Part shown: in pieces, positions 1 to 64,000 of the stretch
Numbering within the stretch: the stretch's first letter is position 1
Layout: every line of letters starts with the position of its first letter
From: Procambarus clarkii
Taxonomy: Eukaryota; Arthropoda; Malacostraca; Decapoda; Cambaridae
Reading direction: 5' to 3'
Length of the DNA: 64,000 nt
Assembly (NCBI RefSeq): GCF_040958095.1
Contig: NC_091152.1
Location: 17,950,796 to 18,014,795 of the forward strand
Program-made: the position numbers and the translations under genes
Notes under the pieces: generated by a model
Databases searched by the model: none
What the model saw: only the letters and a program-made list of their open reading frames with translations
Told to the model about the DNA's origin: nothing

Positions 1-340
1 GGTCCCTAGCTCACTCTAGGTCCCTAGCTCACTCCTGGTCCCTAGCTCACTTCTGGTCCCTAGCTCACTCCTGGTCCCTAGCTCACTCCTGGTCCCTAGC
101 TCACTTCTGGTCCCTAGCTCACTCCTGGTCCCTAGCTCACTCCTGGTCCCTAGCTCACTTCTGGTCCCTAACTCACTCCTGGTCCCTAGCTCACTCCTGG
201 TCCCTAGCTCACTACTGGTCCCTAGCTCACTCCTGGTCCCTAGCTCACTCCTGGTCCCTAGCTCACTCCTGGTCCCTAGCTCACTACTGGTCCCTAGCTC
301 ACTCCAGGTCCCTAGCTCACTCCAGGTCCCTAGCTCACTC
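1..340. repeat. Minisatellite, 18-bp unit, cut by window edge
   Basis: About 19 copies of GGTCCCTAGCTCACTCCT with single-base variants. It lies in what would be intron 2 of gene B. The long open frame across it comes from the period being a multiple of three. Confidence 0.97.
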
Positions 341-775
341 TTCATAGCGAAGTTATATATCAGGGGTCCCTTGTTAAGTAACAATAATTTTCAAATCTTT
401 GTTTAGTTTTGAGGTTCATAATTTGTTGTCGAAGCATTAATTAACTATTTTTATAAATCTTCTGCTTCATTAATCCATATTTTTGTCAGCCCAATTTGTT
501 TGTCTTAAGTTAAAGTCTCTTATAAGAGAAACGTTGGCTTCCTATAGGTGCTTGTTCCATATATGTTTTCTATACTGTCCAAGTTTGCTGCTCTCTATAT
601 AGTAAACTCCCTTACTAGGCTATCATGTATTTAATTCCACTCAAAAATGTTCGCGCGTGTGTGTGGCTAGGCTTCGATTCACTCAAAACATTATATTAAA
701 AGTTTTCTGTGATATATATATTGGACACACACAGAGATCACACTAACGTGATGCATCAAATGAACAAATACACAA
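341..775. other. No gene seen
   Basis: AT-rich unique-looking sequence. The last 40 bases (from about 735) match the flank of the adjacent SINE-like copy; a decayed relative recurs near 5686. Confidence 0.6.
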
Positions 776-840
776 GGGCCGTGACGAGGATTCGAACCTG
801 CGTCCGGGAGCATCCTAGACACTGCCTTAATCGAGGATCC
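776..840 (-). repeat. tRNA-derived SINE head, inverted copy
   Basis: Reverse complement of the tRNA-like block at 881-950: GATTAAGGCAGTGTCT, then GGTTCGAATCC (B box), then CGTCACGG. It lacks the first bases of the tRNA. With the next copy it forms an inverted pair 40 bp apart. Confidence 0.8.
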
Positions 841-877
841 AGTAAGTTCAGTAGAACTTCGGTTTCAACCCATTAAC

Positions 878-1109
878 CCTGTCGTAGCTCAGTCGATTAA
901 GGCAGTGTCTGGGATGCTCCCGGACGCAGGTTCGAATCCTCGTCACGGCCCCTGTGGATTTGTTCATATATATAGGAAGTGTGGCTCCAGGAGCCAGGGA
1001 GTGCCTGTGTTTACTAGTTGTGTTTTTGCGGGGGTTGAGCTTTGCTCTTTCGGCCCGCCTCTCAACTGTCAATCAACTGTTTACTAACTACTTTTTTTTT
1101 CACACACCA
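878..1109 (+). repeat. tRNA-derived SINE plus LINE-like 3' segment
   Basis: tRNA-like head at 881-950, with A-box-like GTAGCTCAGTCG and B box GGTTCGAATCC. A body follows, then a GCGGGGGTTGAGCTTTGCTC segment that also occurs, reversed, at the 3' ends of LINEs here (52400-52460, 56880-56910). It ends in a T run at 1091. Confidence 0.75.
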
Positions 1110-1110
1110 C

Positions 1111-1292
1111 ACACACACCCCAGGAAGCAGCCCGTGACAGCTGACTAACTCCCAGGTACCTATTTACTGCTAGGTAACAGGGGCACTTAGGGTGAAAGAA
1201 ACTCTGCCCATTTGTTTCTGCCTCGTGCGGGAATCGAACCCGCGCCACAGAATTACGAATCCTGCGCGCTATCCACCAGGCTACGAGGCCCC
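1111..1292 (-). repeat. SINE with tRNA-Thr(CGU)-like head
   Basis: The head at 1220-1289 folds well: acceptor GCCTCGT with ACGAGGC, T arm GCGGG with CCCGC, anticodon loop TTCGTAA (anticodon CGU). The D arm is poor. The body (CAGAGTTTCTTTCACCCT ... CAGCTGTCACGGGCTGCTTC) is the same one used by the SINEs at 2602, 16752 and 22326. I call it a SINE, not a working tRNA gene, because of the attached body. Confidence 0.75.
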
Positions 1293-1395
1293 TGTACTAG
1301 ATGGGTGCCGCCCGTAACTGTCGCCGCCGTGAACATTCTTCAGTCCAGCTGGTGTTATTGTGGCGCTCTTCTATGTATTTGTTCCCGAGACTTAC

Positions 1396-1522
1396 CTGCG
1401 CAGTATCTGGAAGGCGTGCGGCGGCGCAGTAGCAGTGCGCAGCCGGTGAAGGAGGGAGAGTAGTGGCGGACAGTCGGTGATGTGGCCGCATGCGCCATGC
1501 CGCCCTCCGCCCCGCGCACACC
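1396..1522 (-). CDS. Gene B exon 2: CLIP domain, first half
   Basis: 127 nt, encoding 41 codons plus split codons, in the same phases (1 in, 2 out) as gene A exon 2. It carries three CLIP cysteines: C, nine residues, C, five residues, C. The following PPLLSLLHRL helix matches the gene A helix. Acceptor GTGTTGCAG; donor GTAAGT at 1395-1390. Aligned to gene A it shares about 16 of 33 residues from the GxCG onward. The remaining exons of gene B are not in the window and should lie beyond position 1. Confidence 0.88.
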
Positions 1523-1575
1523 CTGCAACACACACCAACCTCACAATATAGCAGACTCTACAAGGCCCATGCAAG

Positions 1576-2091
1576 GCAGCTCCTGTCTACACCTGCCAGC
1601 TCACTCCTGTCTACACCTGTCATCTTACTCCTGTCTACACCTGCCAGCTCACTCCTGTCTACACCTGCCAGCTCACTCCTGTCTACACCTGTCATCTTAC
1701 TCCTGTCTACACCTGCCAGCTCACTCCTGTCTACACCTGCCAGCTCACTCCTGTCTACACCTGTCAGCTCACTCCTGTCTACACCTGTCATCTTACTCCT
1801 GTCTACACCTGCCAGCTCACTCCTGTCTACACCTGTCAGCTCACTCCTGTCTACACCTGTCAGCTCACTCCTGTCTACACCTGCCAGCTTACTCCTGTCT
1901 ACACCTGTCAGCTCACTCCTGTCTACACCTGCCAGCTCACTCCTGTCAACACCTGCCAGCTCACACCTATCTACACCTGCCAGCTCACTCCTGTCTACAC
2001 CTGCCAGCTCACTCCTGTTGACACCTGCCAGCTCATTCCTGTCTACACCTGCCAGCTCACACCTGTCTACACCTGTCAGCTCACTCCTGTC
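1576..2091. repeat. Minisatellite, 24-bp unit
   Basis: About 21 copies of TCCTGTCTACACCTGCCAGC plus TCAC, with CCAGCTC/TCATCTT variants. It starts 54 bp upstream of gene B exon 2, in intron 1. In sense orientation the unit contains TGGCAGGTGTAG. Confidence 0.97.
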
Positions 2092-2601
2092 ATCCTACGG
2101 GTCCCATTGTCGCGGACAGAGAGCCTCTAAGGCTTATCCAGGTCCCCGTACGCCAACTGCTCAACTTCCCACGCCATGCAACTCACAGCAGTTGGTGATT
2201 AGATGTATAAGGTGAAAGGAAATGGGCCCCAAACGTCACTGTGCAGGTGATGGAACTGAACCCGGAATTAAAAGCTGTGAAGTGAGAGATGTGATGGCTG
2301 CCCATGTAAGCACCGTACCCGGGGAATATCTCCCATAAATCAACAAGGCTCGCGCCAAACCAGTATCACCAAGTTCTCTTCTGAATCTGTCCAATCCGTT
2401 CCCACTGTGGAACGTGTGCAATAGTGTGCACAGAATGCAGGTGTCAATCCTCTCAGTCTCCTGGGAACAACGCCACGAGGTTGTATGGCTTGTGCACAAG
2501 TGGTAGGTGAGGTTTGTAGAAATAGCCTAGGCTACTCTATCCCTTTGAGATGTATTTCTTTCTTGTCTCAGTAAACATACTTGAACAAGTGGAAGGAACC
2601 T
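2092..2601. other. No gene seen (gene B intron 1)
   Basis: Unique-looking sequence. Around 2235-2330 the minus strand has a B-box-like GGTTCAGTTCC and may be a decayed SINE, but I could not fold a tRNA from it. Confidence 0.5.
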
Positions 2602-2847
2602 GGTTATCTTGAGATGATTTCGGGGCTTTTTAGTGTCCCCGCGGCCCGGTCCTCGACCAGGCTTCCACCCCCCAGGAAGCAGCCCGTGACAGCTGACTAA
2701 CACCCAGGTACCTATTTTACTGCTAGGTAACAGGGGCATACGGTGAAAGAAACTCTGCCCATTGTTTCTCGCCGGCGCCTGGGATCGAAGCCAGGACCAC
2801 AGGATCACATGCCCAGCGTGCTGTCCGCTCGGCCAACCGGCTCCCTG
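2602..2847 (-). repeat. SINE with Ser/Leu-type tRNA head
   Basis: Read on the minus strand: head with TTGGCCGAGCGG (class II tRNA D-arm style) and B box GCTTCGATCCC; common body CAGAGTTTCTTTCACC; 3' tail with CCGGGCCGCGGGGACACTAA and AAATCATCTCAAGATAACC. The 3' tail resembles a LINE 3' end (see 22058). Confidence 0.85.
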
Positions 2848-3281
2848 ACTCCCTGGTGGATACATTTGACACATGGTGTCACGTACTGCAGCCCAGCCTC
2901 TTGTGTTGGCAGTACTTATAGGAAGTACTTCTACTTATGTTGCAAAGACAAACTATAGTAACCTAATCCAACGTTTCTAGGCCTAATTCACGCTATCAGA
3001 GGCCTTATATAGTACATATATGTGCTATACTAGGCCTAGGAATATTTCAGTTCGTGTTTTACCTTCATATTTTTCGGACTATAAAATGAATAGTACAAAG
3101 TTCTACTATCTAATTGCTTAGTACGTCAATGTTTGTACTATGGTGCACACAGTTAGAAACACTACTATCTAAATAGGGGGAATGGGTTGACTATATTGAG
3201 GTTGAGAATACCGACATGACTAGGCTCAGGGAGACGGGAACACCACGTGACATGACTGAGAGGGGAATTCCACCGTTCCAA
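2848..3281. other. No gene seen
   Basis: AT-rich intronic sequence of gene B, with no repeat or coding signal recognised. Confidence 0.55.
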
Positions 3282-5510
3282 CAGACCTGTATAATAGGAG
3301 GCAGCAGACCTGCATAATGGGAGGCAGCAGACCTGCATAATGGGAGGCAGCAGACCAGTATAATAGGAGGCAGCAGACCTGCATAATAGGAGGCAGCAGA
3401 CCTGCATAATAGGAGGCAGCAGACCTGCATAATGGGAGGCAGCAGACCTGCATAATGGGAGGCAGCAGACCTGCATAATAGGAGGCAGCAGACCTGTATA
3501 ATAGGAGGCAGCAGACCTGCATAATGGGAGGCAGCAGACCTGCATAATAGGAGGCAGCAGACCTGCATAATGGGAGGCAGCAGACCTGCATAATGGGAGG
3601 CAGCAGACCTGTATAATAGGAGGCAGCAGACCTGTATAATAGGAGGCAGCAGACCTGCATAGTGGGAGGCAGCAGACCTGCATAATAGGAGGCAGCAGAC
3701 CTGCATAATGGGAGGCAGCAGACCTGCATAATAGGAGGCAGCAGACCTGCATAATAGGAGGCAGCAGACCTGTATAATGGGAGGCAGCAGACCTGCATAA
3801 TGGGAGGCAGCAGACCAGTATAATAGGAGGCAGCAGACCTGCATAATAGGAAGCAGCAGACCTGCATAATGGGAGGCAGCAGACCTGTATAATAGGAGGC
3901 AGCAGACCAGTATAATAGGAGGCAGCAGACCTGCATAATAGGAGGCAGCAGACCTGCATAATAGGAGGCAGCAGACCAGTATAATAGGAGGCAGCAGACC
4001 TGCATAATAGGAGGCAGCAGACCTGCATAATGGGAGGCAGCAGACCTGTATAATAGGAGGCAGCAGACCTGTATAATAGGAGGCAGCAGACCTGTATAAT
4101 GGGAGGCAGCAGACCTGCATAATAGGAGGCAGCAGACCATTATAATAGGAGGCAGCAGACCTGCATAATAGGAGGCAGCAGACCTGCATAATGGGAGGCA
4201 GCAGACCTGTATAATAGGAGGCAGCAGACCTGTATAATAGGAGGCAGCAGACCAGTATAATAGGAGGCAGCAGACCTGCATAATAGGAGGCAGCAGACCA
4301 GTATAATAGGAGGCAGCAGACCTGCATAATAGGAGGCAGCAGACCTGTATAATGGGAGGCAGCAGACCTGCATAATGGGAGGCAGCAGACCAGTATAATA
4401 GGAGGCAGCAGACCTGCATAATAGGAAGCAGCAGACCTGCATAATGGGAGGCAGCAGACCTGTATAATAGGAGGCAGCAGACCAGTATAATAGGAGGCAG
4501 CAGACCTGTATAATAGGAGGCAGCAGACCTGCATAATAGGAGGCAGCAGACCAGTATAATAGGAGGCAGCAGACCTGCATAATAGGAGGCAGCAGACCTG
4601 CATAATGGGAGGCAGCAGACCTGTATAATAGGAGGCAGCAGACCTGTATAATAGGAGGCAGCAGACCTGTATAATGGGAGGCAGCAGACCTGCATAATAG
4701 GAGGCAGCAGACCATTATAATAGGAGGCAGCAGACCTGCATAATAGGAGGCAGCAGACCTGCATAATGGGAGGCAGCAGACCTGTATAATAGGAGGCAGC
4801 AGACCTGTATAATAGGAGGCAGCAGACCAGTATAATAGGAGGCAGCAGACCTGCATAATAGGAGGCAGCAGACCAGTATAATAGGAGGCAGCAGACCTGT
4901 ATAATAGGAGGCAGCAGACCTGTATAACGGGAGGCAGCAGACCTGTATAATAGGAGGCAGTAGACCTGTATAATAGGAGGCAGCAGACCTGTATAATGGG
5001 CAGCAGACCTGCATAATGGGAGGCAGCAGACCTGTATAATAGGAGGCAGCAGACCTGTATAACGGGAGGCAGCAGACCTGTATAATAGGAGGCAGTAGAC
5101 CTGTATAATAGGAGGCAGCAGACCTGTATAATGGGCAGCAGACCTGCATAATGGGAGGCAGCAGACCTGTATAATAGGAGGCAGCAGACCTGTATAACGG
5201 GAGGCAGCAGACCTGTATAATAGGAGGCAGCAGACCTGTATAATAGGAGGCAGCAGACCTGTATAATAGGAGGCAGCAGACCTGTATAATAGGAGGCAGC
5301 AGACCTGTATAATAGGAGGCAGCAGACCTGCATAATAGGAGGCAGCAGACCTGTATAATAGGAGGCAGCAGACCTGTATAATAGGAGGCAGCAGACCTGT
5401 ATAATAGGAGGCAGCAGACCTGTATAATAGGAGGCAGCAGACCTGTATAATAGGAGGCAGCAGACCTGCATAATAGGAGGCAGCAGACCTGCATAACAGG
5501 AGGCAGCAGC
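3282..5510. repeat. Minisatellite, 23-bp unit, about 97 copies
   Basis: Unit CAGACCTGCATAATAGGAGG plus CAG, with C/T, A/G and a few 3-bp deletion variants. A block of about 117 bp is itself repeated at 4921-5220 (higher-order repeat). Open in all three minus-strand frames because 23 is not a multiple of three and no frame meets a stop; not a protein gene. Confidence 0.98.
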
Positions 5511-5520
5511 TGGAACACAA

Positions 5521-5680
5521 GCTACTATAATGGGCGACTTTAACTACGAGACATTAGATTGGGTAAACCAAACATCACAAAGTGCAGGAGAGTCATTTCC
5601 TGCCTCGTACAGGACTCATTTGTCACATTATTGAGCCCACCCGAGATAACAACATACTACATCTTACACGAAGATATCAC
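5521..5680 (+). pseudogene. LINE endonuclease fragment
   Basis: Reads MGDFNYETLDWVN, the GDFN motif of apurinic-type endonucleases of non-LTR retrotransposons, then frays. It follows directly on the minisatellite edge. Confidence 0.65.
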
Positions 5681-6185
5681 ATTAACATGATGTATCAATA
5701 AAACAGTCCGTAGGAGCCATTCGAATCCACATCACAGCTTCGGATTTTCTCATTCTAGATCTTTTACTTTTAGAACAGAAAAGGGCATGACTGCTAAGCT
5801 CTTGGTGAGGGAAAAGCTTGCCTCTCCCCCTGACTGCTGTGACCTGCTTCTGAGACTACCCTGGAAGAGCTGTCATAGAATGTGAGAGGAATTGTAAAAT
5901 ACATCCTGGAGGGGGATCATAGGAGATCAAGACATGGGAGCATTGTGGGATAATTTCACGAACGTCCTCACTGAACTTGTTAAAAAGAAAGAGCCAGAAA
6001 GGAGAAGGAAACAACAGCTACATGGGCTCAGCGAGGATGGCATTACAATAGGGTTTAACACCTAACTTCAGCCTGTGGAAGAAGTGGCAGTCCACAAGGA
6101 ATCACATACATTATGAAACAAACAAGTAATTATCAAAAGAAGGCACCAAGCCGGGGAGGCTATGTAGCACCGTCAGAAGTGCAGG
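5681..6185. other. Decayed SINE and LINE remnants
   Basis: 5686-5750 resembles the flank plus head of the SINE at 735-840, much mutated. 5930-6060 reads as a LINE-like stretch in broken frames. No host gene. Confidence 0.45.
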
Positions 6186-8480
6186 ATATTCAAAAGGTGC
6201 TAAATATCACTAAGGATGCCAATACGAGAACAAAAGAGCATAAGGTGAACAACATCACAGGCATATGAATCACCAAGGATACTATCGAGGGACAGGTGAC
6301 GTTTGGGAGGCAAGATGCACACACATCCTGGAAGACAAGACATTGAACATGGATATGCACGACCGTAAGAGAGACAGTGCAATTCGCACAATAAGGAACA
6401 GGGCGGCGCTCCATTAAGTGCTCGTGAATTAAACGTGTATAGGCCATGCGCAACCTTCCCAGAGCCGTTTCCCACCGCCGGTTACGGTGGTAGGAGGAAG
6501 GCCACGGGGACACACTACTCTTAAGATCACGCAGCTTGTTACCAGTAACAGAAGACCAACAACCCTGCCAACGGGCACGTGTTGAGGAATGAATGACTGG
6601 GTAAAAGTCGGAATAAGGAATACCTTTACAGGAGATGGGTCAGACGTGGATAGCCTCCTTAGCGGCAGTGTCCGCATACTCATTTATGGACACACCAATA
6701 TGGCTGGGAACCCAGCAAAACTCGACTATCTTAAATCTGCTGGAGATAAGAAACAGCCAAAATTTAATTTCGATGACCACAGTATGGATAGGATTAAAAG
6801 ACTCCAGAGCCATAAAGGCACTGCGAGAGTCAACTACAACAAGAAAGGAAGAATTACGGCAAGAAAGTAGTTGACGAAGAGCAAACACAATTGCATAAAT
6901 TTCAGCCATGAAAATGCTTGTCTCTGGTGGCAGGCGACACATATAGGTGCAGTCAGGAAACACAGTGGAGTAGCCTACGCTGTCAGCAGATTTGGACCCA
7001 TCTGTGAAGAGGGAGATGGAGCAGTAGTGTAAAGAAAAGGCATTTCAGAACTGTAGGAGGGGTAAAAACTTTAGTCATGCAGGTCAAGGTTCTACAAAAC
7101 GTAGGAAGACGGACCCTCCATGGAGGCAAGGACGGAATGACATGAGGAGAAATGTTGTAACATGAACCGAGAGAGAGAACCTTGCAAGCGAGACAACCGT
7201 ACAGAAAGGGGACGGTGGTGAAAGGGAACAGGGCCCACAGGAGGGATAACGGTCAAAGTACGACATAAGCGACATTGAGGGTGTTGTAAGGACCGCACAA
7301 AGTAGTGAAGACAGTAGCGAGCACGGCGATCCTGTAGAGACAGGATGCCAGTCTCAACATACAAGCTCTGGGTAGGAGTCGAATGAAATGCACCAGAGTT
7401 AAAACGGAGCCCAGAATGATGAAGAGCATCAAGACGATGAAGGGTGGAGGGAGAGGCAGACGAGTAAGGACAGCCATAATCGAGTTTAGGCAGCACGAGA
7501 GAGAAATGTAAAGAGAGGAGCGTGCGCCTATCAGCTCCCTATGGAGTATGGGACAAGACCTTAAGTAAGTTAAGGGCATTAGATCATTCAACTCGGAGGT
7601 AGGAGATATGGGGTGACCAGGACAAGTGAGTGTCAAACATTAACCCCACAAGTTTAGCAGAATCCTTTTATGAAAGAGGATTACCATAAAGTGACAGAGG
7701 GGGTCGAAGGACGACCAGCTTCCGAATATAAGTCATAGCACAAGTCTTAGTCGGAGAGAACTTGAAGCCATGATTGGTGGCCCAGGACAACACGGCATCA
7801 ATCCCAAGTTGAAGCCGCGGTTGGAGGATAGGCGAGTCATCACCTTGACAGCAGAGGGTAAGATTGTCAACATAAAGAGTGGAGACAAAGTCAGAGGGAA
7901 GGGAGGAAAAAAGATCATTGAGGGCAACCAGGAAAAAAGAATAGTGCTCAGAACACTACCCTGAGGCACACTTTCATATTGCCAAAAAGAGGCAGAGAGA
8001 GTGGCACCAAGCCACACTCAAAAGGAATGACGAGAGAGGAAGCTTTGGAGGAAGAGAGGGAGATTACCACGAAGGCCATAAGAATGAAGTTGGGACAGAA
8101 TATGGTATGACCAGGTGGTGTCATATGACATTTCCTGGTAAAAAAGGACAGCAACAACGGAGGTCTTCATAGCAAAGGCAGTACAAATACAGACCTCCAA
8201 GTTCTCGAGGACATCGGTCATGCTGCGAAACTTGCGAAAGCCAAATTGAGAAGAGAAGAGGAGGTGAAAGCGTTCCAAGAACCACATTAGATGGACATTG
8301 ACCATACTCTCAAAGAGTTTGCAGACGCAACTCGAGAGGGTAATGGGGAGGAAGTCTTTAGGGGATGACTCTAGAGAACCAGGTTTCCGAATAGAAAGAA
8401 CAATTGCCGCAAATCAGTCCTCAGGGACTGACGACGACTCCCAGACACGGTTATAAACACTCGGTAAAAATTGAAACGTG
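6186..8480 (-). pseudogene. Decayed LINE: RT, thumb, RNase H
   Basis: Read from 8480 down. An RT fingers piece with QFGFRKFRS near 8250; the GVPQGS-like motif (SVPQGSVL) and a damaged YVDD box (YVDDF by frame switching) between 8017 and 7733; a thumb segment beginning PKLDYGCP near 7490; an RNase H domain at 6963-6640 with AEIYAIVFAL, VVDSRSA and WVPSHIG..ADTAAKEA; and a C-terminal Cys motif near 6400. Several frameshifts and stops. RNase H after RT places it in the I/Jockey-type superfamily. It lies inside gene B intron 1, same strand as the gene. Confidence 0.85.
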
Positions 8481-9479
8481 CATGGAGGGTGTCAGAAAAC
8501 ACGACACCATTTACTAATATTTTAATACAACAGACAGATAATGTTGCTGCTGTTGTATACTCAAGTTAACCCATAGAAAATGTAGCTTGTAGTGGAATTT
8601 TCCGCCAATAGAAAACAGGATATTATTGCCACATAGTACTATAAATTCACCAGCTATTCTGTTGGGAATTATTCTTAAATACAGTAGTCTTTGGACTTTT
8701 ATCATCATGAAAACATCTCATTTGAGTTAACTTAATTATCAGTATCAAAATAAAGTAAATGTGACCCGTTCTACCACATATTGACATCTGGACAAGGAGA
8801 GCCAAGGCGTCAGTGGTGAGGGAGGTCAGCCAGTGTTAAGACCATAGTGGCTGGAGCAAATTCAGCTCCTATAATTCTCTTGGACGAAGTTTTATGGAGA
8901 TCAAATTAGTGCTTCTTCCATCATCAACACACAGTCAACATCTAAACAAGGGAAGTGTCTTACCGAAACCAGTTTATCTAATCATTTCTGGCCAGTTAAT
9001 GTTAAGTAGATATAGGGCGAACCGGTTAGGATGCGAACAAGCCACTAAACACAGGTAATTAGGCCTTGGTCCTAATCTAATAATATATAAAAGTTTTCTC
9101 TGATATAGCTGTCATATATTAGGATTCTGACTTTACAGCTAGTGCCCTTTGACATGAACAAGAAGAGGAAGCAGGAATTAATCTTGGTACATCAGTTACT
9201 TGGGTGATGGAAGCTAGCCTCTCACGAGGATAATTTGGTGTCTACATCCTAGTTATACCTGGTGGACTAAGCCTACCATACAATAAGATAAGGCACCTCC
9301 AATTTTATTAACTAATATATGTAGTTTAGTCAACCAATTACTCCATGGGATAACTGGGATCTATCAGTTGATTTTGTAAATGCGCCGAAGATAGTGTGCA
9401 CACTACATTATTAAAACAGTTAACACTGAAAAGCATCACTGAAAGTACTCAGAGTATGGGTAACGATGTGTATCAGTGC
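8481..9479. other. No gene seen
   Basis: About 1 kb of AT-rich intronic sequence. Nothing recognised on either strand. Confidence 0.55.
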
Positions 9480-9769
9480 TAAACCGACGGCTCTGTAGAA
9501 GAAGGTGGACGATGTACCGGATGTGCATGTAACATATTTGAACAATCTTCTCTCGTACATACAGCAATGAAGCGCGTCAATGACTGGGCAAGTACAACTC
9601 AAACCGAACTTGCAGGCATATACCTTGCCACTGAATTTTTAATAGACAAAGGCAGTGGACTTATATACTGTGACTCGCAGAGTGCACTCCTGGCATTGAA
9701 CGCCCATAGTAGTGACACCCAGAAAATAGTCAGTGATATTCGAATGAATGTTTTAGCTGCTAAAGATTA
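9480..9769 (+). pseudogene. RNase H fragment cut by minisatellite
   Basis: Reads TDGSVEEGG, then TQTELAGIYLATEFL, then YCDSQSALLAL, i.e. the first three acidic sites of a LINE RNase H domain. The coding match stops exactly where the 21-bp array starts at 9770, so the last part (WIPSHVG region) is missing. Confidence 0.8.
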
Positions 9770-11750
9770 CAGGCAGCTGGAGGTGTACCTCAGGCAGCTG
9801 GTGGTGTACCACAGGCAGCTGGAGGTGTACCACAGGCAGCTGGTGGTGTACCACAGGCAGCTGGTGGTGTACCACAGGGAGCTGGTGGTGTATCATAGGC
9901 AGCTGGTGGTGTACCACAGGCAGCTGGAGGTGTACCACAGGCAGCTGGAGGTGTACCACAGGTAGCTGGTGGTGTGCCACAGGCAGCTGGTGGTGTACCA
10001 CAGGCAGCTGGTGGTGTACCACAGGCAGCTGGTGGTGTACCACAGGCAGCTGGTGGTGTACCACAGGCAGCTGGTGGTGTACCTCAGGCAGCTGGAGGTG
10101 TACCACAGGCAGCTGGTGGTGTACCACAGGCAGCTGGTGGTGTACCACAGGCAGCTGGTGGTGTACCACAGGCAGCTGGAGGTGTACCACAGGCAGCTGG
10201 TTGTGTACCACAGGCAGCTGGTGGTGTACCACAGGCAGCTGGTGGTGTACCACAGGCAGATGGTGGTGTACCACAGGCAGCTGGTGGTGTACCACAGGCA
10301 GTTGGTGGTGTACCACAGGCAGCTGGAGGTGTACCACAGGCAGCTGGTGGTGTACCACAGGCAGCTGGTGGTGTACCACAGGCAGCTGGTGGTGTACCAC
10401 AGGCAGCTGGAGGTGTACCACAGGCAGCTGGTTGTGTACCACAGGCAGCTGGTGGTGTACCACAGGCAGCTGGTGGTGTACCACAGGCAGCTGGTGGTGT
10501 ACCTCAGGCAGCTGGTGGTGTACCTCAGGCAGCTGGTGGTGTACCTCAGGCAGCTGGTGGTGTACCTCAGGCAGCTGGTGGTGTACCACAGGCAGCTGGT
10601 GGTGTACCACAGGCAGCTGGTGGTGTACCTCAGGCAGCTGGTGGTGTACCTCAGGCAGCTGGTGGTGTACCACAGGCAGCTGGTGGTGCACCACAGGCAG
10701 CTGGTGGTGTACCTCAGGCAGCTGGTGGTGTACCTCAGGCAGTTGGTGGTGTACCACAGGCAGCTGGTGGTGTACCTCAGGCAGCTGGTGGTGTACCACA
10801 GGCAGCTGGTGGTGTACCACAGGCAGCTGGAGGGTGTACCTCAGGCAGCTGGTGGTGTACCTCAGGCAGCTGGAGGTGTACCTCAGGCAGCTGGTGGTGT
10901 ACCACAGGCAGCTGGTGGTGTACCACAGGCAGCTGGAGGGTGTACCACAGGCAGCTGGAGGTGTACCTCAGGCAGCTGGTGGTGTACCTCAGGCAGTTGG
11001 TGGTGTACCACAGGCAGCTGGTGGTGTACCTCAGGCAGCTGGTGGTGTACCACAGGCAGCTGGTGGTGTACCACAGGCAGCTGGAGGGTGTACCTCAGGC
11101 AGCTGGTGGTGTACCTCAGGCAGCTGGAGGTGTACCTCAGGCAGCTGGTGGTGTACCTCAGGCAGCTGGTGGTGTACCTCAGGCAGCTGGTGGTGTACCA
11201 CAGGCAGCTGGTGGTGTACCACAGGCAGCTGGAGGGTGTACCTCAGGCAGCTGGTGGTGTACCTCAGGCAGCTGGAGGTGTACCTCAGGCAGCTGGTGGT
11301 GTACCACAGGCAGCTGGTGGTGTACCACAGGCAGCTGGAGGGTGTACCTCAGGCAGCTGGAGGGTGTACCTCAGGCAGCTGGTGGTGTACCTCAGGCAGC
11401 TGGTGGTGTACCTCAGGCAGTTGGTGGTGTACCACAGGCAGCTGGTGGTGTACCTCAGGCAGCTGGTGGTGTACCACAGGCAGCTGGTGGTGTACCACAG
11501 GCAGCTGGAGGGTGTACCTCAGGCAGCTGGTGGTGTACCTCAGGCAGCTGGAGGTGTACCTCAGGCAGCTGGTGGTGTACCACAGGCAGCTGGTGGTGTA
11601 CCACAGGCAGCTGGAGGGTGTACCTCAGGCAGCTGGAGGTGTACCTCAGGCAGCTGGAGGTGTACCTCAGGCAGCTGGTGGTGTACCACAGGCAGCTGGT
11701 GGTGTACCTCAGGCAGCTGGTGGTGTACCACAGACAGCTGGTGGTGTACA
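9770..11750. repeat. Minisatellite, 21-bp unit, about 94 copies
   Basis: Unit CAGGCAGCTGGTGGTGTACC plus A (or CAGG..ACCT, GGAGG variants). Most units contain GCTGGTGG, identical to the bacterial chi octamer. Higher-order blocks of about 300 bp (GGAGGGTG variants) recur between 10820 and 11640. It ends 18 bp downstream of the gene B exon 1 donor. Confidence 0.98.
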
Positions 11751-11768
11751 GTGTTCACTATCACTTAC

Positions 11769-11844
11769 TGGCTATATGGTGAGCGTCACAACCCACCGTC
11801 ACCATCGCTGTCACCATTATCATCATCGCCGCGAAGCGCCACAT
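11769..11844 (-). CDS. Gene B exon 1: signal peptide of a paralogous CLIP protease
   Basis: 76 nt, the same length and phase as gene A exon 1, differing at about 10 positions by my count. It encodes MWRFAAMMIMVTAMVTVGCD and a few more residues. Donor GTAAGTGAT at 11768-11760. The upstream acceptor CCTCCAG and the eight UTR bases GTGTGATA match gene A. The exon is boxed between two minisatellites, 31 bp upstream and 18 bp downstream. Pairing with exon 2 at 1396-1522 is inferred from phase and order; the intron would be about 10.2 kb. Confidence 0.82.
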
Positions 11845-11882
11845 TATCACACCTGGAGGATGAACCGTCACTATTAGACAGA

Positions 11883-13968
11883 CACTGACAGTAATACAAC
11901 AGTCCACACTGACAGTAATACAACAGTCCACACTGACAGTAATACAACAGTCCACACTGACAGTAATACAACAGTCCACACTGACAGTAATACAACAGTC
12001 CACACTGACAGTAATACAACAGTCCACACTGACAGTAATACAGTCCACACTGACAGTAATACAACAGTCCACACTGACAGTAATACAACAGTCCACACTG
12101 ACAGTAATACAACAGTCCACACTGTCAGTAATACAACAGTCCACACTGACAGTAATACAACAGTCCACACTGACAGTAATACAACAGTCCACACTGACAG
12201 TAATACAACAGTCCACACTGACAGTAATACAGTCCACACTGACCGTAATACAACAGTCCACACTGACAGTAATACAACAGTCCACACTGACAGTAATACA
12301 ACAGTCCACACTGACAGTAATACAACAGTCCACACTGACAGTAATACAACAGTCCACACTGACAGTAATACAACAGTCCACACTGTCAGTAATACAACAG
12401 TCCACACTGACAGTAATACAACAGTCCACACTGACAGTAATACAACAGTCCACACTGACAGTAATACAACAGTCCACACTGACAGTAATACAACAGTCCA
12501 CACTGACAGTAATACAGTCCACACTGACAGTAATACAGTCCACACTGACAGTAATACAACAGTCCACACTGTCAGTAATACAACAGTCCACACTGACAGT
12601 AATACAACAGTCCACACTGACAGTAATACAACAGTCCACACTGACAGTAATACAACAGTCCACACTGACAGTAATACAACAGTCCACACTGACAGTAATA
12701 CAACAGTCCACACTGACAGTAATACAACAGTCCACACTGACAGTAATACAACAGTCCACACTGACAGTAATACAACAGTCCACACTGTCAGTAATACAAC
12801 AGTCCACACTGACAGTAATACAACAGTCCACACTGACAGTAATACAACAGTCCACACTGACAGTAATACAACATTCCACACTGACAGTAATACAGTCCAC
12901 ACTGACAGTAATACAACAGTCCACACTGACAGTAATACAGTCCACACTGACAGTAATACAGTCCACACTGACAGTAATACAACAGTCCACACTGACAGTA
13001 ATACAACAGTCCACACTGACAGTAATACAACAGTCCACACTGACAGTAATACAGTCCACACTGACAGTAATACAACAGTCCACACTGACAGTAATACAGT
13101 CCACACTGACAGTAATACAACAGTCCACACTGACAGTAATACAGTCCACACTGACAGTAATACAGTCCACACTGACAGTAATACAACAGTCCACACTGAC
13201 AGTAATACAACAGTCCACACTGACAGTAATACAACAGTCCACACTGACAGTAATACAACAGTCCACACTGACAGTAATACAACAGTCCACACTGACAGTA
13301 ATACAACAGTCCACACTGACAGTAATACAACAGTCCACACTGACAGTAATACAGTCCACACTGACAGTAATACAGTCCACACTGACAGTAATACAGTCCA
13401 CACTGACAGTAATACAACAGTCCACACTGACAGTAATACAGTCCACACTGACAGTAATACAACAGTCCACACTGACAGTAATACAACAGTCCACACTGAC
13501 AGTAATACAACAGTCCACACTGACAGTAATACAACAGTCCACACTGACAGTAATACAACAGTCCACACTGTCAGTAATACAACAGTCCACACTGACAGTA
13601 ATACAGTCCACACTGACAGTAATACAACAGTCCACACTGACAGTAATACAACAGTCCACACTGACAGTAATACAACAGTCCACACTGTCAGTAATACAAC
13701 AGTCCACACTGACAGTAATACAACAGTCCACACTGACAGTAATACAACAGTCCACACTGACAGTAATACAACAGTCCACACTGACAGTAATACAACAGTC
13801 CACACTGACAGTAATACAGCAGTCCACACTGACAGTAATACAACAGTCCACACTGACAGTAATACAACAGTCCACACTGACAGTAATACAACAGTCCACA
13901 CTGACAGTAATACAACAGTCCACACTGACAGTAATACAACAGTCCACACTGACAGTAATACAACAGTC
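11883..13968. repeat. Minisatellite, 24-bp (and 21-bp) unit, about 88 copies
   Basis: Unit ACTGACAGTAATACAACAGT plus CCAC, with a 21-bp deletion variant lacking ACA. It begins 31 bp upstream of the gene B exon 1 acceptor side, in the presumed 5' UTR intron. The minus strand is open in all frames; not a gene. Confidence 0.98.
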
Positions 13969-14035
13969 CCTAACCCGTGTTACATTATGATCAGTAATTA
14001 TTGAGTGATTAGTAGTAAATATAGCGTGTATTTAC

Positions 14036-14150
14036 CTGTAAGAGAGAGCAGCGTCTGGTGGCGAGGGAGAGCTGCGACACACGACCTTCCACAGGGAGCT
14101 GCAGACCAGCACTGACCACCTGTTGACAAGGTCGACCACCACCACCATCC
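14036..14150 (-). other. Candidate 5' UTR exon of gene B
   Basis: Unique, non-repeat sequence between two arrays. On the minus strand it ends in CTTACAG followed by GTAAATA, a plausible 5' splice site. Gene B exon 1 begins with an acceptor eight bases before its ATG, so a non-coding exon is expected upstream. Nothing else supports this particular piece. No promoter motif was identified. Confidence 0.25.
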
Positions 14151-14169
14151 TCCCTCCTGACCTTGATCC

Positions 14170-15931
14170 CTAGTGTTCTGTGGCAGGTTATGGTTAGTGG
14201 ACGGTGGCTAGTGTTCTGTGGCAGGTTAGTGGACGGTGGCTAGTGTTCTGTGGCAGGTTAGTGGACGGTGGCTAGTGTTCTGTGGCAGGTTAGTGGACGG
14301 TGGCTAGTGTTCTGTGGCAGGTTAGTGGACGGTGGCTAGTGTTCTGTGGCAGGTTAGTGGACGGTGGCTAGTGTTCTGTGGCAGGTTAGTGGACGGTGGC
14401 TAGTGTTCTGTGGCAGGTTAGTGGACGGTGGCTGGTGTTCTGTGGCAGGTTAGTGGACGGTGGCTAGTGTTCTGTGGCAGGTTAGTGGACGGTGGCTAGT
14501 GTTCTGTGGCAGGTTAGTGAACGGTGGCTAGTGTTCTGTGGCAGGTTAGTGGACGGTGGCTAGTGTTCTGTGGCAGGTTAGTGGACGGTGGCTAGTGTTC
14601 TGTGGCAGGTTAGTGGACGGTGGCTGGTGTTCTGTGGCAGGTTAGTGGACGGTGGCTAGTGTTCTGTGGCAGGTTAGTGGACGGTGGCTAGTGTTCTGTG
14701 GCAGGTTAGTGGACGGTGGCTAGTGTTCTGTGGCAGGTTAGTGGACGGTGGCTAGTGTTCTGTGGCAGGTTAGTGGACGGTGGCTAGTGTTCTGTGGCAG
14801 GTTAGTGGACGGTGGCTAGTGTTCTGTGGCAGGTTAGTGGACGGTGGCTGGTGTTCTGTGGCAGGTTAGTGGACGGTGGCTGGTGTTCTGTGGCAGGTTA
14901 GTGGACGGTGGCTAGTGTTCTGTGGCAGGTTAGTGGACGGTGGCTGGTGTTCTGTGGCAGGTTAGTGGACGGTGGCTGGTGTTCTGTGGCAGGTTAGTGG
15001 ACGGTGGCTAGTGTTCTGTGGCAGGTTAGTGGACGGTGGCTGGTGTTCTGTGGCAGGTTAGTGGACGGTGGCTGGTGTTCTGTGGCAGGTTAGTGGACGG
15101 TGGCTGGTGTTCTGTGGCAGGTTAGTGGACGGTGGCTAGTGTTCTGTGGCAGGTTAGTGGACGGTGGCTAGTGTTCTGTGGCAGGTTAGTGGACGGTGGC
15201 TAGTGTTCTGTGGCAGGTTAGTGGACGGTGGCTGGTGTTCTGTGGCAGGTTAGTGGACGGTGGCTGGTGTTCTGTGGCAGGTTAGTGGACGGTGGCTGGT
15301 GTTCTGTGGCAGGTTAGTGGACGGTGGCTAGTGTTCTGTGGCAGGTTAGTGGACGGTGGCTAGTGTTCTGTGGCAGGTTAGTGGACGGTGGCTAGTGTTC
15401 TGTGGCAGGTTATGGTTAGTGGACGGTGGCTAGTGTTCTGTGGCAGGTTAGTGGACGGTGGCTAGTGTTCTGTGGCAGGTTATGGTTAGTGGACGGTGGC
15501 TAGTGTTCTGTGGCAGGTTAGTGGACGGTGACTAGTGTTCTGTGGCAGGTTAGTGGACGGTGGCTAGTGTTCTGTGGCAGGTTATGGTTAGTGGACGGTG
15601 GCTAGTGTTCTGTGGCAGGTTAGTGGACGGTGGCTAGTTTTCTGTGGCAGGTTAGTGGACGGTGGCTAGTGTTGTGTGGCAGGTTATGGGTAGTGGACGG
15701 TGGCTAGTGTTCTGTGGCAGGTTAGTGGACGGTGGCTAGTGTTCTGTGGCAGGTTATGGGTAGTGGACGGTGGCTAGTGTTCTGTGGCAGGTTAGTGGAC
15801 GGTGGCTAGTGTTCTGTGGCAGGTTAGTGGACGGTGGCTAGTGTTCTGTGGCAGGTTAGTGGACGGTGGCTAGTGTTCTGTGGCAGGTTATGGTTAGTGG
15901 ACGGTGGCTAGTGTTCTGTGGCAGGTTATGG
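14170..15931. repeat. Minisatellite, 32-bp unit, about 55 copies
   Basis: Unit CTAGTGTTCTGTGGCAGGTT plus AGTGGACGGTGG, with longer AGGTTATGGTTAGTGG variants at both ends. Intergenic, upstream of gene B. Confidence 0.98.
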
Positions 15932-16022
15932 GTCGTGACTGGAGACCGGAGCTGAGACAGACTTTGAGGCTAAATATATCACCGAGAACTGGTTTACCAT
16001 TATAGGAAAAGTTCCTCGTCCC

Positions 16023-16393
16023 ACCTGTGGTCCTCACCTGTGGTCCTCCACCTGTGGTCCCTACCTGTGGTCCCCACCTTTGGTCCCCACCTGTGGTCCC
16101 CACCTGTGGTCCTCCACCTGTGGTCCTCCACCTGTGGTCCCCCACCTGTGGTCCTCCACCTGTGGTCCTCCACCTGTGGTCATCCACCTGTGGTCCTCCA
16201 CCTGTGGTCCTCCACCTGTGGTCCTCCACCTGTGGTCCCCCACCTGTGGTCCCCCACCTGTGGTCCTCCACCTGTGGTCCCCCACCTGTGGTCCACCACC
16301 TGTGGTCCCCCACCTGTGGTCCTCCACCTGTGGTCCTCCACCTGTGGTCCTCCACCTGTGGTCCACCACCTGTGGTCCCCACCTGTGGTCCCC
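16023..16393. repeat. Minisatellite, 14-bp unit, about 26 copies
   Basis: Unit CACCTGTGGTCCTC with CCC and CAC variants. Open frames on both strands follow from composition. Confidence 0.97.
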
Positions 16394-16713
16394 AACTGTG
16401 CTGGACCAACCTTGTCACTGAGAAACAGTTAAGGACATGGTTCACGTTGGAGGTGTCGGGTAAGAGGGCCGCCGCCGCCTCACTCACCAGGGTAAAGGTG
16501 TTTACCACTGCAGGAAGGTGCGAGTGTGTGAGACACCTCGGACTCCTCCAGGCCAGCCACCGGTCTTCCCCACACTGCCACCCACTACAGTTGCCTCACT
16601 CCACGACAACTTTTTGCTGCTAGGTGAACAGGAGCAGCGGACTCCAGGCGCCCATATTCCTCCTAGTGTTAAGACCTCTCGCTGCACGCCTTAAAGATAG
16701 CAACAGTTTATCT
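16394..16713. other. No gene seen
   Basis: Unique GC-richer sequence with short open frames on both strands. I recognise no domain in them. Confidence 0.45.
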
Positions 16714-17070
16714 TTATCCCTGTATCCGGCCATCCATCCATATATCCAGAGGAGTCGGTCGGCCGAGCGGACAGCACACTGGACTTGTGATCCTGTGGTC
16801 CCGGGATCGATCCTGGGCGCCGGCGAGAAACAATGGGCAGAGTTTCTTTCACCCTGATGCCCCTGTTACCTAGCAGTAAAATAGGTACCTGGGTGTTAGT
16901 CAGCTGTCACGGGCTGCTTCCTGGGGGTGGAGGCCTGGTCGAGGACCGGGCCGCGGGGACACTAAAGCCCCGAAATCATCTCAAGATAACCTCCATTCAT
17001 CCATCCATATATCTATCCATCCATCCATTCATCCATATATCCATCCATTCATCCATCAATTCATCCAGCA
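16714..17070 (+). repeat. SINE (tRNA Ser/Leu-type head) flanked by ATCC microsatellites
   Basis: SINE at 16752-16993, the same family and plus-strand orientation: GGTCGGCCGAGCGG head, GGGATCGATCC B box, common body, CCGGGCCGCGGGGACACTAA tail. (ATCC)n tracts lie on both sides (16725-16750 and 16996-17065), so it inserted into, or duplicated, an ATCC repeat. Confidence 0.85.
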
Positions 17071-18225
17071 ATGGGTGATGTAAAAAGGGATTTCGATGTG
17101 GATTTAAAATATAACTTCAAAATAGTCTAAGCAGAGCCCAGGAACGTTGTATACCATACAAATTGAACTGATCGAATACTAATGACCTAAAATGGATAAC
17201 AAAGGATCTGAAGAATTCTTTCTGCTTTATAGGTAGAAAGAGAGCGTGGTACACAACGATTAAAAATGGGGAAGTAAGTTTAGAATAGGAATTTGTACAA
17301 CTGGTTAGAAATGTTAAAAAAAAGAGATAAGGAGGACAAAAAGAAACTCTGAAGTTCGTATAGCAGGGCAAGCAAAGACAAATCCTAAAGGTTTTTTCAG
17401 TTATATCGAACAAAGATTAGAGAAAGGATAGGTCCATTAAAAACTGGGACAGGTCAGATAACGGATAATGACGAGGAGATGAGTGGTATTTTAATAAATA
17501 TTTTATCTCTGTATTTACTAAAGAAGAACTTAACTCTATGCTTTCAGTCGAACACGTCTATGTGGGTGGGGACGAGGACAGGTTAACCAGTTTAACAGTT
17601 ACCAGGGAGGATGTTATTAAAAAAAATAGTGAAACTCAAACCAAACAAATCCCCAGGGCCAGACGAAGTGTTTGCCAGGGTGCTTAAAGAATGCAAAGAG
17701 GAGCTTTGTGATCCATTGTCTACCATATTTAATAAATCATTAGTCAGGCAGAGTGCCAGAGTCATGGAAGGTAGCTAATGTGGTACCAATTTTTAAGAAA
17801 GGAGATAGATCACTTGCGTCAAACTATCGGCCAATTAGCCTAACGTCTATTGTGGGAAAGTTACTTGAATCGATAATTGCAAATATGATTCGTCTTCATC
17901 TTGAAAAACCTAAATTAATAAATGATTCACAACATGGTTTTACAAATGGCCGTTCATGTTTAACAAATTTGCTGTCATTTTATTCCGGCATAATTGAGGC
18001 AGTTGATAGTGGTAAGGATTGTGATATTGTGTACCTTAACTTTAGCAAAGCTTTTGATACAGTGCCACATGAAAGACTGATTAAAAAGATAGAGGCTCAT
18101 GGTATTGGGGGTGCTATATTAAGTAAGATTAGGGCATGGCTATACGAAAGGAAACAGATAGTGTAAATGGGGTTAAGTCAGACTGGGAAAATGTTGAAAG
18201 TGGAGTTCATCAAGGCTCTGTCCTG
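17071..18225 (+). pseudogene. LINE RT fragment, CR1-like family
   Basis: Decayed upstream part, then an open stretch 17753-18166 with PESWKVANVVPIFKKGDR, NYRPISLTSIVGK, QHGFTNGRSC and FSKAFDTVPHERL, which are RT blocks. The same family recurs at 37400-39610. It breaks off in the GxPQGSVLG block at an inverted-repeat junction (18202-18247). Confidence 0.85.
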
Positions 18226-18247
18226 GGACAGAGCCTTGATGAACTCC
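18202..18247. repeat. 22-bp perfect inverted repeat, 2-bp spacer
   Basis: Arms 18202-18223 and 18226-18247 are exact reverse complements, with spacer TG. A shorter 8-bp repeat of the same centre follows at about 18252-18269. It sits at the boundary of two different LINE fragments. Confidence 0.95.
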
Positions 18248-18273
18248 AAGCTCTGTCCTGGGACAGAGATCCT

Positions 18274-18900
18274 GGGACAAAGGACCCAACCAAAACTGCT
18301 CCACAGCCACATCAGGAGGAAAACAGCAGTGAAGGAACACGTGATGAAACTGAGAAAAGGGAAGAACGGATACACAGAATGACAAGGGGGTGTGTGAAGA
18401 ACTCAACAAGAGATTCCAGGAGGTCTTCACAATAGAACAAGGAAAAGCCCCTGTACTAGATGAGGAGGAGGCAAACCAAGCAACCTTGGTGGAATTTGAC
18501 CTCTCCAGTGATGAGGTCAAAAGGAATCTGTTGGAGCTGAATGTGACTAAAGGCTGTTGGGCCTGACAGAATCTCACTACGGATACTAAAAGAAGGTGCA
18601 GAAGCACTAAGTGTGCCACTCTTTATGGTGCATAACAGGTCACTGGAAACAGGAGACCTACCGGAAAGCTGGAAGACAGCCAATGCAGTCTCAATATACA
18701 AAAAATGTGACAGACAAGATGCACTGAACTACAGGTCAGTTTCCCTAACTTGTATACCATGCAAGGAGATGGAGAAGATTGTGAGGAAAAGACTCGTAGA
18801 GCATCTGGAGGGAAACAGTTTTGTAACGCATCACCAACATGGGTTCAGGGATGGTAAATCGTGATTCACAGGTTTAACAGAATTCTATGACAAAACATGT
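18274..18900 (+). pseudogene. Second LINE RT fragment
   Basis: Starts at KLLHSHIRRKT, the same region as in the LINEs at 50687 and 58400, and continues to QHGFRDG. Broken by stops and frameshifts. It ends in an AT-rich stretch. Confidence 0.8.
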
Positions 18901-18959
18901 ACTTTTTTAATTAAAAAAAATGTATTTATTATTGTTTATTTAATTTATTTAAAACGTCT

Positions 18960-19557
18960 AATCTACGAGAGGAGTTCTCCCTCCCCAGTGTCAAAAGCAG
19001 AATTAAAGAACTGAATGCTAAGCTTGCAATTAAGATAGCCATAGCCAGAGATCGCAATTATAATGATATTGCCAAGAAAAAACTGAGTTCTGTGCAATTT
19101 ACAGGAGGAAACAGGAGAAGCAAATATGGCATCACAGATCAGTCTGCTACCTCGAAGAACTTCACCTGATTGAGCAAGCCCGTGAGCTCCTGCCTGTAGA
19201 GAGGTTACCTCCCTGGGAGAATGACTCATTTAGAATTATCATCAATGAAATGACAACGAAAAAGTCCAGCATGATACCACAAGAAATGAGGCACAAGTAT
19301 CTCGAGGATATTTATAAAGAAGCCGGAGATGAATTCGACCAAATCTACACTGATGGGTCATCTAATCCTGTCAATGGCAGGGCTGGTGCAGCATACACGG
19401 TAATTAGGAATAATGCTTTACAATGCAGAAAAGAAGGAAAAGCATGTATTGAGAACTTTGCCTCCTCAACGCAAGCAGAACTAACTGCCATTGTTATGGC
19501 GTTCAGATTCGTAGAACGAAACACTATTGGTGCAGTGATCTGCACTGATTCAAAAGC
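18960..19557 (+). pseudogene. LINE RNase H domain, first half
   Basis: RT-thumb remnant, then an RNase H domain with DQIYTDGSSNP, STQAELTAIVMAF and CTDSKAY. Interrupted at 19557; the second half resumes near 20690. Confidence 0.85.
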
Positions 19558-20690
19558 ATATTATTGTTGTCGTTGTTCGTCCTTCCTTTGCGACAAACCA
19601 ACCCAAAACCCGGAGAATGCTTATTTTTACCAGGAGATCACCCTGGGCTCTTTTGGCTGTTGAAGAGGGGCTCAACGTCACACGTTTAGGGGATGCAGCT
19701 GCAACACTTAGCCTCGTTGTCACGTGCACAGACCCACTCGAGCCGCTGTGACTCCCCACTCTCTCCTTATGTGGTATGATCTCCTCAATCCCCTTTGTTT
19801 TATTATTATTATTCCGTTCTACCCTGTCCACAGTTGTGGTTCTTGGTTCTTTCTCTTTCTCTCTCTACATGCTGTGAGAGTGGACTCCCCCGTTTGGGCT
19901 GGTCCATGCTTCGCCTTGCCCGGCGGCTCCTCACTCTGGGAGCGGTCCTCCGCCGCCGGTCAGTTGGCTCCAGGCGGTCGACGGGAGAGGACATGCTGCT
20001 CGTCCCTCCAGCTGTCTCTCTCATCTCCGTCCTCTTATTTAGGCTTCCTGCCTTACCAAAACATGTCTAACGTATCAATAAACATTCGCTACGATCGCTG
20101 GGCACACGATCAATTACCGGCAATCACGGTAAACTGGCTAAATTTGGGCTTACCACAAAAAGATGTCATGCAGGGCGCTCTCTGACGGGGCGGTGACATT
20201 CAGGGTACCTCAGGCCACCCACAGAACTGCCTTAACTGTCCCCTCAACACCTTCTGCAGTTCCTGACTTGAGCTGGCACGCCTCCTAACTTATTCCTCAG
20301 TTGAGACGTCTGTCCACTTCCTTCCTCTTGAAGGTATATCAACTAGGGGTTCCTCTCTAACAGGAGCAAACACGGAGTGCAGCTTCCCCCCCCCCCCCGA
20401 TTTCTTCACCTCAAGTGGCTCAAGCTCCTCTCAAGCGAGCCTCACACCTCCACCAAATTATCCACATCTCATAACCAGTCATTTCTCTATATCCTGATTC
20501 ACTGCCCATATTCTTAAATTGTCTGTCTAATTTACTCAATCTTTTTATGTATGTATCTTCATGTCTACACTTTTGCGACCTCTTATTCAGGTCAGGTCTT
20601 GCTGAATAACTCTCAAGGGGGAGACTCGTTTCTCCTGCAGGCTGAGATCATAAAAAACAGCACTACAAAGTCTAAGTAAAAATCGGGCAG
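19558..20690. mobile_element. Unclassified insertion of about 1.1 kb in a LINE
   Basis: Sequence foreign to the LINE splits RNase H between CTDSKAY and SLSKNRAEK. It contains an AATAAA at about 20073 and a C run at about 20388, with no coding domain that I recognise. Possibly a solo LTR, but I could not define TG..CA ends or a clean target duplication. Confidence 0.5.
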
Positions 20691-21451
20691 AAAAATCTTG
20701 CGATAGTCGCTGAGATCAAGAGAGCTGTGAGAGTACTTACCAATCAGGGAAGAGTCATCAAGTTTCTGTGGATCTCCTCCCATGTTGGAATATGTGGGAA
20801 TGAACGAGCAGATGTGCTGGCTGCTGAAGGCGCTGAAGGAGACCGTATTGAATACTTCATACCCAAGACTCTACTACAAATTAGAAGTATTGTCAGGCAA
20901 CATCACCGTGACAAGGTAACTGAGGAAAGGAGGATAGAAGCACAAACCAGTGAATCTATACGATGGTACAACATGGTTGCTGCTGGCAATCCCAATCATT
21001 ATGGCCGAAGAGGAGGAGGACGAGGGAGAGAATCAGTAATAGCGAGAATCCGTCTTGGATACAAATATCCATGGAGATTTGGAATGGAAACAACAGTTGA
21101 TCAGCGAAGTTGCAGAATCTGTGGTGAGAGTGATGGACACCGCCTTGACCACTATCTACGTGAATGTGAACACCTGAGAGACATTAGGAATATGTGTAGA
21201 ATAATAAACCCCACATTGTTTGAGTTAGGAAAACACTATTTGTCAAATATTGATACTGTTCTTAAAAGATTTCCCCATTTTGCACCCGCAAGATAAAGTA
21301 AGGTTTTAAGGGTTGACGAATGTTTATCTTCTTGTTTGATAAGCTGTTCCCTTGAGACAGTTAAGCATGTCCCAGCTGTGTCTGGGTACAAGTGACAGGA
21401 TGAACAACTCAGCGGGTTTTCTTCCTATTGGGGAGTGTTGTACATGCTGCT
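20691..21451 (+). pseudogene. LINE RNase H second half and C-terminal zinc motif
   Basis: Open stretch 20727-21293: LWISSHVGICGNERADVLAA (RNase H end), then RLGYKYPWRFG and CRICGE..HYLRECEHLRDIR, the Cys/His C-terminal motif of these LINEs, ending at a stop. It continues into the 3' UTR. Together with 18960-19557 it forms one element. Confidence 0.88.
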
Positions 21452-21665
21452 ATGGCGGTGTGTCCACTCACAGGATGAGTGGCGCTGCCCAATACTGTCA
21501 CTATGGCGGTGTGTCCACTCACAGGATGAGTGGCGCTGCCCAATACTGTCACTATGGTGGTGTGTCCACTCACAGGATGAGTGGCGCTGCCCAATACTGT
21601 CACTATGGCGGTGTGTCCACTCACAGGATGAGTGGCGCTGCCCAATAAACTCGCCCCTCGGGGCA
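21452..21665. repeat. 51-bp tandem repeat in LINE 3' UTR, about 4 copies
   Basis: Unit starts CTATGGCGGTGTGTCCACTC and is 51 bp. The last copy runs into CAATAAACTCGCCCCTCGG, so an AATAAA signal ends the element. A multiple of three, hence open frames. Confidence 0.9.
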
Positions 21666-22057
21666 AAATTTAATTTATGTACAAAACAGGAACCCTAATA
21701 CCTTCATATGTTAGTGCGTTTAGGGGACACAATTTAGCTTTACATAAGGTGCAAGTGTGAGATTTATGTGTGTGTGTTCACATGTGTCTCCAACGTTCAT
21801 GCTACAGTATTTGTGCCTCTGCCTATTGTTCCGTGTCATTTTTAGTGGTATATAGTGTTATTTTTGCTGTCTACATTCACGTATGGTTTTCTCTTTACTT
21901 ATAACTACGCCTAGCTTTTGAAAGGCGACTCCAAGTCTGTTTAAGGCAGTCTGAATATTCTTACACAGGTTCCTTGTATAAACATTTCATCAGCATTTAA
22001 TGGCCGTGATCCTCACAGGACGTTCCTGATGCTATTCTGTTCATTAATACGTTAAAT
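21666..22057. other. No gene seen
   Basis: AT-rich intergenic sequence; nothing recognised. Confidence 0.5.
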
Positions 22058-22160
22058 GGATGGGGCGTCCAACAGCCTGGTTGATCAGTCCAGCAACCAG
22101 GAGGCCTGGTCGACGACCGGGCCGCGGGGACGCTAAGCCCCGGAAGCACCTCAAGGTGTT
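22058..22160 (+). repeat. LINE 3'-end fragment
   Basis: CAACAGCCTGGTTGATCAGT ... GACCGGGCCGCGGGGACGCT resembles both the LINE tail repeated at 61991-63310 and the tail of the SINEs, linking the two. Confidence 0.65.
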
Positions 22161-22325
22161 GAATATATATACCTTCGCGAATTTTCTGCCACTAAAGCAG
22201 ATTACTTGTTGTATAGGATGACTTTAGCATCCAGAAAAGGAGGATATTTTAAATACAATTACCAGGTGGCGTGGGTAGTTTGATACAGCTGCCCCGCGTC
22301 CAGACGCCCTCACACCGGTCTCCGA

Positions 22326-22567
22326 GGTTATCTTGAGGTTATCTTGAGATGATTTCGGGGCTTTAGTGTCCCCGCGGCCCGGTCTTCACCCCCAGGAAGC
22401 AGCCCGTGACAGCTGACTAACTTCCAGGTACCTATTTACTGCTAGGTAACAGGAGCATCATGGTGAAAGAAACTCTGCCCATTGTTTCTCGCCGGCGCCC
22501 GGGATTGAACCCGGGACCACAGGATCACGCGTCCAGTGCTCTATCCGCTCAGCCACCGGCTCCCTGC
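22326..22567 (-). repeat. SINE with Ser/Leu-type tRNA head
   Basis: Same family as at 2602-2847. Minus-strand head with GCTGAGCGGATAGAGCACTG and GGGTTCAATCCC; body and CGGGGACACTAAAGCC tail intact. Confidence 0.88.
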
Positions 22568-22999
22568 AGAGGACATGGGGAATTTGCTCGTTTTCTGTAT
22601 AGCTAGAGCGGCATTAGTGTGGAGTGTATTTATGTAATATAAATGGTTAAAGGTGTTGACATGAATGGAGTAAATTATAATGAAGCATCTTGTAATATTA
22701 ATGTATGATAAAGTGGGCCGTGACCACATAACTTCCGCACTCTAAATATTGCTGACTTTAAACACCTCCAGTCCTGGCCGCGTTTACTATAAAGAATTAA
22801 TAAGTCACTAGAGCAAATATTTAACATTAACCACCTGAATAGCTCCCCCCCCCCACCCCCCAGTTCGGGTCAGCAGGCCTTGATAGTAATGGTGAGCTCT
22901 GCACCTGGTGTCCGCCACTCGCACTAACCGTGCTTGTTGCACGTCTATGTGTTGATGCCTTACTTGGTGCGGGGTCCGGGGCAAAACCTGGGAATGCCC
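22568..22999. other. No gene seen
   Basis: Intergenic sequence with a C-rich run at about 22846-22861. Confidence 0.5.
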
Positions 23000-23560
23000 T
23001 TGTTAATGTGCTACATATCCAGATGAGGGATTTTGTAAGTCTACAACTTTACGGGTGAGGCGAGATGTGGGGAAATTCCGGCAGGAGTGCATCTTTCTAG
23101 ATTCCATGGGCAGTTGTGAAGGCAAATCCTTCACCCTGGCCTTGTGGGGCAGGTGCAGTGAAAATGATTAGTGTTAATCTCGAAGACTTATGTAGTAGTG
23201 CGAAACGCATCTTTTTAAATGTCGAAATGTGTACTGATGAGGCTCTCTGGGCGTTTTGGGAAGGTGCTGGACATTCGTTGGAACAGGATTACCTCCTGAC
23301 CTGTGAAGTGTTTATTCCAAGGAAGCCAAGCGCTACAGGTGCCCCCTTGTACGGGGAGTACCCTCTTCAGTGTCGGTGTTTACTCTCCACAGAGTGTATT
23401 GTGTTCAGCCCCGGACGTGTTATCGGTGTGGAGTCTCGGGGCACGTTGCCGCGGCTTGTCTGGTGGACGCGGCAGATCGGGTAAATGTCATCAGAGAATC
23501 TGACTTTGTGCCGCTGAAGACTCCCGGTGTTCAGGTCCGGTGACGGGCGACGAAGGGTCT
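23000..23560 (+). pseudogene. Retroelement gag/ORF1-like fragment with zinc knuckle
   Basis: The plus strand reads CYRCGVSGHVAAAC at 23418-23459, a perfect CX2CX4HX4C knuckle, followed by a short open tail. The upstream frame is damaged. Typical of a retrotransposon nucleocapsid or LINE ORF1. Confidence 0.65.
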
Positions 23561-24370
23561 CCTGCCTGTGAGTGTAGCGAGGACTCCTGTCATGTGTACA
23601 AGTCAACACTGCCTGTTAGCGGAGCGTCCTGTGGCACATGGAGTCAACTTTGTGGCTTCGAGTATGAGGAAGGTATCGGAAGGTGCTGTGGTATTCGTAG
23701 CATAGTTTCTGCAGAAGTGCACCTCGCGCCGCCTGTGGTGGACGATGTGGGAGACGGTTCCTCGGGATCAGACTGAACTTGTGAGGCCCAGTGTGGCTGG
23801 GATCTTCCGTCGGTAGTGGTTGGTGCGGGTGCTTGCTCCTCTTCTCGGCTGGTGGCGTTCGTTCCCCCATTCGATGAAGGTTCTGCCCGTACAAGAACGT
23901 AGAAAGCTGCTGGCGGATATATTGCAGGCCCATAACTGTGAGGGAGAGCGATGGGGAGTAGAGGGTAAGGAGCGTGTAGATGCTGTTTAGGCATCATCGG
24001 TAACGAGTGTGGGTGTGGACGGTTCTTCTATCTCAGGTCATGTTGGACTGTACTAGGTGATCAGCCCCACGTCTAGCCGGAAGAGGCCCAATTGTGCAGC
24101 AGGCAGATCACCTTCTGTGGGTGCGTCGTGACTCTTAGAGTGCACTCTTTTTTTTTTGTCCTCTACTGAATCTTTCTTCCTGTAATTACTCGCCGACCCA
24201 CTGGGGGAAGCTGGTGATAGTGCGAGTCAACAGAGTTGTGGTCACCACCTGGAGGACGGCGGTGTTCACCTCGTACAGCAGACGGCGAGGGTGAGCTGGG
24301 TGGGCGCCACTGCGGCCAGGCCCACACCACCACCCACCACCCACTCCTGTGTGTGTTGCAGTGCACACAG
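23561..24370. other. No gene recognised
   Basis: Short open frames on both strands; 24186-24449 on minus is open but matches nothing I know. No splice-supported exon could be argued. Confidence 0.4.
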
Positions 24371-25262
24371 CAGGTCCTCCATCAAATTTGCAGATGACAC
24401 TAAGATCTATGGTTAAGTGGGAAGCGAAGGTGATATTGAGACCTTGCAAAGAGATCTACATGAACTCCACAAATGGTCAGAGGACTGGCAAATGCTTTTT
24501 AATGTCCATAAATGCAAGACCTTGCATGTGGGGCACAACCATCCACGTCCCAACTACCAAATTAACATCATTACCTTACAACAGATTGATGAAGAAAAGT
24601 ACATTGGAGTCAGAATTCAACATTTACTGAGAGTTGCACAACAAGTGGGAGCGGCAGTACAAAATACTAACAAACCCGAGGAATAATCAAGCGTACCTTT
24701 ACCTTAATTAAGGTAAAGAAGGTAGTGATTAAATTGTATAAATCTCTGATACCTATATATTTTTGGGGGGGGTGGGGTGGGAGGGGGGCTTGACAGGGCT
24801 TGCTTCCCTGTCCCCCATTTGGATGATTGCATCAGGCATGGAGACCTCATCTTCAGAATGGCATAGTTTCTCTGGAGAAAGTGCAACACCGGGCAACAAA
24901 AATCATTCCAGAACTAAGTCAACTCACGTATCAGGAACGGTTGAGGGCCACAGGGCTAACAACACTACAAACCAGGCATGACTTTGCGGATCTCATTGAA
25001 ACTTTTAAAATACTGAACAATTTGAATGATGTTGATCCAGACAATTTCTTCAAACGGTCAGAAGTAACACAAACCAGGAGCAACGGTTTCAAGCTCAACA
25101 CGCCACAATGTAGGACTGAGAACAGGAGATGCTTTTTCACCCACAAGGTTATAAACCCATGGAAACACTTACCCGCCGAACCCGTAAATGTCACAATTCT
25201 GTTGGGTTTTAAAATACAACTGGAAAAGATCATCAGGGCAAATGGGGGGGACCTTTGACAAG
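24371..25262 (+). pseudogene. LINE RT palm-to-C-terminus fragment
   Basis: IKFADDTKIYG (RT active site), then ETLQRDLHELHKWSEDWQM, then after a gap LEKVQHRATKIIPEL and the C-terminal TFKILNNLNDVDPDNFF ... NPWKHLPAE. Stops and frameshifts separate the pieces. Confidence 0.85.
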
Positions 25263-25499
25263 TCGCCGGCTTCATGTCCTCATCGAGGTCACTAGTATTA
25301 GTGGCCCCTCAGGTAAATTTCAGGATATCATTTTTGGAAGAGTCACATCCTACATCCTTGTAATCACACATCTGGCACAAGGTAACAGACGTGTTTTAGT
25401 TAAAATACTCCAAAGTAATCTTTCTCACGATAAACTTCCATCCATTACCATCCCAGCATCACTCTGAGGACTAATCGCAGATTTCCTACCGTTCAAATT

Positions 25500-26460
25500 T
25501 CTGCAGAAACGCATGCTGCACCTAGCAATCCATTCACCATAGTCCACCCTGAACTACTACCAGTGCTACCACTCCGTCCACACAGAAAATGTACAGGTCA
25601 CTCTCACAGATAACCCCTAACTACAGCAAACTCAGCAGGAGGCTTGCCTCCACCCACCCTCTACCCTTCAGACTGAACTATTTGCCTTGCTCCTTGCACT
25701 GAAATGTGTACAAGTCTCCAAACTTGATACATTAATTGTAAGTGACTCCTTATCATCCTTAAATGCTCTCAACTCTTTAAGACATAACTGTAACATGCTC
25801 GTGTCCGAAGCTAGACACAAATACAACAAAATTATTAAGGATGGTAACAGTGTCCATTTCATGTGGTCTCCATCTCATGTTGGCCTTCGAATGCATGATA
25901 GAGCTGATAAGTTAGCCAAAGAATCTGCCTTTAAAGGAGCCGTTGAGTGTAACCTTGGATTGTCAATGAGCAATCTGAGAGCAGCAGTACACCGAGAACT
26001 TCAACAAGATCTTGTAGATCTGAGGCAAAGTGAAATTGACACCAGTAATTCCATCTATCATCATGCTATCATGCAAGAAGAGCCACACATCTCTGGATCA
26101 GCCAATAAAATCAGCAGACTTCTAGATGTTACTACTGCTCGGCTTAGACTCGGTTACAAGTATCTCTGGTAATTCTCATTATCTGCTGATGTAGACCTGA
26201 CCAAATGTAAACTGTGTCAACAAAATTATTCGCACACCCTCCGTCACTATGTGATGGAGTGCGAAAAGATACGTGAATTTAGAGACAATTCTATAACCAA
26301 TGTGTAAATCTTTCATTCAAAATGATCTACTACCAGAAATTTTAGCCAAATAGCCCCAGTTTGCTAACTGTAGGTAGTAACTAAGTGATTGTAACCTATC
26401 CACCGCTGCCCACTGGATGGGGGGCGGTGTGCAGGACAAACATATAAATTGTGACACTAG
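25500..26460 (+). pseudogene. LINE RNase H and C-terminal fragment
   Basis: QTELFALLLALKC, VSDSLSSLNAL and MWSPSHVGLRMHDRADKLAK (RNase H), then TARLRLGYKYLW and a CKLCQQNYSHTLRHYVMECE zinc motif after a stop. 3' UTR to about 26460. Confidence 0.85.
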
Positions 26461-27302
26461 CTCTCTACATATGTCAGTTGCTTAATTTAGAAACTAAATT
26501 TAGAAATTAGAACTAAATTTAGAAAGTAGAAGTTTAGAAAAAATCTGCTATCAGAATAATAACAAATTCTGCTTTCAGACAACACTCAGCCCCCTTGTTT
26601 AACTCCCTTAACATGCTAAACATAATCTCACTCCACAAATTTTAGTGATGAGCCTAAGGCATAGGCTTTGTGTTAGCCTATGATGTGATAGATTTCAAGC
26701 AAAGACTATTGCCCTGGAAACACAAACCGAAACTGTCTCTATTTTCCGCTTGTTACAACTTGTAATAAAGTTGTTACATCTTGGCTTAACGTGTTTATGA
26801 CGTATTAGAACGTTGTTACAACTTGCTATATTGGTTGTTATAACTGGTTAGGTGTTAAAACTTGTTCAAACGTTGTACCAACGTCGTAGTTTCGGTGTGT
26901 GTTTGGCGGGTGGCACCCTCTACAGAGTAGCACCCAGAAGAGTGGCACCTCCAGCAAAGTGGAACCCCCAAGCAGAGTGGCACCCTCTTCAATTCATGCT
27001 TCACAACAGGCAGGTGAACAAAGACACCCCATCTTACATTAACAAGCAGGAAGTATTTCGACGTGTTATATATGTACTGTATAGCTGATTAAAACTATTT
27101 CAGAATATTATGTAAATTTTTTTTATCTGTATACAGAACATTGATCAGGAGCCGGTAATGAGGATAACAGAGACAGAACACTTACGGTATTCGGTCAAAA
27201 TGAACTCAAACAGAGGTATAAAAACACATTGAATCCGACTAACATGGATGTTGGCGGGGTTAATGCCATATGGTGAAAGGTATTCACAATTCTTTTTATG
27301 TT
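26461..27302. other. LINE scrap and degenerate short repeats; no gene
   Basis: 26540-26640 is a near copy of 33910-34000 (LINE C-terminal region). 26750-26900 holds degenerate repeats of an ACGTTGTTACAACTTG type, and 26920-26995 a short GAGTGGCACC-type repeat. The gene A polyadenylation site should lie here, but I found no convincing AATAAA on the minus strand. Confidence 0.5.
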
Positions 27303-27830
27303 GTGACGTACTCTAGTGAAGGTTGCTGTTGTTGTTGTATGTTGAGACGTACTCTAGTGAAGGCTCTTGTTGTTGTAGGTTGAGACGTACTCTGGTGAAG
27401 GCTCTTGTTGTTGTATGTTGAGACGTACTCTGGTGAAGGCTCTTGTTGTTGTAGGTTGAGACGTACTCTGGTGAAGGCTCTTGTTGTTGTAGGTTGAGAC
27501 GTACTCTAGTGAAGGCTCTTGTTGTTGTATGTTGAGATGTACTCGGGTGAAGGCTCTTGTTGTTGTAGGTTGAGATGTACTCGGGTGAAGGCTCTTGTTG
27601 TTGTATGTTGAGACGTACTCTGGTGAAGGCTCTTGTTGTTGTAGGTTGAGACGTACTCTGGTGAAGGCTCTTGTTGTTGTAGGTTGAGACGTACTCTGGT
27701 GAAGGCTCTTGTTGTTGTAGGTTGAGACGTACTCGGGTGAAGGCTCTTGTTGTTGTAGGTTGAGATGTACTCGGGTGAAGGCTCTTGTTGTTGTAGGTTG
27801 AGACGTACTCGGGTGAAGGCTCTTGTTGTT
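27303..27830. repeat. 38-bp minisatellite at the 3' end of gene A, about 14 copies
   Basis: Unit GTTGTTGTAGGTTGAGACGT plus ACTCTGGTGAAGGCTCTT. It lies 14 bp beyond the stop codon, so the transcript 3' UTR probably carries it. Confidence 0.96.
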
Positions 27831-27844
27831 AACGGAAGTAACAT

Positions 27845-28002
27845 TTACGGCTTCAAGTTATTGGTGATCCAAGAAGCATAGAAGGCCACATTGGTGTAGA
27901 GTCCCTGGGTGTTGGTGGAGCCGCACTCTCTGGGGCCCCGGCTGGTAATGCCAACCACGAAGTGCCTGGTGCCCCCGGTGTTGGTGAAGGCCAGGGGCCC
28001 GC
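27845..28002 (-). CDS. Gene A exon 8: C-terminus and stop
   Basis: Encodes residues 319-369 and a TAA stop at 27847-27845: GPL, VVGITSRGP (substrate-binding strand), CG (C344), GLYTNVAFYASWI (the conserved terminal helix) and a short tail. Acceptor TGTTACAG. A 38-bp minisatellite begins 14 bases beyond the stop, so the 3' UTR probably consists largely of repeat. Confidence 0.95.
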
Positions 28003-31000
28003 CTGTAACAAGATCCTACTGTTAATATGGAGAATATTAGGGATTATATTGTTGAGGCTATCGATATATATCGATATATTATTCATGGTTGATGGGGCTA
28101 TCAGTGAAGGAACCAGTGGAACGAGGCTATCAGAGTGGGAACCAGAGGAATGAGGTTATCAGAGAACCATTACAAGAATCTTCCCACCATACTGGTTTTC
28201 TCTACAGGTGTCCTGGTCCTCCCCACTTACCAGAGTCCCCCCCCCTGCAGGTGTCCTTGTCCTCCACACTTACCAGAGTCCCCCCCCTGCAGGTGTCCTG
28301 GTCCTCCCCACTTACCAGAGTCCCCCCCCCTGCAGGTGTCCTTGTCCTCCACACTTACCAGAGTCCCCCCCCTGCAGGTGTCCTTGTCCTCCACACTTAC
28401 CAGAGTCCCCCCCCCTGCAGGTGTCCTTGTCCTCCACACTTACCAGAGTCCCCCCCCTGCAGGTGTCCTTGTCCTCCACACTTACCAGAGTCCCCCCCCT
28501 GCAGGTGTCCTTGTCCTCCCCACTTACCAGAGTCCCCCCCCTGCAGGTGTCCTTGTCCTCCCCACTTACCAGAGTCCCCCCCCTGCAGGTGTCCTTGTCC
28601 TCCACACTTACCAGAGTCCCCCCCCCTGCAGGTGTCCTTGTCCTCCACACTTACCAGAGTCCCCCCCCTGCAGGTGTCCTTGTCCTCCACACTTACCAGA
28701 GTCCCCCCCCTGCAGGTGTCCTTGTCCTCCACACTTACCAGAGTCCCCCCCCCCTGCAGGTGTCCTTGTCCTCCACACTTACCAGAGTCCCCCCCCCCCC
28801 TGCAGGTGTCCTTGTCCTCACCACTTACGAGAGTCCCCCCCCCCCTGCAGGTCTCCTGGTCCTCCCCACTTACCAGAGTCCCCCCCCCCTGCAGGTGTCC
28901 TTGTCCTCCCCACTTACCAGAGTCCCCCCCCCTGCAGGTGTCCTGGTCCTCCACACTTACCAGAGTCCCCCCCCCCTGCAGATGTCCTTGTCCTCCACAC
29001 TTACCAGAGTCCCCCCCCCCCTGCAGATGTCCTTGTCCTCCACACTTACCAGAGTCCCCCCCCCCCCCTGCAGGTGTCCTTGTCCTCCCCACTTACCAGA
29101 GTCCCCCCCCTGCAGGTGTCCTGGTCCTCCACACTTACCAGTCCCCCCTGCAGGTGTCCTTGTCCTCCACACTTACCAGAGTCCCCCCCCTGCAGGTGTC
29201 CTTGTCCTCCCCACTTACCAGAGTCCCCCCTGCAGGTGTCCTTGTCCTCCACACTTACCAGAGTCCCCCCTGCAGGTGTCCTTGTCCTCCCCACTTACCA
29301 GAGTCCCCCCCCCCTGCAGGTGTCCTGGTCCTCCACACTTACCAGTCCCCCCTGCAGGTGTCCTTGTCCTCCACACTTACCAGAGTCCCCCCCCCCTGCA
29401 GGTGTCCTTGTCCTCCCCACTTACCAGAGTCCCCCCTGCAGGTGTCCTTGTCCTCCACACTTACCAGAGTCCCCCCTGCAGGTGTCCTTGTCCCCCCCCT
29501 GCAGGTGTCCTGGTCCTCCACACTTACCAGAGTCCCCCCCCCCCTGCAGATGTCCTTGTCCTCCACACTTACCAGAGTCCACCCCCCCTGCAGGTGTCCT
29601 TGTCCTCCCCACTTACCAGAGTCCCCCCCCCCTGCAGGTGTACTTGTCCTCCCCACTTACCAGAGTCCCCCCCCCCTGCAGGTGTCCTGGTCCTCCCCAC
29701 TTACCAGAGTCCCCCCCCCCTGCAGGTGTCCTTGTCCTCCCCACTTACCAGAGTCCCCCCCCTGCAGGTGTCCTTGTCCTCCACACTTACCAGAGTCCCC
29801 CCCCTGCAGGTGTCCTGGTCCTCCACACTTACCAGAGTCCCCCCCCCTGCAGGTGTCCTTGTCCTCCCCACTTACCAGAGTCCCCCCCCCTGCAGGTGTC
29901 CTTGTCCTCCCCACTTACCAGAGTCCCCCCCCCCTGCAGGTGTCCTTGTCCTCCCCACTTACCAGAGTCCCCCCCCTGCAGGTGTCCTTGTCCTCCACAC
30001 TTACCAGAGTCCCCCCCCCCCTGCAGGTGTCCTTGTCCTCCCACTTACCAGAGTCCCCCCCCTGCAGGTGTCCTGGTCCTCCACACTTACCAGAGTCCCC
30101 CCCCCTGCAGGTGTCCTTGTCCTCCACACTTACCAGAGTCCCCCCCCTGCAGGTGTCCTTGTCCTCCCCACTTACCAGAGTCCCCCCCCCTGCAGGTGTC
30201 CTTGTCCTCCCCACTTACCAGAGTCCCCCCCCCTGCAGGTGTCCTTGTCCTCCACACTTACCAGAGTCCCCCCTGCAGGTGTCCTTGTCCTCCCACTTAC
30301 CAGAGTCCCCCCCCTGCAGGTGTCCTTGTCCTCCCCACTTACCAGAGTCCCCCCCCTGCAGGTGTCCTTGTCCTCCACACTTACCAGAGTCCCCCCCCCT
30401 GCAGGTGTCCTTGTCCTCCCCACTTACCAGAGTCCCCCCCCCCTGCAGGTGTCCTGATCCTCCCCACTTACCAGAGTCCCCCCCCCCCCCTGCAGGTGTC
30501 CTGGTCCTCCACACTTACCAGTCCCCCCCCTGCAGGTGTCCTGATCCTCCCCACTTACCAGAGTCCCCCCCCCATGCAGGTGTCCTTGTCCTCCACACTT
30601 ACCAGAGTCCCCCCCCCCTGCAGATGTCCTTGTCCTCCACACTTACCAGAGTCCCCCCCCCCCCTGCAGATGTCCTTGTCCTCCACACTTACCAGAGTCC
30701 CCCCCCCCCTGCAGGTGTCCTTGTCCTCCCCACTTACCAGAGTCCCCCCCCTGCAGGTGTCCTTGTCCTCCACACTTACCAGAGTCCCCCCCCCTGCAGG
30801 TGTCCTTGTCCTCCACACTTGCCAGAGTCCCCCCCCCCCTGCAGGTGTCCTTGTCCTCCACACTTACCAGTCACCCCCCCCTGCAGGTGTCCTTGTCCTC
30901 CCCACTTACCAGAGTCCCCCCCCCCTGCAGGTGTCCTGGTCCTCCCCACTTACCAGAGTCCCCCCCCCTGCAGGTGTCCTTGTCCTCCACACTTACCAGA

Positions 31001-34000
31001 GTCCCCCCCCCCTGCAGGTGTCCTTGTCCTCCCCACTTACCAGAGTCCCCCCCCCCTGCAGGTGTCCTTGTCCTCCCACTTACCAGAGTCCCCCCCCCCT
31101 GCAGGTGTCCTTGTCCTCCCCACTTACCAGAGACCCCCCCCTGCAGGTGTCCTTGACCTCCCCACTTACCAGAGTCCCCCCTGCAGGTGTCCTGGTCCTC
31201 CACACTTACCAGAGTCCCCCCCCCCTGCAGGTGTCCTGGTCCTCCCCACTTACCAGAGTCCCCCCCCCCCCCTGCAGGTGTCCTTGTCCTCCCCACTTAC
31301 CAGAGTCCCCCCCCTGCAGGTGTCCTTGTCCTCCACACTTACCAGAGTCCCCCCCCCCCTGCAGGTGTCCTTGTCCTCCCCACTTACCAGAGTCCCCCCC
31401 CTGCAGGTGTCCTTGTCCTCCCCACTTACTAGAGTCCCCCCCCCTGCAGGTGTCCTTGTCCTCACCACTTACGAGTCCCCCCCCCTGCAGGTGTCCTGGT
31501 CCTCACCACTTACCAGAGTCCCCCCCCTGCAGGTGTCCTTGTCCTCCCCACTTACTAGAGTCCCCCCCCTGCAGGTGTCCTTGTCCTCACCACTTACGAG
31601 AGTCCCCCCCCTGCAGGTGTCCTTGTCCTCACCACTTACGAGAGTCCCCCCCCCTGCAGGTGTCCTGGTCCTCCCCACTTACCAGAGTCCCCCCCCCCTG
31701 CAGGTGTCCTGGTCCTCCACACTTACCAGAGTCCCCCCCCCCCTGCAGGTGTCCTGGTCCTCCCCACTTACGAGAGTCCCCCCCCTGCAGGTGTCCTTGT
31801 CCTCACTACTTACGAGAGTCCCCCCCCTGCAGGTGTCCTTGTCCTCACCACTTACGAGAGTCCCCCCCCTGCAGGTGTCCTGGTCCTCCCCACTTACCAG
31901 AGTCCCCCCCCTGCAGGTGTCCTTGTCCTCCCCACTTACCAGAGTCCCCCCCCTGCAGGTGTCCTTGTCCTCCCCACTTACCAGAGTCCCCCCCCCTTCA
32001 GGTGTCCTTGTCCTCCCCACTTACCAGAGTCCCCCCCCCCCCTGCAGGTGTCCTTGTCCTCCACACTTACCAGAGTCCCCCCTGCAGGTGTCCTTGTCCT
32101 CCCCACTTACCAGAGTCCCCTCTGCAGGTGTCCTTGTCCTCCACACTTACCAGAGTCCCCCCCCCTGCAGGTGTCCTTGTCCTCACCACTTACGAGTCCC
32201 CCCCCCTGCAGGTGTCCTGGTCCTCCCCACTTACCAGAGTCCCCCCCCCCCTGCAGGTGTCCTTGTCCTCCACACTTACCAGAGTCACCCCCCCCCTGCA
32301 GGTGTCCTTGTCCTGCACACTTACCAGAGTCCCCCCCTGCAGGTGTCCTGGTCCTCCCCACTTACCAGAGTCCCCCCCCCCCTGCAGGTGTCCTTGTCCT
32401 CCCCACTTGCCAGAGTCCCCCCTGCAGGTGGCCTTGTCCTCCCCACTTACCAGAGTCCCCCCTGCAGGTGTCCTTGTCCTCCACACTTAAGAGAGTCCCC
32501 CCCCCCTGCAGGTGTCCTGGTCCTCCACACTTACCAGAGTCCCCCCCCCCCTGCAGGTGTCCTGGTCCTCCACACTTACCAGAGTCCCCCCTGCAGGTGT
32601 CCTTGTCCTCCACACTTACCAGAGTCCCCCCCCCCTGCAGGTGTCCTGGTCCTCCACACTTACCAGAGTCCCCCTGCAGGTGTCCTTGTCCTCCACACTT
32701 ACCAGAGTCCCCCCTGCAGGTGTCCTTGTCCTCCACACTTACCAGAGTCCCCCCCTGCAGGTGTCCTGGTCCTCCACACTTACCAGAGTCCCCCCTGCAG
32801 GTGTCCTTGTCCTCCACACTTACCAGAGTCCCCCCCCCTGCAGGTGTCCTTGTCTTCCACACTTACCAGAGTCCCCCCTGCAGGTGTCCTTGCCCTCTCC
32901 ACCTGCACACAGCACCATGCGACGGTCCGGATAACCTTGTCTCAGAGTCTCACAATATTGCGAGTTTTGGATGGGCAACTGCACTTGCTGCAGAGGGTTG
33001 AGTCGAATGAACTCTGACGAATCTGGAATTGATAATTAAGCAAGAATTAATAGATAAAAAGTTGTCTACCAATAGCTCTACTCCTACCTCGTAAAATTTG
33101 ACATTCTTAGCCCCTGTCAGTTTGGCTTCCGCTCCCAAAAGAGTACCAACGATGCGATTATTAGTCTCCTTGATATAATTTACTCAGCCCTTGACAAAAA
33201 TGAGTTTTCAATTGGACTCTTCATTGACCTGATAAAGGCCTTTGATACAGTTAATCACAATTACTTCTTATGTGAACTCCATCATTATGGAATCCGAGGC
33301 CATACACTGGACAATATCCAATCCTATCTTAGTGATAGACACCAATGTGTAGCCATCAGTAATATAACCTCTCCCACTCTACCAATAACCATTGGAGAGC
33401 CACAGGACAGCATCTTGGGACCTCTTCTATTTCTTATATACATCAATGATCTGCCTAATGTCTCTAACATTCTGAAACCTATTTTGTTTGTTGTCAACCC
33501 ACATACACTAAATAATGTTCTTAATAATTAACTAAAAAAAGTCCACTTATGGATGTCAACCAACAAACTAACACTTAACATAGAAAAGACCTACAACATC
33601 TTATTCGGAAGCAAATCTACAAATGCAATTCAGCTTCAGATAGACAATGTAAACATTAGCAATAAAAATGATGGCAAGTTTCTTGGCCTATTCCTAGACA
33701 AGAGACTCAACTTCAGCACCCACATACAACACATAACTAAGGAAGTCTCTAAAACAATTGGTATACTCTAGAAAGTTAGATATTATGTACCTAACTCTGC
33801 TCTCATCTCTCTCTATATTATGCACTAATCTATCCCTATCTTAATTATGGTATCTGTGCATGGAGTTCTATCACTGCTTACCACCTCAAGTCCATCATCA
33901 GTCAAGTCCATCAGATTAATAACAAATTCTGCTTTCAGACAACACTCAGCCCCCTGTTTAACTCCCTAAACATGCTAAACATAATCTCACTCCACAAATT

Positions 34001-37000
34001 CTCTTGTATCAATTACATTTACAAAACCCTGTTCTTAAATGCAAATCCTGCTCTGAAACTCTCCCTGGACAGATGTAATAGGACCCATTATCACCACACC
34101 AGAAATAAATATCTCTTTGATATCCCCAGAGTCAAACTTAATGTGTGTAAACACTCTATGCAAATAAAGGGACCCAGTCTATGGAACTCACTCCCTATTG
34201 AATTGAAAAGCTGTCCAACTTTTGTGTCATTTAATAACAAAACTAAAAAGTACCTAATTTCATCTTCATAGTTTTATACCTTGTTGCTTTAAAATTGCAC
34301 TGTATCTATTGCTACCCAATCTCCCAATCTTTATGTACCCAATCTGAACATCTTTACCATTGTGATTATTGCTGTCTTCTTATATGTGCTGTCAATCTGC
34401 TGTATGTTGTCTATTAATCTTGTTTAAATTACCAATCAAGCTGTCAATGTAATCAATCAGAGCTTTAATATACCAATGTGCTTTAATATACTTACTAATC
34501 TATCTCATCTCATTTTTTTTCTTGCAATGTATCTGTTATCATTTTATTAATTCTGCTAGAATTTACCTACTTAAAATTATCTGTTAGATTAAGGACCTGC
34601 CCGAAATGCTGCGCGTACTAGTGGCTTTACAAGAGTGTAAATACTGTACTATGCTATGTATTCTCACAAACCCAATGTACCTTCTTGTATATAAATAAAT
34701 AAAATAAATAAAATGAAATAAAATATCCGTGCAATAAAATTTATTCATGCATTTGATACAGTATAACTTCTGCATTAAAATGGAGAATTAAACAGTTGAG
34801 AAGTTTCTGTGTTGTTAAAAATGGGGTTGAAATGCTCTAAATCAGTTTGAGATAAGAAAATTTATAATTAATTAACATGGGACTGGATGAAACATCTTGT
34901 AAGGCGAACATAATTGAGTAGGATCTCGTTAAAAATTGAACAGATTCTCAATAAAGTTCACCGATTAGCTGTGAACACATTTTGCAAACTCCAGAACTTG
35001 TTCCCTAGAGCACAACACCTTCACGTTTATTATTTTTACCAACTCAATATAATTTCATTATTAACAGTTTAGAATTCTTAATGTTGAAGGTAATATATAA
35101 GAAATTAAATGATGCTATAGTTTGCAATTCTCCTGCTTCCCCCCTCTCATACACTGTTCTCCTCTCTCATACACTGTTCCCCTCTCTCATACACTGTTCT
35201 CCTCTCTCATACACTGTTCTCCTCTCTCATACACTGTTACCCTCTCTCATACACTGTTCCCCTCTCTCATACACTGTTACCCTCTCTCATACACTGTTCT
35301 CCTCTCTCATACACTGTTCTCCTCTCTCATACACTGTTCCCCTCTCTCATACACTGTTCCCCTCTCTCATACACTGTTACCCTCTCTCATACACTGTTCC
35401 CCTCTCTCATACACTGTTACCCTCTCTCATACAGTGTTACCCTCTCTCATACACTGTTCCCCTCTCTCATACACTGTTCCCCTCTCTCATACACTGTTCC
35501 CCTCTCTCATACACTGTTACCCTCTCTCATACAGTGTTACCCTCTCTCATACACTGTTCCCCTCTCTCATACACTGTTCCCCTCTCTCATACACTGTTCC
35601 CCTCTCTCATACACTGTTCCCCTCTCTCATACACTGTTCCCCTCTCTCATACACTGTTACCCTCTCTCATACACTGTTACCCTTTCTCATACACTGTTAC
35701 CCTCTCTCATACACTGTTACCCTTTCTCATACACTGTTACCCTTTCTCATACACTCTTCCCCTCTCTCATACACTCTTCCCCTCTCTCATACACTCTTCC
35801 CCTCTCTCATACACTGTTACCCTCTCTCATACACTGTTACCCTCTCTCATACACACTTCCCCTCTTTTATACACTCTTCCCCTCTCTCATACACTCTTCC
35901 CCTCTCTCATACACTCTTCCCCTCTCTCATACACTGTTACCCTCTCTCATACACACTTCCCCTCTCTCATACACTGTTCCCCTCTCTCATACACTGTTCC
36001 CCTCTCTCATACACTGCTCCCCTCTCTCATACACTGTTCCCCTCTCTCATACACACTTCCCCTCTCTCATACACTGTTCCCCTCTCTCATACACACTTCC
36101 CCTCTCTCATACACTGTTCCCCTCTCTCATACACTGTTCTCCTCTCTCATACACTGTTCCCCTCTCTCATACACACTTCCCCTCTCTCATACACTGTTCC
36201 CCTCTCTCATACACACTTCCCCTCTCTCATACACTCTTCCCCTCTCTCATACACTTCCCCTCTCTCATACACTGTTCCCCTCTCTCATACACTGTTCCCC
36301 TCTCTCATACGCACTTCCCCTCTCTCATACACTGTTCCCCTCTCTCATACACACTTCCCCTCTCTCATACACTCTTCCCCTCTCTCATACACACTTCCCC
36401 TCTCATACACTGTTCCCCTCTCTCATACACACTTCCCCTCTCTCATACACTCTTCCCCTCTCTCATACACTCTTCCCCTCTCATACACTGTTACCCTCTC
36501 TCATACACTGTTAACCTTTTTCATACACTTCCCCTCTCTCATACACACTTCCCCTCTCTCATACACACTTCCCCTCTCTCATACACACTTCCCCTCTCTC
36601 ATACACACTTCCCCTCTTTCATACACACTTCCCCTCTCTCATACACTGTTCCCCTCTCTCATACACACTTCCCCTCTCTCATACACTCTTCCCCCTCTCA
36701 TACACTCTTCCCCTCTCTCATACACTTCCCGTCTCTCATACACTCCCCATCCCTAATACACATTTTCACGTTTTTATGCACAATTCTGCCCTCACATAAA
36801 CATTTACTCCCACTTCTCATATTCCTTACACAAAGGCCAATATTCTCAGAAACCTGTACAATAGTTGATTACAGTTGTGAGAAGGGACCAAAGAGCTAAA
36901 GCTCAACCTCGCAAGCACAACTAGGTGAGTACTCATACACACTTATACTCTCTCATAAAAAGTGTTGTGGTGCAGGCACTGTACATAGCGTGAGACACTA

Positions 37001-40000
37001 TACACAGTGTCACACTGTACACAGTGTGACACTGTACACGTGAGACACTAACCTCTGGAGGTGGTGCCCCAGCCGGCCGCCCAGGCAGACTTCCCAATAA
37101 ACTGCTGCTCGCTGAAGCCCAGGTCCTTCTGGGGGTTGAGAGGCAGGCAGATGGGCACCACGTGTACTGTAATACATCATAAAATTAGTACACCAGAGCT
37201 TTATTGACGTGTAGGGGAACACACGTGGAGGGGAGCCCACGTGGGAAGTGACAGGTGGCTGTTACAGTTTAGCTGTTGATAAATGATGTAGTCTTGTATT
37301 GGATACTTGCGTGCAATCTAAGTTTTGAGACAGTGTTCAGTTTTCTACCTGGGAGGCTAGGTTACCCCCCAAGGGTCAAGGGATTAGTGAGGGGGAGGTT
37401 AGACAAGATGGCCACGTCTCCCTTGATGTTAATTCAGATTGGAAGTTAAACTGAATGGAAGCAAAGCATGTATGGGATGAAATATCTAGAGCATCTAGGT
37501 CTAACAGTATTTATGTCATGGGTGACTTTATTTTATTGGAATAATCTGGCTTAACAAAACAGGGAATAATGAAGCAGAAAATTTTCTAGAATTAATTGAC
37601 GATTGTTTTCTTACTCAACACATTAAGGAACCAACGCGGGAAAATAATATTTTAAACTTAGTATTAACTAACAGGGAAACACAAATTAATGACATCGAAA
37701 TAGGGAGTGACCCAGGGAACAGTGATCACAAAGAAATCAGATTTTGTATAGAATGGAATAGATCTGCAGGGAAAAATTCTGTTCAAGTGCCAGATTTTCG
37801 AAAAGCTGATTTTAATAGCCTAAGAATTTTTTGGGGTCAAATAGATTGGAAAGTCTTGGGCAGAGGGGGGCTGGTCTTGGAGCGAGACGTGAACCCAGCG
37901 ATAGGTGACGTAAATAGGGATTTCGATGTGGATTCAAAATATAACTTATTTAAAAATATTCTAAGTAAAGCACAGGAACGTAGTATACCATACAAATTGA
38001 ATAAATAGAATACTAATGACTCGAAATGGATAACAAAGGATCTGAAGAACTTTATAGGGAGAAAGAGAGCTTAGTACAAAAGAATTAAGAATGGGAAAGT
38101 CAGTTTAGAACAGGAATTTGTAAGGAGTGCAAAAGAAACTATGAAGTTCATATAGCAGGGCAAGCAAAGACAAATCCTAAAGGGTTCTTTCAGTTATATC
38201 GAACAAAGGTTAGGGAAAGGATAGGTCCATTAAAAACTGAGACAGGTCAAATAACGGATAATGACGAGGAGATAAGTAGTATTTTTAATAAATATTTTAT
38301 CTGTATTTACTAAAGAGGAACTTAACACTATGCCTTCAGCCGAACAAGTCTATGTGGGTGGGGACGAGGACAGGTTGACTAGTTTAGCAGTTACCAGGGA
38401 GGATGTTATTATAAAAATAGTGAAACTCAAACCAAACAAATCCCCAGGGCCGGATGAAGTGTTTGCTAGGGTGCTTAAAGAATGCAAAGAGGAGCTTTGT
38501 GAACCATTGTCTACCATATTTAATAAATTATTAGAGTCAGGCAGAGTGCCAGAGTCATGGAAGGTTGCTAATGTGGATCCAATTTTCAAGAAAGGAGATA
38601 GATCACTTACGTTAAACTATTGGCTAATTAGCTTAACGTCTATTGTGGGAAGGTTAATTGACTCGACAATTGCAAATACTATTCGTCTTCATCTTGAAAA
38701 ACAAATTAATAAATGATTCACAACATGGGTTTACAAATGGCCGTTCATGTTTAACAAATTTGCTATAATTTTATTCCAGCATAATTGAGGCAGTTGATAG
38801 TGGTAAGGTTTGTGATGTTATGTACCTTAACGTTATCAAAGCTTTTGATGCAGTGCCACATGAAAGACTGATTAAAAAAAACTCATGGTATTGGGGGAGC
38901 CATGTTAAGTTGGATTAGGGCATGGCTATACCAAAGGAAACAGAGAGTTAGTATAAATGTGGTTAAGTCAGAGTGGGAAAATGTTGTAAGTGGGGTGCCT
39001 CAAGGCTCTGTCCTGGGACCTCTGTTATTCATAACATATATAAATGATTTAGATTCAGGTTTCAGCAGCAATATTTGCAAATTTGCCGATAATTCATAAT
39101 CGGGAGGGAAGTAAACACGGAAAAATACTCTCTATCACTTCAAGACGATATAAATAGGGCTTTGAAATGGTCAAAGGATTGGCAGATGCAGTTTAATGCT
39201 GATAAATGTAAAGTTCTGAGGCTAGGTAATGATGATAGAGTTACAAGATACGAGCTAGATGGTGTTGAGATTGCGAAGTCGGATTGCGAAAGGGATCTGG
39301 GTTATGATTAGTAAGAATTTAAAACCAAAAATTTAACACGTAAATGTTCGTAATAAGGCAAATAGGACACTGGGATTTATTAATCGAAGCGTTACTAATA
39401 AGATACCTGGTGATGTTCTTTAGCTATGTTTTGCTCTGGTTAGGCCCCATTTAGATTATGCAGTTCAGTTTTGGTCGCCGTATTATAGAATAGATATAAA
39501 TTCACTAGACGTGTCCAGCATAGTATGGCAAAATTAATCCCTCAAATTAGAAACCTGTCATATGAAGAAAGATTAACAAAGCTTAAATTATATTCTCTGG
39601 AAAGGCGAACTACCTGCCAGTGTTGTGTGAACCACCACCACCACCTGCCAGTGTTGTGTGAACCACCACCACCACCACCTGCCAGTGTTGTGTGAACCAC
39701 CACCACCACCACCTGCCAGTGTTGTGTGAACCACCACCACCACCACCTGCCAGTGTTGTGTGAACCACCATCACTACCTGCCAGTGTTGTGTGAACCGCC
39801 ACCACCACCACTACCTGCCAGTGTTGTGTGAACCACCACCACCACCACCTGCCAGTGTTGTGTGAACCACCACCACCACCACCTGCCAGTGTTGTGTGAA
39901 CCACCACCACCACCACTACCTGCCAGTGTTGTGTGAACCACCACCACCACCACTACCTGCCAGTGTTGTGTGAACCACCACCACCACCACTACCTGCCAG

Positions 40001-43000
40001 TGTTGTGTGAACCACCACCACCACCTGCCAGTGTTGTGTGAACCACCACCACCACCACCTGCCAGTGTTGTGTGAACCACCACCACCACCACTACCTGCC
40101 AGTGTAGCGTGAACCACCACCACCACCACCTGCCAGTGTAGTGTGAACCACCACCACCACCACCACCTGCCAGTGTAGCGTGAACCACCACCACCACCAC
40201 TACCTGCCAGTGTTGTGTGAACCACCACCACCACCACCACCACCTGCCAGTGTTGTGTGAACCACCACCACCACCACCACCTGCCAGTGTTGTGTGAACC
40301 ACCACCACCACCACATGCCAGTGTTGTGTGAACCACCACCACCTGCCAGTGTTGTGTGAACCACCACCACTACCACTACCTGCCAGTGTTGTGTGAACCA
40401 CCACCACCACCACTACCTGCCAGTGTTGTGTGAACCACCACCACCACCACCACTACCTGCCAGTGTTGTGTGAACCACCACCACTACCTGCCAGTGTTGT
40501 GTGAACCACCACCACCACCTGCCAGTGTAGTGTGAACCACCACCACCACCACCTGCCAGTGTTGTGTGAACCACCACCACCACCTGCCAGTGTTGTGTGA
40601 ACCACCACCACCACCTGCCAGTGTTGTGTGAACCACCACCACCACCTGCCAGTGTTGTGTGCACCACCACCACCACCACCTGCCAGTGTTGTGTGAACCA
40701 CCACCACCACCACCTGCCAGTGTTGTGTGAACCACCACCACCACCACTACCTGCCAGTGTTGTGTGAACCACCACCACCACCTGCCAGTGTAGTGTGAAC
40801 CACCACCACCACCACTACCTGCCAGTATTGTGTGAACCACCACCACCACCTGCCAGTGTTGTGTGAACCACCACCACCACCTGCCAGTGTTGTGTGAACC
40901 ACCACCACCACCACCTGCCAGTGTAGTGTGAACCACCACCACCACCACCACTACCTGCCAGTGTTGTGTGAACCACCACCACCTGCCAGTGTTGTGTGAA
41001 CCACCACCACCACCTGCCAGTGTTGTGTGAACCACCACCACCACCTGCCAGTGTTGTGTGAACCACCACCACCACCTGCCAGTGTAGTGTGAACCACCAC
41101 CACCACCACCTGCCAGTGTAGTGTGAACCACCACCACCACCACTACCTGCCAGTGTTGTGTGAACCACCCCCACCACCACTACCTGCCAGTGTTGTGTGA
41201 ACCACCACCACCACCTGCCAGTGTTGTGTGAACCACCACCACTACCTGCCAGTGTAGTGTGAACCACCCCCACTACCTGCCAGTGTAGTGTGAACCACCA
41301 CCACCACCTGCCAGTGTTGTGTGAACCACCACCACCACCTGCCAGTGTCGTGTGAACCACCCCCACCACCTGCCAGTGTAGTGTGAACCACCACCACTAC
41401 CTGCCAGTGTTGTGTGAACCACCACCACCACCACCACTACCTGCCAGTGTTGTGTGAACCACCACCACCACCACCTGCCAGTGTAGTGTGAACCACCACC
41501 ACCACCACCACCTGCCAGTGTTGCGTGAACCACCACCACCTGCCAGTGTAGTGTGAACCACCACCACCTGCCAGTGTTGTGTGAACCACCACCACCACCA
41601 CCACCTGCCAGTGTAGTGTGAACCACCCCCACCACCTGCCAGTGTAGTGTGAACCACCCCCACCACCACTACCTGCCAGTGTTGTGTGAACCACCACCAC
41701 TACCTGCCAGTGTTGTGTGAACCACCACCACCACCACCACCACCACCTGCCAGTGTAGTGTGAACCACCACCACTACCTGCCAGTGTTGTGTGAACCACC
41801 ACCACCTGCCAGTGTTGTGTGAACCACCACCACCTGCCAGTGTAGTGTGAACCACCACCACCACCTGCCAGTGTTGTATGAACCACCACCACCACTACCT
41901 GCCAGTGTAGTGTGAACCACCACCACCACCTGCCAGTGTAGTGTGAACCACCACCACCACCACCACCTGCCAGTGTAGTGTGAACCACCACCACTACCTG
42001 CCAGTGTTGTGTGAACCACCATCACCTGCCAGTGTAGTGTGAACCACCACCACCACCTGCCAGTGTTGTATGAACCACCACCACTTCCCAGTGTAGTGTG
42101 AACCACCACCTGCCAGTGTTGTGTGAACCACCACCACCACCACCACCACCTGCCAGTTTTGTGTGAACCACCACCACCACCTGCCAGTGTAGTGTGAACC
42201 ACCACCACCACCACTACCTGCCAGTGTTGTGTGAACCACCACCACCACCAGCACCACCACCTGCCAGTGTTGTGTGAACCACCACCACCACCTGCCAGTG
42301 TAGTGTGAACCACCACCACCACCACCTGCCAGTGTTGTGTGAACCACCACCACTACCTGCCAGTGTAGTGTGAACCACCACCACCACCTGCCAGTGTTGT
42401 GTGAACCACCACCACCACCACCTGCCAGTGTTGTGTGAACCACCACCACCACCTGCCAGTGTAGTGTGAACCACCACCACCACCTGCCAGTGTTGTGTGA
42501 ACCACCACCACCACCTGCCAGTGTTGTGTGAACCACCACCACCTGCCAGTGTTGTGTGAACCACCACCACCACCTGCCAGTGTAGTGTGAACCACCACCA
42601 CCACCACCACCACCTGCCAGTGTAGTGTGAACCACCACCACCACCACCTGCCAGTGTTGTGTGAACCACCACTACCACCACCACCTGCCAGTGTAGTGTG
42701 AACCACTACCACCACCTGCCAGTGTTGTGTGAACCACCACCACCTGCCAGTGTAGTGTGAACCACCACCACCACCTGCCAGTGTTGTATGAACCACCACC
42801 ACCTGCCAGTGTAGTGTGAACCACCACCACCACCTGCCAGTGTTGTGTGAACCACCACCACTACCACCACCTGCCAGTGTTGTGTGAACCACCACCACTA
42901 CCTGCCAGTGTTGTGTGAACCACCACCACCACCACCACCTGCCAGTGTTGTGTGAACCACCACCACTACCTGCCAGTGTTGTGTGAACCACCACCACCAC

Positions 43001-46000
43001 CACCACCTGCCAGTGTTGTGTGAACCACCACCACCACCTGCCAGTGTTGTGTGAACCACCACCACCACCTGCCAGTGTAGTGTGAACCACCACCACCACC
43101 ACCACCTGCCAGTGTTGTGTGAACCACCACCACTACCTGCCAGTGTAGTGTGAACCACCACCACCACCTGCCAGTGTTGTGTGAACCACCACCACCACCA
43201 CCTGCCAGTGTTGTGTGAACCACCACCACCACCTGCCAGTGTAGTGTGAACCACCACCACCACCTGCCAGTGTTGTGTGAACCACCACCACCACCTGCCA
43301 GTGTTGTGTGAACCACCACCACCTGCCAGTGTTGTGTGAACCACCACCACCACCTGCCAGTGTAGTGTGAACCACCACCACCACCACCACCACCTGCCAG
43401 TGTAGTGTGAACCACCACCACCACCACCACCACCTGCCAGTGTTGTGTGAACCACCACCACCACCACCACCTGCCAGTGTAGTGTGAACCACTACCACCA
43501 CCTGCCAGTGTTGTGTGAACCACCACCACCTGCCAGTGTAGTGTGAACCACCACCACCACCTGCCAGTGTTGTATGAACCACCACCACCTGCCAGTGTAG
43601 TGTGAACCACCACCACCACCACCACCTGCCAGTGTTGTGTGAACCACCACCACTACCACCACCTGCCAGTGTTGTGCGAACCACCACCACTACCTGCCAG
43701 TGTTGTGTGAACCACCACCACCACCACCACCTGCCAGTGTTGTGTGAACCACCACCACTACCTGCCAGTGTTGTGTGAACCACCACCACCACCACCACCT
43801 GCCAGTGTTGTGTGAACCACCACCACCACCTGCCAGTGTTGTGTGAACCACCACCACCACCTGCCAGTGTTGTGTGAACCACCACCACCACCTGCCAGTG
43901 TAGTGTGAACCACCACCACCACCACTACCTGCCAGTGTTGTGTGAACCACCACCACCACCTGCCAGTGTAGTGTGAACCACCACCACCACCACCTGCCAG
44001 TGTTGTGTGAACCACCACCACCACCTGCCAGTGTAGTGTGAACCACCACCACCACCACCTGCCAGTGTAGTGTGAACCACCACCACCACCACTACCTGCC
44101 AGTGTAGTGTGAACCACCACCACTACCTGCCAGTGTTGTATGAACCACCACCACCACCACCACCTGCCAGTGTTGTGTGAACCACCCCCACCACCACCAC
44201 CTGCCAGTGTAGTGTGAACCACCACCACCACCACCACCTGCCAGTGTAGTGTGAACCACCACCACCACCACCACCACCACCACCACCTGCCAGTGTTGTG
44301 TGAACCACCACCACCACCTGCCAGTGTTGTGTGAACCACCACCACCACCACCACCACCACCACCTGCCAGTGTTGTGTGAACCACCCCCACCACCACCAC
44401 CTGCCAGTGTAGTGTGAACCACCACCACCACCTGACAGTTTAGTGTGAACCACCACCACCACCTGACAGTTTAGTGTGAACCACCACCACCACCACCACC
44501 ACCTGCCAGTGTTGTGTGAACCACCACCACCACCTGCCAGTGTAGTGTGAACCACCACCACCACCACCTGCCAGTGTAGTGTGAACCACCACCACCACCA
44601 CTACCTGCCAGTGTAGTGTGAACCACCACCACCTGCCAGTGTAGTGTGAACCACCACCACCACCACCTGCCAGTGTAGTGTGAACCACCACCACCACCAC
44701 TACCTGCCAGTGTTGTGTGAACCACCACCACCACCACCTGCCAGTGTTGTGTGAACCACCACCACCACCACCTGCCAGTGTTGTGTGAACCACCACCACC
44801 ACCACCTGCCAGTGTAGTGTGAACCACCACCACCACCACCACCTGCCAGTGTAGTGTGAACCACCACCACCACCACCACCTGCCAGTGTAGTGTGAACCA
44901 CCACCACCACCTGCCAGTGTAGTGTGAACCACCACCACCACCACCTGCCAGTGTTGTGTGAACCACCACCACCTGCCAGTGTAGTGTGAACCACCACCAC
45001 CACCACCTGCCAGTGTAGTGTGAACCACCACCACCACCACCTGCCAGTGTTGTGTGAACCACCACCACCACCACCTGCCAGTGTAGTGTGAACCACCACC
45101 ACCACCACCACCTGCCAGTGTAGTGTGAACCACCACCACCACCACCACCTGCCAGTGTAGTGTGAACCACCACCACCACCACCTGCCAGTGTAGTGTGAA
45201 CCACCACCACCACCACCTGCCAGTGTAGTGTGAACCACCACCACCACCACCTGCCAGTGTAGTGTGAACCACCACCACCACCACCTGCCAGTGTAGTGTG
45301 AACCACCACCACCACCACCTGCCAGTGTAGTGTGAACCACCACCACCACCACCACCACCTGCCAGTGTAGTGTGAACCACCACCACCACCACCTGCCAGT
45401 GTAGTGTGAACCACCACCACCACCTGCCAGTGTTGTGTGAACCACCACCACCACCTGCCAGTGTAGTGTGAACCACCACCACCACCACCACCACCTGCCA
45501 GTGTAGTGTGAACCACCACCACCACCTGCCAGTGTAGTGTGAACCACCACCACCACCACCTGCCAGTGTTGTGTGAACCACCACCACCACCACCACCTGC
45601 CAGTGTAGTGTGAACCACCACCACCACCTGCCAGTGTAGTGTGAACCACCACCACCACCTGCCAGTGTAGTGTGAACCACCACCACCACCACCACCTGCC
45701 AGTGTAGTGTGAACCACCACCACCACCACCACCACCTGCCAGTGTTGTGTGAACCACCACCACCACCACCACCTCTCAGTGTTGTGTGAACCACCACCAC
45801 CACCTGCCAGTGTTGTGTGAACCACCACCACCACCACCTGCCAGTGTAGTGTGAACCACCACCACCACCACCTGCCAGTGTAGTGTGAACCACCACCACC
45901 ACCACCACCACCTGCCAGTGTAGTGGTGAACCCACCCACCACCACCACCTGCCAGTGTTTGTGTGAACCACCACCACCACCACCACCTGCCAGTGTAGTG

Positions 46001-49000
46001 TGAACCACCACCACCACCACCTGCCAGTGTTGTGTGAACCACCACCACCACCACCTGCCAGTGTAGTGTGAACCACCACCACCACCTGCCAGTGTAGTGT
46101 GAACCACCACCACCACCACCCTGCCAGTGTTGTGTGAACCGCCACCACCACCACCTGCCAGTGTTGTGTGAACCGCCACCACCACCACCTGCCAGTGTAG
46201 TGTGAACCACCACCACCACCACCACCACCACCTGCCAGTGTAGTGTGAACCACCACCACCACCACCACCACCTGCCAGTGTAGTGTGAACCACCACCACC
46301 ACCACCACCACCTGCCAGTGTAGTGTGAACCACCACCACCACCACCTGCCAGTGTAGTGTGAACCACCACCACCACCACCACCTGCCAGTGTAGTGTGAA
46401 CCACCACCACCACCACCTGCCAGTGTAGTGTGAACCACCACCACCACCACCACCTGCCAGTGTAGTGTGAACCACCACCACCACCACCACCTGCCAGTGT
46501 AGTGTGAACCACCACCACCACCACCACCTGCCAGTGTAGTGTGAACCACCACCACCACCACCACCACCTGCCAGTGTAGTGTGAACCACCACCACCACCA
46601 CTACCTGCCAGTGTAGTGTGAACCACTACCACCACCACTACCTGCCAGTGTTGTGTGAACCACCACCACCACCACCTGCCAGTGTTGTGTGAACCACCAC
46701 CACCACCACCTGCCAGTGTAGTGTGAACCACCACCACCACCACCACCTGCCAGTGTAGTGTGAACCACCACCACCACCACCACCTGCCAGTGTAGTGTGA
46801 ACCACCACCACCACCACCACCTGCCAGTGTAGTGTGAACCACCACCACCACCACCACCTGCCAGTGTAGTGTGAACCACCACCACCACCACCACCTGCCA
46901 GTGTAGTGTGAACCACCACCACCACCACCACCACCTGCCAGTGTAGTGTGAACCACCACCACCACCACCTGCCAGTGTAGTGTGAACCACCACCACCACC
47001 TGCCAGTGTAGTGTGAACCACCACCACCACCACCTGCCAGTGTAGTGTGAACCACCACCACCACCACCACCTGCCAGTGTAGTGTGAACCACCACCACCT
47101 GCCAGTGTAGTGTGAACCACCACCACCACCACCTGCCAGTGTAGTGTGAACCACCACCACCACCACCACCTGCCAGTGTAGTGTGAACCACCACCACCAC
47201 CACCACCACCTGCCAGTGTAGTGTGAACCACCACCACCACCTGCCAGTGTAGTGTGAACCACCACCACCACCACTACCTGCCAGTGTTGTGTGAACCACC
47301 ACCACCACCACCTGCCAGTGTTGTGTGAACCACCACCACCACCACCTGCCAGTGTTGTGTGAACCACCACCACCACCACCTGCCAGTGTAGTGTGAACCA
47401 CCACCACCACCACCACCTGCCAGTGTAGTGTGAACCACCACCACCACCACCACCTGCCAGTGTAGTGTGAACCACCACCACCTGCCAGTGTAGTGTGAAC
47501 CACCACCACCACCTGCCAGTGTTGTGTGAACCACCACCACCACCACCTGCCAGTGTAGTGTGAACCACCACCACCACCACCTGCCAGTGTAGTGTGAACC
47601 ACCACCACCACCACCTGCCAGTGTTGTGTGAACCACCACCACCACCACCTGCCAGTGTAGTGTGAACCACCACCACCACCACCACCTGCCAGTGTAGTGT
47701 GAACCACCACCACCACCACCACCTGCCAGTGTAGTGTGAACCACCACCACCACCACCTGCCAGTGTAGTGTGAACCACCACCACCACCACCACCACCACC
47801 TGCCAGTGTAGTGTGAACCACCACCACCACCACCTGCCAGTGTAGTGTGAACCACCACCACCACCACCACCACCTGCCAGTGTAGTGTGAACCACCACCA
47901 CCACCACCTGCCAGTGTAGTGTGAACCACCACCACCACCTGCCAGTGTAGTGTGAACCACCACCACCACCACCACCACCTGCCAGTGTAGTGTGAACCAC
48001 CACCACCACCTGCCAGTGTAGTGTGAACCACCACCACCTGCCAGTGTTGTGTGAACCACCACCACCACCACCACCTGCCAGTGTAGTGTGAACCACCACC
48101 ACCACCTGCCAGTGTAGTGTGAACCACCACCACCACCACCACCTGCCAGTGTAGTGTGAACCACCACCACCACCACCACCACCTGCCAGTGTTGTGTGAA
48201 CCACCACCACCACCACCACCTGCCAGTGTTGTGTGAACCACCACCACCACCACCACCTGCCAGTGTTGTGTGAACCACCACCACCTGCCAGTGTAGTGTG
48301 AACCACCACCACCACCACCTGCCAGTGTAGTGTGAACCACCACCACCACCACCACCACCACCTGCCAGTGTAGTGTGAACCACCACCACCACCACCTGCC
48401 AGTGTTGTGTGAACCACCACCACCACCACCACCTGCCAGTGTAGTGTGAACCACCACCACCACCACCTGCCAGTGTTGTGTGAACCACCACCACCACCAC
48501 CTGCCAGTGTAGTGTGAACCACCACCACCACCTGCCAGTGTAGTGTGAACCACCACCACCACCACCTGCCAGTGTTGTGTGAACCGCCACCACCACCACC
48601 TGCCAGTGTTGTGTGAACCGCCACCACCACCACCTGCCAGTGTAGTGTGAACCACCACCACCACCACCACCACCACCTGCCAGTGTAGTGTGAACCACCA
48701 CCACCACCACCTGCCAGTGTAGTGTGAACCACCACCACCACCACCTGCCAGTGTAGTGTGAACCACCACCACCACTACCACCTGCCAGTGTAGTGTGAAC
48801 CACCACCACCACCACCTGCCAGTGTAGTGTGAACCACCACCACCACCACCACCTGCCAGTGTAGTGTGAACCACCACCACCACCACCACCTGCCAGTGTA
48901 GTGTGAACCACCACCACCACCACCACCTGCCAGTGTAGTGTGAACCACCACCACCACCACCACCACCTGCCAGTGTAGAGTGAACCACCACCACCACCTG

Positions 49001-52000
49001 CCAGTGTTGTGTGAACCACCACCACCTGCCAGTGTAGTGTGAACCACCACCACCACCTGCCAGTGTTGTGTGAACCACCACCACCACCACCACCTGCCAG
49101 TGTAGTGTGAACCACCACCACCACCACCACCTGCCAGTGTAGTGTGAACCACCTGGCACAAACTGTACACACACACAAGGGGTGAACCAGTCCGAGACAC
49201 TAACGCGGGTTCATGGTGGCAGGATGGGCCAGCCTCAGGAGGGCGATGTCGTTACACTCGGGGCACGGCTTCCCGTACTCTGGATGGTTGATCACTTGGG
49301 CCACAGGAATGTCTTGGGGCAGAGGAGCACAGATCCCTTTCTCACAGTCCCGGTCCTGGTTCAAGGTGTGCTCCCCGATCCTCACGCTCTCCCTGCGGAG
49401 GAAACAAAGTACAAATGTTGACCAGACCACACACTAGAAATGGAAGGGACGACGACGTTTCGGTCCGTCCTGGACCATTCTCACAATCGACTTGAGAATG
49501 GTCCAGGACGGACCGAAACGTCGTCGTCCCTTCCATTTCTAGTGTGTGGTCTGGTCAACATACTTCAGCCACGTTATTGTGAAAGTACAAATATAACATA
49601 TGCAGGGTACGTTCTTTGTCTCTGTTGCAAGATTTACCAGTGCCAGTAATTCATTTCATACATTTTATAATCAAATTGAAGGGTGAAGTGTATTGGCCAT
49701 GGAGGTAGAATCGAGGTAGAGAGACGGGTACTTACAGGGTGAGCAGGTTGGACTTGAAACAGTGGGCGGCCGTGAGGACGTAGCGGTCAGAGATGAGCAC
49801 CCCGCCACAGAACCACGTCAACTGTCCTTTAACTGTTGGTATATAATGACTTGTACCAGACACCGAGACATATAGAGATGTATGTTCGTTATGACAAGAT
49901 TATTATGACGAAAGAGAGAGAGGTACATAATAGGCACTCTCACACACACACTATAACCACTCTCACACACACTACAGCCACTCACACACACACACACTAT
50001 AACCACTCTCACACACACACTACAGCCACTCACACACACACTACAGCCACTCTCACACACACACTATAACCACTCTCACACACACTACAGCCACTCACAC
50101 ACACACACACTATAACCACTCTCACACACACACTACAGCCACTCACACACACACTACAGCCACTCTCACACACACACACTACAGCCACTCTCACACACAC
50201 ACACTATAACCACTCTCACACACACACACTACAGCCACTCACACACACACACTACAGCCACTCTCACACACACTACAGCCACTCACACACACACACACTA
50301 CAGCCACTCACACACACACACACTACAGCCACTCACACACACACACTACAGCCACTCACACACACACTACAGCCACTCTCACACACACACACTATAACCA
50401 CTCTCACACACACACTACAGCCACTCACACACACACACACACTACAGCCACTCACACACACACACTACAGCCACTCACACACACACAAACACTACAGCCA
50501 CTCTCTCACACACACACTACAGCCACTCACACACACACACACTACAGCCACTCTCACAAACACACACTACAGCCACTCTCACACACACTACAGCCACTCA
50601 CACACACACTACAGCCACTCTCACACACACTACAGCCACTCACACACACACTACAGCCACTCTCACACACACTATACAGTGTGTACAGGAAAACAACAGT
50701 GAAAGAACAGGTATTGAAACTTAGAACAGGCGAGGACAGGTATACAGAGAATGACAGAGAGGTGTGTGAGGAACTCAACAAGAGGTTCCAGGAGGTCTTC
50801 ACAATAGAACAGGGTGAGGTCACTGTGCTAGGAGAAAGGGAGGTAAACCAGGCGGCCTTGGAGGAGTTCGAAATTACGAGAGAGGAGGTCAAGAGACACC
50901 TGCTGGATCTGGATGTTAGAAAGGCTGTTGGTCCAGATGGGATCTCACCATGGGTACTGAAAGAGTGTGCAGAGGCACTTTGCCTGCCACTCTCCATAGT
51001 GTATAGTAAGTCACTAGAGACGGGAGACCTACCAGAAATATGGAAGACGGCGAATGTGGTCCCAATATACAAAAAGGGCGACAGACAAGAGGCACTGAAC
51101 TACAGGCCAGTGTCCTTGACTTGTATACCATGCAAGGTGATGGAGAAGATCGTGAGAAAAAACCTGGTAACACATCTGGAGAGAAGGGACTTCGTGACAA
51201 ATCGCCAACATGGGTTCAGGGAGGGTAAATCTTGCCTTACAGGCTTGATAGAATTCTACGATCAGGTGACACAGATTAAGCAAGAAAGAGAGGGCTGGGC
51301 GGACTGCATTTTCTTGGATTGTCGGAAAGCCTTTGACACAGTACCGCATAAGAGGCTGGTACATAAGCTGGAGAGACAGGCAGGTGTAGCTGGTAAGGTG
51401 CTCCAGTGGATAAGGGAGTATCTAAGCAATAGGAAGCAGAGAGTTACGGTGAGGGGTGAGACCTCCGATTGGCGTGAAGTCACCAGTGGAGTCCCACAGG
51501 GCTCTGTACTCGGTCCTATCTTGTTTCTGATATATGTAAATGATCTCCCGGAGGGTATCGATTCATTTCTCTCAATGTTTGCGGACGATGCTAAAATTAT
51601 GAGAAGGATTAAAACAGAAGAGGACTGTTTGAGGCTTCAAGAAGACCTAGACAAGCTGAAGGAATGGTCGAACAAATGGTTGTTAGAGTTTAACCCAACC
51701 AAATGTAATGTAATGAAGATAGGTGTAGGGAGCAGGAGGCCAGATACAAGGTATCATCTGGGAGAGGAAATTCTTCAGGAGTCAGAGAAGGAAAAAGACT
51801 TGGGGGTTGATATCACGCCAGACCTGTCTCCTGCAGCACATATCAAGCGGATAACATCAGCGGCATATGCCAGGCTGGCCAACATACGAACGGCATTCAG
51901 AAACTTGTGTAAAGAATCATTCAGAACTTTGTATACCACATATGTCAGGCCAATCCTGGAGTATGCAGCCCCAGCATGGAGTCCATATCTAGTCAAGGAT

Positions 52001-55000
52001 AAGACTAAACTGGAAAAGGTTCAAAGGTTTGCCACCAGACTAGTACCCGAGCTGAGAGGTATGAGCTACGAGGAGAGACTACGGGAATTAAACCTCACTT
52101 CGCTGGAAGACAGAAGAGTTAGGGGGGACATGATCACCACATTCAAGATTCTGAAGGGGATTGATAGGGTAGATAAAGACAGTCTATTTAACACAAGGGG
52201 AACACGCACAAGGGGACACAGGTGGAAACTGAGTGCCCAAATGAGCCACAGAGATATTAGAAAGAACTTTTTTAGTGTCAGAGTGGTTGACAAATGGAAT
52301 GCATTAGGGGGTGATGTGGTGGAGGCTCACTCCATACACAGTTTCAAGTGTAGATATGACAGAGCCCGATAGGCTCAGGAATCTGTACACCTGTTGATTG
52401 ACGGTTGAGAGGCGGGACCAAAGAGCCAGAGCTCAACCCCCGCAAACACAACTAGGTGAGTACACTACAGCCACTCACACACACACTACAGCCACTCTCA
52501 CACACACTACAGCCACTCTCACACACACTACAGCCACTCACACACACACTACAGCCACTCTCACACACACTACAGCCACTCACACACACACTACAGCCAC
52601 TCACACACACACACACTACAGCCACTCTCACACACACACCCTACAGCCACTCACACACACACACACTACAGCCACTCACACACACACTACAGCCACTCTC
52701 ACACACACACACACTACAGCCACTCACACACACACACACTACAGCCACTCTCACACACACACACTACAGCCACTCTCACACACACACACTACAGCCACTC
52801 ACACACACACTACAGCCACTCACACACACACACACTACAGCCACTCTCACACACACACACTACAGCCACTCACACACACCCTACAGCCACTCACACACAC
52901 ACACACTACAGCCACTCTCACACACACACACTACAGCCACTCTCACACACACACACTACAGCCACTCACACACACACTACAGCCACTCTCACACACACAC
53001 ACTACAGCCACTCTCACACACACACACTACAGCCACTCACACACACTACAGCCACTCACACACACACACACTACAGCCACTCTCACACACACACACTACA
53101 GCCACTCACACACACACACACTACAGCCACTCACACACACACACACTACAGCCACTCTCACACACACACACTACAGCCACTCACACACACACACACTACA
53201 GCCACTCTCACACACACACACTACAGCCACTCACACACACACACACTACAGCCACTCACACACACACACACTACAGCCACTCTCACACACACACACTACA
53301 GCCACTCACACACACACTACAGCCACTCACACACACACTACAGCCACTCACACACACACTACAGCCACTCACACACACACACTACAGCCACTCACACACA
53401 CACACTACAGCCACTCACACACACACACTACAGCCACTCACACACACACTACAGCCACTCACACACACACTACAGCCACTCACACACACACTACAGCCAC
53501 TCACACACACACTACAGTCACTCACACACACACACTACAGCCACTCACACACACACTACAGCCACTCACACACACACACACACTACAGCCACTCACACAC
53601 ACACACTACAACAACTCTCACACACACACTACAGTCACTCACACACACACACACTACAGCCACTCACACACACACACTACAGCCACTCACACACACACAC
53701 TACAACCACTCTCACACACACACTACAGTCACTCACACACACACACACTACAACCACTCTCACACACACACTACAGTCACTCACACACACTACAACCACT
53801 CTCACACACACACTACAGTCACTCACACACACACACTACAGCCACTCACACACACACACTACAGCCACTCACACACACACACTACAGTCACTCACACTGT
53901 TACGGACCCGAGTTCAACGTCCGAGCACGGAGCAGTGACGACCACGCCATCTGTGGGTCAGCTCCCGAAACCCCCTTCAAATGGACGGCGCCATCAAGTG
54001 AGGACAGGAAATACCAGCCACAAGGGCTAGTTTCCCGTCCTGATCAGCTCATAACACAGCCGCTGCTGACCTCTGGTGAGGTGGTGCTTAGACAGCAACG
54101 CCATCTATGGAGTGGATAGGTGGGCGTTTGGGTCTGAGCCGGTAAGTGACATGCCCTAGTGTGTCCCTAGTACTGATGACGTGTCTGATTACAGAGTCGA
54201 CCTGGGACTGCTGTAATGAACGTTGGATGAGTCTACCCAAGGCAGTCGTCTTGTCTCCAAGTGTTTGCTGCAGCAGCTGTGAGTCGCCCCCCGGATGAAC
54301 ACTGTGGTGTTACCCTGCCTGTGACGAGGCAGTTGAGGGATTGTAGTACCCGGGACTGACTTGTGGAGACGTTTAACCACTGGGGTGTTGTGGCGAGGAG
54401 AGTGGTCTGTGGGATCACACGAGGCTCCTGACTAGGGTTCGCGACCTTAGTATCGATCGTGGAGTGGCCTAACCAGCGTCGCTGATTGGAACCTGCCAGC
54501 TACCGCCTGGACTTGTGGTTGATGGCCTCCACAACGGTGCCCCCAGTGGAACTGTGATTTGGCTGGCCGGTGGCCAGGGTAGACTCAATAGGATCGAAGG
54601 ATTCATCGTGAGGCCACAAGAGGACCAAGAGCTTAGCACCGATGAGCACCGTGAACGTCCAGAGTCTTCAGAAGAAGACTACGTTGTGCATTCTAGTGTT
54701 TATACCCCCCCCCCCGTGTAATCGTTTATATAGTATTTATGGTGATGGTAATAATTATATTATTAAGTTTTTGCCTTTATTTCCCTTCCCCTTTAATTTA
54801 CTTGCGTTACGGATCACATCCCTTGAAAGCCACTACTAGCTTGGGGCCGGATACCCTACCTCTATTTACATCAGAGAAAGAACCCGGTTGCGACCCGAGA
54901 GGGCCGTAACACACACACACACACACTACAACCACTCACACACACACACTACAGTCACTCACACACACACACTACAGCCACACACACACTACAGCCACTC

Positions 55001-56779
55001 ACACACACACACTACAGCCACTCACACACACACACACACACTACAACCACTCTCACACACACACTACAGTCACTCACACACACACACACTACAGCCACTC
55101 ACACACACACACTACAGCCACTCACACACACACACACTACAACCACTCTCACACACACACTACAGCCACTCTCACACACACACTACAGCCACTCACACAC
55201 ACACATACACTACAACCACTCACACACACACACTACAGCCACTCTCACACACACATACACTACAACCACTCACACACACACACTACAACCACTCACACAC
55301 ACACACTACAACCACTCACACTCACACACTACAGCCACACACACACACACTACAGCCACACACACATACACTACAACCACTCACACACACACACACTACA
55401 ACCACTCACACACACACACTACAACCACTCACACACACACACTACAGCCACACACACACACACTACAGCCACACACACACACACTACAGCCACACACACA
55501 TACACTACAACCACTCACACACTCCCCCTTCCCCACTGACATCTGCCTCGTAGGAGGGCCATCCAGGGCCAGGCCAGGAGGGGGGCGTCGTGCCCGTCAA
55601 TGATCCTGTCAGTAAGGGCGGAGACGCCGCAGGAGGTGGGCAGGACGGGCTTCACCAGATTCCCCGGCCCCGGGGCGGCGGCTCCAGGAGACGAGCAGCA
55701 CACCAGAGGGAAGTTGTTGTCGAAGCCGCAGATGGCGCTGTGGAGGATGGAACAGTTATTGTGGTCACGCACCTTTGTGTGTGGCCGCGCATCTTTGTGT
55801 GTGGCCACACACCTTTCTATGTGGCCACAGACAAACAAGACAGCAGAGACATGATCATAACATCATAGATTGTTACATTCACTGTAACTATTTACTGACA
55901 CAAATAATGTTTTTTTCCAAAAGTAGAAACAGATGATACTGTAATAGTGTAATACTGAGCAAGTCCAGTGTGCATGAGCAAGGGTTGGACGGGAGGAAGT
56001 GTAATACTGAGCAAGTCCATCATGAGCAGGGGTTGGACGGGAGGCAATGTAACAGTGAACAAGTCCAGAGAGCATGAACAGGGGGTTGGACGTACACAGA
56101 GAGGAAGGGGGACTTACCTGCGCAAGGTGTCGACTGCTTGCGGGGGCGCCCGTCCTGCCTTTATCAGGTTGAGGAGAGTGAGGAGCGCGGGACAGTTGAT
56201 GATGGGCCCACACACGCCCCGCCGGCCCCTCGCCGTACAACCTGCCACACACACATACTTAATAACTGCCACACTCTGGTAGATGGCAGAGAGGCGAGGC
56301 ACGCCAACCTGGCCAAGGGTGACCAGTATACACACCAACATGTAGTGAGACATAATTGGGGGATAGAGATGTAGAAACAACAGTTTCTACAAATATTTAC
56401 TTGCAAATTGTTTTAAGTAATCAAGGTACAGTACTTTAAATTTGAGTTTAAATCCTTAGAAAGTATGTGAAGGGAAATACATTTGTACTGTACTTCCTGT
56501 GGCGTCCAATACAGCTGCTTGCAGAATATAGGAAAGAGAACAGAGTTAAAAAAAATAGTTTTAACTAAATGTGTTTGAGCAATATACAGTTTTCTTACCA
56601 ATATACAGTTGATGTTCTTACCATGTTTTAAAATCAACTGGGAAAAGATTACTGGAATCAAAATACAAAACATGGGTTTTGATACAGCAATTTACAAAAC
56701 TATAGTATTTTTGTAAATCTCTAATTAAATGTGCAATCAATAGAAATAAAGAACAAAAAATAACTTGAAATATTAAGTA

Positions 56780-56870
<91 letters not shown>

Positions 56871-59295
56871 TCACCGAGTTGTGTGTGCGGGGGTTGAGCT
56901 TTGCTCTCAGCCAGCTGGCTCTTTTGCTCAAAGCCAGCCTGGCTGGCTTTGATATGTGCTGCAGGAGACAGGTCTGGCGTGATATCAACCCCCAAGTCTT
57001 TTTCCTTCTCTGACTCCTGAAGAATTTCCTCTCCCAGATGATACTTTGTATCCGGCCTCCTGCTCCCTACACCTATCTTCATTACATTACATTTGGTTGG
57101 GGTAAACTCTAACAACCATTTGTTCGACCATTCCTTCAGCTTGTCTAGGTCTTCTTGAAGCCTCAAACAGTCCTCTTCTGTTTTAATCCTTCTCATAATT
57201 TTGGCATCGTCCGCAAACATTGAGAGAAATGAATCTATACCCTCCGGGAGATCATTTACATATATCAGAAACAAGATAGGTCCGAGTACAGAGCCCTGTG
57301 GGACTCCACTGGTGACTTCACGCCAATCAGGGGTCTCACCCCTCACCGTAACTCTCTGCTTCCTATTGCTTAGGTACTCTCTTATCCACTGGAGCACCAT
57401 ACCAGCTACACCTGCCTGTCTCTCCAGCTTATGTACCAGAGGCCAGATTCACGAAAGTTCTTACGCAAGCACTTACGAACGTGTACATCTTTCCCCAATC
57501 TTTGACGGCTTTGGTTACATTTATTAAACAGTTTACAAGCATGAAAACTTCCCATTCAACTGTTGTTATTGTTATAAACAGCCTCCTGGTGCTTCGGAGC
57601 TTATTAACTGTTTAATAATTGGAAACAAAGCCGCCAAAGAGTGAGAAAAGATGTACAGGTTCGTAAGTGCTTGCGTAAGTGCTTTCGTGAATCTGGTCCC
57701 AGCCTCTTATGCGATACTGTGTCAAAGGCTTTCTGACAATCCAAGAAAATGCAGTCCGCCCAGCCCTCTCTTTCTTGCTTAATCTGTGTCACCTGATCGT
57801 AGAATTCTATCAAGCCTGTAAGGCAAGATTTACCCTCCCTGAACCCATGTTGACGATTTGTCACGAAGTCTCTTCTCTCCAGATATGATACCAGGTTTTT
57901 TCTCACGATCTTCTCCATCACCTTGCATGGTATACAAGTCAAGGACACTGGCCTGTAGTTCAGTGCCTCTTGCCTGTCGCCCTTTTTGTATATTGGGACT
58001 ACATTCGCCATCTTCCATATTTCTGGTAGGTCTCCCGTCTCCAGTGACCTACTATACACTATTGTGTGGCAAGCAAAGTGCCTCTGTACACTCTTTCAGT
58101 ACCCATGGTGAGATCCCATCTGGACCAACAGCCTTTCTAACATCCAGATCTAGCAGGTGTCTCTTGACCTCCTCTCTCGTAATTTCGAACTCTTCCAAGG
58201 CCGCCTGGTTTACTTCCCTTTCTCCTAGCACAATGACCTTACCTTGTTCTGTTGTGAAGACCTCCTGGAACATTTTGTTGAGTTCATCACACACCTCTTT
58301 GTCATTCCCTGTATACCTGTCCTCGCCTGTTCTAAGTTTCACTACCTGTTCTTTCACTGTTGTTTTTCTTCTGATGTGACTGTGGAGTAGCTTTGGTTCG
58401 GTCTTGGCTTTGTTTGCTATATCATTTTCATAACTTTTCTCTGCTTCTCTTCTCACCCTGACATACTCATTCCTGGTTCTCTGGTATCTCTCTCTGCTTT
58501 CTTGTGTTCTGTTATTCCGGAAGTTCCTCCACGCCCTTTTGTTCAGTTTCTTCGCTTCCATACATGCCCTATTATACCATGGATTCTTCTGTTGCTTCTT
58601 GGATTTTTCCTTTCGGGCCGGGATGAACCTGTTTACAGCCTCCTGACACTTTTGGGTGACATAGTCCATCACATCTTGTACAGACTTAGCTCTGAGGTCT
58701 GTGTTCCAAGGTATTTCCCTTAGGAAGCTTCTCATCTCCTCATAATTTCCCTTTGGGTAAGAAAGCCTTTTGTTTCCTAGTTCTTTTTGGGGAGATAATT
58801 CCTAGCTCTACCAGGTACTCAAAGTTCAATACACTGTGGTCACTCATTCCCAAGGGTGCTTCCATTTTGACTTCCCTTATATCCCACTCATTTAGGGTAA
58901 ATATCAAATCAAGCATTGCTGGTTCATCTTCTCCTCTCATTCTTGTTGGTTCCTTGATTTGCTGGCTTAGAAAGTTTCTTGTTGCCGCGTCCAGCAGCTT
59001 AGCTCTCCATGTTTCTGGTCCTCCATGCGGGTCTCTGTTCTCCCAATCTATCTTCCCGTGGTTGAAGTCTTCCATGATTAGTAGTCCAGATCCATTCCTG
59101 CTAGCAACAGAAGCTGTTCTCTCTATTATGTTAATGGTGGCCATGTTGTTTCTATCATATTCCTGTCTGGGTCTTCTGTCATTTGGTGGTGGATTATATA
59201 TGACTACGACTATAATTTTTTGCCCTCCAGTTGTTATGGTACCTATTATGTAGTCACTGAAACCTTCACATCCCTGAACAACTAACTCCCCTCCT

Positions 59296-59341
<46 letters not shown>

Positions 59342-60343
59342 CACCTAGTTGTGTCTGCAGGATCGAGCATTGACTCTTGGATCCCGCCTTTCGAGCATCG
59401 GTTGTTTACAGCAATGACTCCTGTCCCATTTCCCTATCATACCTGGTTTTAAAATTATGAATAGTATTTGCTTCCACAACCTGTTCCTGAAGTGCATTCC
59501 ATTTCCCCACTACTCTCACGCTAAAAGAAAACTTCCTAACATCTCTGTGACTCATCTGAGTTTCAAGCTTCCATCCATGTCCCCTCGTTCTGTTACTATT
59601 CCGTGTGAACATTTCGTCCCTGTCCACTCTGTCAATCCCTCTGAGTATCTTATACGTTCCTTTCATGTCCCCCCTCTCCCTTCTTCTTTCTAGTGTCGTA
59701 AGGCACAGTTCCCTCAGGCGCTCCTCATACCCCATCCCTCGTAGCTCTGGGACGAGTCTCGTTGCAAACCTCTGAACCTTTTCCAGTTTCATTATATGCT
59801 TCTTCAGATGGGGACTCCATGATGAGGCGTCATACTCTAAGACTGGCCTTACGTAGGCAGTGTAAAGCGCCCTAAATGCCTCCTTACTTAGGTTTCTGAA
59901 TGATGTTCTAACTTTTGCCAGTGTAGAGTACGCTGCTGTCGTTATCCTATTTATATGTGCCTCAGGAGATAGATTAGGTGTTACGTCCACCCCCAGGTCT
60001 CTTTCACGCGTCGTTACAGGTAGGCTGTTCCCCTTCATTGTGTACTGTCCCTTTGGTCTCCTATCTCCTAGTCCCATTTCCATAACTTTACATTTGCTCG
60101 TGTTGAATTCCAGTAGCCATTTCTCTGACCATCTCTGCAACCTGTTCAGGTCCTCTTGGAGGATCCTGCAATCCTCATCTGTCACAACTCTTCTCATCAA
60201 CTTTGCGTCATCCGCAAACATCGACATGTAGGACTCTACGCCTGTAAACATGTCGTTAACATATACAAGAAATAGAATTGGTCCCAGCACCGATCCTTGT
60301 GGTACTCCACTTGTTACTGTTCGCCAGTCCGACTTCTCACCCT

Positions 60344-60441
<98 letters not shown>

Positions 60442-60688
60442 TGAATGTGTAGAATGTGAATGTGTGTGAATGAGCAAGCACGTTGTTGTTGTTATAGACT
60501 CAGCTCATCGGAACATAAGTTCCAAGTATCATGGTCTATGGTGAGCCCGTAGAGCGTGCAGGCTTGAGAAAGATAGTAAGAGAGCATGAAGATAGTGTTG
60601 ACCATCACTTACTGGCTCCTTGCTGTGCGTCACAACCCACCGTCACCATCGCTGTCACCATCATCATCATCGCCGTGAACCGACCCAT
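27845..60688 (-). CDS. Gene A: CLIP-domain serine protease, complete, 8 coding exons
   Basis: Predicted secreted zymogen of the arthropod CLIP-protease family (easter / prophenoloxidase-activating type), which acts in extracellular cascades. Eight exons joined at GT..AG sites give 369 residues, with intron phases 1,2,1,2,1,1,1. Order: Met-rich signal peptide (about 1-21); CLIP domain with six Cys (27, 36, 42, 70, 80, 81); linker with Cys103; activation site R111 then IIDG; S1 domain 112-369. The triad is His156 (TAAHC), Asp213 (NDIALL) and Ser317 (GDSGGP). Asp311, six residues before Ser317, predicts trypsin-like cleavage after Arg/Lys. Canonical disulphide partners are present: C141/C157, C289/C304, C313/C344 and C103/C234. 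C181/C186 fits the extra loop of this subgroup. C208 and C211, just before the catalytic Asp, are unusual. The substrate cannot be read from sequence; proPO activation or clotting are possibilities. The only soft point is the exon 7 acceptor. Confidence 0.93.
28207..32866. repeat. Minisatellite made from the exon 7/intron 7 junction, about 110 copies
   Basis: The unit is 40-45 bp. On the gene strand it is GTAAGTGTGG (first ten intron bases) followed by AGGACAAGGACACCTGCAGG and G(n)ACTCTG, i.e. the last 30 bases of exon 7 encoding K-D-T-C-R-G-D-S plus the first base of the next codon. Length varies because the G run ranges from about 5 to 10; exon 7 itself has 6. The array starts exactly at the exon 7 donor and fills most of intron 7. 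Other variants include GTGGTGAGGA and GGACCAGGACACC. The very long open frames on the plus strand are shadows of this. Confidence 0.97.
32867..33022 (-). CDS. Gene A exon 7: catalytic serine motif
   Basis: Encodes residues 267-317: LQQVQLPI, QYCE (C289), MVLCAGG (C304) and GKDTCRGDS with Asp311 (S1 pocket) and catalytic Ser317. The exon ends in TCT-G just before GTAAGTGTGG; that G plus GC of exon 8 restores GDSGGP. The acceptor AATTCCAG at 33030-33023 has a weak pyrimidine tract. A second in-frame AG eight or nine bases further in (GTCAG) would drop three residues, so the first three codons are uncertain. The last 30 bases of this exon are the parent of the adjacent minisatellite. Confidence 0.92.
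33075..34735 (+). pseudogene. LINE RT fragment with (TAAA)n tail in intron 6
   Basis: Frame reading CQFGFRSQKSTNDAI, LFIDLIKAFDTVNH, ILGPLLFLIYINDLP; the FADD box is damaged (FVVNPH). Then WMSTNKLTLNIEKT and a C-terminal part at 33972-34268 with SLWNSLPIELKSC. 3' UTR ends in CTTCTTGTATATAAATAAAT repeats at 34691-34735. Antisense to gene A. Confidence 0.88.
34736..35140. other. No gene seen (intron 6)
   Basis: AT-rich unique sequence. Confidence 0.5.
35141..36745. repeat. 20-bp minisatellite, about 80 copies
   Basis: Unit CCTCTCTCATACACTGTTCC, with GTTACC, GTTCTC, CACTTCC and 18-bp or 16-bp variants enriched toward 36400-36745. Inside intron 6, about 300 bp from the exon 6 donor. Confidence 0.97.
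36746..37052. other. Intron 6 start: LINE 3' tail and short repeats
   Basis: 36885-36935 is a LINE 3' end (GGACCAAAGAGCTAAAGCTC ... AACTAGGTGAGTAC). 36975-37045 holds short mirror-like repeats of ACACTGTACACAGTGTGAC next to the donor. Confidence 0.6.
37053..37166 (-). CDS. Gene A exon 6: VPICLP to AGWG segment
   Basis: Encodes residues 229-265: VVPICLPL (Cys234 is the expected partner of linker Cys103) and WAAGWGTT, the typical S1 core strand. The acceptor ATTACAG precedes TA, which completes codon C-TA (Leu228). Donor GTTAGT at 37052-37047. Confidence 0.93.
37400..39610 (+). pseudogene. CR1-like LINE, endonuclease to thumb, cut by minisatellite
   Basis: Endonuclease remnants (MGDF; SDH near 37725), the linker with DFRKADFNSLR, then RT: KPNKSPGPDEVFARVL, VPESWKVANVDPIFKKGD, VSGVPQGSVLGPLLF and CKFAD (FADD damaged), ending at NLSYEERLTKLKLYSLERR, directly against the array at 39611. 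Many stops. Same family as 17071-18225. Intron 5 of gene A, antisense. Confidence 0.87.
39611..49153. repeat. 9.5-kb CAC-rich minisatellite, nearly 300 copies
   Basis: Unit CTGCCAGTGTAGTGTGAAC followed by a (CAC)n run of varying length, about 26-48 bp in all; TGTTG and TGTAG variants interleave, with TGTTG denser toward 39.6-42 kb. Unit length is 3n+1, so each minus-strand frame cycles through Gly-, Trp- and Val-runs with no stop, giving spurious frames up to 1434 codons. Fills most of intron 5 and ends 45 bp from the exon 5 donor. Confidence 0.98.
49205..49392 (-). CDS. Gene A exon 5: catalytic aspartate
   Basis: Encodes residues 166-227: SVRIGEH, the extra-disulphide loop DCEKGIC, the QDIPV and VINHPEY strands, and NDIALLRL with catalytic Asp213. 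Acceptor CCTCCGCAG; donor GTTAGT at 49204-49199. The acceptor lies 22 bases from the 69-bp inverted repeat in intron 4. The non-consensus CPEC just before NDIALL adds two cysteines (208, 211). Confidence 0.94.
49415..49561. repeat. 69-bp perfect inverted repeat, 9-bp spacer
   Basis: Arms 49415-49483 and 49493-49561 are exact reverse complements by base-by-base check; spacer CAATCGACT. It lies wholly in intron 4, ending 22 bp before the exon 5 acceptor. Each arm contains GGTCCAGGACGGACCGAAAC. Confidence 0.97.
49562..49735. other. Rest of intron 4
   Basis: Between the inverted repeat and the exon 4 donor; no feature recognised. Confidence 0.5.
49736..49832 (-). CDS. Gene A exon 4: catalytic histidine
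   Basis: Encodes residues 134-164, including WFCGGVLIS and LTAAHCF with catalytic His156. I chose the acceptor ACCAACAG at 49840-49833 over GGACAG eleven bases further in, because only the former keeps the phase from exon 3. Donor GTAAGT at 49735-49730. Confidence 0.93.
49935..50676. repeat. CA-rich minisatellite, part 1
   Basis: Units of about 17-26 bp: CACTCACACACACACTACAG plus C, with TATAAC and TCTC variants and a variable CA run. Begins about 100 bp from the exon 4 acceptor in intron 3. Continues after the LINE at 52463. Confidence 0.95.
50687..52462 (+). mobile_element. 5'-truncated LINE with intact RT frame
   Basis: Uninterrupted frame to a stop at 52372. RT blocks: KAVGPDGISPWVLKE, NYRPVSLTCIPCKVMEK, QHGFREGKSC, CRKAFDTVPHKRL, SGVPQGSVLGPILF and the FADD active site about residue 300. 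Then a thumb and C-terminal region (RPILEYAAPAWSPYL, FATRLVPELRGM, SVRVVDKWNALGG). The 3' UTR ends AACACAACTAGGTGAGTA. The endonuclease is missing, and the first codon of the open frame is GTG inside the fragment, so it is 5' truncated and not autonomous. It is inserted in the CA-rich array, antisense to gene A. Its intactness suggests a young copy. Confidence 0.93.
52463..53897. repeat. CA-rich minisatellite, part 2
   Basis: Same units as 49935-50676, directly abutting the LINE 3' end and the LTR 5' end. Confidence 0.95.
53898..54911. mobile_element. Solo LTR, about 1.0 kb
   Basis: Begins TGTTACGGACCC and ends GGGCCGTAACA, giving 8-bp inverted ends TGTTACGG/CCGTAACA. CACAC flanks both sides, consistent with a 5-bp target duplication, although the target is itself CA repeat. 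No internal retroviral genes and no second LTR, so it is a solo LTR of an LTR retrotransposon (perhaps Gypsy-like). Confidence 0.75.
54912..55523. repeat. CA-rich minisatellite, part 3
   Basis: Same array, more ACAACC variants; ends about 12 bp from the exon 3 donor. Confidence 0.95.
55541..55737 (-). CDS. Gene A exon 3: end of CLIP, linker, activation site
   Basis: Encodes residues 68-132. Contains AICGF and VCC, which are CLIP cysteines 4-6 (C70, C80, C81), a Pro/Gly/Ala linker, linker Cys103 (TSCG), and the cleavage site R111 followed by IIDG, the new N-terminus whose Ile forms the activating salt bridge in S1 proteases. Acceptor CCTCCACAG; donor GTCAGT at 55540-55535. The final T joins TT of exon 4 to make Phe133. 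Confidence 0.93.
55750..55835. repeat. Short tandem repeat beside the exon 3 acceptor
   Basis: About three copies of a 21-23-bp unit (CACCTTTGTGTGTGGCCAC and variants) within intron 2, starting about 20 bp from the acceptor. Confidence 0.8.
55942..56098. repeat. Short tandem repeat beside the exon 2 donor
   Basis: About three copies of a roughly 52-55-bp unit containing GAGCAAGTCCA and GGGTTGGACGGGAGG. Ends about 14 bp before the GTAAGT of intron 2. Confidence 0.82.
56118..56241 (-). CDS. Gene A exon 2: first part of CLIP domain
   Basis: Encodes residues 27-66 plus split codons at both ends. It carries CLIP cysteines 1-3 (C27, C36, C42) and the Leu-rich CPALLTLLNL helix. The acceptor is GGCAG with a GT-rich tract upstream; the donor is GTAAGT at 56117-56112. 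The first two bases complete AGT (Ser26) with exon 1, and the last two (AG) take C from exon 3 to give Ser67. Confidence 0.92.
56242..56782. other. No gene seen (intron 1)
   Basis: AT-rich intronic sequence upstream of the exon 2 acceptor. Confidence 0.55.
56783..56868. repeat. (GT)n microsatellite, 86 bp
   Basis: Pure dinucleotide run. In the orientation of the adjoining LINE it is a (CA)n tail directly after its 3' end. Confidence 0.97.
56869..59297 (-). pseudogene. LINE with endonuclease and RT, internally deleted and interrupted
   Basis: Read from 59297 down. Endonuclease 59144-58740 (LIMEDFNHGKIDWEN, GMSDHSVLNF); linker 58735-58400; RT with AVGPDGISPWVLKE; then TSGVPQGSVLGPILF and FADDAKIM (57400-56970). 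After DLSPAAHIK the sequence jumps straight to the 3' UTR, so about 650 bp (thumb and C-terminus) is deleted compared with 50687-52462. A MITE sits at 57440-57699. In intron 1, same strand as gene A. Confidence 0.9.
57440..57699. mobile_element. MITE, 260 bp, Harbinger-like
   Basis: Ends AGGCCAGATTCACGAAAG and, reversed, GGACCAGATTCACGAAAG. The inverted ends extend about 90 bp, including CTTACGCAAGCACTTACGAA and TTATTAAACAGTT. Comparison with the uninterrupted LINE at about 51345-51365 shows a CAG target duplication (57437-57439 and 57700-57702), fitting the 3-bp CWG target of PIF/Harbinger elements. No transposase. Confidence 0.85.
59298..59338. repeat. (GT)n microsatellite
   Basis: Forms a (CA)n tail immediately after the 3' end of the LINE at 59339-60343 (minus strand). 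Confidence 0.95.
59339..60343 (-). mobile_element. 5'-truncated LINE, RT palm to C-terminus
   Basis: Open frame 60290-59406: GPILFLVYVNDM, MFADDAKLMRR (FADD), WSEKWLLEFNTSKCKVM, RPVLEYDASSWSPHL, SFSVRVVGKWNALQEQ, then a stop and a short 3' UTR ending CACAACTAGGTGAGTAC. The 5' end is truncated within the GTPQGS block at a (GT)n tract. Related to, but diverged from, the LINE at 50687. Confidence 0.92.
60344..60439. repeat. (GT)n microsatellite, about 96 bp
   Basis: Abuts the truncated 5' end of the previous LINE; about 170 bp from the exon 1 donor of gene A. Confidence 0.96.
60613..60688 (-). CDS. Gene A exon 1: signal peptide
   Basis: Encodes residues 1-25 plus the first base of codon 26. 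The ATG is at 60688-60686. Met-rich hydrophobic stretch MMMMVTAMVTVG, likely cleaved near the CDA/QQ boundary. The donor GTAAGT lies at 60612-60607. Eight bases upstream of the ATG there is an acceptor (CCGCAG, then GTGTGATA), so a 5' UTR intron probably precedes this exon; its upstream partner was not found. The exon is paired with exon 2 because the phase matches and because the same exon, of identical 76-nt length, occurs in gene B. Confidence 0.88.
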
Positions 60689-60734
60689 TATCACACCTGC
60701 GGATCAAAAATCAAAATATCACCATTAGTCATCA

Positions 60735-60737
<3 letters not shown>

Positions 60738-60819
<82 letters not shown>
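60738..60819. repeat. (TA)n microsatellite
   Basis: Pure TA run about 40 bp upstream of the gene A exon 1 acceptor; also the left edge of the Penelope-like fragment. Confidence 0.97.
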
Positions 60820-60821
<2 letters not shown>

Positions 60822-61650
60822 AGAAAACCAAGAAAACGGCCAACCTACTCATGAGAAACTCTCCAGACACAAAGCAGAACGCTTTGAAAGAGACCAATGT
60901 CGTCTATGCCTTCAAATGCCCACTTGGGGACTGTAAGCCTCAAAGAACTCAGTATATAGGCAAGACAACAACATCTCTTTCCAGGCGATTAACGATGCAT
61001 AAGCAACAGGGCTCCATTAAGGAACATATAATCTCTTCCCACAACCAAACCATCGCCAGAGAAGTCTTAACAAACAACACAGAAATCATCGATAGATACA
61101 GCGATAGCAGGCGGCTTGATATTTGCAAGGTACTACACATTAAGAAGTCGACACCAGCAATCAACAGCCAATTAATGCACAACTATATTCTACCCACTTC
61201 AAGACTCCACACCAATATAGAAGCATCAAGAAATATGGGCCAATAGGCCCTTTGCATTTACTTCCATTCTTCCCCTTTAACTTTACCCAATATTACCTAA
61301 TATTTCGTGTTCTATCTTGTGTTGAAAGTTTGTTTTCACCTCATCCAAAACTGTTGTAACATATCACCTCACCCAAATGCAGGTATATAAAATGAAAAGC
61401 CGTTTGAATTATAGCATAATAAGAAATCTGTTCTAGTGTTTGCAGGTTATAGTTGTGTGTTTAAACTAAAGTCTTTGAAAATGTAATAAGTTATTACGAA
61501 ACGCATTCAAGTGTCGCGTCAGACTAGAAATAAAAATGAATTTTGGAGAACTGATTTTTCAATTACCATCGACAGTGAAAAGAACCATAAGAAATATTGA
61601 GAAAATTCGTGTTAGAATTATTAATCTTACTTTTTCGGTCATATTTAATA

Positions 61651-61652
<2 letters not shown>
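60820..61652 (+). pseudogene. Penelope-like element 3' part: GIY-YIG endonuclease
   Basis: 60844-61242 encodes NVVYAFKCPLGDC, then QYIGKTTTSLSRRLTMH, then GSIKEHIISSHN, the Cys-rich variant of GIY-YIG endonuclease that follows the RT in Penelope-like elements; it ends at a stop after NMGQ. No RT is present here. 61246-61652 is 3' sequence, including a hairpin GTAATA-AGT-TATTAC followed by GAAACGC at 61480-61503. Enclosed by (TA)n tracts on both sides. Not a host gene in my view. Confidence 0.82.

Positions 61653-61746
<94 letters not shown>
61653..61746. repeat. (TA)n microsatellite
   Basis: Pure TA run at the right edge of the Penelope-like fragment. Confidence 0.97.
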
Positions 61747-61749
<3 letters not shown>

Positions 61750-61792
61750 TAGTCTTGGATAAATAGTCTCACGACTACCAAGGTTTCTGTAG

Positions 61793-61880
61793 AGTCGTTT
61801 TGGTCTAGTGGCTAAGGTACCAGGTACGCCAAGGTGCAAAGCGCTCCTAGCTATCTGGATTCGAATCCTTCTGGGGTGTT
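61793..61880 (+). repeat. tRNA-like SINE head
   Basis: TTTTGGTCTAGTGGCTAAGG (A-box-like) and GGATTCGAATCC (B box) about 45 bp apart, with a long variable region. Acceptor pairing is poor, so I treat it as a SINE head or tRNA pseudogene. Confidence 0.6.
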
Positions 61881-61990
61881 GAGTTTTCAGTTGCATATTG
61901 TCTTAGGGACTACTCACTATACACTTACTTTACACCTCTCTATACACTGTAGAGGTTCGCTATACACTTACTATACACCTGCTTGCTTGA

Positions 61991-63310
61991 TACCTGGTTG
62001 ATGGGGTTCTGGGAGTTCTTCTACTCCCCAAGCCCGGCCCGAGGCCAGGCTTGACTTGTGAGAGTTTGGTCCACCAGGCTGTTGCTTGGAGCGGCCCGCA
62101 GGCCCACATATACCTGGTTGATGGGGTTCTGGGAGTTCTTCTACTGCCCAAGCCCGGCCCGAGGCCAGGCTTGACTTGTGAGAGTTTGGTCCACCAGGCT
62201 GTTGCTGGGAGCGGCCCGCAGGCCCACATATACCTGGTTGATGGGGTTCTGGGAGTTCTTCTACTCCCCAAGCCCGGCCCGAGGCCAGGCTTGACTTGTG
62301 AGAGTTTGGTCCACCAGGCTGTTGCTTGGAGCGGCCCGCAGGCCCACATATACCTGGTTGATGGGGTTCTGGGAGTTCTTCTACTCCCCAAGCCCGGCCC
62401 GAGGCCAGGCTTGACTTGTGAGAGTTTGGTCCACCAGGCTGTTGCTTGGAGCGGCCCGCAGGCCCACATATACCTGGTTGATGGGGTTCTGGGAGTTCTT
62501 CTACTCCCCAAGCCCGGCCCGAGGCCAGGCTTGACTTGTGAGAGTTTGGTCCACCAGGCTGTTGCTGGGAGCGGCCCGCAGGCCCACATATACCTGGTTG
62601 ATGGGGTTCTGGGAGTTCTTCTACTCCCCAAGCCCGGCCCGAGGCCAGGCTTGACTTGTGAGAGTTTGGTCCACCAGGCTGTTGCTTGGAGCGGCCCGCA
62701 GGCCCACATATACCTGGTTGATGGGGTTCTGGGAGTTCTTCTACTCCCCAAGCCCGGCCCGAGGCCAGGCTTGACTTGTGAGAGTTTGGTCCACCAGGCT
62801 GTTGCTTGGAGCGGCCCGCAGGCCCACATATACCTGGTTGATGGGGTTCTGGGAGTTCTTCTACTCCCCAAGCCCGGCCCGAGGCCAGGCTTGACTTGTG
62901 AGAGTTTGGTCCACCAGGCTGTTGCTGGGAGCGGCCCGCAGGCCCACATATACCTGGTTGATGGGGTTCTGGGAGTTCTTCTACTCCCCAAGCCCGGCCC
63001 GAGGCCAGGCTTGACTTGTGAGAGTTTGGTCCACCAGGCTGTTGCTTGGAGCGGCCCGCAGGCCCACATATACCTGGTTGATGGGGTTCTGGGAGTTCTT
63101 CTACTCCCCAAGCCCGGCCCGAGGCCAGGCTTGACTTGTGAGAGTTTGGTCCACCAGGCTGTTGCTGGGAGCGGCCCGCAGGCCCACATATACCTGGTTG
63201 ATGGGGTTCTGGGAGTTCTTCTACTCCCCAAGCCCGGCCCGAGGCCAGGCTTGACTTGTGAGAGTTTGGTCCACCAGGCTGTTGCTTGGAGCGGCCCGCA
63301 GGCCCACATA
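61991..63310 (-). repeat. Eleven 120-bp tandem copies of a LINE 3' end
   Basis: 1320 bp made of 11 units of 120 bp, nearly identical (CTTGGA/CTGGGA and one CTGCCC variant). On the minus strand the first unit is continuous with the LINE coding end at 63311, so the unit is that LINE's 3' terminus. 120 is a multiple of three, giving open frames in several phases. Confidence 0.96.
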
Positions 63311-64000
63311 CCCACCACAGCCTGGTTGGTCCGGCACTCCTTGAAGAAAACAATCTAGTTTCCTCTTGAAGATGTCCACGGTTGTTGCGGCAATATTTCT
63401 TATGCTCGCTGGGAGGACGTTGAACAACCGCGGACCTCTGATGTTTATACAGTGTTCTCTGATTGTGCCTATGGCACCTCTGCTCTTCACTGGTTCTATT
63501 CTGCATTTTCTTCCATATCGTTCACTCCAGTACGTTGTTATTTTACTGTGTAGATTTGGAACCTGTCCCTCCAGTATTTTCCATGTGTATATTATTTGGT
63601 ATCTCTCTCGTCTCCTTTCTAGTGAGTACATTTGGAGAGCTTTGAGACGTTCCCAATAATTTAGGTGCTTTATCTCGTCTATGCGTGCCGTATATGTTCT
63701 CTGTATTCCCTCTATTTCAGCAATCTCTCCTGCTCTGAAGGGGGAAGTGAGTACTGAGCAGTACTCAAGACGGGACAACACAAGTGACTTGAAGAGTACA
63801 ACCATTGTGATGGGATCCCTGGATTTGAAAGTTCTCGTAATCCATCCGATCATTTTTCTGGCTGACGCAATATTTGCTTGGTTATGCTCCCTAAACGTTA
63901 GGTCGTCAGACATCATTATTCCCAAATCCTTGACATGCTGTTTTCCTACTATGGGCAGATTCGATTGTGTTTTGTACCCTGTATTATGTTTCAGGTCCTC
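63311..64000 (-). mobile_element. LINE C-terminal region, runs off the window
   Basis: Open on minus from 63925 down, continuing upstream past 64000. VKDLGIMMSDDLTF, MIGWITRTFKSRD, SRLEYCSVLTSPF (RT thumb region), TWKILEGQVPN, RGPRLFNVLPASIRN and FKRKLDCFLQGVPDQP, the usual LINE C-terminus. The RT palm lies beyond the window edge. Confidence 0.9.

Follow-up and report, generated by a model that had tools for sequence, protein, structure and literature searches.

The window, a 64,000-nucleotide stretch of the Procambarus clarkii genome, carries on its minus strand the gene for phenoloxidase-activating factor 3, here called gene W, together with two exons of a tandem paralog, P. We mapped the gene W exons and found a signal-peptide exon (60611..60697, tblastn match limits, 100% identity), a CLIP-region exon (GRRGVCGPIINCPALL...; 56117..56242, approximate limits), the activation-site exon with DRIIDG (55541..55737), the catalytic-His exon with TAAHC (49736..49832), the exon of the catalytic-Asp region (49205..49392), exon 6 (HVVPICLPLNPQ...; 37053..37166, by tblastn), exon 7 (33022..32867) and exon 8, the C-terminal coding exon that runs from GPLAF to NNLKP and the stop (27845..28002) and that matched residues 323-375 of the annotated protein P0001 at 98% by tblastn. 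Joined without CLIP, the exons gave Trypsin with an E value of 6.4e-48, and the annotated protein carries precomputed PF12032 and PF00089. With a trypsin domain containing GDSGGP, a CLIP domain, and mapped His, Asp and Ser exons, gene W is a clip-domain serine protease. Exon 7, placed by tblastn of the annotated protein at 100% identity, stops at the catalytic-serine codon with GAC TCT G and is bounded by tatcaattccag/ATTCG on the acceptor side and ggggggactctg/GTAAGTG on the donor side. The catalytic serine is Ser323 of P0001, not residue 317 as a sequence-only reading of the window had numbered it. Paralog P contributes its first coding exon (11770..11844) and its CLIP-region exon (1383..1529), both on the minus strand and given as tblastn match limits.

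Intron 7 of gene W begins with a junction-spanning minisatellite (28205..32866, minus strand) that occupies 4,662 bases and abuts exon 7 without a gap. By TRF, unit listing, a per-position table and counts, it holds 109 donor-anchored units, the real donor counted in, and the roughly 110 copies first estimated are therefore real. The unique 3' end of the intron (28003..28204, minus strand) has the acceptor atcttgttacag and does not align to intron 7 of the paralog. Each unit consists of about 10 nt of intron start and about 30 nt of exon 7 end, a structure that supports the proposal that the array arose from the exon 7/intron 7 junction. That composition had been read about correctly, but exact identity with the exon spans only its last 25 nt; upstream of these, the units read GGACAAGG and the exon GGGCAAGG. 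This 25-nt exon end recurs in 10 exact copies in the array, or in 62 if G-run length is left free. GTAAGT is intact in 106 of the 109 donors and GTAAGTG in 105. We counted CTGGTAAGT 95 times in the array, against a base-composition expectation of about 0.01 copies, and, beyond the two arrays of W and P and their exon junctions, found it on neither strand of the 144-kb region. Complete units (n = 108) measured 38-47 nt, with a single exception of 63 nt, and the most frequent length was 42 nt (30/108). Unit length varied because the G-run did, with 5-13 Gs in regular units, and these G-run lengths, like the length of the array, rest on one assembly.

G-runs make long arrays difficult to assemble, and this one is known from one assembly, both of which would suit a short repeat inflated by faulty assembly. 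The units differ among themselves, however, and the paralog has an array of its own that is shorter and partly made of other unit types, so we regard an assembly artefact as extremely unlikely.

We spliced every donor virtually to exon 8 and observed that in gene W donor 1 (32861..32866, minus strand) was the only one to join it in frame (1/109; later donors 0/108), as was also the case for a single donor in paralog P (1/48; later donors 0/47). Donor 2 of gene W led to a frameshift, and donors 3 onward (n = 107) all kept an in-frame TAA that is sited in donor 2, 44 nt beyond exon 7. Use of any later donor would yield a frameshift or an early stop. Splice variants with peptide inserted directly after the catalytic serine, which the same sequence-only reading had suggested, are rejected, since no later donor is in frame in either gene. 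It had also been supposed that copies with six Gs keep the frame, but a six-G unit is 40 nt long and shifts it; only lengths divisible by three, for example 42 nt, keep the frame overall. The annotated gene W protein is continuous across GDS/GGPLAF, the donor 1 junction, and the annotated proteins of W and P, which are database proteins, both read across donor 1. We infer from the annotated protein that donor 1 is used for splicing and that the remaining copies are handled as intron.

Because intact GTAAGT donors are so numerous and the array is present in both ancient paralogs, we considered whether more than 100 U1-binding donors might act in splicing, by tuning that of exon 7, retaining the intron or blocking premature polyadenylation, and thereby regulate an immune protease. 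Donor positions were not clearly more conserved than other positions of the unit, with 3 changes at 6 donor sites versus 18 at 19 other sites when three polymorphic sites were left out. Nor did donor 1 show structural privilege when exon 7 was folded together with 900 nt of the array: its predicted accessibility of 0.52 lay inside the range of donors 2-18 (0.45-0.76). Given also that none of the later donors leads to an in-frame product, we consider a role in splicing unlikely.

Paralog P lies about 60 kb from gene W and has a matching array at the equivalent exon 7 junction (C3:17918383-17920401, outside the window), with 48 donor units, against 109 in W, and GTAAGT intact in all 48. The unit pattern gave 124 matches in the genome, all of them within the two arrays and their exon ends (82 + 42). 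The derived GGACAAGG occurred in both arrays but not in exon 7 of either gene; at this site 19 of the 20 best protein matches have glycine, like the exons, and none has the aspartate that the units would encode. When G-run length was ignored and one 63-nt unit left out, the unit distance in edits was 1.97 between the arrays, 2.08 within W and 1.69 within P, and unit types common to both arrays made up 71/107 W units and 34/47 P units. Both arrays are also polymorphic, in the same way, at unit positions 8, 9 and 16. The arrays are incompletely mixed, P units being closer to each other than to W units. Neighbouring units were only slightly closer than shuffled ones, weakly so in P (W 1.91 versus 2.09, sd 0.07; P 1.54 versus 1.69, sd 0.10).

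Could the two arrays have been born independently at the same slippage-prone junction? The exon end and the donor are the same in the two genes, and such births do recur, as seen from a second junction repeat in the P exon that matches gene W exon 6 (first base at about window position -22930), whose acceptor junction is repeated as 31 bp in 5 copies. Independent birth would nevertheless have to account for a founder base within GGACAAGG that both arrays have and both exons lack, as well as for the three common polymorphisms, and we judge it improbable.

Outside the arrays, intron 7 gave no alignment between W and P, and the other W/P introns gave none except for arrays and repeats also present elsewhere. 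Beside exon 6, a 111-bp stretch was 82% alike in the two genes and occurred at two further places in the region; because of these two other copies we took it for a dispersed repeat. In the protein tree, paralog P grouped with Cherax easter (99/95), and a W+P clade was rejected at p-AU 0.022 and no more strongly; the placing of W next to a second Cherax protein (a 261-residue record) is tentative. This phylogeny indicates that the W/P split predates the Procambarus-Cherax split. If the array were older than the gene duplication and had been inherited by W and P without exchange, its like position and unit in both genes would be explained, but with a duplication that old and the rest of intron 7 non-aligning, the arrays are still about as alike between genes as within them, and plain inheritance is very unlikely. 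The old split and the non-aligning intron 7 argue instead for exchange of the array between the genes, perhaps together with the final ~60 bp of exon 7.

Exon 7 itself differs between W and P at 31 positions in its first 95 nt and at 3 in its last 61, and dS was 0.14 in its last 22 codons, compared with 0.72-1.75 in five other exon stretches. The signal of conversion in the exon tail was modest (scan permutation p = 0.057 for a stretch picked post hoc; Fisher test 0.001 for the whole tail and 0.026 minus the array-like part, both likewise post hoc), and synonymous sites under constraint at the end of exon 7 would give a similar picture. Unequal exchange had been proposed to let the array rewrite the end of its exon, for which the scope is limited. 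GGCAAGG, the exon's diagnostic bases about 26 nt or more from the end, was absent from all 155 complete units of the two arrays together, although exchange confined to the last 25 nt would be traceless. Exchange between the two paralogous genes is the version that fits.

We also surveyed other exon boundaries for junction arrays. Copies of the junction were present at 3 of 20 W/P boundaries (the exon 7 donors of W and P and the exon 6 acceptor of P) and at none of the remaining 17, with all 20 taken outside exons 1 and 2 of W and P and outside the P activation exon. At 30 trypsin loci (L009-L038, of 157 matches) no array overlapped the match, judged by coordinates and with match ends that are not exact exon ends; repeated 24-mers lay at the match edge in two of them, the near-identical copies L030 and L031, where an array abuts the acceptor side. 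Among 15 further loci (L059-L073), L068 has a 40-nt array that by eye starts exactly at the likely donor and contains no exon bases; since the GDSG-end motif turned up in just 5 of the 15 (in L065 in the wrong frame), the donor comparison covers few of them. Genome-wide, there were 40,817 matches to GGTAAGT triplets versus 14,411 to the reversed control, and 18,931 to CAGGTAAGT triplets versus 362, but these counts are no measure of junction arrays because the matches listed were mostly GGTTAG-like and CGGGCTCACCATAGCCCG-like repeats, respectively. Two loci from the GGTAAGT matches, L074 and L075, hold arrays that contain donors but have no link to any known exon.

Minisatellite-like tandem duplications across an exon-intron boundary have been described in amphioxus as mirages, in the globin genes BflGb6 and BflGb9 and in Adh3, TnC and PGBD5 (PMC3087553, PMC3902484; the original mirage description, doi 10.1093/nar/gkf386, is cited in PMC3087553). 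In these reports, mirages lie on the donor or the acceptor side in many copies with splice signals, regular splicing is reported undisturbed, units measure 10-72 bp in Adh3 and 150-160 bp in the globins, and the two BflGb6 haplotypes have 6 and 3 copies (PMC3087553, PMC3902484). Like these mirages, the crayfish unit holds exon and intron bases of one boundary, and its copies carry splice signals (GTAAGT in 106/109 for W and 48/48 for P); unlike them, it reaches 109 and 48 copies, has an arthropod host, and forms one mirage in two ancient paralogs. In human segmental-duplication genes, internal tandem repeats on a minisatellite scale are described, with ~30-bp units and a mean of 4 copies, some of them at exon-intron boundaries and with paralogs differing; backed by transcripts, these repeats alter exons or are associated with new introns (PMC2812944), whereas the crayfish repeats sit inside an intron that was already there, and nothing indicates a new one. 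Tandem duplication across an intron-exon boundary, as in the crayfish array, has also been published in a case where one duplication made a new spliced intron, while the crayfish locus bears no sign of a gained intron. By its sequence, the crayfish array fits a very large case of a rare, already known kind of repeat. What is new is the same array in a tandem paralog at the same junction: among the matches listed from the literature on junction repeats (general, crustacean and paralog-shared), judged by titles and abstract starts, we recognized no crustacean or paralog-shared case. The name mirages, in the portions of the literature considered here, belongs to amphioxus only, and the crayfish case adds a crustacean and extends the known copy numbers from a handful to more than 100.

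Together these data make it likely that the array is a tolerated, perhaps concertedly evolving mirage that arose by duplication of the exon 7/intron 7 junction, was exchanged between or kept alike in W and P, and probably has no function of its own. At its birth, about 30 nt of exon 7 and the first ~10 nt of intron 7, the structure seen in the units, would have been duplicated in tandem, and slippage or unequal exchange would have brought the array to 109 copies. Both arrays would descend from one founder unit and would have been transferred between the tandem paralogs, or kept similar in them, by ectopic gene conversion or unequal exchange, which may have carried along the last ~60 bp of exon 7. 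The cell would splice from the first donor and leave the rest as intron, the array itself being most likely functionless. More tentatively, the array may be a homology bridge between the ancient paralogs that drives ectopic gene conversion of the catalytic-serine end of exon 7, with 48-109 equal downstream donors passed over by a splicing rule that gives preference to the first donor of a defined exon; this we consider possible but somewhat doubtful.

In experiments with duplicated donors, the donor closest to the acceptor is reported to be preferred when U1 binds all of them. Such a preference would pick the last copy of the array, whereas the annotated product corresponds to the first donor, and the array is a natural test of 5' splice-site choice among ~100 equal donors. 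An intronic repeat that is common to two old paralogs and lies beside the active-site codon is a plausible route to repeat-driven homogenising of coding ends.

Gene W, which encodes phenoloxidase-activating factor 3, lies on the minus strand of the window (about 60,697 to 27,845) in a contig, C3, of 63,029,869 bases within the 4.03-Gb genome. Its joined exons were 99% identical to the P. clarkii database protein phenoloxidase-activating factor 3 isoform X1. Exon 7 (33022..32867, minus strand) ends in GAC TCT G, where the catalytic Asp-Ser-Gly is encoded, and a tandem array of 4,662 bases (28205-32866, minus) directly abuts it; about 200 bases of non-array intron then precede exon 8 (28002..27845, minus). 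Split at the donor, the array held 109 donor anchors including the real one, with GTAAGT intact in 106, and 97 of the 108 complete units were 40-45 nt long, regular units having a G-run of 5 to 13. The first ~10 nt of the unit are intronic and the remainder matches the end of exon 7. At six Gs the stretch shared exactly by unit and exon is 25 nt, with 10 exact copies, or 62 when the G-run may be of any length. The sequence CTGGTAAGT occurred 95 times in the W array and was absent from both strands of the surrounding 144 kb outside this array, a second one described below, and their exon junctions. Within this assembly the structure is certain, and the sequence-only reading of an amplified exon/intron junction at the catalytic serine was borne out with small corrections.

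A DNA search of the genome matched the array solely at W and at another array about 60 kb away on C3, and all 124 matches of an exact-pattern search fell within these arrays and the adjoining exon ends (82 and 42). The second array has 48 donors and starts immediately after exon 7 of gene P, a tandem paralog that matches phenoloxidase-activating factor 3-like (P0002) in the database and has its first exons in the window near 11,844 and 1,529. Searched as protein, exon 7 matched the W and P loci alone. As far as checks of 45 other loci reach, arrays abutted exons in three, all trypsin-family, and exon bases were seen within arrays in none. In L068 (C22:31055165-31055865) an intronic array begins at the likely donor, and in L030 and L031 intronic arrays stop just before the likely acceptor, in each case without exon bases.

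In amphioxus, globin, Adh3 and other genes carry minisatellite-like duplications that span exon-intron boundaries; these are called mirages, and splicing is reported to be undisturbed (PMC3087553, PMC3902484). The W array has the structure that defines mirages, but its host taxon and its scale set it apart from those of amphioxus, as does the fact that ancient paralogs share it; it is a real, extreme member of this known kind. The paralog contains a second mirage, an acceptor-side repeat at P exon 6 (C3:17927857-17928012, window about -22938 to -22783, negative positions lying outside the window), with a 31-bp unit in five copies including the real junction. The unit joins the intron end ...TGTGTTACAG to the first 9 exon bases, TTCACGTGG. 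A genome pattern search allowing at most 3 mismatches gave four matches, all at this site, the fifth copy having an extra base.

The W/P neighbourhood seems rich in minisatellites, since arrays of at least 100 bp covered 50,087 of 144,000 bases there versus 8,788 of 103,037 in the surroundings of other trypsin loci and 968 of 12,000 in six arbitrarily chosen stretches. Two 2-kb minisatellites (window 9769-13969) flank the P signal-peptide exon (about 11844..11770), leaving it as an island, and each begins no more than about 40 nt from it. A 1.7-kb segment, flanked on both sides in the window by CACTACAG-type arrays, occurs in different introns of W and P (window 50790-52487 and about -29118..-27423; 98.9% identical), and the presence of weaker copies close by suggests a mobile element. 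By eye, reverse-transcriptase-like coding remains lie on the plus strand at window 33100-33900, between exons 6 and 7, and a stretch 66% identical to them lies near window -52251. A 42-bp tandem unit at window about -20557..-20093 seems to be a dispersed satellite, not one born locally, because what appears by eye to be the same unit is found on another contig (C60; L080:1785-2000).

Independent birth of the two arrays is unlikely. Both read GGACAAGG where exon W has GGGCAAGG and exon P has CGGCAAGG, and GGCAAGG occurred in none of the 155 complete units of both arrays. At this codon the units would encode aspartate. The protein residue there is glycine, as in the exons, in 19 of the 20 best matches, arginine in one and aspartate in none, so that the units' base is probably derived; two more distant matches (P0027 and P0028) carry aspartate. 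Both arrays show the same polymorphisms (unit positions 8, 9 and 16) and have five unit types in common; mean unit distance was 1.97 edits between them, an intermediate value relative to 2.08 within W and 1.69 within P. The shared base, polymorphisms, unit types and between-array distance together speak against separate origins.

The genes themselves are old. In five other exon stretches dS between W and P was 0.72 to 1.75, intron 7 did not align outside the arrays, and W/P matches in other introns were arrays or repeats also found elsewhere. In a tree of 26 proteins chosen from 120 listed matches (22 from decapods, one from a stomatopod and three with no organism named), P and a Cherax protein formed a group (99/95) that left out W, and holding W and P together was rejected (p-AU 0.022). 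Inheritance alone would hardly keep a minisatellite so alike while the remaining intron became unrecognisable, and exchange between W and P is therefore our best reading. The tail of exon 7 fits exchange as a weaker point than the arrays, and selection acting on the exon end could give a similar pattern: W and P differ at 31 positions in the first 95 nt and 3 in the last 61, with dS of 0.14 over the last 22 codons. For this stretch, which was picked after looking, Fisher tests gave 0.001 with the array-like part and 0.026 without it, and a scan permutation gave p = 0.057.

Virtual splicing, in which exon 7 was lengthened to each donor and joined to exon 8, gave an in-frame exon 8 from donor 1, the real site, alone in both W (1 of 109) and P (1 of 48). 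Donor 2 of W shifts the frame, and the 107 later donors keep a TAA 44 nt past exon 7 that belongs to donor 2. The proposed splice variants were thus unsupported by reading frames; the sequence-only claim that six-G copies keep the exon frame is true just within the copy itself, since six Gs make a copy of 40 nt. The annotated W and P proteins read GDS/GGPL without insert. Donor bases were not clearly better conserved (3 changes over 6 sites versus 18 over 19 other sites, 151 units), and predicted accessibility of donor 1 was not unusual (0.52; donors 2-18, 0.45-0.76). We therefore regard the array as tolerated and most likely without function of its own. Where experiments offered two equal donors, the one nearest the acceptor is reportedly favoured when both are occupied. 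If that rule held here, the last array copy would be the donor used; the annotated proteins point to the first, not the last, which suggests that exon definition may decide donor choice.
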